Assembly (NCBI GenBank): GCA_016458225.1
Contig: JAEMGR010000010.1
Span: 1-59,968, forward strand
DNA from: Myxococcaceae bacterium JPH2
GTDB taxonomy: Bacteria > Myxococcota > Myxococcia > Myxococcales > Myxococcaceae
Length of the DNA stretch: 59,968 nt
Reading direction: 5' to 3'
Part shown: positions 1-59,968 of the stretch, piece after piece
Layout: each line of letters begins with the position of its first letter
Position numbering within the stretch: position 1 is the stretch's first letter
Position numbers and translations under genes: made by a program
The notes under the pieces: model-generated
What the model saw: only the letters and a program-made list of their open reading frames with translations
Told to the model about the DNA's origin: nothing
Database searches by the model: none

Positions 1-1490
1 GGCGCGAAGCTGGTGCGCCAGTTGGTTGGCCTGTGCGTCCACCTCCGCATACGTCAGTCGCGTCCCTTCCGACTCCACCGCCACGGCTTCGGGACGCTTC
101 GCCACCTGCTGCTCCACCAGGTGGTGCACCAGCTCGTCCCTCGGGTACTCCGCGGCGGTGTCGTTCCACGCCACCAGCACCTGCCCCCGCTCTGCCTCCG
201 TGAGGAGCGAGAGCTCGGACAGTGGCGCATCGGGAGAAGTCACGGCCCATTCCAGGACGCGCTGGAAGTGCTCGCTCATGCGAGCGACCGTGGAGGCCGC
301 AAACAGGTCGGTGCTGTACTCCAGGATGCCCTTGAGACCGTCCTCCGTCTCCGTGACATCGAGCGTGAGGTCGAACTTCGCGCCGAGACTCGGGATGGGC
401 TGCAGACTCACCTTCAGCCCCGGCAGCGTCACATCCGGAACCGGTACGTTCTGGAGCGCGACGAGCACCTGGAACAAGGGCGGACGTCGCTGTCCTCGGG
501 GAACGTCCATCACCTCCACGAGCTTCTCGAAGGGCACGTCCTGGTTCGCGTACGCGCCCAGGGCCATGCGCTTCACGCGCCCGAAGAAGGTCCGGAACGA
601 GGGATCGCCCGAGAGGTCCCCTCGCAACACCAGCGTGTTGACGAACAGGCCCAGCAGGCCCTCCAGCTCCTTGCGGTTGCGACCCGCGATGGGCGTGCCG
701 ACGGTGATGTCCTCCTGGCCGGAGTAGCGACCGAGGACAACCTGAAGCGCCGCGATGATGCCCATGAAGAGCGTGCCGCCCTCTCGCAACGCCACAGCCT
801 TGAGCTGCTCGGTGAGCGCCCGCGGCACGAGCACGGGCTGACTGGCCCCTCGGCCCGAAGGCTTCGCCGGGAGTGGGAAGTCCGTGGGCAACGCCAGTGC
901 GCCATTCACGCCGCGCAAGGCCTGCTTCCACCAACTCAACTGCGCTTCCAGCTCGGCGCCCTGGAGCCAGCCTCGCTGCCACAGCGCGAAGTCGACGTAT
1001 TGGAGGGGCGGCTCGGGGAGCTTCGTAGGCGCGCCCAGGCGACGCGCGGTGTAGAGCATCACCAGCTCGCGCGAGAGCACCGCGCCGGACCACCCGTCCG
1101 TGATGATGTGGTGGAGGACGAGCAACAGGACGTGCTCCTCCTCCCCCACCCGCAGCAAGGAGGCGCGCATCAGCGGCCCTTGCTCCAAGTCGAAGCGATG
1201 GAGGATCCGCTCGCGCAGAGCTGACAGCAGCTCGGTCTCGCGCCGAGCGGAGGGAACGTGGCGCAGGTCCACCTGCTCCAACGGGAGCGCCATCGAGGGG
1301 AAGACGTGCTGAATGGGCGCGTCGGCCGCGTGACGGTAGACCGTGCGCAGCACTTCATGTCGCACCACCAACTCCTGGAGCGACTTCTCCAGCGCGGCGA
1401 CATCCAGGGCGCCACTCAGGCGCAACGAGATGGGCGAGTGGTACGCAACGCTCGTCGGATCGAGCTGAGCGAGGTACCACAACCGCTGCT
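1..1490 (-). other. NRPS module: C domain and beginning of A domain (cut by window edge)
   Basis: The C domain starts PLSFGQQRLWYLAQLDPTS and has an intact HHIITDGWSG active site. It continues to GQEDITVGTPIAGRNRKELE and ends near 180. The following A domain is represented only by its first residues, ending RLTYAEVDAQANQLAHQLRA at base 1. The reading frame is open at the edge, so the synthase continues leftwards. Confidence 0.9.
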
Positions 1491-4400
1491 GTCCGAACGA
1501 AAGCGGCAGCGGCCCCGCGCGCGACACGCGGCGAATCGCACCACCCGGAGCGCCCGAGGCCAGCTCCGTGCCACGCGCGGATCCAGAGCCCTGGGACACA
1601 GCCGCAGCCACGTGCGAAGAGGCAGGGTGCGAGCGAGACGCGGATGACTCGCCCCGCGACTGAGCCGACGGAACACGCGGCGGGGACGAAGCCCCATGCA
1701 CGTCTGCGCCGGGCGCGCGCGGCACACTCGAGGATGGGCGTGCCACGACGGCGGACCGGCTGTCGGTGGCGGGTGGCTGGGTGACTCCTGGGCTGGGCGC
1801 CCGAGTCGAAGCGGGCCGCCGCGCAAGGTTCGCAAGAACCTCCACCTGCCCGTCCGCTCGGTATCGCGCCGAGACATGTGTGCCGTACAGGCGCGTCCCA
1901 TTTCCCTCGGGGGATCCAGGCAGGCGCGCACGCGAGCGTTCCGGATCATTCCAGAAGCCGATCGGTACGGCCTCGCCCCCTACGAACAACTCGCCCACCA
2001 CGCCCACCGGGGCACGACGCCCCGAGGCATCGAGCACGAACCGTGGCCCGTGGGTCTCGGTCGCCTGAGGCAACACGGGCACGGGAGAGACCACCCGCGC
2101 GGAGGCCGCCCGCTGGAGCGACGCGGCCAGCTCGACCGGGCTTCCCTCTGTCTCGTCCACGACCCACGTGCGCACCGAGCCCAGGCGCGCCTCGGCCTCG
2201 GGCAGGTTCGCGAGCGTTTGCGCGAACGCGGCGCCGCAGCGCAGATGCGCGGGCGACTCCGGGCGCAGCCAGTCCACCAGCGACGGACCCACGTCTTCGC
2301 GAGGCAGCACGAAGGAAGGACGCGCGCGGTCTCCCTGCACGCGGCGCCGCAGCGTGTCCAAGTGTCGCAGGCCCTCCATGGCCACGGCATGCGGGAGACC
2401 GAAGTCGACGAGGCACGCGACCTCATCCACGTCCGCCTGCCGGAGCTGCTCCATCCGCGCGACGAGCGAGTCCGGAGTGCCGAACAATCCGCCCGCCTCC
2501 AGGTAGCGCGTGACGCCCTGCTCCAGCAGCGTCTCCAGGTCCTGGGGCGACAGCTGTCGCACGTCGAAGCCCGAGCCCTGGCTGGCCACCAGTCCCTGGA
2601 TCAGCTCCACCGAGCTGCGGAAGTAGCGCAGCAACGGCTCGCGCGCGAGGCGGGCCACGTCCTCGCGGCGCTCCGTCACGAACGTATGCAGCATCAGGAC
2701 GACGTGGCCTCGGTCGTGGCCCGCCGCACGCCGCGCCGCCCGGTAGAGGGCCACCTTGCGGCCCAGCTCCTCGAAGTCCTGTCCCAGCCCGAGCACGTTG
2801 GTGAGCAACCCCGTGCCCAGCTCACCCGCCATCCGGAACGTCTCAGGGTTGAAGGCGGCGGTGATCCACAAGGGAAGCTCGGCTTGAACGGGCCGCGGGC
2901 GGATCGAGACGTCCACCTCGACTCCGGCGCCGTTGACACGGCGAATGGATCCACCCCGCCACAGCCTTCGCACCTCTTCCACGCCACGCCGCACGGCCTC
3001 TGGGCGCTGCTTGAAGTTCTCCGGAGCGAAGACGAAGTCGTTCGCGTTCCAACCCGTGGCAAAGGACACCCCCGCGCGTCCATCCGAGAGGTTGTCGATG
3101 ACGGACCACTCCTCGGCCACGCGCACGGTGTCGTGCAGCGGGAGCACGACGCTGCCGGCGCGCAGGGACACGCGCTCGGTGACCATGGCCAGCGCGGCGG
3201 TCGTCGTGGTCGGGCTGGGATAGGGACCACCGAAGGCGTGGAAGTGACGCTCGGGCGTCCACACCGCGCTGAAGTCATGCGTGTCAGCGAACTTCGCGCC
3301 GTCGAGCAGCAACTGGTACTTCTCGCGGCCCGCCGCGTCAGCGTCCGCCGCGAAGTAGAACAAGCTGAAGTCGAGCGTGCGCGAGCCTCCCGTGCGCCCT
3401 GCCACGGAGCGGTCCTCGGCCACGGCTCCGGCCACGACGACCTGGAGTCCACGCGTGAGCGCCCACAACGTCTCCAGCTCGGCGCCATCGCGCGCCAATT
3501 CGGGCGTCACGAGCCAGAGCTCCCCAGGGCTCGCGGACATGCGCGCATCGAGCAACGCGAACCGGTGCCCGAGGTTCTGGTGGCTCAGCACCACCCGCGC
3601 CGAGTCCTCGCCACCGTGCTCCGGCACGAGGCAGGCCATGCCCTCCACCTCCACGCGCGGCAGTGCCCATTCGCTCGACACCGTATCTGGCGCCAGCGGG
3701 AGTCGGGCGACCCGAACGCCCGCCAGCTCCGACGGAACCCGCACCGAGGCTCCCGCCACGAGCACCGCGGGTTGTCCCTCCAAGGCCAGGGACGCCACCG
3801 TGCTCCATTGCGTCGGCGTCACGAGCGCATAGGCACCTCCCGCCGCGAGCACGCCCCACAGCGCGACCGCGCGCTCGAGCGGCGAATCGACACAGACCGC
3901 CACGGGGATGCCCGAGCCCACGTCCAGGCGTCGCAACTGGGTCGCGAGCGCGAGCGCCTGCGTCCGCAAGGCGCGCCACGTCAGCGAGCGCGAACCCTCG
4001 CGCAGGGCCACCGCTTCGGGCTCGGCCTCCGCGCGAGCCAGGAGCAGCGCGGGAATGGAGGCGGACCCCAAGGACGCACCCGGCTCGGCGCGCTCCAGCG
4101 ACAGCCTCGACATCGCGAGGTCCGGAGACGCCATCGCGTCCGTCAGGAGCGCTTCCATCTGCGACAGCAGCCGCGCGATGGACGACGCATCGAACAAGTC
4201 GACCGCGTACTCGAGGATGCCGGAGAAGCCGTCCTCGTCCTGCCGCATGAGCACGGTGAGGTCCGCCAGCGCGGTGCCGTACTGCGCGGGAAGCTCGGTG
4301 ACGTCGAAGTAGCTCAGCCGCAGCCCGGGGAACTCGAGGATGGGCGCGGACACATCCTGGGTGTGCAGGAGGAAGACGGCGTCGAACAGGCGGGACAGCC

Positions 4401-7400
4401 CGCTCTCCTCGCCAGGCTCCAGCTCGCCCAGGAGCTGCTCGTAGGGAACATCCGGGTTCGCGAACGCGGACAGGGTCGTGTCGCGCACGCGGAGGGCCAG
4501 CTCGCGGAAGCTCGGGTCTCCCTCCAGAGAGGTCCGCAGCGCGAGGGCATGGGCGACGTAGCCGATCTGCGGCTCCAGCTCAGGCCGGGTGCGGTTGCCG
4601 ATGGACGTCCCCACCACGATGTCGTCCTGACCCGAGCACCGGGCCAGCAGCGCCTTGAAGCCCGCGAGCAGGGTCATGTACGGCGTGACGCCCTCACGCT
4701 GGCTGAACGCCTCCAGCGCGGTGCTGAGCCCCCGGGAGAACGCGAACGAGTGTCTCGCGCCGCGCCGCCGCGCCCCGGCCACGCGAGGCCGGTCGAGCGG
4801 CAGGGGCAGCGGCCCCGGTCGCCGAGCCAGCCGCTCCCGCCAATACGTCTGCTGCGATGACAGCGACCCGTCGACCACCGCTTGCCGCTGCCACGCGGCG
4901 AAGTCGATGTACTGGATGGGCAGCTCCGGCAATGCCACGGAGTGCCCGTGCACGAAGCCGGTGTAGAGCGCGACGGCCTCGCGGATGAAGTTCACCAGCG
5001 AGAGCGTGTCCGCGACGATGTGATGGATGGTGAGCAGCAACACATGCTCCGCATCCGCCAGGCGCAGCAGGTGGACGCGCACCAGCGGGCCCGCGTCCAA
5101 CGAGAACGGGGCAGCCGGATCGAGCCGCGCGCGCCGCATCGCCTCCGCCTCGCGGTCCCCCGCGAACTCGCGCAGGTCCACGACCGGCACCGAGATGCGA
5201 ACCTCCGAGAGGACGTGAGGCACCGCCCGGCCCGCCACGTCTCGGAAGACCGTGCGCAGGGACTCGTGACGACGGATGACGTCGTTGAAGGCGCGCTCCA
5301 ACAGCGGCACGCGCAAGTCACCCGTGATTCGGATCGCGAGCGGCTCGTTGAAGATGGAGCTGCCGGGCTCCTGCCGCTCCAGTTCCCAGACGCGAGCCTG
5401 GACGACGGAGAGGGGCAGCTCGCCGGTTCGAGGAATGGGCGCGATGGCCACGCCGGCCCTGGCGGCTTCGGGCGCATCCACCTGGAGGCGGGCCTCGATG
5501 CGCGCGGCGAGGCTCGCCACGGTGGGCGCCTCGAACAAGTCGCTCAGGGGAATCTGGACGCGGAACTCCTCGCGAAGGCGCGTGAGGAGCTGCGCCGCCA
5601 TGAGCGAGTTGCCGCCCAAGGCGAGGAAGTTGTCGTCCGGCCCGATGTCCTCCACGCCCAGGCGCTCGCGCCACAGCTCGGTCAGGCGCTGAGCGATGTC
5701 CCCGCGCGGCGCGGGCGGGGCGCTCGGGGCCACGACGACATCCGGAAGCGTCAGGGCAGGACGCACGACGTTCCGGGACTCGAAGGGATAGCCCGGGAGC
5801 GACACCCGATGGCGGCGCTCGTGCGCGAAGAAGCCTTCCCAATCCACCATCGCGCCGGCGCACCAGAGCGCCCCCAAGGACTCCAGCAGGGTCTGCTCAT
5901 CCGAGTTCGACGTGCCCTGCCGGCGCAGCGACGGCACCACGCGCGCGTCCCGCTGCGTCCGGAGCGCTGGACGCGCGAGCGTGGTGAGGTGCTGATCCGG
6001 TCCCGCCTCGATGAACCAGCGACACCCGGACTCGACCAACGTGGCGAGGCCCGCCGAGAAGCGCACGGGCTCACGCATCTGCCGAGCCCAGTACTCGGGC
6101 GAGATCGCTTCCTCGGGACGGATCCAGGTGCCGGTGAGGCTGGAGACGTAGGGAATGGACGGCGCGTTGAGCGTCAGGCCGGCCACGGCCTTCTCGAGCA
6201 ACGGCATCATCGGCTCCACCGCGCGGGAGTGGAACGCGTGCGCGGTCGCGATGGCCACCCTGCCCTCGCGCCGCTCCGCGAGCGCCTGCTCCAGGACCTC
6301 CAGTGCCTCGCGAGGTCCGGACACCGTGCAGCGATCGACCGCGTTGACGGCGGCGATCTCCACGCCCTCCGGCAACAGCGGACGCAGGGCCTCGACGGAC
6401 ATGCCCACCGCGAGCATGCCGCCCGGAGGCAGGCGGGACATCAGCTCGCCCCGCAGCACGGCCAGCGCGAGCGCGTCCTCCAGGGACAGGACGCCCGACA
6501 AACAGGCGGCCGCGTACTCACCAAAGCTGTGCCCCAACAACGCGCTGGGCTGGATGCCAAAGCCCATCCAGGTACGAGCGAGGGCGTACTCCACGGCCAG
6601 GAGCGCGGGCAGCGCGAAGCGGGGCTCTCGCAGGCGCGCCTCGGCCTCGGCCTCGCTCCCAGGCTCGGGGAAGAGCACCGCGCGCAGGTCCTCGGTCAGT
6701 CCAACAGTGGGGAGGATCTCCAGGCAGGCATCCAGCGCGCGCCGGAACGCGGGCTCGGACGAGTACAGGTCGCGCGCCATTCCAACCGACTGCGCGCCTT
6801 GCCCCGGGAAGAGGAACGCCACCTGCCGCGCTCGCGCCACCTCATTCGAGACGGCCTGCGCCGCCCGCCCCGGCTCCGCGAGCACGCGGGCCAGCTCCGC
6901 GCCATCCTCGACCACGACGGACTGGCGGAACTCGAAGGCCCGACGCCCCACGGCCCGGGTGTGGGCAAGATCCGCGAGGTCCACATCGGGGTGCGCGAGG
7001 ACATGGCGGGCCAGCTCTTGCCCCAGCGTCCTCAGCGCGCCTTCGCTCCTCGCCGACAAGGTGACGAGCTGTCGACCGCGAGAGCTGCCCATCGGCAACT
7101 CAGGCGGCGGCGCCTCCTCCAGCACGAGGTGCGCGTTGGTGCCGCCGATTCCGAAGGAACTGACGGCCGCGCGCCGAGGCACGTCGCCCCGAGGCCAGGG
7201 CCGCAGCGAGGTGTTCACGAAGAAGGGACCGCGCGAGAAGTCCACCTCGGGATTGGGCTGCTCGAAGTGAAGGCTGGGCGGCACCTCGCCGTGATGCAGT
7301 GACAGGACCGCCTTGATGAGGCCAGCCATGCCCGCGGCCGTGTCCAGGTGTCCGATGTTCGTCTTCACCGAGCCGAGGGCGCAGTAGCCCCGCTGCTCGG

Positions 7401-10400
7401 TGTGCGCGCGGAAGGCGCGGGTCAGCGCCGCGACCTCGATGGGGTCACCGAGCGAGGTCCCCGTGCCATGCGCCTCGACGAGCCCGATGGTGGAGGCGTC
7501 CACGTCCGCGGCGGCGAGCGCGCGCGAGATGACCTCGCGCTGCCCCTGAATGCTGGGCGCGGTGTAGCTGACCTTCGCATCGGCGTCGTTGTTGAGGGCC
7601 GAGCCCTTGATGACCGCGTAGACGGTGTCGCCGTCGCGCACCGCATCCGCGAGGCGCTTGAGCACCACCACGCCCAACCCATTGCCCAGCACGGTGCCCC
7701 GCGCGCGGGCATCGAATGCGCGGCAGTGCCCGTCCGGAGAGAGGATCATCCCCTCCTGGAAGAGGTAGCCCGTGCGCTGAGGCAGCGACACCTTCACCGC
7801 GCCCGCGAGCCCCACGTCGGACTGGCGCGTGCGCAAGCTCTGGCAGGCGAGGTGCACCGCGACGAGGCCCGTGGAGCAGGCGGTGTAGACGTTGAGGCTC
7901 TCGCCGGAGAGCTTGAGCTTGTAGGCCGTCTTGGTGGCCACGTTCTCGCCGGTCGTGGTGCCGAGCGCCTCGAACAGAGCCGCTGGCTCCTTCTTCGTCT
8001 GGCCGAGGAGCGACAGGAGGTGCCCTCCCGACGAGCCCGCGCCGGCATACAGCGAGATGGCGCCCAGGACGCGCTGCGCGTCGTAGCCCGCGTCCTCCAA
8101 CGCATGCCACGCGCACTCCAGGAAGAGGCGCTGCTGCGGATCCATCCACTCGGCCTCGCGCGGGGAGACCTCGAAGAAGCCCGCATCGAAGTCGTCGGCG
8201 CCATCCAGCACGCCCCCCGCCGGCACGAAGTCCGGATGCTCTCGCATCGCGGCGGACAACAGCGGCGAGTCCTCCAGCTCCTCGGCGGAGAAGCGCGAGA
8301 TGGACTCCACCCCCTGCCGCAGGTTCTCCCAGAAGGCCTTCACGTCCTTGGCCCCAGGGAACCGGCCCGCCATGCCGACGATGGCGATGTCTCGCCCTTC
8401 CCCTTCGGTTCTCACCTCGGTCTCGGAGCGGCGTGGCGCGCGAGGCTCGGGCTCCACCCGCTCGCGCTCCAAGCGCGCGGCGAGCGCGTGCACCGTCGGA
8501 TGCTCGAAGAAGTGCGTGACGGGGACCTCGCGCCCCAGCTCGGCGCGAAGCTGGGTGCTGGCCTTCACCACGGTCAGCGAGCTGCCTCCGAGCGCCTCGA
8601 AGAAGTGGTCATGCATGCCCACTCGGGGTACCTGGAGCACCCGCGCCCAGACCCCCGCGATGGTCCGCTCCAGCTCGGTCGTCGGCTCGACGGACTCCGG
8701 TGCGGCAGCGGCTGCGAGGGGCTCGTGCTCCGGCAAGGAGCGACGGTCGACCTTTCCTCCTGGCGTCAGCGGCAGGTGCTCCAGCCGCATGAAGAACGAG
8801 GGCACCCACGCATCCGGGAGCCGCTCGCGCAGGAAGCGACGCAACGTCCCCGCGTCCAGCTCTCCCTCGCCCACGACATAGGCCGTCAGGCGCGTCTCCC
8901 CTCCACGCTCGTGGGGGACGACCACGGCCTGTCGAACACCGGGGTGTCGGGACAGGGCGGCCTCGACCTCGCCCAGCTCGATGCGGATGCCGCGGACCTT
9001 CACCTGCGCGTCGCGGCGCCCGACGAACTCCAGGCGACCATCGGCGAGCTGACACACCATGTCCCCGGTCCGATACAGCCGCTCCCCCGGGTCCTGCGTG
9101 AAGGGATGGGGCACGAAGCGCTCGGCGGTGAGCGCGGGCTGGTTCAGATAGCCGCGCCCCACGCCGATGCCGCCCACGCACAGCTCACCCGGTACGCCCA
9201 CGGGCACCGGCTGCATGTCGCGATCGAGCACGTACACGCGCGCGCCCGCGAGGGCCCGCCCGATGGACGGACGCCGAGGATCCACCTCCAGCTCCACGGT
9301 CGCGCAGATGGAGACCTCGGTGGGCCCGTAGCCGTCCAGGAAGCGCCGGCCGGCCTGCCACGCGGCGGCCAACTCCGGCGTGCAGGCCTCGCCCACGGAG
9401 GCGACCACCCCGAGCGCCGGCAGCGCGGACGGACTCAGCTGCGCGAGCGAGGTGGGCGTCGCGATCAACACGTCGATGCGCTGCGCTCCCAATACCTCCT
9501 GCAAGGCGGGACCCGCCAGGAGCGTGCCGGGAGGCGCGAACACCAGCTCCGCGCCCGAGCACAGCGCGGTGAACACCTCGCACACGGAGGCATCGAACCC
9601 GAAGGACGCGAGCTGGAGGATGCGCCGCCCTGGCCCCAGGCCGAGCGCCTCACCGAACGCGACCGCCGTATTGCTCAGCCCCCGGTGCTCGATGAGCGCG
9701 CCCTTGGGCGTTCCCGTCGAGCCGGAGGTGAAGAGGACATAGGCCAGGTGCTCGGGAGACACCGAGGACTCGGGCGCGGACTCCGGGAAGCGAGCGATCG
9801 CGCTCGCATCCGCGTCGAGCAGCACCAGCATCTCACCGCTCGTGCCCAGCTCGTCCGCCAGCGCCTCCTGGCTGATCAGCACGGGCACACGGGCTTCGCC
9901 CAGCATGGCCGCAAGACGACCGGGGGGATACGACGTGTCGAGCGGCAGGAAGGCGCCACCCGCCTTCAACACGCCCAGCAGCGCCACCACCAGCTCGGGC
10001 GTGCGCTCCAGATACACGCCCACCCGGACCTCGGGCCCCACGCCCACCGAGCGCAGGTGCGCCGCGAGCTGATTGGCGCGGGCATCCAGCTCCCGATACG
10101 ACCAGGACCGCGTCCCCAGCGTGAGCGCGGGACCGCCGGGAGTCCGCCGCGCCCAGGCCTCGACATGGTGGTGCGCGCATCGGGCGGGAGCCGCGGGGCT
10201 CGTGTGGCTCCACTCGAGCAGCGCGCGCTGGCGCTCCTCGGGCGTCAACATCGACAGCTCGGAGACGCGACGCTCGGGCTCCGCCACGGCGCCCACGAGG
10301 AGCATCTCCAGGTGACGCAGCATGCGCGCCACCGTGTCCGCGTCGAAGAGGTCCGTGGCGTACTCGCACAGCAGCTCGACACCCGTGGCCGTCTCGGTCA

Positions 10401-13400
10401 CGCAGAGCGTGAGGTCCAGCTTCGTCGCGCCTGTGTCGCCCAGGCTGCCTTCGAGCGTCAGTCCACCCGGCAGGCGCGCCGAAGTGGGCAGCGCCTCCTG
10501 GAGCACCAGCTTCACCTGGAACACGGGCGCATGGGACAGGCTGCGCTCCGGGTTGAGGGCGCGGACCAGCTCGTCGAAGGGCAGGTCCTGGTGCGCCCAC
10601 GCGGCGAGCGCCTCGTCATGGAGTCGCGCGAGCACCTCGCGGAAGCTCGGCGCGCCGGAGAAGTCGCCACGCAGAGGGAGCTGGTTGACGAACAGGCCCA
10701 GCAGCCCCGCGAGCTCCGGGCGCGCACGGTGCGCGGCGTCCACGCCGACGACGAGATCCTCCTGTCCCGAGTAGCGATGAAGCAGGAGCTGAAACCCCGC
10801 CAACAACGTCACGAAGGGCGTGGTGCCGCCATGGCGCGCCAGCGCGCGCACCTGCTCCCAGGTCGACAACTCCAAGCGGCGGCGCACCTGCGCGCCTCGG
10901 TAGGACTGGACAGCGGGACGAGGACGATCGCCACGCAACTCCAAGACCGGTGGAGTTCCAGCCAGGTGCTCGCGCCACCAGGAGATCAACGTCTCCAAGC
11001 GGGTGCCCTGGAGCCACTGCCGCTGCCAGATGGCGTAGTCGCCGAACTGCACGGGAGGGTCGGCAAGCACGGGCGCGCGCCGCTCCAGCGCCGCCGCATA
11101 GAGCTCACCCAGCTCCCCCACCAGCACCCGCATGGAGCCGCCGTCCGTGACGAGGTGATGCATCGTCAGGAGCAACACGTGGCGCTCGGACTCCAAACGC
11201 AACAGCGTGGCGCGGAGCAGCGGGCCTTGTCCCAGGTCGAACGGGCGACGGGCCTCCTCGCGCGCCAGCCGGAGGACCTCGGCCTCGCGCGCGGCCTCGG
11301 GCGACGAGGACAGCTCCACGACGGGTAGCGCCAACGCCACGGACTCGAGGACGCGAGCCAGGGGCTCGCCCTTCGCGTCCTCCGCGACGACCATGCGGAG
11401 CACTTCATGCCGCCGCGTCAGCGCTCGCAGTCCGCGCTCCAGCGCCGAGGCATCCAAGCGCCCCGCCAGCCGCGCCACCACCGGGACGTTGTAGAACGCG
11501 CTTCCGGGTTCCAGGCGCTCGAGGAACCACAAGCGCTGCTGCGCGAATGACAGGGGCGGTGACCCACCCGCTGGACGCCGAGGAATGGCCTCACGAGCAG
11601 GCTCGCGCGTCCGGCGCGCGGCGATCTCCCGCACCAATTCAGCGGCGCTCGCGCCCCGGAGCAGGGACTCCATGGGGATCGCGACGCCCAGGTCCCGCTC
11701 CAGGCCGTGCGCCAACTCCACGGCGGCGAGCGAGTCGAGTCCGTATCGCGTGAGCGGGACATCGGACTCCAGCGCCTCCACCCGGGAGCCCAGCCGCGCG
11801 GCGATGCGCGCGAGCACGGACGACTCCAGCGACGGCAGCTCCCCCTCCGCGAGCGCATCCGCGGCCTCGCGAGACTCGAAGCTCCCCGCTCGCCACACGT
11901 GCAGCTCGCGCAGCTCACCAGCCAGGAAGGCCTCACGGCTCGCGGCGCGCCGCACCTTCCCGCTGGAGGTCTTCGGCAGGCTCCCCGGATCGATGAGCAC
12001 GAGCGCGGCGGGGAGCACCTCGTGCACCTCCGACAGCCGCTGACGGATCGCGCCCGCGACGTCGTCGATGGAGCCCTCCAGCTTGCGTGCGTCCACCTCC
12101 TGCACCACCACCAGCCGCTCCTCGCCCTCCAGGTCGAGGGCGAAGGCCGCGCCACACCCGGGCCGGAGCGCCGGGTGGCTCTGCTCCACCGTCAGCTCCA
12201 GGTCCTGCGGATACAGGTTGCGTCCGCGCAGGATGATGAGGTCCTTCTTCCGGCCCGTGACGTAGAGCATCCCCGCGTCGAGGAACCCCAGGTCCCCCGT
12301 CCGCAGGAACGGCCCCTCTCCGCTCGCGAGGTGCGCCTGGAAGACCTCGCGGGACTGCTCGTCGCGTCGCCAGTAGCCCCGGGCCACGCTGGGCCCTCGG
12401 ACCCAGATCTCTCCCACGTCCCCCTGGGCGCGGACTCGCGCCGTCTCGGGGTCCACGACGAGGACCTCCTGCGACGACAGCGTCCTGCCGCTGCCCACCA
12501 GCACGCGACCTTCCCCGAGGACCGGCGCCGCGTGCCCCTGCTCCAGCGCCTGGATGTCCACGCGCCGCAAGCGAGGCGGCTCGGCCTTCACGCCGCCCGT
12601 GACGATGAGACTGGCCTCGGCCAGGCCGTAGCAGGGATAGAGCGACTCGCGCCGGAAGCCGTGCGGCGCGAAGGCGTCGGTGAAGCGCTGCAGCGTCTCG
12701 GCGCGGATGGGCTCGGCGCCGCAGAAGGCCACCTCCCAGCGGCTCAGGTCCAGCCCTTCTCGCTCCGCCACGGGGATGCGACGCGTGCACAGCTCGAAGG
12801 CGAAGTTGGGTCCGCCGCTGATGGTTCCGCCGAAGCGCGTGAGCGCCTCCAGCCAGAAGCGAGGGCGCTTGAGGAAGGCCAGCGGCGACATCAGCGCGGT
12901 GTGGAAGCCCTGCGCCAGCGGCACCAGGATGCCGCCGATGAGCCCCATGTCGTGATACGGCGGCAACCAGATGACACCCACGCTGTCGTCACGCGTCTGA
13001 AACGCACCGCGTATCAACCCGAGGTTGTGCAGCAGGTTGCGGTGGCTCAGCATCACGCCCTTCGGCGTGCCGGTGGAGCCCGAGGTGTACTGGAGAAACG
13101 CGAGCGACTCCGCCGAGACCTCCGGACGTCTCCACCCCGTCTCGTGCTCCAGCTCCGGCGCATCCGTCGCCACCCAGCGCAGCGCGCGCAGGTCCGGTGC
13201 GTCCTGGGTGAGGAACTCCGCCATCTCCGCGATGACGGACGTGGTGAGCACCACCGTCGCGCCCGAGTCCTCGACGATGGCGCGCAGTCGAGGCAGCGTG
13301 CGCTCCAGCCGCGTGGGGTCCGGCGGATACGCCGGCACCGCGACACATCCCGAGTAGAGACAGCCGAAGAAGCCCGCCACGTACTCGACGCCTGGCGGAT

Positions 13401-13599
13401 ACAGCAGCACCGCGCGCTCCCCCGCCGAGGCCACCGACTGGAGCCGCGCGGCGATCCTTCGTGCGCGCGCGGCGAGCCCGTCGCTCGTGAGGGTCGCCTC
13501 GCCTCCCGGTTCATCCTCCAGGAACGTGTACAGGCGCTGCGAGGCGTGGGTGACGCTTCGCTCTTCGAGGAGTTCGATGAGAGTGCTGGGCTCGGTCAT
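1..13599 (-). CDS. Giant hybrid NRPS/PKS with fatty-acyl-AMP ligase loading module (3' end outside window)
   Basis: One reading frame runs without a stop from the ATG at 13597-13599 to the left edge, giving at least 4533 residues; the gene continues beyond base 1. Reading frame was checked directly at the FAAL core, each carrier-protein serine, the KS cysteine and the condensation motifs, all in the same frame. Domain order: FAAL (1-555), T (Ser623), C (680-1115), A (1130-1620), T (Ser1674), KS (1737-2170), AT (2253-2570), T (Ser2665), C (2728-3160), degenerate A with luciferase-like monooxygenase insert (3180-3925), Ser/Ala/Pro-rich linker (3930-4035), C (4039-4480), start of A. The product should be a lipopeptide with one polyketide extension; a FAAL loads a fatty acid directly on the first carrier protein. 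It is divergent from the siderophore operon across a 323-bp gap. The product is not recognisable from this part alone; I see some resemblance to the MSL-containing NRPS of myxobacteria such as myxothiazol MtaG, but not the same architecture. Confidence 0.95.
   Translation of the reverse strand, partial: [4533 protein letters not shown]
1500..1814 (-). other. Low-complexity Ser/Ala/Pro/Arg-rich inter-module linker
   Basis: About 105 residues with no recognisable fold lie between the monooxygenase-bearing unit and the following C domain. The composition is dominated by Ser, Ala, Pro, Gly and Arg (for example [19 protein letters not shown]). A carrier protein would normally sit here; no LGxxS motif is present in the reading frame. 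It may act as a flexible tether. Confidence 0.75.
1815..5425 (-). other. Condensation domain plus degenerate adenylation domain with luciferase-like monooxygenase (MSL/MOX) insert
   Basis: The C domain carries HHIVADT instead of HHxxxDG; the catalytic His pair and Asp are kept. The next domain begins like an A domain ([18 protein letters not shown]), but where the P-loop TSGSTGxPKG should stand it reads [20 protein letters not shown], so the AMP-binding loop is lost. An FMN-type bacterial luciferase-like domain of about 340 residues is inserted (2385-3380), with [12 protein letters not shown] and FATGWNAND motifs typical of the MSL family found in NRPS such as MtaG. The A-domain remainder keeps [17 protein letters not shown] but lacks the A8 and A10 motifs. 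No carrier protein follows. Inference: the unit probably oxidises an intermediate bound to a neighbouring carrier rather than adding an amino acid. Confidence 0.82.
5470..8400 (-). other. PKS module: KS-AT-T, no reductive domains
   Basis: The ketosynthase begins [12 protein letters not shown] (residue 1737) and carries the catalytic Cys1908 in [14 protein letters not shown] (His2044) and the NIGH motif. The acyltransferase has FPGQGAQ, GHSFGEY (Ser2358) and HAFHS, the last being the usual mark of malonyl-CoA rather than methylmalonyl-CoA specificity. The carrier protein has [10 protein letters not shown] (Ser2665). There is no KR, DH or ER between AT and T, so a beta-keto group is expected after extension unless another enzyme modifies it. 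Confidence 0.9.
8490..11565 (-). other. NRPS module 1: C-A-T
   Basis: The condensation domain starts with [17 protein letters not shown] and carries an intact HHLVTDGG active site (His814-His815, Asp819). The adenylation domain has [11 protein letters not shown] (near 1290), the YGPTE region and the catalytic lysine in GGKVDRRSL (Lys1616). The carrier has [10 protein letters not shown] with predicted Ser1674. All catalytic motifs are present, so this module should accept the fatty acyl starter and add one amino acid. The substrate-pocket residues begin with the usual Asp-Ala pair, but I cannot assign the amino acid with confidence. Confidence 0.88.
11580..13599 (-). other. Loading module: FAAL plus carrier protein domain
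   Basis: Residues 1-555 are a fatty acyl-AMP ligase: the core reads [20 protein letters not shown], followed by [13 protein letters not shown] and the catalytic lysine in [11 protein letters not shown] near residue 550. The YHDMGL stretch and start immediately at the N-terminus are typical of FAALs that begin lipopeptide synthases. The carrier protein follows with [12 protein letters not shown]; Ser623 (codon at 11731-11733) is the predicted phosphopantetheine site. Inference: the enzyme activates a free fatty acid as acyl-AMP and passes it to this carrier, so the peptide starts N-acylated. Confidence 0.9.
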
Positions 13600-13922
13600 G
13601 GCGAGAGACACGCGGGCTGTCTTTCTGCGGTTCCCTCAATAGCCGAGACTTCATTCATTTCGCCAATGTCTTGAGAAAAGACAGACAGGCGAACCCACGG
13701 CTCGGTCCAGGCTCACAGCAACCGTGAAGCTCCAACGGCAATCGGCACCTTCGCGCGACATCAACGTGAACCAGACAACACTGTGACTCCGCGCATGGGC
13801 GGACTCTTGACACGCTTCCCGCGACGTGGCACTAAGGCGCCCAATAACGATAATGAGAACCATTCTCACTATCCCCACCTCCCAGCCCCGGACGCCCCCG
13901 GAGAACAGGCGCGCGGCACCCG
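13600..13922. other. Divergent promoter region between NRPS/PKS and mxcC
   Basis: This 323-base gap has no convincing gene. It is visibly more AT-rich than the flanking coding DNA. It holds a TTGACA (13807-13812) that could be a -35 element toward mxcC, a Fur-box-like palindrome (13849-13873), and a small hairpin TGTCTT-GAGAA-AAGACA (13667-13683) in the presumed leader of the NRPS transcript. Confidence 0.7.
13849..13873. promoter_or_regulatory. Fur box upstream of mxcC
   Basis: GATAATGAGAACCATTCTC (13849-13867) matches the 19-base Fur consensus GATAATGATAATCATTATC at 16 positions. It contains the perfect inverted repeat TGAGAA-CCA-TTCTCA. It lies 50 bases before the mxcC start, downstream of the TTGACA, where a bound repressor would block transcription. 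Iron control of myxochelin genes is established in related species; control of the divergent NRPS by the same site is inference. Confidence 0.85.
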
Positions 13923-14696
13923 ATGGAACAGCAGATACGCGTGGCCCTCGTGACGGGGGCCGCTCAGGGGATTGGTGCGTCCGTCGCTCGGGCGCTCGCC
14001 GAGGAAGGCCGCGTCGCCGCCCTGGACCGGAATGCGGAGCGACTGGGCGCCACCGCGCGGGAGCTGCGCGCCCGGGGGCTCGACGTCACGGGCTTCCCCG
14101 TGGACGTGAGTGACCGCGCCTCGGTGGACGCCGCCGTCGATCGCGTCGAACGGGAGCTGGGCCCCATCGCGGTGCTCGCCAACGTCGCTGGCATACTGCG
14201 CGTATCACCCGCTCTCTCAATCACAGACGAGGACTGGGCGGCCACGTTCGCGGTGAACACGCAGGGCGTCTTTCATGTCTCGCGCGCGGTGGCGCAACGC
14301 ATGGTGCCGCGACGGGCCGGTTGTATTGTCACGGTTGCGTCCAATGCTTCTGGAGTTCCCCGGATAGGGATGGCCGCCTACTCCGCCTCCAAGGCAGCCT
14401 CGGCGATGTTCACCAAGTGTCTGGGATTGGAGCTGGCGCCCCACGGCATCCGCTGCAACGTCGTGTCGCCCGGCTCCACCGACACGGCCATGCAGCGCGC
14501 GCTCTGGCCGGACGAACAGGGTGGTCAGGCGGTCATCGCCGGTTCCCTGGAGGCGTTCCGACTGGGCATCCCACTGGGACGCATCGCCTCCCCCGACGAC
14601 ATCGCCGAGGCCGTGCGCTTCCTCGCCTCGGACCGGGCGCGCCACATCACCCTGCATGACCTCTGCGTGGATGGTGGCGCCACGCTGGGGGTCTAG
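13923..14696 (+). CDS. mxcC: 2,3-dihydro-2,3-dihydroxybenzoate dehydrogenase (MxcC/EntA)
   Basis: A 257-residue short-chain dehydrogenase that oxidises 2,3-dihydro-2,3-dihydroxybenzoate to 2,3-dihydroxybenzoate with NAD+, the last step of the aryl precursor pathway. The N-terminal Rossmann motif VTGAAQGIG is at residues 10-18, and the catalytic YSASK is near residue 153. Length is usual for EntA. It is first in an operon with isochorismate synthase, DHB-AMP ligase and isochorismatase, which makes the EntA role secure even though SDRs are hard to tell apart by sequence alone. The start at 13923 was chosen because homology begins directly after it; no close Shine-Dalgarno is evident. A Fur-type operator lies 50 bases upstream. 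Confidence 0.93.
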
Positions 14697-14717
14697 CGTC
14701 TTCGTGTATCCATCAAT

Positions 14718-14732
14718 TGAGAATGATTACTA
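14718..14732. promoter_or_regulatory. Possible second Fur box between mxcC and mxcD
   Basis: TGAGAATGATTACTA matches 11 of 14 defined positions of the 7-1-7 Fur model TGATAAT-N-ATTATCA. It lies in the 64-base gap, about 30 bases before the mxcD start. It could give mxcD onward a second iron-controlled promoter. The right half is imperfect. Confidence 0.45.
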
Positions 14733-14760
14733 GTTCCAACTTCATGATGGGAGTTCCGCG

Positions 14761-15986
14761 ATGAGGACGGTGGAGCAGCAGGCCCAGGCGCCCCGCATGC
14801 TGGCCGCGCAGTTGTTGCAGAGCTACGAGCCGGGCTCATCGTTCTTCTTCGCGACGCCGCGGCGCACGTTGCTGGCGCGTGGCACCTTCGCGACGGTGCC
14901 GTGCTCGGGAGGGCCGGACGCGCTCGCGCACCTCCCCTCTCGCGTGGCGACCGTGCTGCACGACGCGCGACAGGCGGCGCACGACATCCCCGTCGTCGTG
15001 GGCGCAGTTCCCTTCGATGGCTCGGCGCCCGCGCAGCTCGTGGTGCCCATGACCCTCCAGCGTGCGGGCCCCCTGGAGTTCGACACCCAGTCGCCCGCGC
15101 ACCGCCCGCTCCAGGCTCGCTACACGGTGCGGCCGGTGCCCGAGCCCACCGTCTACCTGAACGGCGTCGCACAGGCCCTGGAGCTGATGCGCAGCGGGCC
15201 GCTTCGCAAAGTGGTCTTGTCGCGCGCCCTGGACCTGGAGGCCGCGGGCCCCATCGACCTTCAGCAGCTCCTGCACAACCTCGCGCGGCGCAACCCCACG
15301 GGCTACACGTTCGCGGCGGACCTCCCCATGGCGCGAAGCGGCGCACCCGGCACGGGGAGACGGACGCTGATTGGCGCCAGCCCCGAGCTGCTGGTCTCGC
15401 GCTCCGGGCTCCAGGTCCTCGCCAATCCGCTGGCGGGCTCCGCCGCGCGGTCCGCGGATCCAGTGGAGGACCAGGCGCGGGCCAACGCGCTGCGCTCCTC
15501 GCCCAAGGACCTGCACGAGCACGCGGTGGTCATCGACGCCGTCGCGGAGGCCCTCCGTCCGTACTGCACGACGCTGGAAGTGCCTGAGGCCCCATCGCTC
15601 GTGAGCACGTCCACGATGTGGCACCTCTCCAGTCGGATCCGCGGAGATCTGCGCGACCCGGCCATCTCGTCGCTGATGCTGGCCACCGCCCTGCACCCCA
15701 CCCCCGCCGTGTGCGGCTTCCCCACGCGGCTGGCGCACGAAGCGATTGGCCACATCGAGCCATTCGCGCGGGGCTACTACACCGGCACGGTGGGCTGGTG
15801 CGACGCCACGGGAGACGGGCAGTGGGCGGTGACCATCCGCTGCGCCGAGGCGGACGCGCACACGCTCCGACTGTTCGCGGGCGCGGGCATCGTGGCGGGT
15901 TCCCGCCCGGAGTCAGAGCTGGCGGAGACCGAGGCCAAGTTCCGCACCATGCTCCAGGCCATGGGTCTGGGCTCCGAGGTGCAGGC

Positions 15987-15990
<4 letters not shown>
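14761..15990 (+). CDS. mxcD: Isochorismate synthase (MxcD/EntC)
   Basis: A 409-residue chorismate-binding enzyme that isomerises chorismate to isochorismate, the first committed step to 2,3-dihydroxybenzoate. The C-terminal two thirds show the conserved family pattern: [10 protein letters not shown] near residue 150, ASPELLVSR near 205, [13 protein letters not shown] near 305 and a C-terminal [17 protein letters not shown]. Length and motifs fit siderophore isochorismate synthases such as EntC and DhbC rather than anthranilate synthase. The stop overlaps the next start in a GTGA arrangement, so mxcD and mxcE are probably translationally coupled. The ATG at 14761 follows GGGAGTTCCGCG. Confidence 0.95.
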
Positions 15991-17624
<1,634 letters not shown>

Positions 17625-17641
17625 GCAGAAAGGTCCCCACC

Positions 17642-18541
17642 ATGGCGCTCCCCATCATCGCTCCCTATCCCATGCCCGGCGTCGCCGACCTCCCTCGCAA
17701 CAAGGTCTCTTGGACGCCCGACCCGCGCCGCGCGGTGCTGCTCATCCACGACATGCAGCGCTACTTCGTGGACGTCTTCACGGCGGACCAGTCCCCCGTC
17801 AAGGAGCTGGTCGCGAACATCCAGCGGCTGCGGCAGCGCTGCCTCGCGCTGGGAATCCCCGTCGTGTACTCGGCGCAGCCCGGAGGACAGACCTCCGAGC
17901 AGCGCGGCCTCCTGCTCGACTTCTGGGGCGCGGGCGTCAGCGACGGCCACCACAAGAAAGACATCATCGACGCGCTCACGCCGGGCGAGGGAGACATCCG
18001 CCTCACCAAGTGGCGCTACAGCGCGTTCCGCAAGACGCCGCTCATGGACATCATGCGCGAGCGCGGACGCGATCAGATCCTCATCTGCGGCATCTACGCG
18101 CACATCGGCTGCCTCCAGACGGCCAGCGATGCCTTCATGAGCGACGTGCGTCCGTTCCTCGTCGCGGATGCCTTGGGCGACTTCTCGCTTGAGCACCACC
18201 AGCTCGCGCTGAACTACGCCTCGCAGCTCTGCGCGGTGACGGCCACGACGCAGCAGCTGCTCGAACAGCTCGGTCCCGCGCCCCAGGCCGCGCTGAGCCG
18301 CGAGCGGATCCGCGAGGAGGTCGCCGAGCTGCTCCAGCAGTCCGCCAGCGACCTCGGAGATGACGACAACCTCCTCGACCGCGGGCTCGACTCCATTCGC
18401 ATCATGAGCCTGGTGGAGCGGTGGCGGAGCACGGGCGCCGAGGTCACCTTCGTCGATCTCGCCGAGCGGCCCTCGCTCACCGAGTGGTTCGGCCTGCTCC
18501 GCGCGCCCTCCGCGTCCCCCCATCCGTCCCCTTCGACCTGA
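17642..18541 (+). CDS. mxcF: Isochorismatase with C-terminal aryl carrier protein (MxcF/EntB)
   Basis: A bifunctional protein of 299 residues. Residues 1-210 form the isochorismatase, which cleaves isochorismate to 2,3-dihydro-2,3-dihydroxybenzoate and pyruvate; catalytic landmarks are the Asp in LLIHDMQRYF, the Lys in RLTKWRYSAF and CGIYAHIGCL. Residues 225-290 form the aryl carrier domain, with the phosphopantetheine serine in RGLDSIRIMSL. It accepts the dihydroxybenzoyl group from MxcE and presents it to the C domain of MxcG. A short gap of 17 bases separates it from mxcE and 6 bases from mxcG, so all are cotranscribed. Confidence 0.95.
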   Translation: MALPIIAPYPMPGVADLPRNKVSWTPDPRRAVLLIHDMQRYFVDVFTADQSPVKELVANIQRLRQRCLALGIPVVYSAQPGGQTSEQRGLLLDFWGAGVSDGHHKKDIIDALTPGEGDIRLTKWRYSAFRKTPLMDIMRERGRDQILICGIYAHIGCLQTASDAFMSDVRPFLVADALGDFSLEHHQLALNYASQLCAVTATTQQLLEQLGPAPQAALSRERIREEVAELLQQSASDLGDDDNLLDRGLDSIRIMSLVERWRSTGAEVTFVDLAERPSLTEWFGLLRAPSASPHPSPST

Positions 18542-18547
18542 GTCCCC

Positions 18548-22917
<4,370 letters not shown>

Positions 22918-22918
<1 letters not shown>

Positions 22919-24291
22919 TGAATCGAAACTGGACCCCTCGCTCGTGGCGGGAGAAGCCGGCGGGCTACATGCCGGATGACTATCCGGACCTCCGAGCGCT
23001 GCGGCGCACCGAGGAGGAACTCACGCGCCTGCCACCGTTGGTGTTCCCCAACGACGCGCGCCGCCTGACCACCGCGCTCGCGCGGGTCACCGAGGGAAAG
23101 GCGCTGCTGCTCCAGGGCGGTGACTGCGCCGAGAGCTTCAAGGAGTTCACCACCGACAACCTCCGGGACACCTTCCGCCTCATCGTCCAGATGGCGCTGG
23201 TGCTGACGTTCGCGGGGGGACGTCCCGTCGTGCGCGTCGGACGCATCGCGGGCCAGTTCGCCAAGCCGCGCTCGAGCCCCCTGGAGACTCAAGGCGGCAC
23301 CACCCTGCCCAGCTATCGCGGCGACATCATCAACGGCATGGAGTTCACCGCCGAGGCGCGCACGCCCGATCCCCGGCGACTCGTCCAGGCCTATCACCAG
23401 TCGTCGGCCACGCTGAACCTGCTGCGCGCGTTCTCCCAGGGCAGCTACGCGGACCTCTGCAATCTCCACCGCTGGACGCTCGACTTCGTCGCAGCCAGCC
23501 CGCAAGGCGATCGCTATCGCGAGCTGGCGGACAAGGTCTTCGAGTCGCTGTGCTTCATGCAGGCGCTCGGCCTCCCATCGGAGTCACCGCCCGTGCTCGG
23601 CCCCGTGGATGTCTTCACCAGCCACGAGGCGCTCCTCCTCAATTTCGAGGAGGCGATGACCCGCGCCGACCTCGCGTCCGGGGACTGGTTCGATTTGTCC
23701 GCCCACATGCTGTGGGTGGGCGAGCGCACCCGGCAGCCCGACGGCGCTCACGTGGAGTTCCTCCGCGGCATCAAGAATCCCATCGGACTCAAGTGCGGCC
23801 CCACGATGGCGCCGGACGAACTGTTGCGCCTGATGGATGTCCTGAACCCTCAGGGCATCGCGGGACGCCTCACGCTCATCGGGCGCTTCGGCGCGGAGTT
23901 CATCGAGGAGCGGCTGCCGGCCCTGATGGCCGCCACGCGCCAGGATGGCCGCCCCGTCATCTGGTCCATCGACCCGATGCACGGCAACACCCACAAGGCG
24001 AGCAACGGCTACAAGACGCGCGCCTTCGACAGCATCGTCTCCGAGGTGACGTCCTTCCTGCAGATCGCCGCGGGAGAGGGCGTCCATCCAGGTGGGCTCC
24101 ACCTCGAGATGACGGGCCAGAACGTCACCGAGTGCCTGGGCGGATCCCTGCCGGTCACCGAGGCCGACCTGTCCAGCCGCTACCACACCCACTGCGACCC
24201 TCGCCTCAACGCGGACCAGGCCCTCCAACTCGCCTTCGTCGTCGCGGACACGCTGCACTCCCAACGGGCCCCTCGCGCCCGCGCCGCCTGA
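22918..24291 (+). CDS. aroA5: Class II 3-deoxy-D-arabino-heptulosonate 7-phosphate synthase
   Basis: A 457-residue class II (plant-type) DAHP synthase, which condenses phosphoenolpyruvate with erythrose 4-phosphate at the entrance of the shikimate pathway. Conserved stretches include [37 protein letters not shown] and [14 protein letters not shown]. The ATG overlaps the mxcG stop as TGATG, so it is translated with the siderophore synthetase. A copy at this exact place (aroA-A5) is known from the Stigmatella myxochelin cluster. Role inferred: raising chorismate supply when iron is limiting, under the same control as the siderophore genes. Confidence 0.95.
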
Positions 24292-24306
24292 GCGCACGGG
24301 TTCCTC

Positions 24307-26493
24307 ATGCCTTCCGCCCACTCCCCCTCCATGGCGCCCCGGGCCCGCGGCCTCGCCCTCCTCCTGCTGCTCGCGGCGCGCGTGGCCCATGGCCAGTCCA
24401 CGCCCGCGCCCGCCACGTCGACCGATGAGCCTGTCCTGGAGCCCCCCGCGGACGAGGTCATCGAGGTCAACGTGCAGGGCGTCTCGCCCGAGGAGCGCAT
24501 GCGCCAGTCCGCCGAGGCCGTGCGCGTCGTCGACCTCAAGGACATCCAGCGCGAAGCGGTCGACCTGGGCCAGGCGCTCTCGCGCACCGAGGGCGTGGGA
24601 GTCCGTCGCGCGGGTGGGCTCGGCAGCCGCGCTCGGTTCTCGCTCGCGGGCCTCACGGATGATCAGGTCCGCTTCTTCGTGGACGGCGTGCCCCTGGAGC
24701 TTGCGGGGCTGGGGCCCGACTTCGCGAACGTCCCCGTCAACCTCGTCCAACGCCTGGAGGTCTATCAAGGCGTGGTGCCCATCCGCTTCGGCGCGGATGC
24801 CCTGGGCGGCGCGGTCAACCTCGTCACCACCGACGAGATTCAAGGCACGCACGCCTCGGCCTCCTACGAGCTGGGCTCCTTCGCGACGCACCGCCTCACC
24901 TTGAGCGGGCGACACCTGAGCGAGTCCTCGGGCGTCTTCGTGCGCGCCACGGGCTACTTCGACCGCTCGCCCAATGACTACCGCATCCGCGTCCAGGTCC
25001 CCGATGAGCAGGGCCGTCTGGTGATGACCCAGGTGTCCCGCTTCCACGATGGCTTCCGCGCTGGCGGCGGCGCCATCGAAGCCGGTGTCATCGATCGACC
25101 GTGGGCCCATCGGCTCCTCCTGCGCGTGTTCCTCGGCGACGCGAGCAAGGAGGTTCAACACGACGCCACCATGCAGGTCCCCTTCGGCGACGTCGACTCG
25201 GGCACTCGCTCCGCGGGCGCGACGCTGCGCTTCGAGCAGACCTTCGCCGAGTCGCTCGTCGCGGAGGTGGTGGGCGGCTACGTCCATCGGCGAGCCCGGT
25301 TCGTCGACCTGGGACGCTGTGCCTATGACTGGCTCGGGCAGTGCATCGTGGAGCTGCCGCAAGCCGGGGAGATGCTCGCGGGCGGAGTCGATCGCTCCGT
25401 GCGCCAGCACACCGGGTTCGCCCGCGCCCACCTCGAATGGACGCCCGCACCGGAGCACGCCGTGCGGCTGTCGCTCGCGCCCACGGTGGTGAGCCGCTCT
25501 GGAGAGGACCGGGCCCTGCGCGAGCGCGGCCAGTTGGATCCGCTCACCGGGGCCCGGGAGATGACCACCCTGGTGACGGGCCTCGAGTACGAGCGGGACG
25601 CGCTCGACGGCCGCGTGGAGAACATCGTGTTCGCCAAGGACTACCTGCAGCGGATGGCCGCGGAACGCCTGCTGCCGAGCAACGTCTTCGCCCCTGCGCG
25701 ACAGCACCATCACTCGATGGGCGTGGGCGACAGCCTCCGGTATCGCGTGTCCTCGGCGCTGCTCGCGAAGGCGTCCTATGAACGCGCCACGCGCCTTCCG
25801 TCGCCCGACGCGGTGTTCGGAGACGGCGTCCTCATCGGCGACAACCTCGACCTGAAGCCCGAGACGAGCCACAACCTCAACCTCGAGCTGAGCGCGGACC
25901 TGCGCGACACACCGCACGGCGACTTCCGTGGCAGCGTCATGGGCTTCGGTCGGCTGGCGGATCAGCTCATCGTCCTGCTCGGCGACCAGGGCTACTTCAC
26001 GCATCGCAACGTGCTCTCCGCGCGGTGCATCGGCGCGGCGGGAGCGCTGGGCTGGACGTCCCCGGGGCAGCACGTGGCGGTGGACACGAATGTCACGTGG
26101 CAGGACCTGCGCGCGACCTCCAGCGAGGGCGCGTTCGGGGCCTTCGACGGGCAGCGGATCCCCAACCGCCCGAGCCTGCTGGCCCATGCGGGCGTGCGGC
26201 TCCAGTGGCCTGGGCTCTTGCGCGACACCGACGAACTCTCGCTGTCGTGGCACAGCCGCTACATCCACGCCTTCTATCGAGCTTGGGAGCGACTGGGCGT
26301 CAAGAGCAGCAAGCAACAAGTCGACGCGCAGCTGCTGCACTCGATGGCGCTCACCTACGTCTTCCGCGCCTCCGTCGGCACGGTGAGCTGGACGTTCGAC
26401 ATCCAGAACCTCACCGACGCGACCGCCGTCGACTTCTACGGCGTCCAGCGGCCGGGCCGCGCGCTCTCCCTGAAGGTCGTCGCCGAGTTCTAG
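24307..26493 (+). CDS. mxcH: TonB-dependent outer-membrane siderophore receptor (MxcH)
   Basis: A 728-residue outer-membrane receptor. A signal peptide with the hydrophobic run GLALLLLLAARVAHG ends near residue 36. A TonB-box-like segment DEVIEVNVQG follows near 52-62, then a plug domain (about 65-190) with LSRTEGVGVRRAGGLG, FFVDGVPLE and PIRFGADALGGAVNLVT, and a long beta-barrel ending in a terminal aromatic residue (VVAEF). It should import the ferric siderophore through the outer membrane with energy from TonB. It sits 15 bases after the DAHP synthase gene and 27 bases before mxcI, within the operon. Confidence 0.93.
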   Translation: MPSAHSPSMAPRARGLALLLLLAARVAHGQSTPAPATSTDEPVLEPPADEVIEVNVQGVSPEERMRQSAEAVRVVDLKDIQREAVDLGQALSRTEGVGVRRAGGLGSRARFSLAGLTDDQVRFFVDGVPLELAGLGPDFANVPVNLVQRLEVYQGVVPIRFGADALGGAVNLVTTDEIQGTHASASYELGSFATHRLTLSGRHLSESSGVFVRATGYFDRSPNDYRIRVQVPDEQGRLVMTQVSRFHDGFRAGGGAIEAGVIDRPWAHRLLLRVFLGDASKEVQHDATMQVPFGDVDSGTRSAGATLRFEQTFAESLVAEVVGGYVHRRARFVDLGRCAYDWLGQCIVELPQAGEMLAGGVDRSVRQHTGFARAHLEWTPAPEHAVRLSLAPTVVSRSGEDRALRERGQLDPLTGAREMTTLVTGLEYERDALDGRVENIVFAKDYLQRMAAERLLPSNVFAPARQHHHSMGVGDSLRYRVSSALLAKASYERATRLPSPDAVFGDGVLIGDNLDLKPETSHNLNLELSADLRDTPHGDFRGSVMGFGRLADQLIVLLGDQGYFTHRNVLSARCIGAAGALGWTSPGQHVAVDTNVTWQDLRATSSEGAFGAFDGQRIPNRPSLLAHAGVRLQWPGLLRDTDELSLSWHSRYIHAFYRAWERLGVKSSKQQVDAQLLHSMALTYVFRASVGTVSWTFDIQNLTDATAVDFYGVQRPGRALSLKVVAEF

Positions 26494-26520
26494 CCCCCAC
26501 ACCCATGAAAGGGCCATCGC

Positions 26521-27753
26521 ATGAAGGTCGTCCCGTTCCTCCGCCTCCCCCGTCTCCTCTCCCTGGCCTTCGCGGCCGGCATGCTCGCGGCCTGCGGCGA
26601 CGACAAGCCGACCGAGCCCAACGAGAACACGCCCGACACGCCGCTCTATGCGGTCGTCACGCAGGTCAACACCTCGGATGACTCGCAGAGCTACGTGGCC
26701 CTCACCGACAAGCTGGACCTCGACGGGCCCCTGGCGCTGGACAAGGCCATCGAGGTTCCCGGTCGCGCGCTCGGCTCGGGCATTCCCAAGTCCCGCTCGG
26801 TCTACGTGAGCAGCAGCGAGGGCGCCGTCATCACCCGCTACACGCTGACGGACACCGGCACGCTGAAGGAGGACGGCACGGTGAGCTTCGCGCGCCAGGG
26901 CGTCTCGTCCATCGGCGAGTACCAGAACCAGTTCCAGTTCGTCTCCGCGACCAAGGCCTACTACTTCGACGGCCGCACCGCGCAAATCGTCGTCTGGAAC
27001 CCCACGGACATGTCCGTGACTCGCGCCATCGACATCCGCGGCATCAACGTGAACGGCGCGACCACCACGTTCGCCACCGCGCCGCTGCGCCTGCCGAACC
27101 AGATCATCATGCCCCTGGGCTGGCGGCCCTCCATGAGCGTGGGCATCACGCCGCAAGCAGGCGTCGTCGTCGTCGACACGCGCGAGGACACCGCGCAGGT
27201 GGTGCTCGACAAGCGCTGTGGCTACGCGCGCGACGGGGTCATCGCCCCCGACGGCAAGGTCTACCTGGCGACCGAGGCCTATGCCGCGGCCGTCTACCGC
27301 GTCTCGTCGGCCTCCGCCCCAACGCCGTGCCTGCTCCGCTTCGACCCCACGACGTCCAAGTTCGACACTGACTTCTACAAGGAGCTGTCGTCGCTGACGG
27401 GCGGCGCCGCCACGGGCTCGCTCCTGCGGGGGCCGGACGGCAGCGCGTACCTGCGCGTCCTGGACGAGACGATCGCCCCGGTGTCGCCGGCCACCAACCC
27501 CCGCGCGCTCGCGAGCGCGTCGGCGTGGACGTGGTGGCAGCTCGACCTGAGCACGCTGAGCGCCAAGAAGGTCTCCACGCTCCCGCCCACCACTGGCAGC
27601 ACGTTCCTCTTCGACATCGCGGACAACCGCACGCTCTACACCGAGTTCACCAACAGCTCGTCGACGACGAACTTCCGCGAGCTGTCCGGCCAGGTCGGCA
27701 AGGTGACGGCCACGACGCAGGGCCTCACGTTCTCGATGCTCCAGATTCGCTGA
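26521..27753 (+). CDS. mxcI: Siderophore-locus lipoprotein (MxcI)
   Basis: A 410-residue lipoprotein. The signal peptide ends in the lipobox LAAC (Cys near residue 22), followed by an acidic, Pro- and Thr-rich tether. The rest looks like a repeated beta-sheet protein of propeller type (phrases such as YAVVTQVNT, SRSVYVSSSEG, TAQIVVWNPTD, GVVVVDTRED). The gene follows mxcH in the known myxochelin clusters and is named mxcI there; its exact role is not established. A likely role is as a receptor-associated lipoprotein in ferric siderophore uptake. Its sorting to inner or outer membrane cannot be read with confidence. Confidence 0.8.
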   Translation: MKVVPFLRLPRLLSLAFAAGMLAACGDDKPTEPNENTPDTPLYAVVTQVNTSDDSQSYVALTDKLDLDGPLALDKAIEVPGRALGSGIPKSRSVYVSSSEGAVITRYTLTDTGTLKEDGTVSFARQGVSSIGEYQNQFQFVSATKAYYFDGRTAQIVVWNPTDMSVTRAIDIRGINVNGATTTFATAPLRLPNQIIMPLGWRPSMSVGITPQAGVVVVDTREDTAQVVLDKRCGYARDGVIAPDGKVYLATEAYAAAVYRVSSASAPTPCLLRFDPTTSKFDTDFYKELSSLTGGAATGSLLRGPDGSAYLRVLDETIAPVSPATNPRALASASAWTWWQLDLSTLSAKKVSTLPPTTGSTFLFDIADNRTLYTEFTNSSSTTNFRELSGQVGKVTATTQGLTFSMLQIR

Positions 27754-28058
27754 CCCACCACGCCGGGCCCACGCGCGGCACCGCGTGGGGCACGAGTCCT
27801 GCCCCCCTTCTCTCCTCTTCCTTCGGAGTCCATCGATGTCGAGCGCGGATCTGGGCCATTGGAGGGCTCGCCACCGTGGTCTGGCTCTGCCTCGCGCGCG
27901 TGCTCCCGCCCATCTGTCGGCACCTCGCGCCGGCTGCTTCGCAATCGAATCCACCGTCGCTCGCCGCCCTCGCCTCGCCGGAGGTGGCGTGGGGGTGCCT
28001 CCGGCCTCGCGGCCTGGGCCAGTGGCGCGCTCATCGCCACGGCTCCAGACGGCGCGCT
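27754..28058 (+). other. Gap after mxcI without an intact gene; probable decayed coding sequence
   Basis: The stretch begins with a GC-rich hairpin. It then has a plausible ribosome-binding site and ATG at 27836 (CGGAGTCCATCG-ATG), but no frame gives a recognisable protein. One frame contains a hydrophobic run WAIGGLATVVWLCLARVL (27860-27915), which could be a relic of a membrane protein gene such as mxcK. It runs straight into the aminotransferase fragment. Confidence 0.5.
27768..27789 (+). terminator. Hairpin after mxcI
   Basis: Perfect 8-bp stem CCCACGCG/CGCGTGGG with a 6-base loop, 15 bases after the mxcI stop. No U-run follows, so it may be a weak terminator or an mRNA-stabilising 3' hairpin. 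Confidence 0.4.
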
Positions 28059-28274
28059 GGCTACGACGCCATCCCCTTCTTCCGCTTCGCGAAGGATCCC
28101 GCGGAGCACGCGCGACGCATGCAGCCCTTCCAGGCCGGCATGGCGCGTCGAGGCATCCTCCTGCGCCGCGATGTCAACTGCCCTGGCGCCGCGCACACAC
28201 TGGAGCAGATCGAATACACCATCGAGATGGCGGGCGAGGTGTTGGAGTCCCTGCGCGCCGCCACCGCGAGTTGA
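28059..28274 (+). pseudogene. mxcL: C-terminal remnant of a class III aminotransferase (probable mxcL fragment)
   Basis: About 71 codons read GYDAIPFFRFAKDP, then FQAGMARRGILLRRDVNCPG, then AAHTLEQIEYTIEMAGEVL. This matches the C-terminal end of glutamate-1-semialdehyde-type aminotransferases, where AHxxExIxxTIxxA is conserved. The rest of the enzyme (about 350 residues, including the PLP lysine) is absent; only 305 bases separate it from mxcI. In intact myxochelin clusters mxcL stands at this end of the operon and converts the released aldehyde to the amine (myxochelin B). Calling it mxcL rests on position; the family assignment rests on sequence. No start codon or RBS of its own is apparent. 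Confidence 0.72.
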
Positions 28275-28326
28275 CATACCGAAGCGCTACCCTCGATGAA
28301 CCCGCTGGCATAGGTTCGCAAGTCCT

Positions 28327-29106
28327 ATGCGCACGCTCGCGGGACTTCACTACTCGCCCTGGACCGAAAAGGCTCGCTGGGCATTGGATCATCACCGGCT
28401 CGACTACACCTACCGAGAGCACTCGCCCATGTTGGGCGAGTTCTGGCTGCGACGACACACGCAGCCCGGTCAGCGCCCCACCGTCCCGCTCTTCCTGGAC
28501 GAGGAGCGCTCCACCACGGGCTCCATCGCCATTGCTCGGCGCGCGGAGGCGCTGAGCCCTGGCACCGCGCCGCTGTTCCCCACCAGCGCCGCCGCCATCA
28601 TCGAGCACTGGGAGGCCATCAGCGACCGCGTCATCGGCGCCGGCCGGGCCTACATCCTCACGCGCATCGCCAGGAACAAGCGGGCCCAGGCAGATGCCCT
28701 GCCCGGCTTCGTCCCCAGCTGGCTGCGCCCTGCCTTCGCCCCCATGGCGCACATGGGCGTGAGCTTCATCGCGCGCAAGCACCAGGTCCCCGCCGACGGG
28801 GAATCGGCGGTCCAGCAGGTCGCCGTCCCCGCCTTCGATCAACTCCGTGCCGCGCTCGGCGGCCGGCCGTACCTGGCGGATCGCTTCACCTACGCGGACG
28901 TCACCGCCTCGGTGATGCTCCAGTTCGTGCGCCCGGTGGAGTCCCGTCACCTGGAGCTGAAGCCAGGGACGCGCGAGGCCTGGAGCCACGAGTCGCTCGC
29001 CCAGGCATACCCAGACCTGCTGGCGTGGCGCGACGCGCTCTATGACAAGCATCGCCGACCCACCCTGAGCCTCGCGGAGACAGGGAGCAAGAGCGCTCTG
29101 GGGTGA
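28327..29106 (+). CDS. Glutathione S-transferase family protein
   Basis: A 259-residue protein. The N-terminal 80 residues form a thioredoxin-like glutathione-binding domain (HYSPWTEKARWALDHHRLDY, then PTVPLFLDEERSTTGSIAIA, where the Ser after the turn normally contacts glutathione). The C-terminal part is helical, with RPYLADRFTYADVTASVMLQ typical of the GST C-domain. A Ser or Tyr in the N-terminal SPWTEK may be the catalytic residue. Substrate is unknown. It begins 52 bases after the aminotransferase remnant; whether it was ever part of the siderophore operon is unclear. It probably acts in the cytoplasm in detoxification or stress metabolism. Confidence 0.85.
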   Translation: MRTLAGLHYSPWTEKARWALDHHRLDYTYREHSPMLGEFWLRRHTQPGQRPTVPLFLDEERSTTGSIAIARRAEALSPGTAPLFPTSAAAIIEHWEAISDRVIGAGRAYILTRIARNKRAQADALPGFVPSWLRPAFAPMAHMGVSFIARKHQVPADGESAVQQVAVPAFDQLRAALGGRPYLADRFTYADVTASVMLQFVRPVESRHLELKPGTREAWSHESLAQAYPDLLAWRDALYDKHRRPTLSLAETGSKSALG

Positions 29107-29237
29107 ACACCTGGCTCACCCTCCAGTGCGATGTCTGGCGTTTCGCTTGACAGTCATTGACAGCCCTTGCAGCGTTCCGCCCGGCAAGGGCTGGCGCCCC
29201 GCGTGAATGTCTTTCACGGCGCCCGCGGGGGTTGTGC

Positions 29238-30023
29238 ATGGATGTCGGCTCGCTGTCCTGGCGTCCCGAGTACCGCACGCCCCTCATCGTCCTGGTGACG
29301 GGCACCATCGCCTTCCCGCTCAGCTACTTCGCCACCAGCATCTCCGTCTGCCGCGCACTCCTCGGTCGCGCGGGCTGGACGGGCGAGAAGCTCGCGGTGG
29401 GCTGCGTCCTCCTCTCCCGGCTGGTGGGCGGAATCCTCCTGGGAGTCATCCCCCTGTTCGTCGTGCGCGCGCTGCTGCCCGACTCCGAGCACGACTTCGG
29501 GCTCACGCTCGCGCGCCCGGGCTGGGACCTCCTCTTCACCCTCGTGGGCATCGGCTCGGCGCTGACGGCCGAGTACCTCGGCTATCGCGTCTGGCCAGGC
29601 GCGTTCGCGCTCTACCCTGAGATCAAGGTGCAGCCGCCGTGGCCCGCTCGGCTCCACGCCCTCAACCTCCTGGGCTGGATGCTCTATCTGGCGGGCTATG
29701 AGCTGCTGTTCCGCGGGCTCATGCTCTTCCCGCTCGCACGCAACCTGGGGAGCTGGCCCGCCATCGCCATCACCACCGCGCTGTACGCGTATGCGCATGT
29801 CCCCAAGAGCCCGCAGGAGACGGTCTCCACCTTCCTGCTCGGGTATTACTTTGGCGCCGTGGCGCTCTTCACGAACTCCATCGTGAGCCCGTTCCTCATC
29901 CATGTCTGCATTGCCTGCTCGTCGGAAGGCTTCGCGTTGCTCGCGCTGCGGCAGGGCGCTCAACGGTCAATCGCCCTCGGGGGCAACCCGCCGTTATCGA
30001 GCACGCGGCCTCCGCCAGTGTGA
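29238..30023 (+). CDS. CPBP-family (Rce1/Abi-like) membrane protein, active-site motifs altered
   Basis: A 261-residue integral membrane protein with about seven hydrophobic segments. The C-terminal half resembles the CPBP/Rce1 intramembrane protease family: motif 1 appears as GYELLFRG (family EExxxR), motif 2 as LYAYAHVP (family FxxxH), motif 3 as LIHVCIA. The first glutamate of motif 1 is tyrosine and the Asn/Asp after the motif-3 histidine is alanine, so proteolytic activity is uncertain. The ATG at 29238 was chosen because it precedes the first membrane segment; the open frame upstream is arginine-rich and unlike a membrane protein N-terminus. Two TTGACA hexamers at 29147 and 29156 may belong to its promoter. 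Confidence 0.75.
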   Translation: MDVGSLSWRPEYRTPLIVLVTGTIAFPLSYFATSISVCRALLGRAGWTGEKLAVGCVLLSRLVGGILLGVIPLFVVRALLPDSEHDFGLTLARPGWDLLFTLVGIGSALTAEYLGYRVWPGAFALYPEIKVQPPWPARLHALNLLGWMLYLAGYELLFRGLMLFPLARNLGSWPAIAITTALYAYAHVPKSPQETVSTFLLGYYFGAVALFTNSIVSPFLIHVCIACSSEGFALLALRQGAQRSIALGGNPPLSSTRPPPV

Positions 30024-30226
30024 TCCGTCGTGTTCAACACCTCCCAGATTCACGCAAAAGACTCACAACGTCCGGACAACGCCTTGCATCACGCCACCGC
30101 GCTCAGGTACAGAAACCCAACCATGAACGTGGCCCCAAGGGCAGACGGACGCTCCGACCCGGTTCGGGTGGGCTCGTGGGGGATGCAGGGCATTCTGCGG
30201 TGAACGACGCCGAGGGGCTCCCTGAT

Positions 30227-31414
30227 ATGAGCAGCAGCGCAGCGGTGTATGGGCAACCCACGTATCCGTCATGGATCGCGAACCGTGTCCGACTGCAGCG
30301 GGAATTCATCGACAACCTGCGCCCATTTCCTTTCGATCAGCCGGCGGACATCCGCGGCTTCTACTCGTTGCACCAGAATGACTATCTGCGGCTCTCCAAT
30401 CATCCGGAGGTCGTGCACGCGCGAGCCGAGGCGAACCTCCGCCCGCGCATCGAGTCGTTCTCGTCCTCGGTCTTCGGGGGCGTCTCGTCCGAGCACGACC
30501 GCTTCGTGGAGCTGCTCAAGGAGTCACTCCAGGCCAACGACGTCATCCTGACCACCGCGGGATGGACCGCCAACGCGGGGCTCCTGGAAGCCATCTGCGG
30601 CGAGGAGACGCCGGTCTACATCGACGTGGAAGCGCACGCGTCCATGGTGGATGGCATCCGCTTCTCCCAGGCCAAGAAGGTGATCGTCCGGCACAACGAC
30701 TGCGACCACCTGGAGAAGCGCATCAAGATTCACGGCCCCGGCGTCATCTGCATCGACGCCCTCTACAGCACCGACGGCAGCCTCCCGGATCTGCCGCGCT
30801 ACATCGACATCTGCGAGCGGCACGACTGCATCCTCGTCCTGGACGAGGCGCACTCCTTCGGCATGTTCGGCGCCAAGGGCGGCGGGTTGGCGGTGAAGCT
30901 GGGCCTGGCGCACCGGGTCCACTTCCGCACGGTGAGCCTGAGCAAGGCGCTGGGCGGCCACGGCGGACTGGTCGCGGGCAGCGCGGACATGCTGCGCAGC
31001 CTGCGCTCCCACATGCGGCCCGTCCTGTTCAGCTCCTCCACCTCGGCCATCCTCGCGGCCGGCCACGCCGCGGCGCTGGAGGTGCTCATGCGCGAGCCCG
31101 AGCGCGCCGCCCACTGCCTGGAGATGGCGGCCCGGTTCGTTCGCGCGCTGGAGGGCGCGGGCGTGGACACGCGCGCCTCGCGCAGCCAGATCGTCTCCCT
31201 CTTCTTCAAGGACGAACAGGCCTGCCAGCTCTACGGCGAGCTGCGCGAGCGGCGCATCCTCTCCTCCGTGTTCGTCTACCCCGCCATCCCGCGAGGCATC
31301 AGCATGTTGCGCTTCTCCGTCTACTCGGAGCTGAAGCCCGACGACATCGACTACATCGCCGACTGCACCCTCGCGGGCCTGAGGAAGATGCGCCCGGCGG
31401 AGCTGCGGCCATGA
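30227..31414 (+). CDS. CqsA-like alpha-oxoamine synthase (PLP-dependent)
   Basis: A 395-residue fold-type I PLP enzyme of the alpha-oxoamine synthase family, which joins an acyl thioester to an amino acid or SAM with loss of carboxylate. Within the family it is closest in wording to the autoinducer synthase CqsA: NDYLRLSNHPE (near 50), GWTANAGLLEAIC (near 110), VRHNDCDHLEKRIKIHGPGV (near 157), VLDEAHSFGMFG (near 203), VHFRTVSLSKALGG with the PLP lysine near 240. The HNxCDHLxxxIxxHGPG stretch is not typical of AONS, KBL or SPT. Start ATG 30227 has GAGGGG ten bases upstream. It overlaps the following SDR (ATGA), as in an operon. Acyl donor probably comes from the ACP two genes downstream. CAI-1-type signal synthesis is a hypothesis; SPT-like or another aminoketone product is possible. 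Confidence 0.82.
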   Translation: MSSSAAVYGQPTYPSWIANRVRLQREFIDNLRPFPFDQPADIRGFYSLHQNDYLRLSNHPEVVHARAEANLRPRIESFSSSVFGGVSSEHDRFVELLKESLQANDVILTTAGWTANAGLLEAICGEETPVYIDVEAHASMVDGIRFSQAKKVIVRHNDCDHLEKRIKIHGPGVICIDALYSTDGSLPDLPRYIDICERHDCILVLDEAHSFGMFGAKGGGLAVKLGLAHRVHFRTVSLSKALGGHGGLVAGSADMLRSLRSHMRPVLFSSSTSAILAAGHAAALEVLMREPERAAHCLEMAARFVRALEGAGVDTRASRSQIVSLFFKDEQACQLYGELRERRILSSVFVYPAIPRGISMLRFSVYSELKPDDIDYIADCTLAGLRKMRPAELRP

Positions 31415-32226
31415 CCGCTCCGGCGCCTCGGGTCGCGCTCATCACGGGCGCCTCGTCCGGCATCGGCCAGGCGTGCGCCACCCTCCTCGCCGCTCATGGC
31501 CTGACGGTCTACGGCACCGCCCGACAGGCCCAGTCGGCTCCGGAGGGCTGCACCCTCATCCCCATGGACGTCACGCGGGACGACTCGGTGAAGCAGGCGG
31601 TGGGCGAAGTGCTCACGCGCGAGGGCCGCATCGATGTCGTGGTGAACAACGCGGGCTACGGGCTCGCGGGCTCCATCGAGGACACGTCGCTGGACGAGGC
31701 CCGGCTGCAGTTCGAGACGAACTTCTTCGGCGTGATGCGCGTGTGCAAGGCCGTGCTGCCCACCATGCGCCAGCTCCAGGCCGGGCTCATCGTGAACATC
31801 AGCTCCCTGGGCGGAGCGATTGGCCTGCCCTTCCAGGGGCTGTACAGCGCGAGCAAGTTCGCGTTGGAGGGCTTCACCGAGGCCCTGCGCCAGGAGGTCC
31901 GTCCCTTCGGCATCCATGCGGTCCTCATCCAGCCGGGAGACATCCAGACGCGCATCACCCAGAACCGCGTGCGCGCCCAGGCCACCGGACCGGGCTCCAC
32001 GTACCAGGAGCACTTCGAGGGGGCCTTGAAGGTCATCGAGCGCGAGGAGCAGGCTGGCATTCCGCCGACCGCCGTGGCGCAGCAGGTGCTGCGACTGGTG
32101 ACGGGCCGCTCCTTCCGCGTGCGCTACCGCGTGGGGCGGCTGTCCCAGACCTCGTCGGTGGCGGCCAAGGCCATCCTGCCCTCGGGCATGTTCGAAAAGG
32201 CGTTGATGTCGTTCTACGGCCTCTGA
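31411..32226 (+). CDS. Short-chain dehydrogenase/reductase
   Basis: A 271-residue classical SDR: NAD(P)-binding ITGASSGIGQA at 10-20, NNAGYG near 80, catalytic serine region VNISSLGG and GLYSASKFALEGF (Tyr and Lys) near 148-160. The ATG overlaps the stop of the oxoamine synthase by four bases, so both are coupled. Given that context, the likely task is reduction of the ketone made by the oxoamine synthase, as VC1059 does next to CqsA in Vibrio or ketosphinganine reductase does after serine palmitoyltransferase. The substrate is inferred only from context. Confidence 0.88.
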   Translation: MTAPAPRVALITGASSGIGQACATLLAAHGLTVYGTARQAQSAPEGCTLIPMDVTRDDSVKQAVGEVLTREGRIDVVVNNAGYGLAGSIEDTSLDEARLQFETNFFGVMRVCKAVLPTMRQLQAGLIVNISSLGGAIGLPFQGLYSASKFALEGFTEALRQEVRPFGIHAVLIQPGDIQTRITQNRVRAQATGPGSTYQEHFEGALKVIEREEQAGIPPTAVAQQVLRLVTGRSFRVRYRVGRLSQTSSVAAKAILPSGMFEKALMSFYGL

Positions 32227-32246
32227 CGGCCTGGGAGGGTATCGGC

Positions 32247-32519
32247 TTGCATGCGGAACGGACGCTCCAGCGGCTGAAGCAGATGATCGCCGATCTCTGC
32301 GCGGTGGATGCTCAGTCCATTCGCGGCGAGGGAATGCTGCGCGGCTACGGCCTCGACTCGATTCGGATCATGGACCTGGTGGCCACCATCGAGTCCGAGT
32401 TCCAGGTCCAGCTTCGCGTCGAGGAGATGGGCACCATTTCCTCGGTGCGAGACCTGGCCGAGCACATCGACCGCGTCATCGCGCGCAATGCACCCGTGGA
32501 AGCAGCGGCCACCCGGTGA
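32247..32519 (+). CDS. Acyl carrier protein
   Basis: A 90-residue carrier protein with the phosphopantetheine site GYGLDSIRIMDLV (Ser near residue 37), four-helix pattern and acidic character. No ATG fits; the proposed start is TTG at 32247, preceded by GGGAGGG at a good distance. The next in-frame ATG (32283) would cut into the first helix. The stop overlaps the GTG of the following fusion gene (GTGA). It probably carries the acyl chain used by the oxoamine synthase or the reductase domain of the next gene. The LDSIRIM sequence resembles the aryl carrier domain of MxcF in the same window. Confidence 0.85.
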   Translation: MHAERTLQRLKQMIADLCAVDAQSIRGEGMLRGYGLDSIRIMDLVATIESEFQVQLRVEEMGTISSVRDLAEHIDRVIARNAPVEAAATR

Positions 32520-35410
32520 CGGGCTCCATGCGCTCAGACGACCTCGCGTGGCCGGACGCGTCGCGGCACTTCAAGCCCTATCTCCACCGGATGCTCGCCG
32601 CCGCCGGGCTCGACCTGGCGTTCCACCGCGCCGAGGGCGACTTCCTGTACGCCCTGGATGCGAGCGGGCGCGAGTTCGGAGTCCTCGACCTGCTCGGTGG
32701 CTACGGCACGTCCCTGCTGGGGCACAACCACCCCGAGCTGCTCGACACCGCCCATCAACTCCTGCGCGAGCAGCGCCCATTCAGCGCGCAGGCCAGCCTC
32801 CGGCCCCGGGCCGCGCGACTCGCCGCGAGCCTGTCCGAGCGCGTGGGCCGGGTGACGGGGCGGACGTATGTCGCCACGTTCGCCAGCACGGGCACGGAGG
32901 TGGTGGAGGCCGCGCTCAAGCACGCGAGCCTGGAGCTGCTCCAGCGCAAAACCGGCATCGTGGACCGGCTGCGCGAGCAGTTCCGCCGACTCCGGCTGCG
33001 CCTGCGCGCGGGCGATGCCCGGCTCAGCGAGGACGTCTTCACCCAGGCCTCGCGCAAGCTCGGAGAGCGTCCAATCGCCACGCTGGATGACTTGGAGGCG
33101 GCGTTGCTCCAGCGCGCGGCGCAAGCGCTGTCCACCGTCCCTCGCGTGCTCGCGGTGGAGGGCGGCTTCCACGGAAAGACACTGGGCGCGCTGAGCCTCA
33201 CGCACAACCCCGAGTTCCGCGTCCCCTGGAGCCCCAGCGACATCTCCCCCGTCGTCTTCCTCCCCCCCGGTGACACGCAGCGGCCCACACAAGAGGCCGA
33301 GCGCGCGCGCGTGAACTACCTGGAGCTGGAGGTGACGTGCGAGGGCGAGGTGCGCGTGCAGGAGGCCCACCTCGTCAACGTCTGCGCCTGCTTCGTCGAG
33401 GCCGTTCAAGGCGAAGGCGGCATCCGCGTCATGACGTCGGAGTTCCTCGCGGCCCTGCGCGCCACGGCGGACGCGGGCGGCTTTCCCCTCGTCCTCGACG
33501 AGATTCAATGCGGCCTGGGACGCACCGGCACGTTCCTGGGCTCCGAGCCCTCGGGCGTGTCGGGCGACTACTACCTCTTCTCGAAGGCGCTGGGCGGCGG
33601 GCTCGCGAAGATCTCCGCGCTGCTGGTGGAGGAGCCCCGCTACATCCCCGAGTTCGGCTACCTGCACTCCTCCACGTTCGCGGACGACGACTTCGCGAGC
33701 ACGCTCGCGCTGAAGGCCCTGGACCTGCTGGCCCGCGACGACGAAGCGCTCCTGCGCCGCTGCCGCGAGACAGGCCAGGGCTTCCTCCAGTCCTTGCGCG
33801 CGCTCCAGGCTCGCTTCCCCCAGCAGCTCCGCGACGTTCGCGGCGTGGGGCTGATGATTGGCCTGGAGCTGGCTCCGCCCAAGGACTCACCCTCCTCCCT
33901 GCTGCGGGTGCTCTCCGCGCAGGGGCTCCTGGGCTACGTCATCTCCGGCTACCTCTTGCGGCAGCACGGCATCCGTGTTGCCCCCACCCTCGCCGCGCAC
34001 GGCACCATCCGACTGGAGCCCTCCGCGTACATCGCGCCCGCGTCCCTGGAGCGCTTCCTCCGCGCGCTCGAGCAGGTGCTCGTGCTCCTGCGCGACAGCG
34101 ACGTGGGACGGCTCACCCATCACCTCCTCGACGCCGGCAGCGAGCCCCTTCCGGAGTCGCCTCGCGCCGAGCCCTCCGCGCCTATCCCTCCGCCGACCGT
34201 GGATCCACGGCGCGCGCGCAAGCCGACCCGGGTGGCCTTCCTCATCCACTTCTCCGAGCCCACGGACCTGCGCGCCTGGGAGCCTCGCCTCGCGCACGCG
34301 AGCGATGAGGGCTGCGTGCGCTTCCTCTCGCGCATGAAGGGACTCATCGAGCCCTTCGTGGTCAGCCGCTCCCAGGTGCAATCCGCGCAGGGGCGCCAGG
34401 TGGACCTCACGGTCATCGGCGTCCCGTTCACCTCCGCCCAGGCCATGGAGGCCCTCCGGGCGGGCGAGACGTGGACCCTGGAGCTGGTCCGCCGCGGCGT
34501 CGAGCTGGCGCGCCGCGAGGGCTGCGTCGTGGTGGGCCTCGGAGGCCACACCTCCATCGTGACGGACAACTGCCGGGCGCTCGTCGAGGACGACCTGGTC
34601 CTCACCAGCGGCAACAGCCTCACGGTGGCCGCGGCGCTGGACGCGCTGTTTCGCGCGGCCCGCCAACAACACATCCCCGTCGAGCGCGCGCGGCTGGGAA
34701 TCGTGGGCGCCACCGGGAACATCGGCGCCGCCATGGGAGAGATCGCCGCGGAGAGCGTGGGTGAACTCATCCTCTTCGGCCGGCCCGGCGCGCAGCGCTA
34801 TCTGGAGCCGGTGGCCGCCGCCATCTACGCCTCCGAGCTGCGGCGACTCCTCCGCGGAGGCCCCGCCACGGGCCTCGCCGCCACGGTGTCCACGTCCCTC
34901 CTGGGACGCTCGCTCCTCGCGAACCCGCATGCGCTGCCGGTCAACGTGGGCGAAGTCCTCCGCCGAGGACTCTTGGAGGAGCTGGGCGAGCGCGCCCCCA
35001 TTCGCATCGCCACCGAGCAGGACACGCTGCTGCGGGGCTGCCAGCTCATCGTGTCCGCCACCAACGCCGCGCGACCGGTCATCCTCCCCGCGCACGTCAC
35101 GGACGCGCCGGCCGTCCTCTGCGACATCGCGGTGCCCCAGGACGTGGACGCCTCGGTGAAGCAGCAGCGCCCCCAGGCCCTCGTGCTGCGCGGAGGGCTG
35201 GTGCGCACGCCGCACGGCGAGGACCTGCGCATCCCCGGCGCGCGACTGGGCCCCGGCGAGGTCTTCGGCTGTCTGGCCGAGACGCTGCTCCTGGGCTTCA
35301 GCGGGCAGCGGGAGTACGGCTCTCAGGGCACGCTGGTGGCGGAGAACATCCGCCACCTGGGAGAGCTGGCCCGGCTGCACGGCTTCCAGTTCGACCTGAA
35401 GCCGGCCTGA
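32516..35410 (+). CDS. Class III aminotransferase fused to acyl-ACP-reductase-like domain
   Basis: A 964-residue two-domain protein. Residues 1-540 form a class III PLP aminotransferase: TFASTGTEVVEAALKHA near 122, VLDEIQCGLGRTGTF near 327 and the PLP lysine in LFSKALGGG near 355. A Pro-rich linker (about 541-570) follows. Residues 573-960 resemble the long-chain acyl-ACP reductase (AAR) of cyanobacteria: GLGGHTSIVTDN near 675, TSGNSLTVAAAL, IVGATGNIGAAMGE near 731, and VFGCLAETLLLGFSG near 916 (AAR: MFACFAEAMLLEFEG). The AAR catalytic Cys sits in QPCVLIDGG; here the aligned stretch is APAVLCDIA, with a Cys three positions later. Inferred chemistry: acyl-ACP to aldehyde to primary amine within one protein. 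The GTG at 32516 overlaps the ACP stop; ATG 32528 is an alternative start. Confidence 0.85.
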   Translation: MTGSMRSDDLAWPDASRHFKPYLHRMLAAAGLDLAFHRAEGDFLYALDASGREFGVLDLLGGYGTSLLGHNHPELLDTAHQLLREQRPFSAQASLRPRAARLAASLSERVGRVTGRTYVATFASTGTEVVEAALKHASLELLQRKTGIVDRLREQFRRLRLRLRAGDARLSEDVFTQASRKLGERPIATLDDLEAALLQRAAQALSTVPRVLAVEGGFHGKTLGALSLTHNPEFRVPWSPSDISPVVFLPPGDTQRPTQEAERARVNYLELEVTCEGEVRVQEAHLVNVCACFVEAVQGEGGIRVMTSEFLAALRATADAGGFPLVLDEIQCGLGRTGTFLGSEPSGVSGDYYLFSKALGGGLAKISALLVEEPRYIPEFGYLHSSTFADDDFASTLALKALDLLARDDEALLRRCRETGQGFLQSLRALQARFPQQLRDVRGVGLMIGLELAPPKDSPSSLLRVLSAQGLLGYVISGYLLRQHGIRVAPTLAAHGTIRLEPSAYIAPASLERFLRALEQVLVLLRDSDVGRLTHHLLDAGSEPLPESPRAEPSAPIPPPTVDPRRARKPTRVAFLIHFSEPTDLRAWEPRLAHASDEGCVRFLSRMKGLIEPFVVSRSQVQSAQGRQVDLTVIGVPFTSAQAMEALRAGETWTLELVRRGVELARREGCVVVGLGGHTSIVTDNCRALVEDDLVLTSGNSLTVAAALDALFRAARQQHIPVERARLGIVGATGNIGAAMGEIAAESVGELILFGRPGAQRYLEPVAAAIYASELRRLLRGGPATGLAATVSTSLLGRSLLANPHALPVNVGEVLRRGLLEELGERAPIRIATEQDTLLRGCQLIVSATNAARPVILPAHVTDAPAVLCDIAVPQDVDASVKQQRPQALVLRGGLVRTPHGEDLRIPGARLGPGEVFGCLAETLLLGFSGQREYGSQGTLVAENIRHLGELARLHGFQFDLKPA

Positions 35411-35419
35411 GGCCAGACG

Positions 35420-36763
35420 CTACGGCGCGAGGGCCGAGGAGCCGCGCTGCTCCTTCATGGCCACGAACCGCAGCGACCACTCGGTGGTGACCAGCGCCGT
35501 CACCAGACAGCCCAGCATCCAGTACACGGGCAGCAGGCCCTGCTCGGGAACGGAGAGCAAGGTCCCCAAACCCAGACACGGCAGCACCAGCGCCACCGCC
35601 CCCTGCAGCCACGGGAAGATGGGGGTGCGGTAGCTGCGCCGGGCCTGGGGTCTCGACTTGCGCAAGGACAGGGCCGCCGCCAGGAACGCCGCGTAGATGA
35701 CGCACATGATGGTCGCGCTGATGAGGGCAAGGACGAGCTGCAGCTCGTAGCGGGACACCACGAGCGCGGACACGCACGCCACACCCCCCAGCGCCAGCAC
35801 GCCGCCGATGGGCGCGCCCGTCTTCGCCGAAGTCGTCCCGCACCACGCGGGCAACAAGCCCTCGCGCGCGAGCATGAAGACGAGCCGCGAGCCGCCCATG
35901 ATGCCGGCGTTGAACGTGGAGACCACCGCGCCGAAGGAGAGCACCAACGCCACGTAGGTCCCCGCCCGTCCGAACATCGCCTCGAAGTACAGCACATGCG
36001 GCACGGAGCTGGCGGCCACCGTGCCCCGAGCCACATACAGCGGCAGCGCCAGCACGAACAGGATGTAGATGGCGGACAGGACCGCCACACACACCGGCAG
36101 GGAGATGGGAATCTTGCGCTCGTAGGCCTTGGGTTTGAGCCCGACGGGCGCGGCCCACTCAAAGCCCATGTAGAGGAAGATGGCCATGCCCACGGCGGCG
36201 GGGAGCTGCGAGAGCTGCCCCACGCCTTCCGACAGCGTCACCACGTCACGCAAGGGCGCGGGCGCCGCGATGAGGCCATACGCGGACGCGCCCAGCAGCA
36301 GCAGCACGCTCGCGTAGGTGGTCGCCATCTGGAGATCTCTCGGCAGCTCCAACCCCACCCCGTTGATGACAATCACCCCGCCCATCAGCACCAACGCCGT
36401 GAGCGTGGGCGGCACGCTGGGGAAGGCCGCCTTGAAGACGAGCGCGAACATGTACCCCTCCACCCCCGCCATCAGCACGGTGAAGATGAGGTACAGGTAG
36501 ACGAGCACCAGCGAGGAGCGAGGCCCGAACGCTGCCTTGAGGTACGTGCGCACCCCGGGCGCCGAGGGGAACATGCTCGCCAACTCCGCGATGGACAGCG
36601 CGATCACCGCGCAGAACACCCCCGCCAGCAGCACCGCGAGCTGCAACACCCACGGGCTGCTGAGGATCTGGAACAGCCCTGACACCACCGTGAAGCTGCT
36701 GGTGGCCAGGGCCATCCCCACGCCCACCGAGACGTAGAAGAGAAACTCCGTTCTGGCTTTCAT
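35420..36763 (-). CDS. APC-family amino acid/polyamine permease
   Basis: A 447-residue membrane protein with about 12 hydrophobic helices. The N-terminal region VSVGVGMALATSSFTVVSG and the segment ELASMFPSAPGVRTYLKAAFG follow the APC family pattern (glycine-rich first helix, then the SAGG/P-type loop). The C-terminal RRSYRTPIFPWLQGAVALVL is also typical. It probably moves an amino acid or amine across the inner membrane. It is last in a minus-strand group of four genes and ends 9 bases from the stop of the convergent aminotransferase fusion gene. A role in uptake of the amino substrate, or export of an amine, of the neighbouring operon is speculative. Confidence 0.85.
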   Translation of the reverse strand: MKARTEFLFYVSVGVGMALATSSFTVVSGLFQILSSPWVLQLAVLLAGVFCAVIALSIAELASMFPSAPGVRTYLKAAFGPRSSLVLVYLYLIFTVLMAGVEGYMFALVFKAAFPSVPPTLTALVLMGGVIVINGVGLELPRDLQMATTYASVLLLLGASAYGLIAAPAPLRDVVTLSEGVGQLSQLPAAVGMAIFLYMGFEWAAPVGLKPKAYERKIPISLPVCVAVLSAIYILFVLALPLYVARGTVAASSVPHVLYFEAMFGRAGTYVALVLSFGAVVSTFNAGIMGGSRLVFMLAREGLLPAWCGTTSAKTGAPIGGVLALGGVACVSALVVSRYELQLVLALISATIMCVIYAAFLAAALSLRKSRPQARRSYRTPIFPWLQGAVALVLPCLGLGTLLSVPEQGLLPVYWMLGCLVTALVTTEWSLRFVAMKEQRGSSALAP

Positions 36764-36788
36764 CCGCCCCCCGAACGCGTGCGCGCGC

Positions 36789-37172
36789 TCAGCCCAGTCG
36801 CCAGAGGATCATCGCCAGCGCCTCGAGCTTCACCTTGTCGCGGTCCGACGAGAAGATGGAGATGGCGCCATCCACCAGCGCGGTCGCCGGGTTGTAGCGA
36901 CCGGAGAAGATCTCCGTCAGCACGCTCTCGTCCCCTTGCAGGTGGACCAGGCCATCCGAGTCCTCATCGAAGTCCGGCACCTTCCGGACTTCCGTCAGCG
37001 CTCGGTCCTGCACGGCCAGCACGAACTTGTTGCCCGTGTTGGTTGCGTCGAGCAGCACGGACCTGTCCCAGCCCGTCACCAGCTTCTTCGCGCGTGGGTT
37101 GTCATTGAATCGAGTCTGGAAGTCCTGAAGGACCTCGCTCAGCCCCGTCGTGGTTGCGCTCGTGTTCCACAT
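36789..37172 (-). CDS. SCP2-like sterol/lipid carrier domain protein
   Basis: A 127-residue protein that I read as a small SCP2-type lipid-binding domain: TLT-like central strands (NKFVLAVQDRALTEVRKVPD), a LQGDESVLTEIFSGRYNPATALVDG segment where SCP2 proteins have their D-x3-G stretch, and a C-terminal amphipathic helix (KVKLEALAMILWRLG). Such domains bind acyl-CoA or other lipids. It lies 25 bases upstream of the APC permease gene and 65 bases downstream of the flavoprotein gene on the same strand, so it is probably cotranscribed. Assignment is by pattern and size, without strong catalytic motifs to lean on. Confidence 0.65.
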   Translation of the reverse strand: MWNTSATTTGLSEVLQDFQTRFNDNPRAKKLVTGWDRSVLLDATNTGNKFVLAVQDRALTEVRKVPDFDEDSDGLVHLQGDESVLTEIFSGRYNPATALVDGAISIFSSDRDKVKLEALAMILWRLG

Positions 37173-37237
37173 CGGATTCCACCCCTTGGGTGCAATTTGT
37201 TGGACGGCCCGCCGCTCGTGTCAGCTCCGCTTGCGCC

Positions 37238-38488
37238 TCACACCCAAGGCTGGGGCAGACCGAGGATTTGCGTGCCAATGACAATCTTCGTCGTGTCGTC
37301 CGAGGGCCCCATCACCGAGCCCGCCCGGCCATCGCGGTACGCACGCTCCACGACGTGTCCGCGCTTGTAGGCCGCGCCGCCGCAGACCTGCATGGCCTTG
37401 CTCGTCACCTCGATGGCCATCTCGCAGGCCGCCGGCTTGAGCGTCGCCACCTCGATGAAGAACGGGTCGTCCGGGTTGTCGCGCATGACCTCGTCCAGGA
37501 GGTCCGTGGACTTGAACTCGTTGAACAGCACCACGGCGTTGTCCGCCATCTGCGAGATGCGCAGCACCGTCGAGCGGACCACGTCGATGGACACGCGCAT
37601 CTCCGCGACGAGCCGCTGCACCGTCTCCACGTGGGCGAGGCTCTTGTTGGTGTCCGTGTGCACGCGCTTCTTCACGTGCTCCACGGCCGCCTCGTACGCC
37701 GCCTGGGCGATGCCCACGTAGCAGGCCGCCATGCCACACAGGTAGATGGGCAGCGAATAGGCCATCATGAACGACAGGCCCGTCTTCTCCACGCCCATCA
37801 TGTACTTCTTGTGCACGCGGCAACGGTCGAAGTGGATCGGCCGGCTGCCATTGCCTCTGAGCCCCATGCCATCCCAGACGCCCACCGGCTTGATGTTCGG
37901 CGTGTCCCCGGGGACGAAGAAGAGGCTCAGGTCATTGGGCTTGAGACCGGGCCCGGATCGGACCGGAAGCAGGTAGAAGTCCGCGTGCCCCGCGCTGGTG
38001 CAGAACGACTTGTACGAGTCGATGACGTACTCGTCGCCCTCGCGCTCCGCGTGGCTGTCCATGTGCCAGATGCGATTGCCCGAGCCCGGCTCGCTCATGG
38101 CATACGCCCCGAGCGCCTTGCCCATCGCGACAGGCTTCAGGAAGGTCTCCACCTGCTCAGGGGTCGCCGTGGCCATGAGCAGCGGCAAGGTGGACTGGTG
38201 CATGTGGAAGCACATCGCCGTCGCCGCGCAGGCCTTGGCGAGCTGCTCCGTCACGACGATGGACGTGAAGATGTTCTGCCCACCGCCTCCCCACTCCTTG
38301 GGCAGGCCCATGCCGAGGATGCCCGCTTCGCCGAGCGCGCGGATGCTCTCCCTCGGAAACGAGGCGTCCTGGTCGACCCGAGCGGCGTGCGCCCGGAGGA
38401 TCTCTCGAGCGACGCCTTCCGCCCTGCGCTTCCACTTCCCTTGCTCCGCACTGAGCGCAAGGCCATCCAGGTTCAGGAAGCTGCCCAT
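37238..38488 (-). CDS. Acyl-CoA dehydrogenase-like flavoprotein lacking the catalytic glutamate
   Basis: A 416-residue protein with the acyl-CoA dehydrogenase fold: N-terminal helices, ALGEAGILGMGLPKEWGG near 50, the FAD/substrate segment AYAMSEPGSGN near 125, and the C-terminal AMQVCGGAAYKRGHVVERAY. In true dehydrogenases the catalytic Glu lies in IYEGT; here the aligned stretch is SVMGPSDDTTK, so the base is missing. Such members may be oxidases, monooxygenases or act on carrier-bound substrates. Start ATG 38488 was chosen over an upstream in-frame start since GGGAGGGGATAGGAACC precedes it. It is second in the minus-strand group starting with the molybdopterin oxidoreductase. Confidence 0.85.
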   Translation of the reverse strand: MGSFLNLDGLALSAEQGKWKRRAEGVAREILRAHAARVDQDASFPRESIRALGEAGILGMGLPKEWGGGGQNIFTSIVVTEQLAKACAATAMCFHMHQSTLPLLMATATPEQVETFLKPVAMGKALGAYAMSEPGSGNRIWHMDSHAEREGDEYVIDSYKSFCTSAGHADFYLLPVRSGPGLKPNDLSLFFVPGDTPNIKPVGVWDGMGLRGNGSRPIHFDRCRVHKKYMMGVEKTGLSFMMAYSLPIYLCGMAACYVGIAQAAYEAAVEHVKKRVHTDTNKSLAHVETVQRLVAEMRVSIDVVRSTVLRISQMADNAVVLFNEFKSTDLLDEVMRDNPDDPFFIEVATLKPAACEMAIEVTSKAMQVCGGAAYKRGHVVERAYRDGRAGSVMGPSDDTTKIVIGTQILGLPQPWV

Positions 38489-38585
38489 GGTTCCTATCCC
38501 CTCCCGTTCAGACCGCGAGTTGAAGGCCCGACCAGCTTGACGACCCCGGGCACTCGGCCGTGTCCTCCCCACGTCAGGCGTGGGG

Positions 38586-40772
38586 TCATCCTGTCGCGGA
38601 GACCGCTGCCTCCGCCGCGACCACCGTCACGGGCACGCCCGAGAACGCGATGGTCCCCGACAGCGCGTCCACGCGCGCGTCGTCTGTCAAATCGTTGAGG
38701 CTCACGCCAGGATGGGTGACGGCCGGCATTCCGGGCGCGGCATCCCCCGCGTGTTGCCCAAAGCCATGCGGCAGGCTCACCACGCCAGGCATGATGGCGT
38801 CCGTCACCTCCAGCGGCGCCGTGACGCGGCCCACGCGGGAGCACACCGCCACCGGCTGTCCATCCTGAAGCGACAGCCGACGCGCGTCCTCGGGGTGCAT
38901 CAGCAGCGTGCAGGTGTCCGGCCCCTTGGTGAGCCGCGGCACGTGGTGCATCCAGGAGTTGTTCGTGCGCAGCTGCCGCCGGCCAATGAGCACCAGCGCT
39001 GGAGCCGCGGCCTTCACGCCCTGCGACGTGAATCGCTCTTCCAGCCGATCCAGGTCCGCCACCAGGAGCGGCGGCGCCAGTTGCAGGCGCTTGCCCCGCG
39101 TGTACAGCCGCCCCGGCAGACACGGCTCCAGCGGCCCCAGGTCCACGGCATGGGGCTGTTCGCGCAGGGCCGCCAGCGACAGCCCGCGCCCCAGCGGCGA
39201 CCGTCGCCCATAGGGCCCGATCCGCAGGAACAGATCGATGAGCCGCGTGGGCGTGAGCCAGCGCAAGAGCTTGCCGCGCAGCACGCCGAGCCACCCGATG
39301 GGACCGCCGCGCAGCGCGTCCAGGCGGATGGCGAGGTCGAGGTAGATCTCCCAGTCGTGCCGGGCCTCCGGCCCCGCGGGGACCATGGGCGGGCAGTAGC
39401 GCGTGGTGTTGCGCACCGACATCATGTGCATCGCCACGTCGTAGTGGTCTCGCTCCAGCGCGAAGGTGGGCGGCAACACGAAGTGCGCGTGCCGGGCCGT
39501 CTCGTTCACGTAGAAGTCGATGGCCACCATGAAGTCGATCCCATCCAGGGCACGCGCCAGTCGTCCACCATTGGGCGCGGTCAGCACGGGGTTGCCCGCC
39601 GCGCACACCATCGCGCGGATCCGCCCCTCGCCCGGCGTGTCGAGCTCCTCAGCCAACGTGGCCACGGGCAGCTCTCCGGTGAACGCGGGCAGCCCGCGCA
39701 CGCGGCTGGTCCAGCCCCCCAGCTCGCCCTGCTGCCCCATCCACTTGCCCACCGCCACGGTGTCCACCGCGGGCCGCGTGAACGCGGCGCCTCCCGGCCT
39801 GTCCAGATTGCCGGTCAGCACGTTGATGGAGTTGATGAGCCAACAGTTCAGCGTCCCGAACTCCTGGGTGCACACGCCCAGCCGCCCATAGACGACCGCG
39901 GTGGGCGCCGCCGCGAGGTCGAGCGCGAGCGCGCGGATGTCCTCGGCGGCAATCCCCACCCGCGCCGCCACCCGCTCGGGGCTGTAGGGCGCGGCGACTT
40001 CACGAAGCACCTCGACCCCGTCCGTGAAGTCCGCCAGGCGGCCCAGCGCCACCTTGCCCTCGTGAAACAGGGTCTGGATGAGCGCCAGCAGCAACAGCGG
40101 ATCCGTCCCCGGACGGATGAAGTGATGGGTGTCCCCCAGCTCCGCGGTGCGCGTCCGTCGCGGGTCGATGACCACCACCCGCCCGCCTCGCTGCCGCAGC
40201 GCCTTGAGCCGGCGGGTCATGTCCGGCGCCGTCATCAGGCTGCCATTGGACACCGCGGGATTGCCGCCCAGCACCACGAGCAGGTCGGTGCGATCCAGGT
40301 CCGGCACGGGCATCAACAACTGGTGCCCGAACATCTGGAACGCGGTGAGCAGGTGCGGCAGGTGATCCATGGACGCGGTGGAGAAGCGCGACCGCGACCC
40401 CAGGCTCCGCGTGAACTCCATGGCCATGAGCAGCGCGCCGTGATTGTGCACGTGCGGATTGCCTTGGTAGTACGCCACGCTGTCCGCGCCGTGCTCCCGG
40501 CGCACGGCGTGCAGTCTCTCCGCCACCTCGTCGAGCGCCTCGTCCCAGCCCACGGGCTCCCAGCGAGAGCCCACCCGTCGCAGCGGCTGGCGCAGCCGGA
40601 GCGGATCCTCATGGATGTCCTTGAGCGCGACGGCCTTCGGGCACACGTACCCACGACTGAGCGGATCGTCTGGATCTCCACGAATGTCAGTAATCAAACC
40701 CTCTTCACACTTCAAGGCGATGCCACACATGGCCTCGCACAAGGGACAAGTGCGGAAGTGGGTCTTCGCCAC
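38586..40772 (-). CDS. Molybdopterin-dependent oxidoreductase with N-terminal 4Fe-4S motif
   Basis: A 728-residue protein of the DMSO reductase/formate dehydrogenase superfamily. N-terminal Fe-S ligands: CPLCEAMCG plus the later Cys in SRGYVCPKA, then WDEALDEVAERL, YQGNPHVHNHG, VVLGGNPAVSNGS and VVVIDPRRTRTAE (molybdopterin-binding), and a C-terminal dinucleotide-binding domain with PEDARRLSLQDGQPV. There is no twin-arginine signal before the cluster, so it is probably cytoplasmic. Start: the GTG at 40772 preceded by GGGAGGCGTTCCGAC; a longer in-frame start at 40928 gives a non-conserved N-terminus. Substrate unknown. It may form a redox chain with the downstream flavoprotein. Confidence 0.88.
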   Translation of the reverse strand: MAKTHFRTCPLCEAMCGIALKCEEGLITDIRGDPDDPLSRGYVCPKAVALKDIHEDPLRLRQPLRRVGSRWEPVGWDEALDEVAERLHAVRREHGADSVAYYQGNPHVHNHGALLMAMEFTRSLGSRSRFSTASMDHLPHLLTAFQMFGHQLLMPVPDLDRTDLLVVLGGNPAVSNGSLMTAPDMTRRLKALRQRGGRVVVIDPRRTRTAELGDTHHFIRPGTDPLLLLALIQTLFHEGKVALGRLADFTDGVEVLREVAAPYSPERVAARVGIAAEDIRALALDLAAAPTAVVYGRLGVCTQEFGTLNCWLINSINVLTGNLDRPGGAAFTRPAVDTVAVGKWMGQQGELGGWTSRVRGLPAFTGELPVATLAEELDTPGEGRIRAMVCAAGNPVLTAPNGGRLARALDGIDFMVAIDFYVNETARHAHFVLPPTFALERDHYDVAMHMMSVRNTTRYCPPMVPAGPEARHDWEIYLDLAIRLDALRGGPIGWLGVLRGKLLRWLTPTRLIDLFLRIGPYGRRSPLGRGLSLAALREQPHAVDLGPLEPCLPGRLYTRGKRLQLAPPLLVADLDRLEERFTSQGVKAAAPALVLIGRRQLRTNNSWMHHVPRLTKGPDTCTLLMHPEDARRLSLQDGQPVAVCSRVGRVTAPLEVTDAIMPGVVSLPHGFGQHAGDAAPGMPAVTHPGVSLNDLTDDARVDALSGTIAFSGVPVTVVAAEAAVSATG

Positions 40773-40921
40773 GTCGGAACGCCTCCCAGCGCATACATCC
40801 CGAAGACAGACGAGCGGCAGGGGTAACACGTCAATCCCAACCAAGTCCAGCCACGAACCCTCGACACAACCCAGAGCAATGGGACTGCCCGCTTTCGCAC
40901 AAACGCCTGCCCAGCAGTGCA

Positions 40922-40927
40922 TTGACA
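40922..40927 (+). promoter_or_regulatory. Possible -35 element of the FAAL-ACP operon
   Basis: A consensus TTGACA lies 83 bases before the FAAL start in the 237-base divergent gap. A good -10 element at 17 bases is not evident (CTAGAG), so this is weak. A strong ribosome-binding site GGGAGGAG precedes the ATG at 41010. Confidence 0.25.
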
Positions 40928-41009
40928 AGGTTCACCGCGAGTCTCTAGAGCAGACATTCGCATTTCCTTCGCAATCCATCACGCAAGAACTCGCGGGAGG
41001 AGTGAAGCG

Positions 41010-42689
41010 ATGCACGCACAGGAATGGCCGTCTCACCGAACGCTCGCGGAGGCCATCGAGCGCGTGGGGGTGCTGCATCCCGAGAATGGCTTCACGTTCC
41101 AGGACCTCGAGGGCCACGAGACGTTCGTGGCGTTCCCGGAGCTGGAGCGCCGCACCGCGCGCCTGGCGGCGGGACTTCAGCGGCTCGGGCTGGAGCGAGG
41201 GGATCGCCTGGGCCTGCTCATCATCCTGCCCGAGGACTTCATCCTGACGTTCCTCGCGGCGCTGCGCCTGGGGGTGATCCCCGTGCCGGTGTATCCGCCC
41301 ATGTACCTGAGCAACCTGGAGGACTACGCCCGGACCACCACCACCATCCTCAAGGCCGCGGGCACGCGCTTCCTCGTCGCTTCGGATGAGCTCCTGGGCC
41401 CGCTGGAGGCCTTCCTCGAGTGGCTCCCCGAGCTGCAGGGCCACGTGGTCGGCTGCCACACGCTGCAAGGCGTCGAGTCACCGCCGCGCTTCCCCGACAT
41501 CCAGCCCGATGACGTGGCGTTCCTTCAGTACACGTCAGGCTCGACGTCCGCGCCCAAGGGCGTCGTCGTCACGCACCGCGCGCTGCTGGGGAACATCCGC
41601 GGCTTCATGGGGCACGGCCTCCAGATGGTGCCCGGCGTGGACAAGGGCGTGAGCTGGCTGCCGCTGTACCACGACATGGGGCTGGTCGGCTTCGTGCTCG
41701 GCCCTGTCGTCTGGGGCGTGTCCGTGGTGTTCATCCCCACGCTGCGCTTCGTGCGCAACGCCTCGGTGTGGCTGGACACCATTCACCGCCACCGCGGGAC
41801 GGTCTCGTTCGGACCGAACTTCGCCTACGCGCTGGCGCTGCGGAAGTCCAAACCCACACAGATGGCCCAGTGGGACCTGTCTTGCATGAAGGCCTTCGGG
41901 TGCGGCGCGGAGCCCATCGCGCCGGGCACGCTGCGACAGTTCGCGCGCGTGCTGGGAGAGCACAGCCGGCTGTCCCCCCGCTCCTTGCTGCCTGCCTATG
42001 GACTCGCGGAGTCCACGCTGGCGGTCACCATGAAGCCGCTCGACGAGGAGTTCCGCACCCGTCGCGTGGACGCCGCGTTCCAACAGACAGGCCAGGCCCG
42101 CCTCGCCGAACCGGACGCGCCCGGGCTGGAGCACGTGTCCTGCGGGGTTCCCTTCCCGGAGCACGAGGTCGTCATCCTGGATCGCGAGGGACGACCGCTG
42201 CCCGACGGACAGGAGGGCGCCATCCATGTGCGCGGCCCCTCCGTCATGGCCGGCTACTTCCAGAACGAGGAGCAGTCACGCGAGGCGCTCAAGGCCGGGT
42301 GGTTGCACACCGGAGACCTGGGCTACTTCTGTGACGGCCACCTCTACGTCACCGGGCGCACCAAGGACCTCATCATCCTGAACGGGCGCAACCTGCACCC
42401 GCAGGTCATCGAGTGGGCCGTGTCCGAAGTGGAGGGCGTGCGCCGCGGCAACGTCGTGGCCTTCTCGCGCCCCGGCGATGAGGGCGAGGAGCTGGTCGTC
42501 GTGGCGGAGACGAACAGCTCGGATCGCGCGGGGCTCAGCGCGCAGATCGAATACGTCGTGCGGCTGTCCCAGAACGTGCGCCGCGCCGAGGTCGTGTGCA
42601 TCGGCCCGGGAGGATTGCCCAAGACGTCCTCCGGAAAGGTGAAGCGCCACCAGGTCCGCGAGCTGTACCTGCGCAACCAGCTCCAGTAG
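41010..42689 (+). CDS. Fatty acyl-AMP ligase / acyl-ACP synthetase
   Basis: A 559-residue stand-alone FAAL-type enzyme. Motifs: FLQYTSGSTSAPKGVVVTHR near 175, SWLPLYHDMGLVGF near 212, FGCGAEPI near 295, PAYGLAESTLAVT, and the catalytic lysine in LPKTSSGKVKRHQV near 545. The YHDMGL core is shared with the FAAL domain at the left of this window and suggests that it makes acyl-AMP and transfers the chain to a carrier protein rather than to CoA. The ACP gene 24 bases downstream is the obvious acceptor. It may supply acyl-ACP to the CqsA-like operon or to the lipid enzymes on its right. Confidence 0.92.
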   Translation: MHAQEWPSHRTLAEAIERVGVLHPENGFTFQDLEGHETFVAFPELERRTARLAAGLQRLGLERGDRLGLLIILPEDFILTFLAALRLGVIPVPVYPPMYLSNLEDYARTTTTILKAAGTRFLVASDELLGPLEAFLEWLPELQGHVVGCHTLQGVESPPRFPDIQPDDVAFLQYTSGSTSAPKGVVVTHRALLGNIRGFMGHGLQMVPGVDKGVSWLPLYHDMGLVGFVLGPVVWGVSVVFIPTLRFVRNASVWLDTIHRHRGTVSFGPNFAYALALRKSKPTQMAQWDLSCMKAFGCGAEPIAPGTLRQFARVLGEHSRLSPRSLLPAYGLAESTLAVTMKPLDEEFRTRRVDAAFQQTGQARLAEPDAPGLEHVSCGVPFPEHEVVILDREGRPLPDGQEGAIHVRGPSVMAGYFQNEEQSREALKAGWLHTGDLGYFCDGHLYVTGRTKDLIILNGRNLHPQVIEWAVSEVEGVRRGNVVAFSRPGDEGEELVVVAETNSSDRAGLSAQIEYVVRLSQNVRRAEVVCIGPGGLPKTSSGKVKRHQVRELYLRNQLQ

Positions 42690-42713
42690 CCGAAGCCGAG
42701 GAGGCAACACACC

Positions 42714-42968
42714 ATGAGCGACGACGAAGTCCTCCGCCTCATCCAGGAGGCCCTGCGCAGCACCCTGCCGGAGCGCGAGAGCGAGTTCGGGCAGGTCACG
42801 CTCGACACGGACCTCCAGAGCCTCGGCATCGGCTCGCTGGCCTTCATGGAGACGGTGGGCTACCTGGAGGACCACCTGGCCACCACGTTCCGCGGGGCGG
42901 ACATGGCCAAGGCCAGCAAGGTGCGCGACATCGCCACGCTGGTGCGGGCCACGGGGATCACGGTCTGA
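42714..42968 (+). CDS. Acyl carrier protein (partner of the FAAL)
   Basis: An 84-residue acidic carrier protein, MSDDEVLRLIQEALRSTL at the N-terminus, with the phosphopantetheine serine in LGIGSLAFMETV (about residue 42). The usual Asp before the Ser (GxDS) is Gly here, seen in some specialised carriers. Ribosome-binding site GAGGAGGCAACACACC is strong. It ends 14 bases from the convergent UbiB-like gene. It likely receives fatty acyl groups from the ligase just upstream. Confidence 0.88.
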   Translation: MSDDEVLRLIQEALRSTLPERESEFGQVTLDTDLQSLGIGSLAFMETVGYLEDHLATTFRGADMAKASKVRDIATLVRATGITV

Positions 42969-42982
42969 GCCACGACATGGGC

Positions 42983-44650
42983 TCAGCGACTCGCCAGGAC
43001 CCAGGCAAGCCCGGCGAGCGCCACCGCGGCCGCGAGGGACAGCCCCATGGGCATCCCCCCGCCCCAGCCCCCCAGGGACAGGATCCCGAGCCCCAGGGCC
43101 GATACCGCGAGCGCGAGAGGCCGGACAGCGCCGCTCGCCCCGCGGCCCGAGGCGCGCTCGCGATGGACGTTCACGACGGCGTCACGCCGAGCGTCCGCGA
43201 GCAGCGCGCGCGCCTGCCCAGGCCAGGACAGGCCCTCCTGGACCGAGGCGGAGGCCACGCCCTTGTCGCCCACCAACCGCAACAGCCGCACCATGGGCGT
43301 GGGGCGAGTGCGCAGGAAGAACGCCTCCATCAAGGCGAGCAGATCCACGTGCTCCGGCACCCGCAGCGCCGTGGCGTCCAACAAGCCAATGGCCCGCCAC
43401 ACGAGGAGCTGATCCGGCTCCATGCGCACGTGGTAGCGCCGCTGGAGTTCGGTGATCTCCCCGATGGCGCTGCCCAGGTGTCGCTCCTCGGCGGGCGCGT
43501 CCGGGGACTTCGCCCGCGAGAACCAGCGGGACATGATGTCGGCGAAGTCGCGGTGGTAGCTGGCGACATCCGTCTCATCCGTGGGGACGGACAGCCGGTC
43601 ATGCACCCGGGCGGCGCGCTCGAAGCGCCCCATGGCGATGGCCTCCATGTAGTCGCACAGCTCCTCGCGCCGCGTGCGCGTGAGCATCCCGTAGATGCCG
43701 AAGTCGATGAGGACTGGAGCGCCGTCCGGACGGATGAGCAGGTTCCCCGGATGCGGATCGCCGTGGAAGCGCCCCGTGGAGAAGAGCTGGAAGAGGCACG
43801 CATCGGCGATGCGCAGCACGGCGGCCTGCAGGTCCACCCCCGGCAGGAGTCGCTCGACCTCGTCGCGCTGCCCCGCGTCGTAGAGGTCGAAGACCTTCTG
43901 AAGGCTCACGCCTCGCACGAACTCCATCGTCAGCAGTCGCTGCGTGCTCAAGGCCCAGTCCACGCGCGGCACCATCAACCGGTCGCCCACGTCGTGGCGC
44001 ACGGTCTCGGCGATGCGCGCCTCCGCGAAGAAGTCCAGCTCGCGCAAGGTGAAGAGGGAGAACTGCTCCAGCGTCTCCGTCACCGGGATGGCGCCCAGCA
44101 GCCGGTGCCGATCCACGAAGCGCGTCAGCGCGCGAAACAGCCGCATGTCCGAGCGGAAGGTGCGCTCCAGGTCGAACCGCTGGAGCTTCACCGCCACCAC
44201 CTCCCCCGCGGCGGTGCGCGCGCGATGCACCTGGGCAATCGACGCGGAGCCCAGCGGCTCCATGTCGAACTCCGGGAAGACGTCCTCCAAGGCGCCGCCC
44301 AGCTCCTCCTCCACGCGCCGGCGAACAGCTTCGGGGGACATGGGCCGGGCACGCTCGAACAGCTTGCCCAGCTCGACGCAGGCCTCGCGGGGCAACAGGT
44401 CCATGCGCAACGAGAGGTACTGGCCCAGCTTCACGTATGTCAGGCCCATGCCCTCCAGCGAGCGCCGCAGCCCCACCGCGAGTTCCTGGGGAGAGCCTCG
44501 GCCCGTCGCGCGCAGCACCAACACGCGGAAGGCCTGCCGCACCACCAATCCCAGCAGGAGGAGAACCCGAGACACGTCGAGCCGGACGTCCGACCAGACG
44601 TCACCCCAGGCCCGACGCCCAGAGCGTGCATTCCGTGGTGTGTCAGGCAT
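42983..44650 (-). CDS. UbiB/ABC1 (ADCK)-family atypical kinase, copy 1
   Basis: A 555-residue UbiB-family protein. Family signatures: KxGQ motif in YVKLGQYLSLRMDLLP near 73, Ala-rich nucleotide loop PLGSASIAQVHRAR near 138, VKLQRFD, catalytic-loop HGDPHPGNLLI near 295 and metal-binding DFGIYG near 316. The C-terminus has two hydrophobic helices (GLGILSLGGWGGGM, and LAAAVALAGLAWVLAS), the usual membrane anchor. UbiB/COQ8 proteins are ATPases that support isoprenoid-quinone synthesis or lipid transport. This gene is divergent from a second UbiB-like gene, 44 bases between starts, so both share one promoter region. A role in lipid extraction for the nearby island is inference. Confidence 0.92.
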   Translation of the reverse strand: MPDTPRNARSGRRAWGDVWSDVRLDVSRVLLLLGLVVRQAFRVLVLRATGRGSPQELAVGLRRSLEGMGLTYVKLGQYLSLRMDLLPREACVELGKLFERARPMSPEAVRRRVEEELGGALEDVFPEFDMEPLGSASIAQVHRARTAAGEVVAVKLQRFDLERTFRSDMRLFRALTRFVDRHRLLGAIPVTETLEQFSLFTLRELDFFAEARIAETVRHDVGDRLMVPRVDWALSTQRLLTMEFVRGVSLQKVFDLYDAGQRDEVERLLPGVDLQAAVLRIADACLFQLFSTGRFHGDPHPGNLLIRPDGAPVLIDFGIYGMLTRTRREELCDYMEAIAMGRFERAARVHDRLSVPTDETDVASYHRDFADIMSRWFSRAKSPDAPAEERHLGSAIGEITELQRRYHVRMEPDQLLVWRAIGLLDATALRVPEHVDLLALMEAFFLRTRPTPMVRLLRLVGDKGVASASVQEGLSWPGQARALLADARRDAVVNVHRERASGRGASGAVRPLALAVSALGLGILSLGGWGGGMPMGLSLAAAVALAGLAWVLASR

Positions 44651-44694
44651 TGGACACCCCGCGCCTCCCCTCGCCCATCATGACAGGTTCGTGA

Positions 44695-46266
44695 ATGTCC
44701 TTGCTCTCCCTCTTCCCGCTCAAGCGAAAGGACCCGGTCGCGGTCCGACAGGCATTGGAGGAGCTGGGGCCCACCTTCGTGAAGCTGGGGCAATTCCTGG
44801 CACTTCGGCCAGACCTCATTCCGCAGGCGTACTGCGATGAGCTGATGACCCTGTCGGACCGGGCCGCCCCGTTCCCGTGGGAGGTCGCGCGCCGCATCAT
44901 CACCGAGGATCTGGGCCAGCCGCCCGAGGCGTGCTTCGCCTCCATCGACTCGCGCCCCATCGCCGCGGCCTCACTGGCCCAGGCCCACCTGGCGCGCACG
45001 CACGACGGCGCCTCGGTCATCGTGAAGGTGCAGCGCGAGGACATGCCGCGCCGGGTCCGCGAGGACTTGCGCCGGGTGCGGCTGCTCACGTCCATCCTGG
45101 AGGCCACGGGCGCGTCATTCGCCATCCCACCGCGCATGGTGCTGGAGGAGCTGGAGGGCTGGCTGCACCAGGAGTTGGATCTGCGCTTGGAGCTTCGGAA
45201 CCTGGAGCGCATGTACGCGCTCGCGATGGACCACACCGAGTGGCGCATCCCGCGCCCCTTCCCCGAGCTGTCCGGCGAGCGCGTCGTGACCAGCGGGTAC
45301 CTCGCGGGTGTGCCCTTCACCGAGCTGTTGCACGAGATCCGCCAAGGGCGGCCCGAGCGAATCCGCGACCTGGGGTTGGACCCGAACCGGCTCGCGCGGA
45401 ACCTGCTCTGGGCGGTGCTGGCGCAGATCTTCCAGGACCGCCTCTTCCACGCGGACACGCACCCCGGCAACCTCATCGCGCTGCCCGGGAACCAGGTGGG
45501 CTTCGTCGACTTCGGGCTGGTCAGCACGCTCGACGACACCTTCCGCGCCGGCATGGCCCGCTACCTGACCGCCATCTACACCGGGCGCCAGGAGGCGATG
45601 TACCGAGCACTCACGGAGCTGCTCATCCCCAGCGATGACACGGACCTGGACGCCTTCCACGCGGACTTCGCCGAGGCCACGCGCGCGTGGATCAGCCAGC
45701 GCGACGGCATGGGCCGAGCCCCGGAGAGCGGCCGCTCTCCCGTTGGCCAGTACATGGTGGATGTCCTGTCCGCCGCGAGGCGCAACCACCTGCGCATCCC
45801 GCCCACGTTGCTGTCCATGTACCGCTCGCTGCTCACCGCCGAGACGGTGGCGAACCGCTTGGGCAGCCGCACCAACCTGCGAAGCGTGGGCAAGCGCTTC
45901 TTCGTCAAGCTGCAGCGCGCGGAGATGCGCGTGGTCCCGGACAAGGAGCAGGTCCAGCTCCTCCTGGCGGATGTCGTCGCGCTGCTGAAGGACGGCCCGG
46001 CGCAGCTTCACCAGCTCCTCGGCGACCTCGCGGACGAGCGGCTGTGGTTGCGGGTGCGGACCTCCACCTCGCTCAAGGATCGGCGCGAGGAGAACGGCCG
46101 AGCCCGGCTCGTCGTCCTGGCGTTGCTCCAGGTCGGGCTGTCGCTGCTGCTCGTGGGCGCGGAGCGACTGCCCTGGGTTGATCAATTTCCGGTGCGTGGA
46201 GGACTCGCCGCGCTGCTCGGGTTGAGCTGGGTGGTGCTCGCCGTGCAGTGGAGGCGCCTGCCATGA
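44695..46266 (+). CDS. UbiB/ABC1 (ADCK)-family atypical kinase, copy 2
   Basis: A 523-residue second UbiB-like protein, clearly different in sequence from its divergent neighbour. Signatures: FVKLGQFLALRPDLIP near 28, PIAAASLAQAHLAR near 87 (AAAS in place of GSAS), VKVQRED, FHADTHPGNLIAL near 253, VDFGLVS near 272. Two hydrophobic helices at the C-terminus (LALLQVGLSLLLVG, LAALLGLSWVVLAVQ). The HAD-THPGN form replaces HGDPHPGN. Start ATG 44695 directly precedes the conserved LKRKDPVAVRQALEELG stretch. The stop overlaps the next gene as ATGA, so it leads a three-gene operon with an unknown protein and the GMC oxidoreductase. Confidence 0.92.
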   Translation: MSLLSLFPLKRKDPVAVRQALEELGPTFVKLGQFLALRPDLIPQAYCDELMTLSDRAAPFPWEVARRIITEDLGQPPEACFASIDSRPIAAASLAQAHLARTHDGASVIVKVQREDMPRRVREDLRRVRLLTSILEATGASFAIPPRMVLEELEGWLHQELDLRLELRNLERMYALAMDHTEWRIPRPFPELSGERVVTSGYLAGVPFTELLHEIRQGRPERIRDLGLDPNRLARNLLWAVLAQIFQDRLFHADTHPGNLIALPGNQVGFVDFGLVSTLDDTFRAGMARYLTAIYTGRQEAMYRALTELLIPSDDTDLDAFHADFAEATRAWISQRDGMGRAPESGRSPVGQYMVDVLSAARRNHLRIPPTLLSMYRSLLTAETVANRLGSRTNLRSVGKRFFVKLQRAEMRVVPDKEQVQLLLADVVALLKDGPAQLHQLLGDLADERLWLRVRTSTSLKDRREENGRARLVVLALLQVGLSLLLVGAERLPWVDQFPVRGGLAALLGLSWVVLAVQWRRLP

Positions 46267-47273
46267 GTCGGCGCCCGGGGTTCGCCATCGCCGCCCTGTG
46301 GCAACCCGTGCTCGGGTTCTTCCAGGCCATGGTGAGCGGCACCCAGGCCCTGCTGCTGCTCGCCCTCCCCGGGTCGAGGCGTCGGCTGTCCTCGGGGAGC
46401 GATTCCTCCTCGCGGCGAGATGCGTCCCTGCGCCACACCGTCTGGAGGCTGCGTCGGGCCTATGACGACGTGGTGGGGCCGCACGGCATCGAGACGCTCG
46501 AGGAAGCGCTCGGCGTGCTGCGCACGCTCACCACGGACCTGGGGCCCGCGGTCCTGGTCTGGGTGGACTGCGTCGAGAGCCTGGTGCAGGACGCGGAGCG
46601 CCGGTATGGCCCGGGACCGGGCCAAGGCACCAAGAAGGCGCAGGACGTGAAGTCCGCCCTCATCCACCTGCTCATCGACGTGCCGCTCGTGCCCGGAGCG
46701 CCGGGCTTCCTGCAAGCGCTCATCGTCGAGACGGCCACGAACTGGGCCATCGACGCGGTGGTGATGCTGCTCAACCGCAACGAGATGTGGACCGCGGGCC
46801 AGGTGGTGGAGCTGAGCCTCCCTCGCCGCATCCTGCGCGTGCTCGCCGCGCCGCTGCGATGGCTGGACAAGGGCCTCTCCGCCGTGGCGCGCGCCTGGGT
46901 CCTGCGACGTGCGCCCTTGTCCCCCACGGCCGCGGCCATGGTGCTGAAGATCCAACGGGAGAAGATGCTGGAGCCGCAGGTGCTCACGCGCGGGCTGGGC
47001 GAGATGCTCCGCTGGGTGGGGACGAACCGCCAGCGACTCATCGGCTTCGTCGATCTGGTCTCCGTGGGCACGCGCGAGGCGGAGCGCTTCACCCGACTCT
47101 CCGGCCCGCAGAAGCGCGAGTACGCCACGGACCTCGTGACGATGTTCCTGGAGCAGGAGGGCCTGCTGCGAAACGCCCTCCTGGCGCCGACCATCCAGTG
47201 GCTCATTGGGATCGGCATCGATCTCATCGTCTTTCTCTTCAACAAGCGGAAGGTCTTCCAGCACACGACGTGA
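46263..47273 (+). CDS. Protein of unknown function in the UbiB-GMC operon
   Basis: A 336-residue protein that I do not recognise. The N-terminus has a moderately hydrophobic helix (FAIAALWQPVLGFFQAMV) followed by a Ser-rich stretch; the middle is helical and rich in Leu, Val and Arg; the C-terminus ends with a hydrophobic segment TIQWLIGIGIDLIVFLFNKR. It may attach to the membrane at both ends. The ATG at 46263 overlaps the UbiB stop (ATGA), and 41 bases separate it from the GMC oxidoreductase, so coupled expression is likely. Its partners suggest a role in lipid or quinone handling. Confidence 0.75.
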   Translation: MSRRPGFAIAALWQPVLGFFQAMVSGTQALLLLALPGSRRRLSSGSDSSSRRDASLRHTVWRLRRAYDDVVGPHGIETLEEALGVLRTLTTDLGPAVLVWVDCVESLVQDAERRYGPGPGQGTKKAQDVKSALIHLLIDVPLVPGAPGFLQALIVETATNWAIDAVVMLLNRNEMWTAGQVVELSLPRRILRVLAAPLRWLDKGLSAVARAWVLRRAPLSPTAAAMVLKIQREKMLEPQVLTRGLGEMLRWVGTNRQRLIGFVDLVSVGTREAERFTRLSGPQKREYATDLVTMFLEQEGLLRNALLAPTIQWLIGIGIDLIVFLFNKRKVFQHTT

Positions 47274-47314
47274 CCACAGGTTCAGACGTGCCATCCGACG
47301 GATGGAGGTGCACG

Positions 47315-49438
47315 ATGCTCGCGAAGCTGTTCGACAAACTGCTGTGGCTGTACTGGAAGGCCAACCGCCGCTTCCTGATCGCATTCTCCGTGGCCCTGCT
47401 GGGCGACGAGCCCGGCCCATTCCAACCCGATGGAAAAGCCATCGTGGACGCCATCGACAAGCTGCTGAAGACAGTCAGCCGGACTGTCTATGTGCAGCTC
47501 ATCGCCACCGTGGCCACCATCCCGCTCGCGGTGCCGCCCATGCCCCTGCCCAGTGGCAGCATCGCGCGCGGCCTGGTGAAGCTCTGGTACGGCATCAAGA
47601 GCAACTTCATGCGCGCCTCGTTCCTCGCGAAGTCGAGGAAGCAGCGGGTCGAGTTCGTCGACGCCATGTTCCGCCGGCTCGTCCACGAGGCACCGGAGCA
47701 GGAGGACGACATGGTGAAGACCATCGTCACCCTCACCATCCTCAAGGGCGTCATCGGCGCGGCCTACCTCGACACGGACGCCATCTGGAAGGCCCTCGGC
47801 TACAAGCCCTATCAGCAACACGACTTCGCCCCGCCCTCCGGCCCGGACCTCGCCAATCCGCCCCTCACCGCCGCGGGCGAGCTGCTGATCCGCTCGCGCC
47901 GGACGCCCCAAGAGGTGGCGAAGAAGCCCGCGGGCAAGCGCACGTACTGCATCGTCGGCTCGGGGGCGGGAGGCTCCGTCGCGGCCCTGTCCATCCAGGA
48001 GCACGACCCCGAGGCCCGCATCATCCTCCTGGAGGGCGGCCCCCTGACGACCGGCAACGAGTTCTCCACGCGGCTGCTCGACGCCGTGGCGGTCAACTAC
48101 ATGAACGCAGCCATCACGCTGTCCGAGGACCAGATGTTCACGTTCCGCCAGGGACGTGGCGTGGGCGGCTCGACGCTGGTCAACAACTCGCTGGCGTTCC
48201 GCCCCGTGGGTTACTGGTGGGATCAGAACCTGGTCGCGCGCTGGGAGGCGCTGGGCGTCAAGCTGGACTGGCACGCGCTCAACAAGGCCTATGACGACTT
48301 GGAGAAGCTCATCCACGTCGCCCCCGTGGATGACCGCGTCGTCACGCGCGCGTCCCATGTGCTCCGGGACGGCTTCGAGAAGATTGGCCTCAAGGACAAC
48401 ATCGTCCGCGCGCCGCTGAACGTCGTGAAGTGCATCGGCTGCGGGCGCTGCAACCTCGGCTGCCAGTACGACGCCAAGCAGTCGATGATGGTGGAGATCC
48501 TCCCCACCTTCGTGCGCAACGGCGGGCTGCTCGTCCCCGACGCCAAGGTGGACTCCATCGAGTTCGAGGAGAAAGGACAGCTCCGCCACCACGTGAAGAC
48601 CGTCACGGTCATCACCGAGTCCGGCGAGAAGGTGAAGATCGAAGCCGACCGCTTCATCCTCGCACCGGGAGCCTATGCCTCATCCAAGCTGCTCTGGCGC
48701 AGCGGCTTCACCGGCGTCGTCCCCGGCGTGCGCACGGTGGGCAAGCGCTTCAGCGTCAACCTGGGCACGGCCGTCATCGGCGTCTTCCCCCAGGAGCTGA
48801 ACGCCTTCGCCGGGCAACAGGCGGGCTTCGCCATCGAGGTCCCCGAGGAGCGCATGGTCATCGAGACGGGCTTCGCCCCGCCCGCCGCAGTGGGGATGAT
48901 GGCGCCGCAGTGGGGCAACGCGTTCAACCGCCTCATCTCGCGCAGCAACAACATGGTCGCGGCCATCCCCGTGCTCTCGAGCCTGACGTACGGGCAGATC
49001 AAGAAGAGCCTCCTGGGTGACAGCGGCTTCGCCATCGACTTCACGCTCATCGACGAGGATTGGCGCCGGCTGGCCACCGGAATGAAGCTCTCCGCCCAGG
49101 CGATGTTCGCCGTGGGTGCCGAGGAGGTCTTCAACCGCCGCTTCGACGCGCTCTCCATCCGGCGCCCCGAGGACATCGACATGTACCTGGCCGGGATGGG
49201 CGCGGCGGACTTCATCCCCGTCGAGTCGGCGCACATGCAAGGCGGCAACGTCATCGCGCCCAAGGACACGCTGGGCGTCGTGGACGAGCACCTCAAGGTC
49301 TACGGAACGGACAACCTGTGGATCTGCGATGCGAGCGTCATCCCCTCGCCCATCACCGTGAACATCGCGCTGACCGTGATGGCGCTCGCGCGCTACGCGG
49401 CGCCCTTCATTGTCCGGGACACCCAAGCGCAGGTCTGA
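47315..49438 (+). CDS. GMC-family flavoprotein, long-chain-alcohol-oxidase-like
   Basis: A 707-residue protein. Residues 1-200 form an N-terminal helical region. The FAD-binding motif YCIVGSGAGGSVAAL is near 215, the GMC signature GRGVGGSTLVNNSLAFR near 285, a Cys-rich stretch CIGCGRCNLGCQYDAK near 372 and the C-terminal DNLWICDASVIPSPITVN near 668. The long N-terminus plus the Cys-rich segment are features of membrane long-chain fatty alcohol oxidases (FAO), which make aldehydes. The ATG at 47315 has GGAGG upstream; the same frame is open farther left, but that part overlaps the preceding gene. It converges with the P450 gene across 51 bases. Confidence 0.9.
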   Translation: MLAKLFDKLLWLYWKANRRFLIAFSVALLGDEPGPFQPDGKAIVDAIDKLLKTVSRTVYVQLIATVATIPLAVPPMPLPSGSIARGLVKLWYGIKSNFMRASFLAKSRKQRVEFVDAMFRRLVHEAPEQEDDMVKTIVTLTILKGVIGAAYLDTDAIWKALGYKPYQQHDFAPPSGPDLANPPLTAAGELLIRSRRTPQEVAKKPAGKRTYCIVGSGAGGSVAALSIQEHDPEARIILLEGGPLTTGNEFSTRLLDAVAVNYMNAAITLSEDQMFTFRQGRGVGGSTLVNNSLAFRPVGYWWDQNLVARWEALGVKLDWHALNKAYDDLEKLIHVAPVDDRVVTRASHVLRDGFEKIGLKDNIVRAPLNVVKCIGCGRCNLGCQYDAKQSMMVEILPTFVRNGGLLVPDAKVDSIEFEEKGQLRHHVKTVTVITESGEKVKIEADRFILAPGAYASSKLLWRSGFTGVVPGVRTVGKRFSVNLGTAVIGVFPQELNAFAGQQAGFAIEVPEERMVIETGFAPPAAVGMMAPQWGNAFNRLISRSNNMVAAIPVLSSLTYGQIKKSLLGDSGFAIDFTLIDEDWRRLATGMKLSAQAMFAVGAEEVFNRRFDALSIRRPEDIDMYLAGMGAADFIPVESAHMQGGNVIAPKDTLGVVDEHLKVYGTDNLWICDASVIPSPITVNIALTVMALARYAAPFIVRDTQAQV

Positions 49439-49489
49439 GCGAGCGCCATGCGCACCGCCCTTCCCTCACGGCCTCCGCGGGCCCACGCC

Positions 49490-50842
49490 TCAGCTCGCCA
49501 CCTGCGCCGCGACGGCGGGCTGGCGAGCGGGGACGCGCATCCCCTCCAGCCGCATCACGACGCCGCCCCGAGGCCCCACGGGCACGCTGCGCCGGACAGG
49601 GCGGACCGGAGCATCGGTCTCCAACCGCAGCGCGTAGCGACGCAGGATGGCCGCCAGGACGAGCTTCATCTCGTACATCGCGAACGCGACACCGATACAC
49701 CGCCGAGCACCGCCCCCAAACGGCATGAACTCGAAGGGCGAGTAGGTGCGCGCGAGGAAGCGCTCGGGATTGAACGCCTCGGCCGAGGGAAAGGTGTCCT
49801 CTCGCATGTGCGCGAGCGCGGTGATGGCGCCCACGCCCATGCCCTCCGGTACCGTGTAGCCGCCCAGCACCAGCGGCTTGCGGAGCAGCCGGGTCACCTC
49901 CGGGATGATGGGATAGAGCCGGAGCGTCTCGCTGCACACCGCGTCCAGGTACGGCAGCGCGGCGATGGCATCGGGTGTCGCGTCGACCGACAGCGCGTCC
50001 AACTCCGCGAGCAAGCGCTCGCGAACCTCGGGCTGGCGGTGCACCCAGTACAGCGCCCACGACAGCGCGATGGCGGTGGTCTCGTGTCCCGCGGTCACCA
50101 GCGAGAGCAGCTCGTCGCGAACCTCCGGATCCGTGAGGCCCGTGCCGTCCTCGTGCCGCGCGGCGAGCAGCAAGCTGAGGATGTCCTCGCCCCCGGACGC
50201 CTTCCGTCGCTCGGCGATCTCCTCGTAGACCACGGCGTCCAGCTTCTGCAGCGCGCGCTGGAACCGGGCCCACGGACCGACTCCCCCGAAGTTCCGTCGC
50301 ACCGCCTCGAACACGACGATGAGCGGATTGATGGTGCGATCCGTCTCCAGGATGGCCTCGCGCAACCGCTCGGAGCGCTCCAGGCTCGCGCCGAAGACCG
50401 CGCGGAGGATGATCTGGATCGAGACCTCCTGCATGGTCTCCCGAGCCACGAACGGATCGCCCGTGCGCCAGCGCTCGGCGCACGTGAGCGCGGCCTCCAT
50501 CATCAGCATCCCGTACTTGTGCATCCGCGCGCCGTGCAGCGGTGGCATCAACAACCGGCGGCTGCGCTTGTGGCGCTGGCCGGTGACCAGGAAGATGGAC
50601 GCGGGACCGAAGAGCGGCTCCACCGCCTTGCGGCCAAAGACCTCGAACGTGTCCGGGTCCGCGCTGAAGATGGCGCGAATGCCCTCGGGGCTCCCCGTCA
50701 CCACCAGGGGGCCATACAGCGACGGATAGAGAAACGGGTCGCCGTACTTCTTCAAGCACTTGGAATAGTAGCCATAGGCATCCAGCGTGTAGTGCAGCGT
50801 GGCCAGGGTGGCGGACCTTGGCCCCGGGGGAAGTTGCGCCAT
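49490..50842 (-). CDS. Cytochrome P450
   Basis: A 450-residue P450 with all core motifs: I-helix LVTAGHETTAIALSWAL near 249, ExxR in CSETLRLYP near 300, and heme-binding FMPFGGGARRCIG near 379 (Cys ligand). The N-terminal LPPGPRSATL proline-rich hinge is present but there is no membrane anchor, so the enzyme is probably soluble. The sequence is of the class seen in fatty-acid or terpenoid hydroxylases of cyanobacteria and myxobacteria; substrate not known. Start ATG 50842 (AAGGGATTGTCACC upstream); an upstream in-frame ATG at 50866 is possible. Divergent from the patatin gene. Confidence 0.93.
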   Translation of the reverse strand: MAQLPPGPRSATLATLHYTLDAYGYYSKCLKKYGDPFLYPSLYGPLVVTGSPEGIRAIFSADPDTFEVFGRKAVEPLFGPASIFLVTGQRHKRSRRLLMPPLHGARMHKYGMLMMEAALTCAERWRTGDPFVARETMQEVSIQIILRAVFGASLERSERLREAILETDRTINPLIVVFEAVRRNFGGVGPWARFQRALQKLDAVVYEEIAERRKASGGEDILSLLLAARHEDGTGLTDPEVRDELLSLVTAGHETTAIALSWALYWVHRQPEVRERLLAELDALSVDATPDAIAALPYLDAVCSETLRLYPIIPEVTRLLRKPLVLGGYTVPEGMGVGAITALAHMREDTFPSAEAFNPERFLARTYSPFEFMPFGGGARRCIGVAFAMYEMKLVLAAILRRYALRLETDAPVRPVRRSVPVGPRGGVVMRLEGMRVPARQPAVAAQVAS

Positions 50843-50958
50843 GGTGACAATCCCTTTCGTCGCCAATGGCAGGCATTGCCTCCCGCCGGTGGCCTCGCGA
50901 GCACGCTAGAGGCGCGCTGCGAGCCATTCAACCCAAGGACTCGCGCGGGAGCGCATCC

Positions 50959-53313
50959 ATGAACAATCCAACACTCAACGCCTCGCGCGACGAAGCCTTG
51001 CGCGATGACTTGCGCCTCACGCGCTTCCCCTCGCTGCGCGAGGCGCTCCTCACCGTGGCGGAGACGGACACGCTCAGCGAGGGCCTGGAGCGCATCGCCT
51101 TCGCCCCAGGCAGCCACCTGGGAGACGACGCGCAGAGCGCGGGACTCCACGTGCTGCTCTCGGGCGAAGCGGTCTACCTGGAGGTCGCGGCGGCGGACGG
51201 CTATCGCGTGCAGCAGCGCCTGCTCCCCGGGATGGCCTGGGGCGAGGAGAACCTCACCGGCGAGCCCTGGTCGCTGGGCGGAGCCCCGAAGGTCCTCGTC
51301 CCCACCACGGTGCTTCGCATCCGCCGCGAAGCGTACGCGCGCATGGTGGCGCGAGTGCCCGCGCTCGAAGCGGCCGTGTTGGATCTCCGCGCCCTGCGTC
51401 GCCAGCGCGTCTTCGCGCTCGCGTCCACGCGGCGAAGTGGCCCCGCCCACGGAGCGGCGGAGTACTGGGCGGAGCGGATGGACAACGCCGTGGTGAGGGC
51501 CTGCCCCGAGGGCGAGGAGCTCGTGGGTCGCGGCGGGAGCCTCACGGGCCGAGGCTGGTACATCGTCCTCGCCGGCACGCTGCGCGCCTGGTGGGGACCG
51601 GGAGTCCAGCCCCCCGACCCACCTCACCTCCTCCATCCCGCTCCGCCCCCTGAGTCCGCCGAGCAGACCACCGAGCTGACCCGCGGCGCGGTCTTCTGGG
51701 CCGAGCCCGGGGACGTTCCCCCAGGAGCCCCGGTCCGCCTCTCCGTGATGCACCCCACGCGCCTCGCCTTCCTCCCCAGCGTGGGGAGCACGGCCGAGCC
51801 CTTCCCGGGCTCGCTGCATCCCATCCCCGTCACGCTCGGGAGGCGCCCGGGAGTCCATCCCCCCACGCGCGCGCGAGGAGACGTGGTGTTGCTCCAGAGC
51901 GACATCCCCGACGCGCCCCTGGCCACACTGACCGCGCTGCTGGCGGACACCGTGGCCACGCAGCATCACGACCGCGTGCTGCACCTCACGCTCGTGCCTC
52001 CGGGAACAGCGCCACGAGCGCCACTCTCACGCGCGACCGCGATCTCCGGACAGGTCGTCCACCTGCGCGCCCAGGTCGCGGATGGCCACGAGGCCGCACG
52101 GGTGCTTCGGCAGGTCCGCGAGGAGCACCCCGCGATGTTCGATCTCATCTTCGTGGATGCATCAGCGCTGGGCGCACAGGCCCCCGCGGAGCTGGGGCCC
52201 GCCGTCACGCGGCTCGTGTACCTCTCACGTCGCCCGGGAGCGGTGCGCACGCCACCGGAACTCTCGGGAGCCACGGTGGTGCTGGCCGCGCTCCTGGATG
52301 GCACCCCCATCCTCGGACTCCCTCCCGGGACGCTCCGCTTGAAGCTCGACCTCGCGGGGCTCACGTCACGCCATCTGACAGGCGTCGCGCGGTTCGACGA
52401 ACTGGACGCCACGCAGCAAGCGACGTTCTGCCGTTGGGGCCGAGCGCTCACGGGGCGAAGGGTCGGCATCGCGCTCGGCGGTGGCGCGGGCTGGTGCTAC
52501 GCGCACGTCACGCTGCTGCGGCGCATCCGCGCCATGGGCATCCCCATCGACATCCTGGCGGGCACGAGCATGGGGTCGATGATGGCGGCCTTCTACTGCG
52601 TGGAGGGCGTGGACGGACTCGAACACGCCTTGGAGAGCGCGGGCCGCCTCGACCGCGCCACGATGCTGGGTTTCTTCACGGGTTCGGCCATCAGCCGCTA
52701 CATGGACTCGGAGCTGGGGCCCCACGAGCTTCAGTCCCTGGAGATTCCTCTCCTCACGGTCTCCACCAACGTGTCCAACGGCACGATGCTCGTCTGCCGC
52801 AAGGGACCGCTGGGCATGGCCGTGCGACTGAGCGCGAGCTTCCCCCTTCGCTATCCCCCCACGATGATCAACGGCTTGCGCCACGTCGATGGCGCCTTCG
52901 TGAACAACATCCCGTGCAGCCTCCTCGTGGGCGAGGGCGTGGGCCTCAACATCGGCGCGAACGTCATCCCCATGCCCATGATCCTCCCGCCCCAGCACCC
53001 CTGGATCCCGGGAGCGTTCGGCAGATTCCTCGCGGGGCTCAACCCCATCGCCCGCACGCGCGACCTCATCCGCGGCCTCTTCATCCTGCTCAACCAGGGG
53101 GCGCGCGCGGAGACGGCCATGGCGGACCTCGTCTACACCTCGGATGACATCTCCATCCCCCCCTGGTCCATCAAGCGGGCCCGGGAGATCGCCGCCCTCG
53201 CGGAGCCCAGCGTGGAGAAGTTCGCCGAGCAACTGCATCGCGAATGGCAGCACTTCTCTCGGGAACTGCGGCCTTTTGAACGACCTGCCCTCCCGGACGA
53301 TGGCAGTGCCTGA
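50959..53313 (+). CDS. NTE-like patatin phospholipase with cyclic-nucleotide-binding-like N-terminus
   Basis: A 784-residue protein with the order of domains seen in neuropathy target esterase (PNPLA6/7). Two CAP-ED-like segments: about 10-150 (LHVLLSGEAVYLEV, then MAWGEENLTGEP) and about 175-280 (GWYIVLAGTLRAWW). Then an intermediate Rossmann-like region (VVLLQSDIPDA, MFDLIFVDASALG). The patatin domain follows: RVGIALGGGAGWCYAH near 510, nucleophile motif AGTSMGSMMAAFY (Ser near 537) and catalytic Asp in HVDGAFVNNIP near 643. It should hydrolyse (lyso)phospholipids at the membrane, perhaps gated by a nucleotide. ATG 50959 is preceded by GGGAGCGCATCC. Gene order suggests an operon with the SDR, SCP2 and luciferase-like genes. 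Confidence 0.9.
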   Translation: MNNPTLNASRDEALRDDLRLTRFPSLREALLTVAETDTLSEGLERIAFAPGSHLGDDAQSAGLHVLLSGEAVYLEVAAADGYRVQQRLLPGMAWGEENLTGEPWSLGGAPKVLVPTTVLRIRREAYARMVARVPALEAAVLDLRALRRQRVFALASTRRSGPAHGAAEYWAERMDNAVVRACPEGEELVGRGGSLTGRGWYIVLAGTLRAWWGPGVQPPDPPHLLHPAPPPESAEQTTELTRGAVFWAEPGDVPPGAPVRLSVMHPTRLAFLPSVGSTAEPFPGSLHPIPVTLGRRPGVHPPTRARGDVVLLQSDIPDAPLATLTALLADTVATQHHDRVLHLTLVPPGTAPRAPLSRATAISGQVVHLRAQVADGHEAARVLRQVREEHPAMFDLIFVDASALGAQAPAELGPAVTRLVYLSRRPGAVRTPPELSGATVVLAALLDGTPILGLPPGTLRLKLDLAGLTSRHLTGVARFDELDATQQATFCRWGRALTGRRVGIALGGGAGWCYAHVTLLRRIRAMGIPIDILAGTSMGSMMAAFYCVEGVDGLEHALESAGRLDRATMLGFFTGSAISRYMDSELGPHELQSLEIPLLTVSTNVSNGTMLVCRKGPLGMAVRLSASFPLRYPPTMINGLRHVDGAFVNNIPCSLLVGEGVGLNIGANVIPMPMILPPQHPWIPGAFGRFLAGLNPIARTRDLIRGLFILLNQGARAETAMADLVYTSDDISIPPWSIKRAREIAALAEPSVEKFAEQLHREWQHFSRELRPFERPALPDDGSA

Positions 53314-53372
53314 CATTGGCTCAAACCCGAGGCATTCCTTTCCCCCGTCACCTCCGAGGCTACGCTCGCGCC

Positions 53373-54170
53373 ATGGATTTCTTTGAAGGCAAACGCGTGG
53401 TCATCACCGGAGCCTCCAGTGGAATTGGCGCCGAGCTGGCCACGCAGCTCGCCGTGAAGAAAGCCAGACTCACGCTCGCCGCCCGGAACCTGGAGCGACT
53501 CCAAGAGGTCGCCAACGCCTGCCAGAAGGCCGAAGCCGCGGCGCTGGCCGTGCGCGCGGACGTCGCCCGCGAGGACGACTGCCGCGTCCTGATGGAAAAG
53601 GCGGTGGCCTTCGGCGGCGGCCTCGACATCGCCATCCTCAACGCCGGCATCTCCATGTACTCCCGCTTCGAGGACATCCGGGACCTCTCCATCTTCAACA
53701 CCCTGATGCAGACCAACTTCATGGGCGCCGTGTACTGCACGCGCTACGCGCTGCCCGCCCTGAAGGAGTCCAAGGGTCGCCTCGTCGTCGTCTCCAGCCT
53801 GGGCGGCAAGACAGGGTTGCCCACCCGCAGCGCCTACGCCGCCAGCAAGCACGCCCTCCACGGCTTCTTCGAGTCGCTCCGGGGCGAGCTGCACGCCTCG
53901 GGCGTCCGCATCACCATCGTCTGCCCAGGGCCCGTGCTGACCGAAGTGCGGCAGCGAGCCCTCAGCTCCGACGGCACCGCGCTGGGGCACACGTCCATCG
54001 ACGAGTCGGGCTCCATGAGCGCCGCGGAGTGCGCGCGGCGCATCCTGGAGGCGACGCGCAAGGGCAAGCGCGAGGAGATCATGACGGTGGCGGGCAAGGT
54101 GGGGCAGTACGCCCGGCTCTTCGTCCCGGGAGTGATTGACCGCATCGTGCGCAAGAAAGTCGGCCTGTAG
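53373..54170 (+). CDS. Short-chain dehydrogenase/reductase (DHRS7-like)
   Basis: A 265-residue SDR with ITGASSGIGAEL near 11-22, LNAGISMYSRF near 88, VVSSLGGKTG near 140 and catalytic SAYAASKHALHGFFESLR near 153-165. The pattern (FFESLRGEL, ITIVCPGPVLTEV) is that of the DHRS7/lipid-modifying subgroup. It follows the NTE-like gene by 59 bases and precedes an SCP2-like gene by 36. Likely substrate: a long-chain keto or alcohol lipid. ATG 53373 starts the conserved sequence MDFFEGKRVVITG; an in-frame start 57 bases earlier would add a non-conserved tail. Confidence 0.88.
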   Translation: MDFFEGKRVVITGASSGIGAELATQLAVKKARLTLAARNLERLQEVANACQKAEAAALAVRADVAREDDCRVLMEKAVAFGGGLDIAILNAGISMYSRFEDIRDLSIFNTLMQTNFMGAVYCTRYALPALKESKGRLVVVSSLGGKTGLPTRSAYAASKHALHGFFESLRGELHASGVRITIVCPGPVLTEVRQRALSSDGTALGHTSIDESGSMSAAECARRILEATRKGKREEIMTVAGKVGQYARLFVPGVIDRIVRKKVGL

Positions 54171-54206
54171 TCCCACCCGAAGGTGTGAAGGCGTGAAGGA
54201 CGACGG

Positions 54207-54665
54207 ATGAATCCTGGCATCCACTGGTTCATGAATGGCCTGTCGCTCGGAACGGGGCTGATGGGAGGCGCCATCAACACCCAGAAGGTGGACCTGCGCG
54301 GCACCCGAGGCATCGGCAACATCGAGCTTCCGGGCACGCCCCCCACGGGCTGGCACCTCGACGTCCGCGACGAGCACTTCTGGGTTCGCAAAGGCTTGCA
54401 CCCCACCCCCGCGGCGACCATCCGACTGAAGGAGGAGACCTTCCTCCAACTGCTCGACGGGACCCTGAGTTCCGCCACGGCGATCATGACGGGTCGGGTT
54501 CAAGTCCAGGGGGACGCGCACTTCGGCCTCATCTTCATCGCGCTGTGCAGTCAGTTCCGCGTCCTGGCCACCGGAGAGTCGCGCATGGGCCGAGCGCTCG
54601 CGCGCGTCATCCTTCGCCGAGCGGGGCGGCCCCCCGTGCAACCGGAAGCCCGCGCCTCCTCCTGA
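54207..54665 (+). CDS. SCP2-like lipid-binding protein
   Basis: A 152-residue protein resembling a sterol carrier protein 2 domain: a beta-rich N-terminus (WHLDVRDEHFWVRKG), the phrase PAATIRLKEETFLQLLDGTL where SCP2 proteins have a helix followed by a Gly-Asn/Thr turn, and AIMTGRVQVQGDAHFGLIFI, very like the MxGKLKxxGD stretch of SCP2. It would shuttle a lipid substrate among the enzymes encoded around it. Position in the row NTE-SDR-SCP2-luciferase-like supports this. Confidence 0.82.
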   Translation: MNPGIHWFMNGLSLGTGLMGGAINTQKVDLRGTRGIGNIELPGTPPTGWHLDVRDEHFWVRKGLHPTPAATIRLKEETFLQLLDGTLSSATAIMTGRVQVQGDAHFGLIFIALCSQFRVLATGESRMGRALARVILRRAGRPPVQPEARASS

Positions 54666-54741
54666 AGCACCTCGACGCTTCACGCCACGCCCCGTCCCCC
54701 GCATTCAGGGCCCGCGCTCCGCGGCCCCAGGAGCCCCGCGC

Positions 54742-55812
54742 ATGAAGTTCTCCCTGTTCTTCGAAATGCAGATCGCCGACCCGACCCGGCAGACCGAGAC
54801 CCAGCTCTTCCGAGACTCGGTCGACCAAGCCGTCCTCGCGGACACGCTTGGCTACGACGGAATCTGGGTCGTCGAGCACCATGGCCTGCGCGAGTACTCA
54901 CACTCGTCCGCGCCGGAGATCTTCCTCGCCTATGTGGCGGCGCGCACCCAGCGCATCCGCCTGGGCCACGGCGTGACGCTGACGCCCCAGCGCTACAACC
55001 ACCCCATGCGCATCGCCGAGCGCATCGCCACGCTCGACATCCTCTCGGGTGGACGCGTGAACTGGGGTTCGGGCAAGTCCTCCTCGCTCGTCGAGCAGAT
55101 GGCCTTCGAGGTCAGCATCCCGCAGCTCCACGAGCAGTGGCTCGAGGCGCTGGAGATGATTCCGCGCATGTGGCAGTCGGACGTCTTCGAGTTCAAGGGG
55201 AAGTACTACAAGATTCCCCCCACCCAGGTGATTCCCAAGCCCGTGCAGCAGCCGCACCCGCCCATGTTCGCGGCGTGCTCGAAGCCCGAGTCCGCCGCCG
55301 CCGTCGGCGCACTGGGCCTGGGCGCGCTGAACTTCGCGGTGGGGAGCGACCAGTATCTCGCGGAGAAGGTCCGCGCCTACCGAGAGGCCGTCGGCCGCGC
55401 GAAGCCCACCGCATGGCAGAAGAACAACCACTTCGCGTGCTCACCGCCCACGCTGGTCCTCGACGACGATCGCAAGGCCTGCGAGTACGGCCTGCGCGGC
55501 GCGCGCTTCTTCGGCGAGTCCATGTTCCAGTACTACCTCTCCGGGACACGGCCCATTGGGCGTCTGGCCATTCCCCGGGACTTCCTGCCAGAGGACGAGC
55601 TGAGCGAGGCCATGGCCTATCGCAACCAGCCCGGCTCCCCCGCCGGTTACATCATCGGAGACCCCGAACACGCCCGCGAGTCCGTCAAGCGCTTCGCTGA
55701 CGCGGGCATCGATGAGCTGCTCATGGTCATGCAGCTCGGCACGGTGCCGCACGAGTTGGTGATGGAGTCCCTGCGCACCTTCGCGGAGAAGGTCATTCCC
55801 CACTTCCGCTAG
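54742..55812 (+). CDS. Luciferase-like (LLM class) flavin-dependent monooxygenase
   Basis: A 356-residue TIM-barrel flavoprotein of the bacterial luciferase family: MKFSLFFEMQ at the N-terminus, YDGIWVVEHHGLREY near 38-52, RIRLGHGVTLTPQRYNHPMR near 75-95, LDILSGGRVNWGSGKS near 103 and PPMFAACSKPESAA near 172. It probably uses reduced flavin and oxygen to oxidise an aldehyde, alkane or related lipid. The 3' end overlaps the convergent SDR gene by 20 bases. No luxB-like partner is adjacent. It is the second luciferase-type domain in this window, the other being the insert in the giant NRPS. Confidence 0.9.
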   Translation: MKFSLFFEMQIADPTRQTETQLFRDSVDQAVLADTLGYDGIWVVEHHGLREYSHSSAPEIFLAYVAARTQRIRLGHGVTLTPQRYNHPMRIAERIATLDILSGGRVNWGSGKSSSLVEQMAFEVSIPQLHEQWLEALEMIPRMWQSDVFEFKGKYYKIPPTQVIPKPVQQPHPPMFAACSKPESAAAVGALGLGALNFAVGSDQYLAEKVRAYREAVGRAKPTAWQKNNHFACSPPTLVLDDDRKACEYGLRGARFFGESMFQYYLSGTRPIGRLAIPRDFLPEDELSEAMAYRNQPGSPAGYIIGDPEHARESVKRFADAGIDELLMVMQLGTVPHELVMESLRTFAEKVIPHFR

Positions 55813-56737
55813 GCGAGCTCCCCGGCTCGGTCACGCGCGCAGTGCCCGCGTGGCCGAACCGTCCTCGTCCCGCGACGTAGGCGGCGAACACCTTGCCCAG
55901 CCAGAGCAGCAGGCCCGGGGCCAGGCGCTTCAGGTAGTACAGGAGCCACGCCTCCCACGTGACGGGCACCACGGCCCGGTTGCGGCGGATGGCGGACAGC
56001 ACGACCTTCGCCACCCGCTCCGGGCCATAGCGCCGACGATGAAAGAGGTCCGCGGTCCGAGCCCGCGCGGCCGTATCGCCATACTCACCCCGAGCCCGCG
56101 CATTCTCGGTGATGGCGGTGTCCGTCATCCCGGGACAGAGCGTCGTCACGCCAATGCCATACCGACTGAGGTCCGCCCGAAGCGCCTCGCTCAGTCCAAA
56201 CACGGCGTACTTGGTGGTGCCATACGCGGCGAAGGGCTCCGTGGCGAAGAAGCCCGTCAGCGACGAGACATTGACCACGTGGCCGCCCTGTCCTCGGGCA
56301 ATCATTCCCGGGAGGAAGAAATGGCAGCCATGGATGACGCCGAAGAGATTGATGGAGACGATCCAATCCCAGTCATCCAGCGGCGTCTCCACGAAGCGGG
56401 CCCCCAGGGCCACGCCCGCGTTGTTCACGAGGATGTCGAGCACGCCCACCTCGCGCTCCACCTCGGCGGCGAAGGCGCGCATCGCCTCGCGGTCCGCCAC
56501 GTCCACCTGACGGGAGAAGACCTCTCGGCCACGCGAGGAGATCTCCCGCGCCACCTCCGCGAGCCGCCCCGCGTCCCGGTCGCACACCACCAGGTGCGCC
56601 CCCTCGTCCGCGAGCGCCAGCGCCGTAGCCCGCCCGATTCCACTGGCGGCGCCCGTCACCAAGGCCCGCTTCCCCGTCAGCGCCAGGCCGCGTCGCCAAC
56701 CCATGCCCGCTCCCTTCCGCGGCACGCTGACCGCCAT
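55793..56737 (-). CDS. Short-chain dehydrogenase/reductase with C-terminal extension
   Basis: A 314-residue SDR: ALVTGAASGIGRATALALA near 25-43, NNAGVALGARF near 105, VNVSSLTGFFATEP near 155 and FAAYGTTKYAVFGLSEALR (Tyr and Lys) near 170-185. The C-terminal tail holds an amphipathic, Leu-rich segment (WLLYYLKRLAPGLLLWLGKVF) that may anchor it to a membrane, as in lipid-handling SDRs. The ATG at 56737 overlaps the stop of the desaturase gene in a TGATG arrangement, so the two are translationally coupled. The in-frame sequence upstream of this ATG lies inside the desaturase gene and is not homologous. Confidence 0.88.
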   Translation of the reverse strand: MAVSVPRKGAGMGWRRGLALTGKRALVTGAASGIGRATALALADEGAHLVVCDRDAGRLAEVAREISSRGREVFSRQVDVADREAMRAFAAEVEREVGVLDILVNNAGVALGARFVETPLDDWDWIVSINLFGVIHGCHFFLPGMIARGQGGHVVNVSSLTGFFATEPFAAYGTTKYAVFGLSEALRADLSRYGIGVTTLCPGMTDTAITENARARGEYGDTAARARTADLFHRRRYGPERVAKVVLSAIRRNRAVVPVTWEAWLLYYLKRLAPGLLLWLGKVFAAYVAGRGRFGHAGTARVTEPGSSPSGSGE

Positions 56738-57648
56738 CAGGTGGCCCGCCCGGCGACTTCCGCACTGGGGAGGAGGCGCGCCTGCTGCTGCTCGGCGGAG
56801 ATCTCCACCACATCCCAGGCGAGGCCCACGCGGCGCATCCCGTGGATGACCATCGCGGAGGGATCCACTTCCCACCACTGCAGGCCATGCGAGGCGGAGC
56901 GCGGGAAGGCATGGTGGTTGTGGTGCCACGAATCACCGAGCGTGGGGAGCGACAACCAGAAGACATTCCGAGCCTCATCCTGGGTCTCGAAGCGCTTGGT
57001 CCCCACCACGTGGCAGACGGAGTTGATGCAGAACGTCACGTGGTGCAGGAGCACGATGCGGATCAGCCCGCCCCAGAACAACCCGCCGAGCCCCCCCTGC
57101 CACGTCCCCGTGACGAGGAAGCCCACGGCACCCGGGATGACGATGGACAGGAACACCAGCGCCGGGAACGCCGAGTCGATGAACCGCATCCCGCGGTCCT
57201 CGAGGAGGTCGCGCGAGAACAACGTCCGCTGGGCCTCGCCCTGCGTCTTGATCAACCAGCCGACGTGGGCATACCAGAACCCCCGTACGCGGTCGCCGAG
57301 CCCAGGGCCATAGTTGACGTGAGGGCTGTGCGGATCACCCTCCTGGTCCGCGCAGGAGTGGTGCTTGCGGTGATCCGTCACCCACTCGATGACGGGGCCC
57401 TGCGCCGCCGTCGAGCCCATCACCGCGAAGAGGTACTGAATGGCCTTGTGGGTCTTGAACGCACGGTGGGTCAGGAGTCGGTGATAGCCAATGGCGATCC
57501 CCAGGGCGGACAGGACATACGTCACGGAGAGAATGGCGAGGTCCGTGGGGGTCACCCATCGCTTCCAGCAGACGACGATGGCGACGTCCAGGAAGAGAAA
57601 GCCAAGAAGGACCGCGAGAGCGTTTTGGATTTGCTTGGCGCGCGTCAT
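56737..57648 (-). CDS. Stearoyl-CoA-type (delta-9) fatty acid desaturase
   Basis: A 303-residue membrane di-iron desaturase with three histidine boxes: GYHRLLTHR near 54, VTDHRKHH near 90 and SWHHNHHAFP near 239. Hydrophobic segments lie around residues 10-50 and 145-200 (FPALVFLSIVIPGAVGFL). Length and box spacing fit the short bacterial acyl-CoA delta-9 desaturases. The ATG at 57648 is preceded by AACAGGAGCCCGTCCC; an earlier in-frame start adds only a weakly hydrophobic tail. First gene of a two-gene operon with the SDR. Acts in the inner membrane and needs an electron donor not encoded nearby. Confidence 0.92.
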   Translation of the reverse strand: MTRAKQIQNALAVLLGFLFLDVAIVVCWKRWVTPTDLAILSVTYVLSALGIAIGYHRLLTHRAFKTHKAIQYLFAVMGSTAAQGPVIEWVTDHRKHHSCADQEGDPHSPHVNYGPGLGDRVRGFWYAHVGWLIKTQGEAQRTLFSRDLLEDRGMRFIDSAFPALVFLSIVIPGAVGFLVTGTWQGGLGGLFWGGLIRIVLLHHVTFCINSVCHVVGTKRFETQDEARNVFWLSLPTLGDSWHHNHHAFPRSASHGLQWWEVDPSAMVIHGMRRVGLAWDVVEISAEQQQARLLPSAEVAGRAT

Positions 57649-58069
57649 GGGACGGGCTCCTGTTACCGGGGGGACAGGACGGCCAATGACAACCGAACTC
57701 AGAGCGTACGAGGTGGGAAGGCGCGGCATGCTAACTGCCGCTCAGTCACCACGTCCCTTGCCCTGGAGTCGGAGGCGCAGGCGGATTCCAGACACACTTC
57801 GGCGCTCCAGGGCAGCAGGTGCCAAATCGCATCCACGCCACTATCCTTGGGAGGGAATTATCTTGCGGCGGACACTGAATCCCGGTGTCCTGTTCGCCTG
57901 GGGAACTGGATGTGGCTCCATTCCATTCCTCGGCAGGCGGGCGCGCGCGGAAGGCGTGAGGCAGTCTGGGATTCCGCGCGATCGAGGTGTCTGGGAATCA
58001 GCGCAGCACGCGGAGTCATGCCTGGTCGGGCCCGCGAGAACCCTCCGGAGTGCACGAAAGGAAACCCGC
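57649..58069. other. Divergent intergenic region between desaturase and acidic protein genes
   Basis: A 421-base gap with no recognisable gene on either strand. It contains an inverted repeat GCGGCA-N7-TGCCGC (57723-57741) about 75 bases before the desaturase start. Promoters for both flanking genes should lie here, but no clear -35/-10 pair is seen. Confidence 0.6.
57723..57741. promoter_or_regulatory. Inverted repeat upstream of desaturase operon (possible operator)
   Basis: Perfect GCGGCA/TGCCGC arms with a 7-base AT-richer spacer (TGCTAAC). The position, 75-93 bases upstream of the desaturase start, fits a repressor site, but in such GC-rich DNA a 6-bp repeat can arise by chance. Confidence 0.25.
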
Positions 58070-58831
58070 ATGTCCGAGTACAGAAGGTCCGAGGTCAGAC
58101 GGAGTGATTACCCGCGAGATCCCCCACAGCGCAATCGCAGCGGAGGCCGTCGGAGCACTTCACGGGGTCGCTCCAGTGCGCGCAGCAACATGCAGACCTT
58201 CGTCGACAACTCGACGGAGTTCACGCGCGAAGTGGGCCGACTGGCGAGGGCCTGGAGCGACGCCACCACGGAGATGGTGGCGGGAAGCACGCAGGTCCTG
58301 GGCGATCTCGCCATCGACGTAGCGGAGTCCTTCCTCGGCGTGGGTGACTACGAGGAGGACACCGACTACGAGCACGACCACGACGAGGCGGACGAAGACT
58401 ACGACTACGACGAGGAACCCGAGACGCGGTCCGAGTACGAGCCCGACGCGGACTACGAAGCGCAGCCGCCCCCGGAAGGCTACCGCCGTCGAGGCTACCG
58501 AGGCCGCGCGGCGGACATCCAACGCGAGGCCCGAGTCCGAGGGACCGACGTAGCGAACAGCTTCTCGCGAGCCCTGCGAGAGTCCTCGCACATCCTCGGT
58601 CGCTCGCTGGATCGCTTCTACGATTCCTACGACGACGACCGCCCGGAGCAGCAAGGCTCCGAGACCCGCTCACGCTCCGGCCGAGGCCGTCGCTACTCGG
58701 TCGAGCGCCGCGTACGCAGAGGTCCCCCCTCGGGCGTGGTGGACGCGCAGGGCCGCCCCGTCGAGAGCCAGTCGAGCACCAGCGTGAAGGTGGAGCGCAG
58801 CAGCCACGAGAAGGGCCCCACTTCCACCTGA
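58070..58831 (+). CDS. Acidic Asp/Tyr-rich low-complexity protein with basic ends
   Basis: A 253-residue protein with no recognised domain. The N-terminus is basic (Arg- and Ser-rich). A short possibly structured helix region follows (FVDNSTEFTREVGRLARAWS, then STQVLGDLAIDVAESF). Residues about 100-135 are almost purely Asp, Glu, Tyr and His (EEDTDYEHDHDEADEDYDYD). A second helical stretch (DVANSFSRALRESSHILGRS) and an Arg/Ser-rich tail follow. No signal peptide. ATG 58070 follows GAAAGGAAACCCGC, a good ribosome-binding site. A strong hairpin follows the stop. Codon use fits the genome. Function unknown; phasin-like or polyelectrolyte scaffolding roles can be imagined but not supported. Confidence 0.75.
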   Translation: MSEYRRSEVRRSDYPRDPPQRNRSGGRRSTSRGRSSARSNMQTFVDNSTEFTREVGRLARAWSDATTEMVAGSTQVLGDLAIDVAESFLGVGDYEEDTDYEHDHDEADEDYDYDEEPETRSEYEPDADYEAQPPPEGYRRRGYRGRAADIQREARVRGTDVANSFSRALRESSHILGRSLDRFYDSYDDDRPEQQGSETRSRSGRGRRYSVERRVRRGPPSGVVDAQGRPVESQSSTSVKVERSSHEKGPTST

Positions 58832-58845
58832 GCCCCCGGAACACG

Positions 58846-58888
58846 AAGGCCCTGGAGTCACCGGCACACGCCGATGCTCCAGGGCCTT
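58846..58888 (+). terminator. Hairpin terminator after the acidic protein gene
   Basis: Perfect 12-bp inverted repeat AAGGCCCTGGAG / CTCCAGGGCCTT with a 19-base loop, 14 bases after the stop. No long U-run follows (CTCACA), but stem strength and place fit a terminator. Confidence 0.65.
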
Positions 58889-58939
58889 CTCACATTCGGG
58901 CCGCGCCTCGAAGCGCACATCCGCGGCGCTGCCCTGCAC

Positions 58940-59397
58940 CGCGTGACTGCGAGTCACCTGTCAGCAGATATTGCATGACATTGCCCCAACCCACGGTTTG
59001 AACCCAGTGCGCCGTGCCTCCGCCGAAGCGGAAGATGCCGCGATCAAGCTCGATCTGCGCGACCGTCGCGTCGTCCGAGGCAAGCGTGATGTCCGCAGCA
59101 AGCATCAGCTCGATTCCAAGCGTCAGACATTTGCCATGGACCGCAATGACAAACAGCTTCGTCCGCGCGGGGCTATGGGTCGCCCACGGGTCCACTCCCG
59201 CGGCACGAAAGAGCTGCTCGGCATCCCCTGACGCGGAAACACATCCATCAGGTCGAGCCCTGCCGTGAACAGGGTTCCGTGCGCGAACAACAGGATGACG
59301 CGGACCTCCGGGTCCGACTCCGCCCGAGAAAACGCGCCCGACAGTTGTTCGAGCATCGCGCCGTTCATGGCGTTGCGCTTTTCGGGTCGCGGAGGGG
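58940..59397 (-). pseudogene. Enoyl-CoA hydratase/isomerase (crotonase) remnant with frameshift and both ends missing
   Basis: Reading leftward from 59397, crotonase sequence starts abruptly at RPEKRNAMNGAMLEQL and runs through RVILLFAHGTLFTAGLDLMD. Near 59241 the frame changes: the continuing homology (SASGDAEQLFRAAGVDPWAT, LFVIAVHGKCLTLGIELMLA, GWGNVMQYLLTGD) is in another frame, explained by loss of one base, perhaps a G in GATGTGGTTTCC. After LLTGD near 58950 homology stops, so about 90 C-terminal residues are missing. The N-terminal beta strands before RPEKRNA are gone too. No intact product is possible. Confidence 0.82.
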
Positions 59398-59401
59398 GGG
59401 G

Positions 59402-59968
59402 CGCCAGATCAAGGAGCGAGGCGTCCTCGGCGCTGGAGTGGACGGCATCGCACGAGGTGTCGGCCTGACGGGAGCGGCCCTCTACTCGCACTTCGACTCG
59501 AAGCAGGACTTTCTCTGCGCCATCCTGCGCGAGGAGCTGGGGGCCACTGCGCGGAGGTTCCTCTCGGCGAACACGACGTTCGACGAGATGCTCGCGCGGT
59601 ACCTGAGCCTCGCCCATACGAGAGCCCCCACCCAGGGATGCGCGCTACCCGCCATCACCTCGGACGTCGCCCGAGCAGATGCGTCCGTTCGGCAGGCATT
59701 CAGCGGCACACTCACGGAAGTGGTGGACGCTCTCGTCCAGAGAGTGGGCAGCCGCGAGGCCGCGCTTGGCATCCTCGCCGCCGCGCAGGGAGCGGTCACC
59801 CTGGCACGAGCACTGCCCGACGACGCGGAGGCCCAGGCCCTGCCCAGGCCCTCCTGGACTCCGCCGCGAAGCTGATCAAGTCAGCGTTAGCGCGGAGCAC
59901 GAAGGGCGCCACTGACGGTCAACCCGCCGCGAGCCCACGGCGACGCGACGACATCCAGGACCGTCCTA
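59402..59968 (+). pseudogene. TetR/AcrR-family regulator remnant, N-terminus lost and frameshifted by an 11-bp duplication
   Basis: TetR homology starts abruptly at RQIKERGVLGAGVDGIARGV and includes the helix-turn-helix end GLTGAALYSHFDSKQDFL, then the ligand domain (RAPTQGCALPAITSDVARAD, LGILAAAQGAVTLARALPDD). The first HTH helix and the start codon are missing. At 59831-59852 the 11 bases GCCCAGGCCCT occur twice in tandem; with one copy, the frame reads AQALLDSAAKLIKSALARS to the window edge, as expected for this family. With two copies the frame ends at a stop near 59875. Confidence 0.8.
59831..59852 (+). repeat. 11-bp tandem duplication inside the TetR remnant
   Basis: GCCCAGGCCCT at 59831-59841 is followed directly by an identical copy at 59842-59852. 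Eleven is not a multiple of three, so the duplication itself explains the frameshift. Confidence 0.9.

What the first reader, a model, noticed from the sequence alone, without database searches (positions are those of the whole stretch)
1815..5425. Degenerate adenylation domain kept as a carrier for a luciferase-like monooxygenase
The A domain has lost its ATP loop (VPEHGGEDSARVVLSHQN in place of the TSGSTG motif), lacks A8 and A10, and is not followed by a carrier protein, yet the monooxygenase insert looks intact. In the known case MtaG, the host A domain is active and followed by T. Here the module seems to have become a pure oxidising unit, possibly acting on the beta-ketoacyl or peptidyl chain on the preceding KS-AT-T module.
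Basis: partly seen in the sequence, partly recalled or inferred. Interest (0 to 1): 0.6.

Follow-up and report, generated by a model that had tools for sequence, protein, structure and literature searches.

The report
Eroded NRPS module reduced to oxidase
Soil-predator bacteria (myxobacteria) repeatedly carry a peptide-assembly module that has lost its amino-acid-loading machinery but keeps an oxygen-adding enzyme and a specialised helper domain, apparently to oxidise the growing chain handed over by the step before it.

Summary
The module at 1815-5425 (minus strand) is C*-[A*::MSL::A*] with no carrier, right after KS-AT-T. The same cassette occurs twice more in this genome and widely in its family.

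Ordinary MSL modules (type I, C-A::MSL::A-T) keep A3 (52 of 52 distinct) and a glycine-like code (49 of 49 read). The window type (II) lost both: A3 in 0 of 59. All 59 follow (KS-)AT-T in frame; the AT motif is malonyl-like. No ketoreductase was found in the window or in four loci tested, whereas 7 of 7 tested PKS modules before type I have one. Type II has its own C-domain subtype with HHxxxDT (64 of 64; type I 0 of 52). In three loci of two genomes the adenylation shell is nearly or fully deleted and C*-MSL remains. So the shell looks dispensable; C* and MSL are the working parts.

Best reading: the MSL now oxidises the alpha-CH2 of a beta-ketoacyl-S-T instead of glycyl-S-T. The nearest solved structure, PuwE (6ket), is assigned alpha-oxidation at a like place. 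The chemistry is inferred; the role of C* is open. New variant of a known kind.

The parts
5497..5691 (-). T domain of the KS-AT-T module, presumed carrier of the MSL substrate
   Evidence: Pfam PP-binding 2641-2705; LGGNS site
7261..8394 (-). KS domain
   Evidence: Pfam ketoacyl-synt 1740-1990 and Ketoacyl-synt_C 1998-2117
5902..6816 (-). AT domain, HAFH motif (malonyl-like); 70 aa to the T with no Pfam hit, so no KR/DH/ER/AMT
   Evidence: Pfam Acyl_transf_1 2266-2570; motif survey; gap scanned
4162..5421 (-). C* condensation-like domain with HHIVADT (5005-5025) and VAH in place of FVN (4549-4557)
3382..4119 (-). A* N-terminal remnant of the adenylation core; A3 replaced (3574-3627), A4 weakened
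2341..3381 (-). MSL: TIGR04020 FMN-dependent luciferase-like monooxygenase domain, full length
1816..2340 (-). A* remnant (A6-like, broken A7); A5, A8-A10 missing
1522..1815 (-). Pro/Ser/Arg-rich linker where the C-terminal A subdomain and T would be
   Evidence: no AMP-binding_C or PP-binding hit
181..1512 (-). next, ordinary C domain (HHIITDG), presumed acceptor of the oxidised chain
   Evidence: Pfam Condensation 4035-4477
11902..13587 (-). FAAL that starts the chain
   Evidence: fatty acyl-AMP ligase models
8476..11832 (-). T-C-A-T domains between the FAAL and the PKS module; A code DACIAVGIC

Best explanation
A C-A::MSL::A-T module of the kind that loads and oxidises glycine came to stand after a ketoreductase-free, malonyl-extending module and lost its own substrate supply (ATP loop, binding code, A subdomain, T). 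What works now is C* plus MSL. The beta-ketoacyl chain stays on the T of KS-AT-T. C* (a specialised, probably non-condensing C domain) holds or gates that T. MSL, with FMNH2 and O2, oxidises the alpha-CH2 next to the thioester to an alpha-hydroxy (possibly alpha-oxo) beta-ketoacyl chain, which the next C domain passes on. The substrate logic is conserved: peptidyl-NH-CH2-CO-S-T and R-CO-CH2-CO-S-T both offer an activated alpha-CH2. Shown here: architecture, losses, context, missing ketoreductase, C* subtype, selection, shell deletions. Inferred: direction of the change, substrate, reaction and the role of C*.
For: Context: all 59 distinct type II MSLs follow KS-AT-T (35) or AT-T where the fetched stretch ends upstream (24) in the same ORF. 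Beta-keto: no KR, DH or AMT by Pfam between AT and T in the window or in four loci with large gaps, but a KR in 7 of 7 PKS modules tested that precede type I modules. Substrate analogy: 49 of 49 type I codes glycine-like; AT motifs of type II 68 HAFH, 4 QAFH, 2 YAFH of 74 (motif meanings recalled). Precedent: PuwE, nearest solved structure (6ket, E 1e-105; Z 44.1, rmsd 2.3, 345 aligned), lies in a KS-AT-T/AMT/MSL/NRPS protein credited with the 3-amino-2-hydroxy unit (PMC4219810, passages); similar claims in PMC13252402 and PMC8739492 (passages). KS-AT-T-AMT-MSL-C also occurs in the family (L141, L142; AMT by Pfam in L141). Function kept: dN/dS to the sister 0.06 MSL, 0.09 C*, 0.10 KS-AT, 0.36 and 0.22 A* parts. 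Shell absent or nearly so: L045, L129, L134. 45 MSL residues are invariant in 46 type I and 73 type II/III/cut rows, window included.
Against: No assay or product was found. PKS modules also precede some type I modules: L135 in the same ORF, and L036, L059, L069, L071 with the PKS ending the gene just upstream (L070, L074, L080 with a C stretch after it), so a PKS upstream is not exclusive to type II; 34 of 52 type I modules begin their ORF and 13 of these have no upstream domain in my stretch. C* retains both His and the Asp, so it may still be catalytic. Type I A domains also evolve faster than their MSL (7 of 7 hand-picked pairs), so extra relaxation of A* is modest. Fold neighbours include Baeyer-Villiger enzymes (4uwm). 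That type II derives from type I rests on a weakly supported tree (81/0).
Confidence: 0.7

Rival explanations
1. The MSL is a Baeyer-Villiger oxygenase that inserts oxygen beside the beta-keto group, giving an ester in the backbone.
For: Fold neighbours include type II Baeyer-Villiger enzymes (4uwm, 5aec); oxygen insertion at beta-keto thioesters by a different flavin monooxygenase is described for trans-AT lines (PMC8262917, passages).
Against: The nearest solved relative by sequence and fold, the PuwE domain (48% identity in the fold alignment), is credited with alpha-hydroxylation; MOx domains in glycine A domains hydroxylate the alpha carbon (PMC11342130, passages).
Confidence: 0.12
2. The MSL oxidises an aminoacyl or peptidyl substrate on a downstream or trans carrier instead of the PKS-bound chain.
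For: In type I the carrier lies downstream of the MSL; the next module supplies a carrier.
Against: Downstream A codes vary widely among type II loci (41 read) while the upstream unreduced KS-AT-T does not.
Confidence: 0.1
3. Dead module: C*, A* and MSL are all vestigial and skipped.
For: A3, A5, A7 Asp, A8-A10 and T are lost; one locus (L128) has a frame break between C* and A*.
Against: dN/dS 0.06-0.09 for MSL and C*; 54 of 96 family genomes hold a match stronger (E at most 2.1e-271) than the best type I module that I examined (L135, 1.0e-246); C*-MSL survives where the shell is deleted.
Confidence: 0.04
4. A* is still needed, in most lines, as a structural clamp that positions MSL beside C* (compatible with the best explanation).
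For: A* folds as an A core in the model (Z 35.3, rmsd 3.6, 362 aligned to 6ltb) and is still under purifying selection.
Against: Three loci persist in frame without it or nearly so. The model's alignment included 18 intact type I A domains.
Confidence: 0.25

Closest known systems
MtaG/MelG-type C-A::MOx::A-T modules (myxothiazol, melithiazol)
   Same: oxygenase domain nested inside an A domain; the type I loci I read fit this description (identity of MtaG itself was not tested)
   Different: Those recruit glycine and carry a T (PMC11342130, passages); here ATP loop, code, A subdomain and T are gone and the substrate must come from elsewhere, most likely the PKS module before it
PuwE (puwainaphycin synthetase; 6ket) and kin with KS-AT-T-AMT-MSL-C
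   Same: MSL lies after an unreduced KS-AT-T and before a C domain; 48% identity in the fold alignment
   Different: PuwE has an aminotransferase (PMC4219810, passages); the window has C* and an A shell and no aminotransferase
X domain of glycopeptide synthetases
   Same: C-superfamily domain not followed by its own carrier and associated with an oxygenase
   Different: X domains have a mutated catalytic site and recruit P450s in trans (PMC8949500, passages); C* keeps HH and D and sits beside a flavin oxygenase in cis

Membership tests
TIGR04020 luciferase-like monooxygenase domain | profile score over the curated cut-off | tested here: met
   477.2 bits, cut-off 244.45
MtaG-type C-A::MOx::A-T module | MOx nested within an A domain | tested here: met
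   A* remnants flank the MSL
MtaG-type C-A::MOx::A-T module | adenylation motifs and glycine code intact | tested here: not met
   A3, A5 and A7 Asp lost in the window; type I modules keep the code (49 of 49 read)
MtaG-type C-A::MOx::A-T module | own carrier protein follows | tested here: not met
   no T between MSL and next C
PuwE-type PKS-AMT-MSL | unreduced KS-AT-T directly upstream | tested here: met
PuwE-type PKS-AMT-MSL | aminotransferase between T and MSL | tested here: not met
   window has C* there and no aminotransferase; L141 has one by Pfam
X domain | C-fold with altered HHxxxDG site | tested here: inconclusive
   only the G is changed (HHxxxDT, 64 of 64); plus VAH for FVN
X domain | docks an oxygenase to the carrier | not testable with these tools
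   needs binding assays

The most novel reading that the evidence does not exclude
C* is a new functional subtype of the condensation-domain superfamily (HHxxxDT plus VAH and further fixed replacements) that no longer makes peptide bonds but presents, or even activates, a beta-ketoacyl-S-T for an in-cis flavin oxygenase. A complete NRPS module has thus been converted into a carrier-less oxidation station and in some lineages is shedding its adenylation shell.
Probability: 0.4. Interest if true: 0.75.

Novelty: new variant of a known kind. Interest (0 to 1): 0.58.

Why it matters
It offers an explanation for a frequent carrier-less module in myxobacterial NRPS-PKS lines, gives sequence marks (HHxxxDT, VAH, no A3, unreduced KS-AT-T upstream) that would let genome-mining tools predict an oxidised ketide instead of an extra amino acid, and shows a graded natural series (active module, eroded shell, shell nearly or fully gone) of how an NRPS module may become a tailoring unit, which is useful for engineering.

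Tried and rejected
Sequencing or frame error: rejected, since the sister genome and other loci agree. Trans-loading of A*: no T to load. Baeyer-Villiger and downstream-substrate readings are kept as rivals. My first context claim, that type I never follows a PKS, held only within one ORF (0 of 46) and fell on recheck: L135 and at least four loci with the PKS in the gene before.

I tried to confirm that the type II cassette is in the myxoprincomide synthetase MXAN_3779. The primary paper is not held. That its product holds a 2-oxo-beta-leucine unit is my recollection; one search for that name gave no paper.

The relaxation test was weaker than hoped: A faster than MSL in 16 of 16 type II pairs but also in 7 of 7 type I pairs, pairs picked by hand; A* C-part faster than MSL in 12 of 16. 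Counts hold repeats of one locus fetched through two collections (for example L045/L139, L017/L090, L010/L125); one search counts distinct MSL sequences. Dropped: five MSL ORFs without a preceding C (L051, L059, L061, L071, L087) and L001, L002, L003, L005, 14 MSL hits without a preceding C in the ORF. Literature: ten searches in an open-access library; I opened twelve papers, as passages, and one section of one of them; the type II cassette did not appear in what I saw, which does not prove it is unpublished.
Full report
OBSERVATION. The window is contig C10:1-59968 of a 9.0-Mb genome. A minus-strand ORF of 4537 aa starts at 13611 and runs off the contig end. Pfam and NCBIfam give FAAL-T-C-A-T-KS-AT-T-C-[A-like::MSL::A-like]-C-A. 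The MSL scores 477 bits to TIGR04020. The host A domain has no TSGSTG, no NxYGPTE, no Asp in A7, a weakened A4, no C-terminal subdomain, and no carrier follows.

NOT A ONE-OFF. The same genome has two more MSLs over the cut-off in giant ORFs, on contigs C60 and C45. Both show KS-AT-T-C*-[A*::MSL::A*]-C with no TSGSTG and no T, 45-50% identical to the window. A scan of named genomes gave 80 loci, which I parsed with home-made profiles. In one search, of 81 MSLs with a C before them, 46 were type I (C-A::MSL::A-AC-T, all with A3) and 35 T-less (none with A3); 2 of the 35 run off the contig end, so their lack of T is not proven, and one (L045) is the shell-less form below. After more fetching, distinct MSL sequences number 52 type I (A3 in 52), 59 type II (A3 in 0), 3 type III and 2 cut. 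Type I loci come from many phyla. T-less loci come from this genome, from Myxococcaceae/Archangiaceae records and from a record named Comamonas sp. KCTC 72670, probably mislabelled. In 147 genomes of the class, 60 match the window cassette at E<=1e-150, all in the window's family. In that family 60 of 96 genomes match at E<=1e-200, a level that type I modules also reach; 54 of 96 have a match of E<=2.1e-271, beyond the best type I module that I examined (L135, 1.0e-246).

CONTEXT. All 59 distinct type II MSLs follow KS-AT-T (35) or AT-T cut by the end of the fetched stretch (24) in the same ORF; 3 of 3 type III and 2 of 2 cut ones follow KS-AT-T. Type I is mixed: of 52, 34 begin their ORF, 1 follows KS-AT-T in its ORF (L135), and 17 follow other carriers. 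Of the 34, L036, L059, L069 and L071 have an upstream gene ending in KS-AT-T, and L070, L074 and L080 one ending in KS-AT-T plus a C stretch; 13 have no upstream domain in my stretch. The PKS modules differ: those before type I have 587-1246 aa between AT and T in the eight loci measured, and all 7 scanned hold a KR (L071 not scanned). Before type II the gap is 61-268 aa, median 84, in 43 loci (repeats included). The window's 70 aa give no Pfam hit, and KS-to-C* stretches of L029, L033, L035 and L043, which have large gaps, show no KR, DH or aminotransferase.

THE C DOMAIN. HHxxxDT occurs in 64 of 64 distinct T-less cassettes and 0 of 52 type I. C after an MSL: 0 of 44. Other C: 2 of 187, and those two are C* domains cut from their MSL by a frame break (L128) and by my stretch boundary (L131). 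C* is one clade (18 of 18 sampled rows, SH-aLRT 100, 76-row quick tree). It has fixed replacements elsewhere, for example VAH where others have FVN (40 C* against 120 other C).

EROSION SERIES. In L045 and L134 the A* shell is gone and in L129 nearly gone (a short remnant stays after the MSL): C* and MSL are joined by about 35 aa and the frame continues to the next C. The tree nests them among type II and needs 3 changes of state (2 forced by starred branches), so a single loss without regain is not favoured. Types II and III with the two cut rows form one group in the MSL tree, but weakly (81/0); the direction from type I to II is inference.

SELECTION. Window against its sister (L096): dN/dS KS-AT 0.10 (42% of the stretch covered), C* 0.09, MSL 0.06, next C 0.10 (72% covered), A* N-part 0.36, A* C-part 0.22, linker 0.38 (57% covered). 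In 16 further hand-picked type II pairs the A* N-part is faster than both MSL and C* in 16 of 16, and the A* C-part than MSL in 12 of 16. The type I control shows A faster than MSL in 7 of 7 as well, so the extra relaxation is modest. In the close pair C* is as constrained as KS-AT. A* is weakly constrained, as a shell would be.

STRUCTURE. A predicted model of A*-MSL-A* (786 aa, pLDDT 83.7, pTM 0.57) matches 6ket (PuwE oxygenase domain) with Z 44.1, rmsd 2.3, 345 aligned, and A cores such as 6ltb with Z 35.3, rmsd 3.6, 362 aligned over both flanks. The relative placing of the two folds is uncertain, and the alignment included 18 intact A domains.

MECHANISM. Type I A domains carry a glycine-like code in 49 of 49 read (code recalled), in line with MOx domains in glycine-recruiting A domains that hydroxylate the alpha carbon (PMC11342130, passages). 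Type II lost that supply. The upstream AT has a malonyl-like motif (68 HAFH, 4 QAFH, 2 YAFH of 74) and no ketoreductase was found, so the chain should be an unreduced beta-ketoacyl thioester. The alpha-CH2 of R-CO-CH2-CO-S-T is the analogue of that of R-CO-NH-CH2-CO-S-T. PuwE, credited with part in making a 3-amino-2-hydroxy unit, has its oxygenase at a like place (PMC4219810, passages), and two genomes of this family have KS-AT-T-AMT-MSL-C (L141, L142; AMT by Pfam in L141). I therefore propose alpha-oxidation of the KS-AT-T-bound beta-ketoacyl chain, with C* as holder of the carrier. The reaction and the role of C* are inference. X domains (PMC8949500, passages) are an analogy, not a membership.

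NOVELTY. MSL-in-A modules and PKS-linked MSLs are known. The carrier-less, adenylation-dead version with its own C subtype is a new variant; I did not see it in the open-access material searched (calls listed under Tried and rejected). If the myxoprincomide synthetase holds it, part of this may be in a paper I could not read.

Noticed in passing
window 13923-26493 (+): Genes fitting a myxochelin-like siderophore cluster (SDR, chorismate-binding enzyme, AMP ligase, isochorismatase-carrier, NRPS with reductase, DAHP synthase, TonB receptor) lie next to the NRPS-PKS gene; PMC4902038 lists 'lipopeptide + myxochelin' together in M. xanthus (passages).
   Followed up: partly
window 1-209 and L007 11692-11900: The ends of contigs C10 and C60 share 209 bases at 97% identity inside an A domain, so near-repeats may have broken the assembly and hide the rest of both genes.
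   Followed up: partly
L017/L090 and L091 (G001:C22): A type II and a type I MSL module lie about 18 kb apart on one strand in M. xanthus AM003, perhaps in one assembly line.
   Followed up: partly
L091, L136, L137, L138, L140: Type I MSL modules after an A-like-T start (FAAL not tested) sit early in long lines with further modules after them, which fits poorly with a chain-cleaving role as described for myxothiazol.
   Followed up: no
L135 (G008): A type I module follows a KR-bearing KS-AT-T in one ORF within the window's family: a possible picture of the arrangement before type II arose.
   Followed up: partly
L027, L034, L042: A genome titled Comamonas sp. KCTC 72670 carries myxobacterial-type NRPS genes in at least three places; the label is probably wrong.
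   Followed up: no
L128 around the C*-A* junction: A frame break splits the NRPS gene between C* and A* in genome G069; real or a sequencing error is not known.
   Followed up: partly
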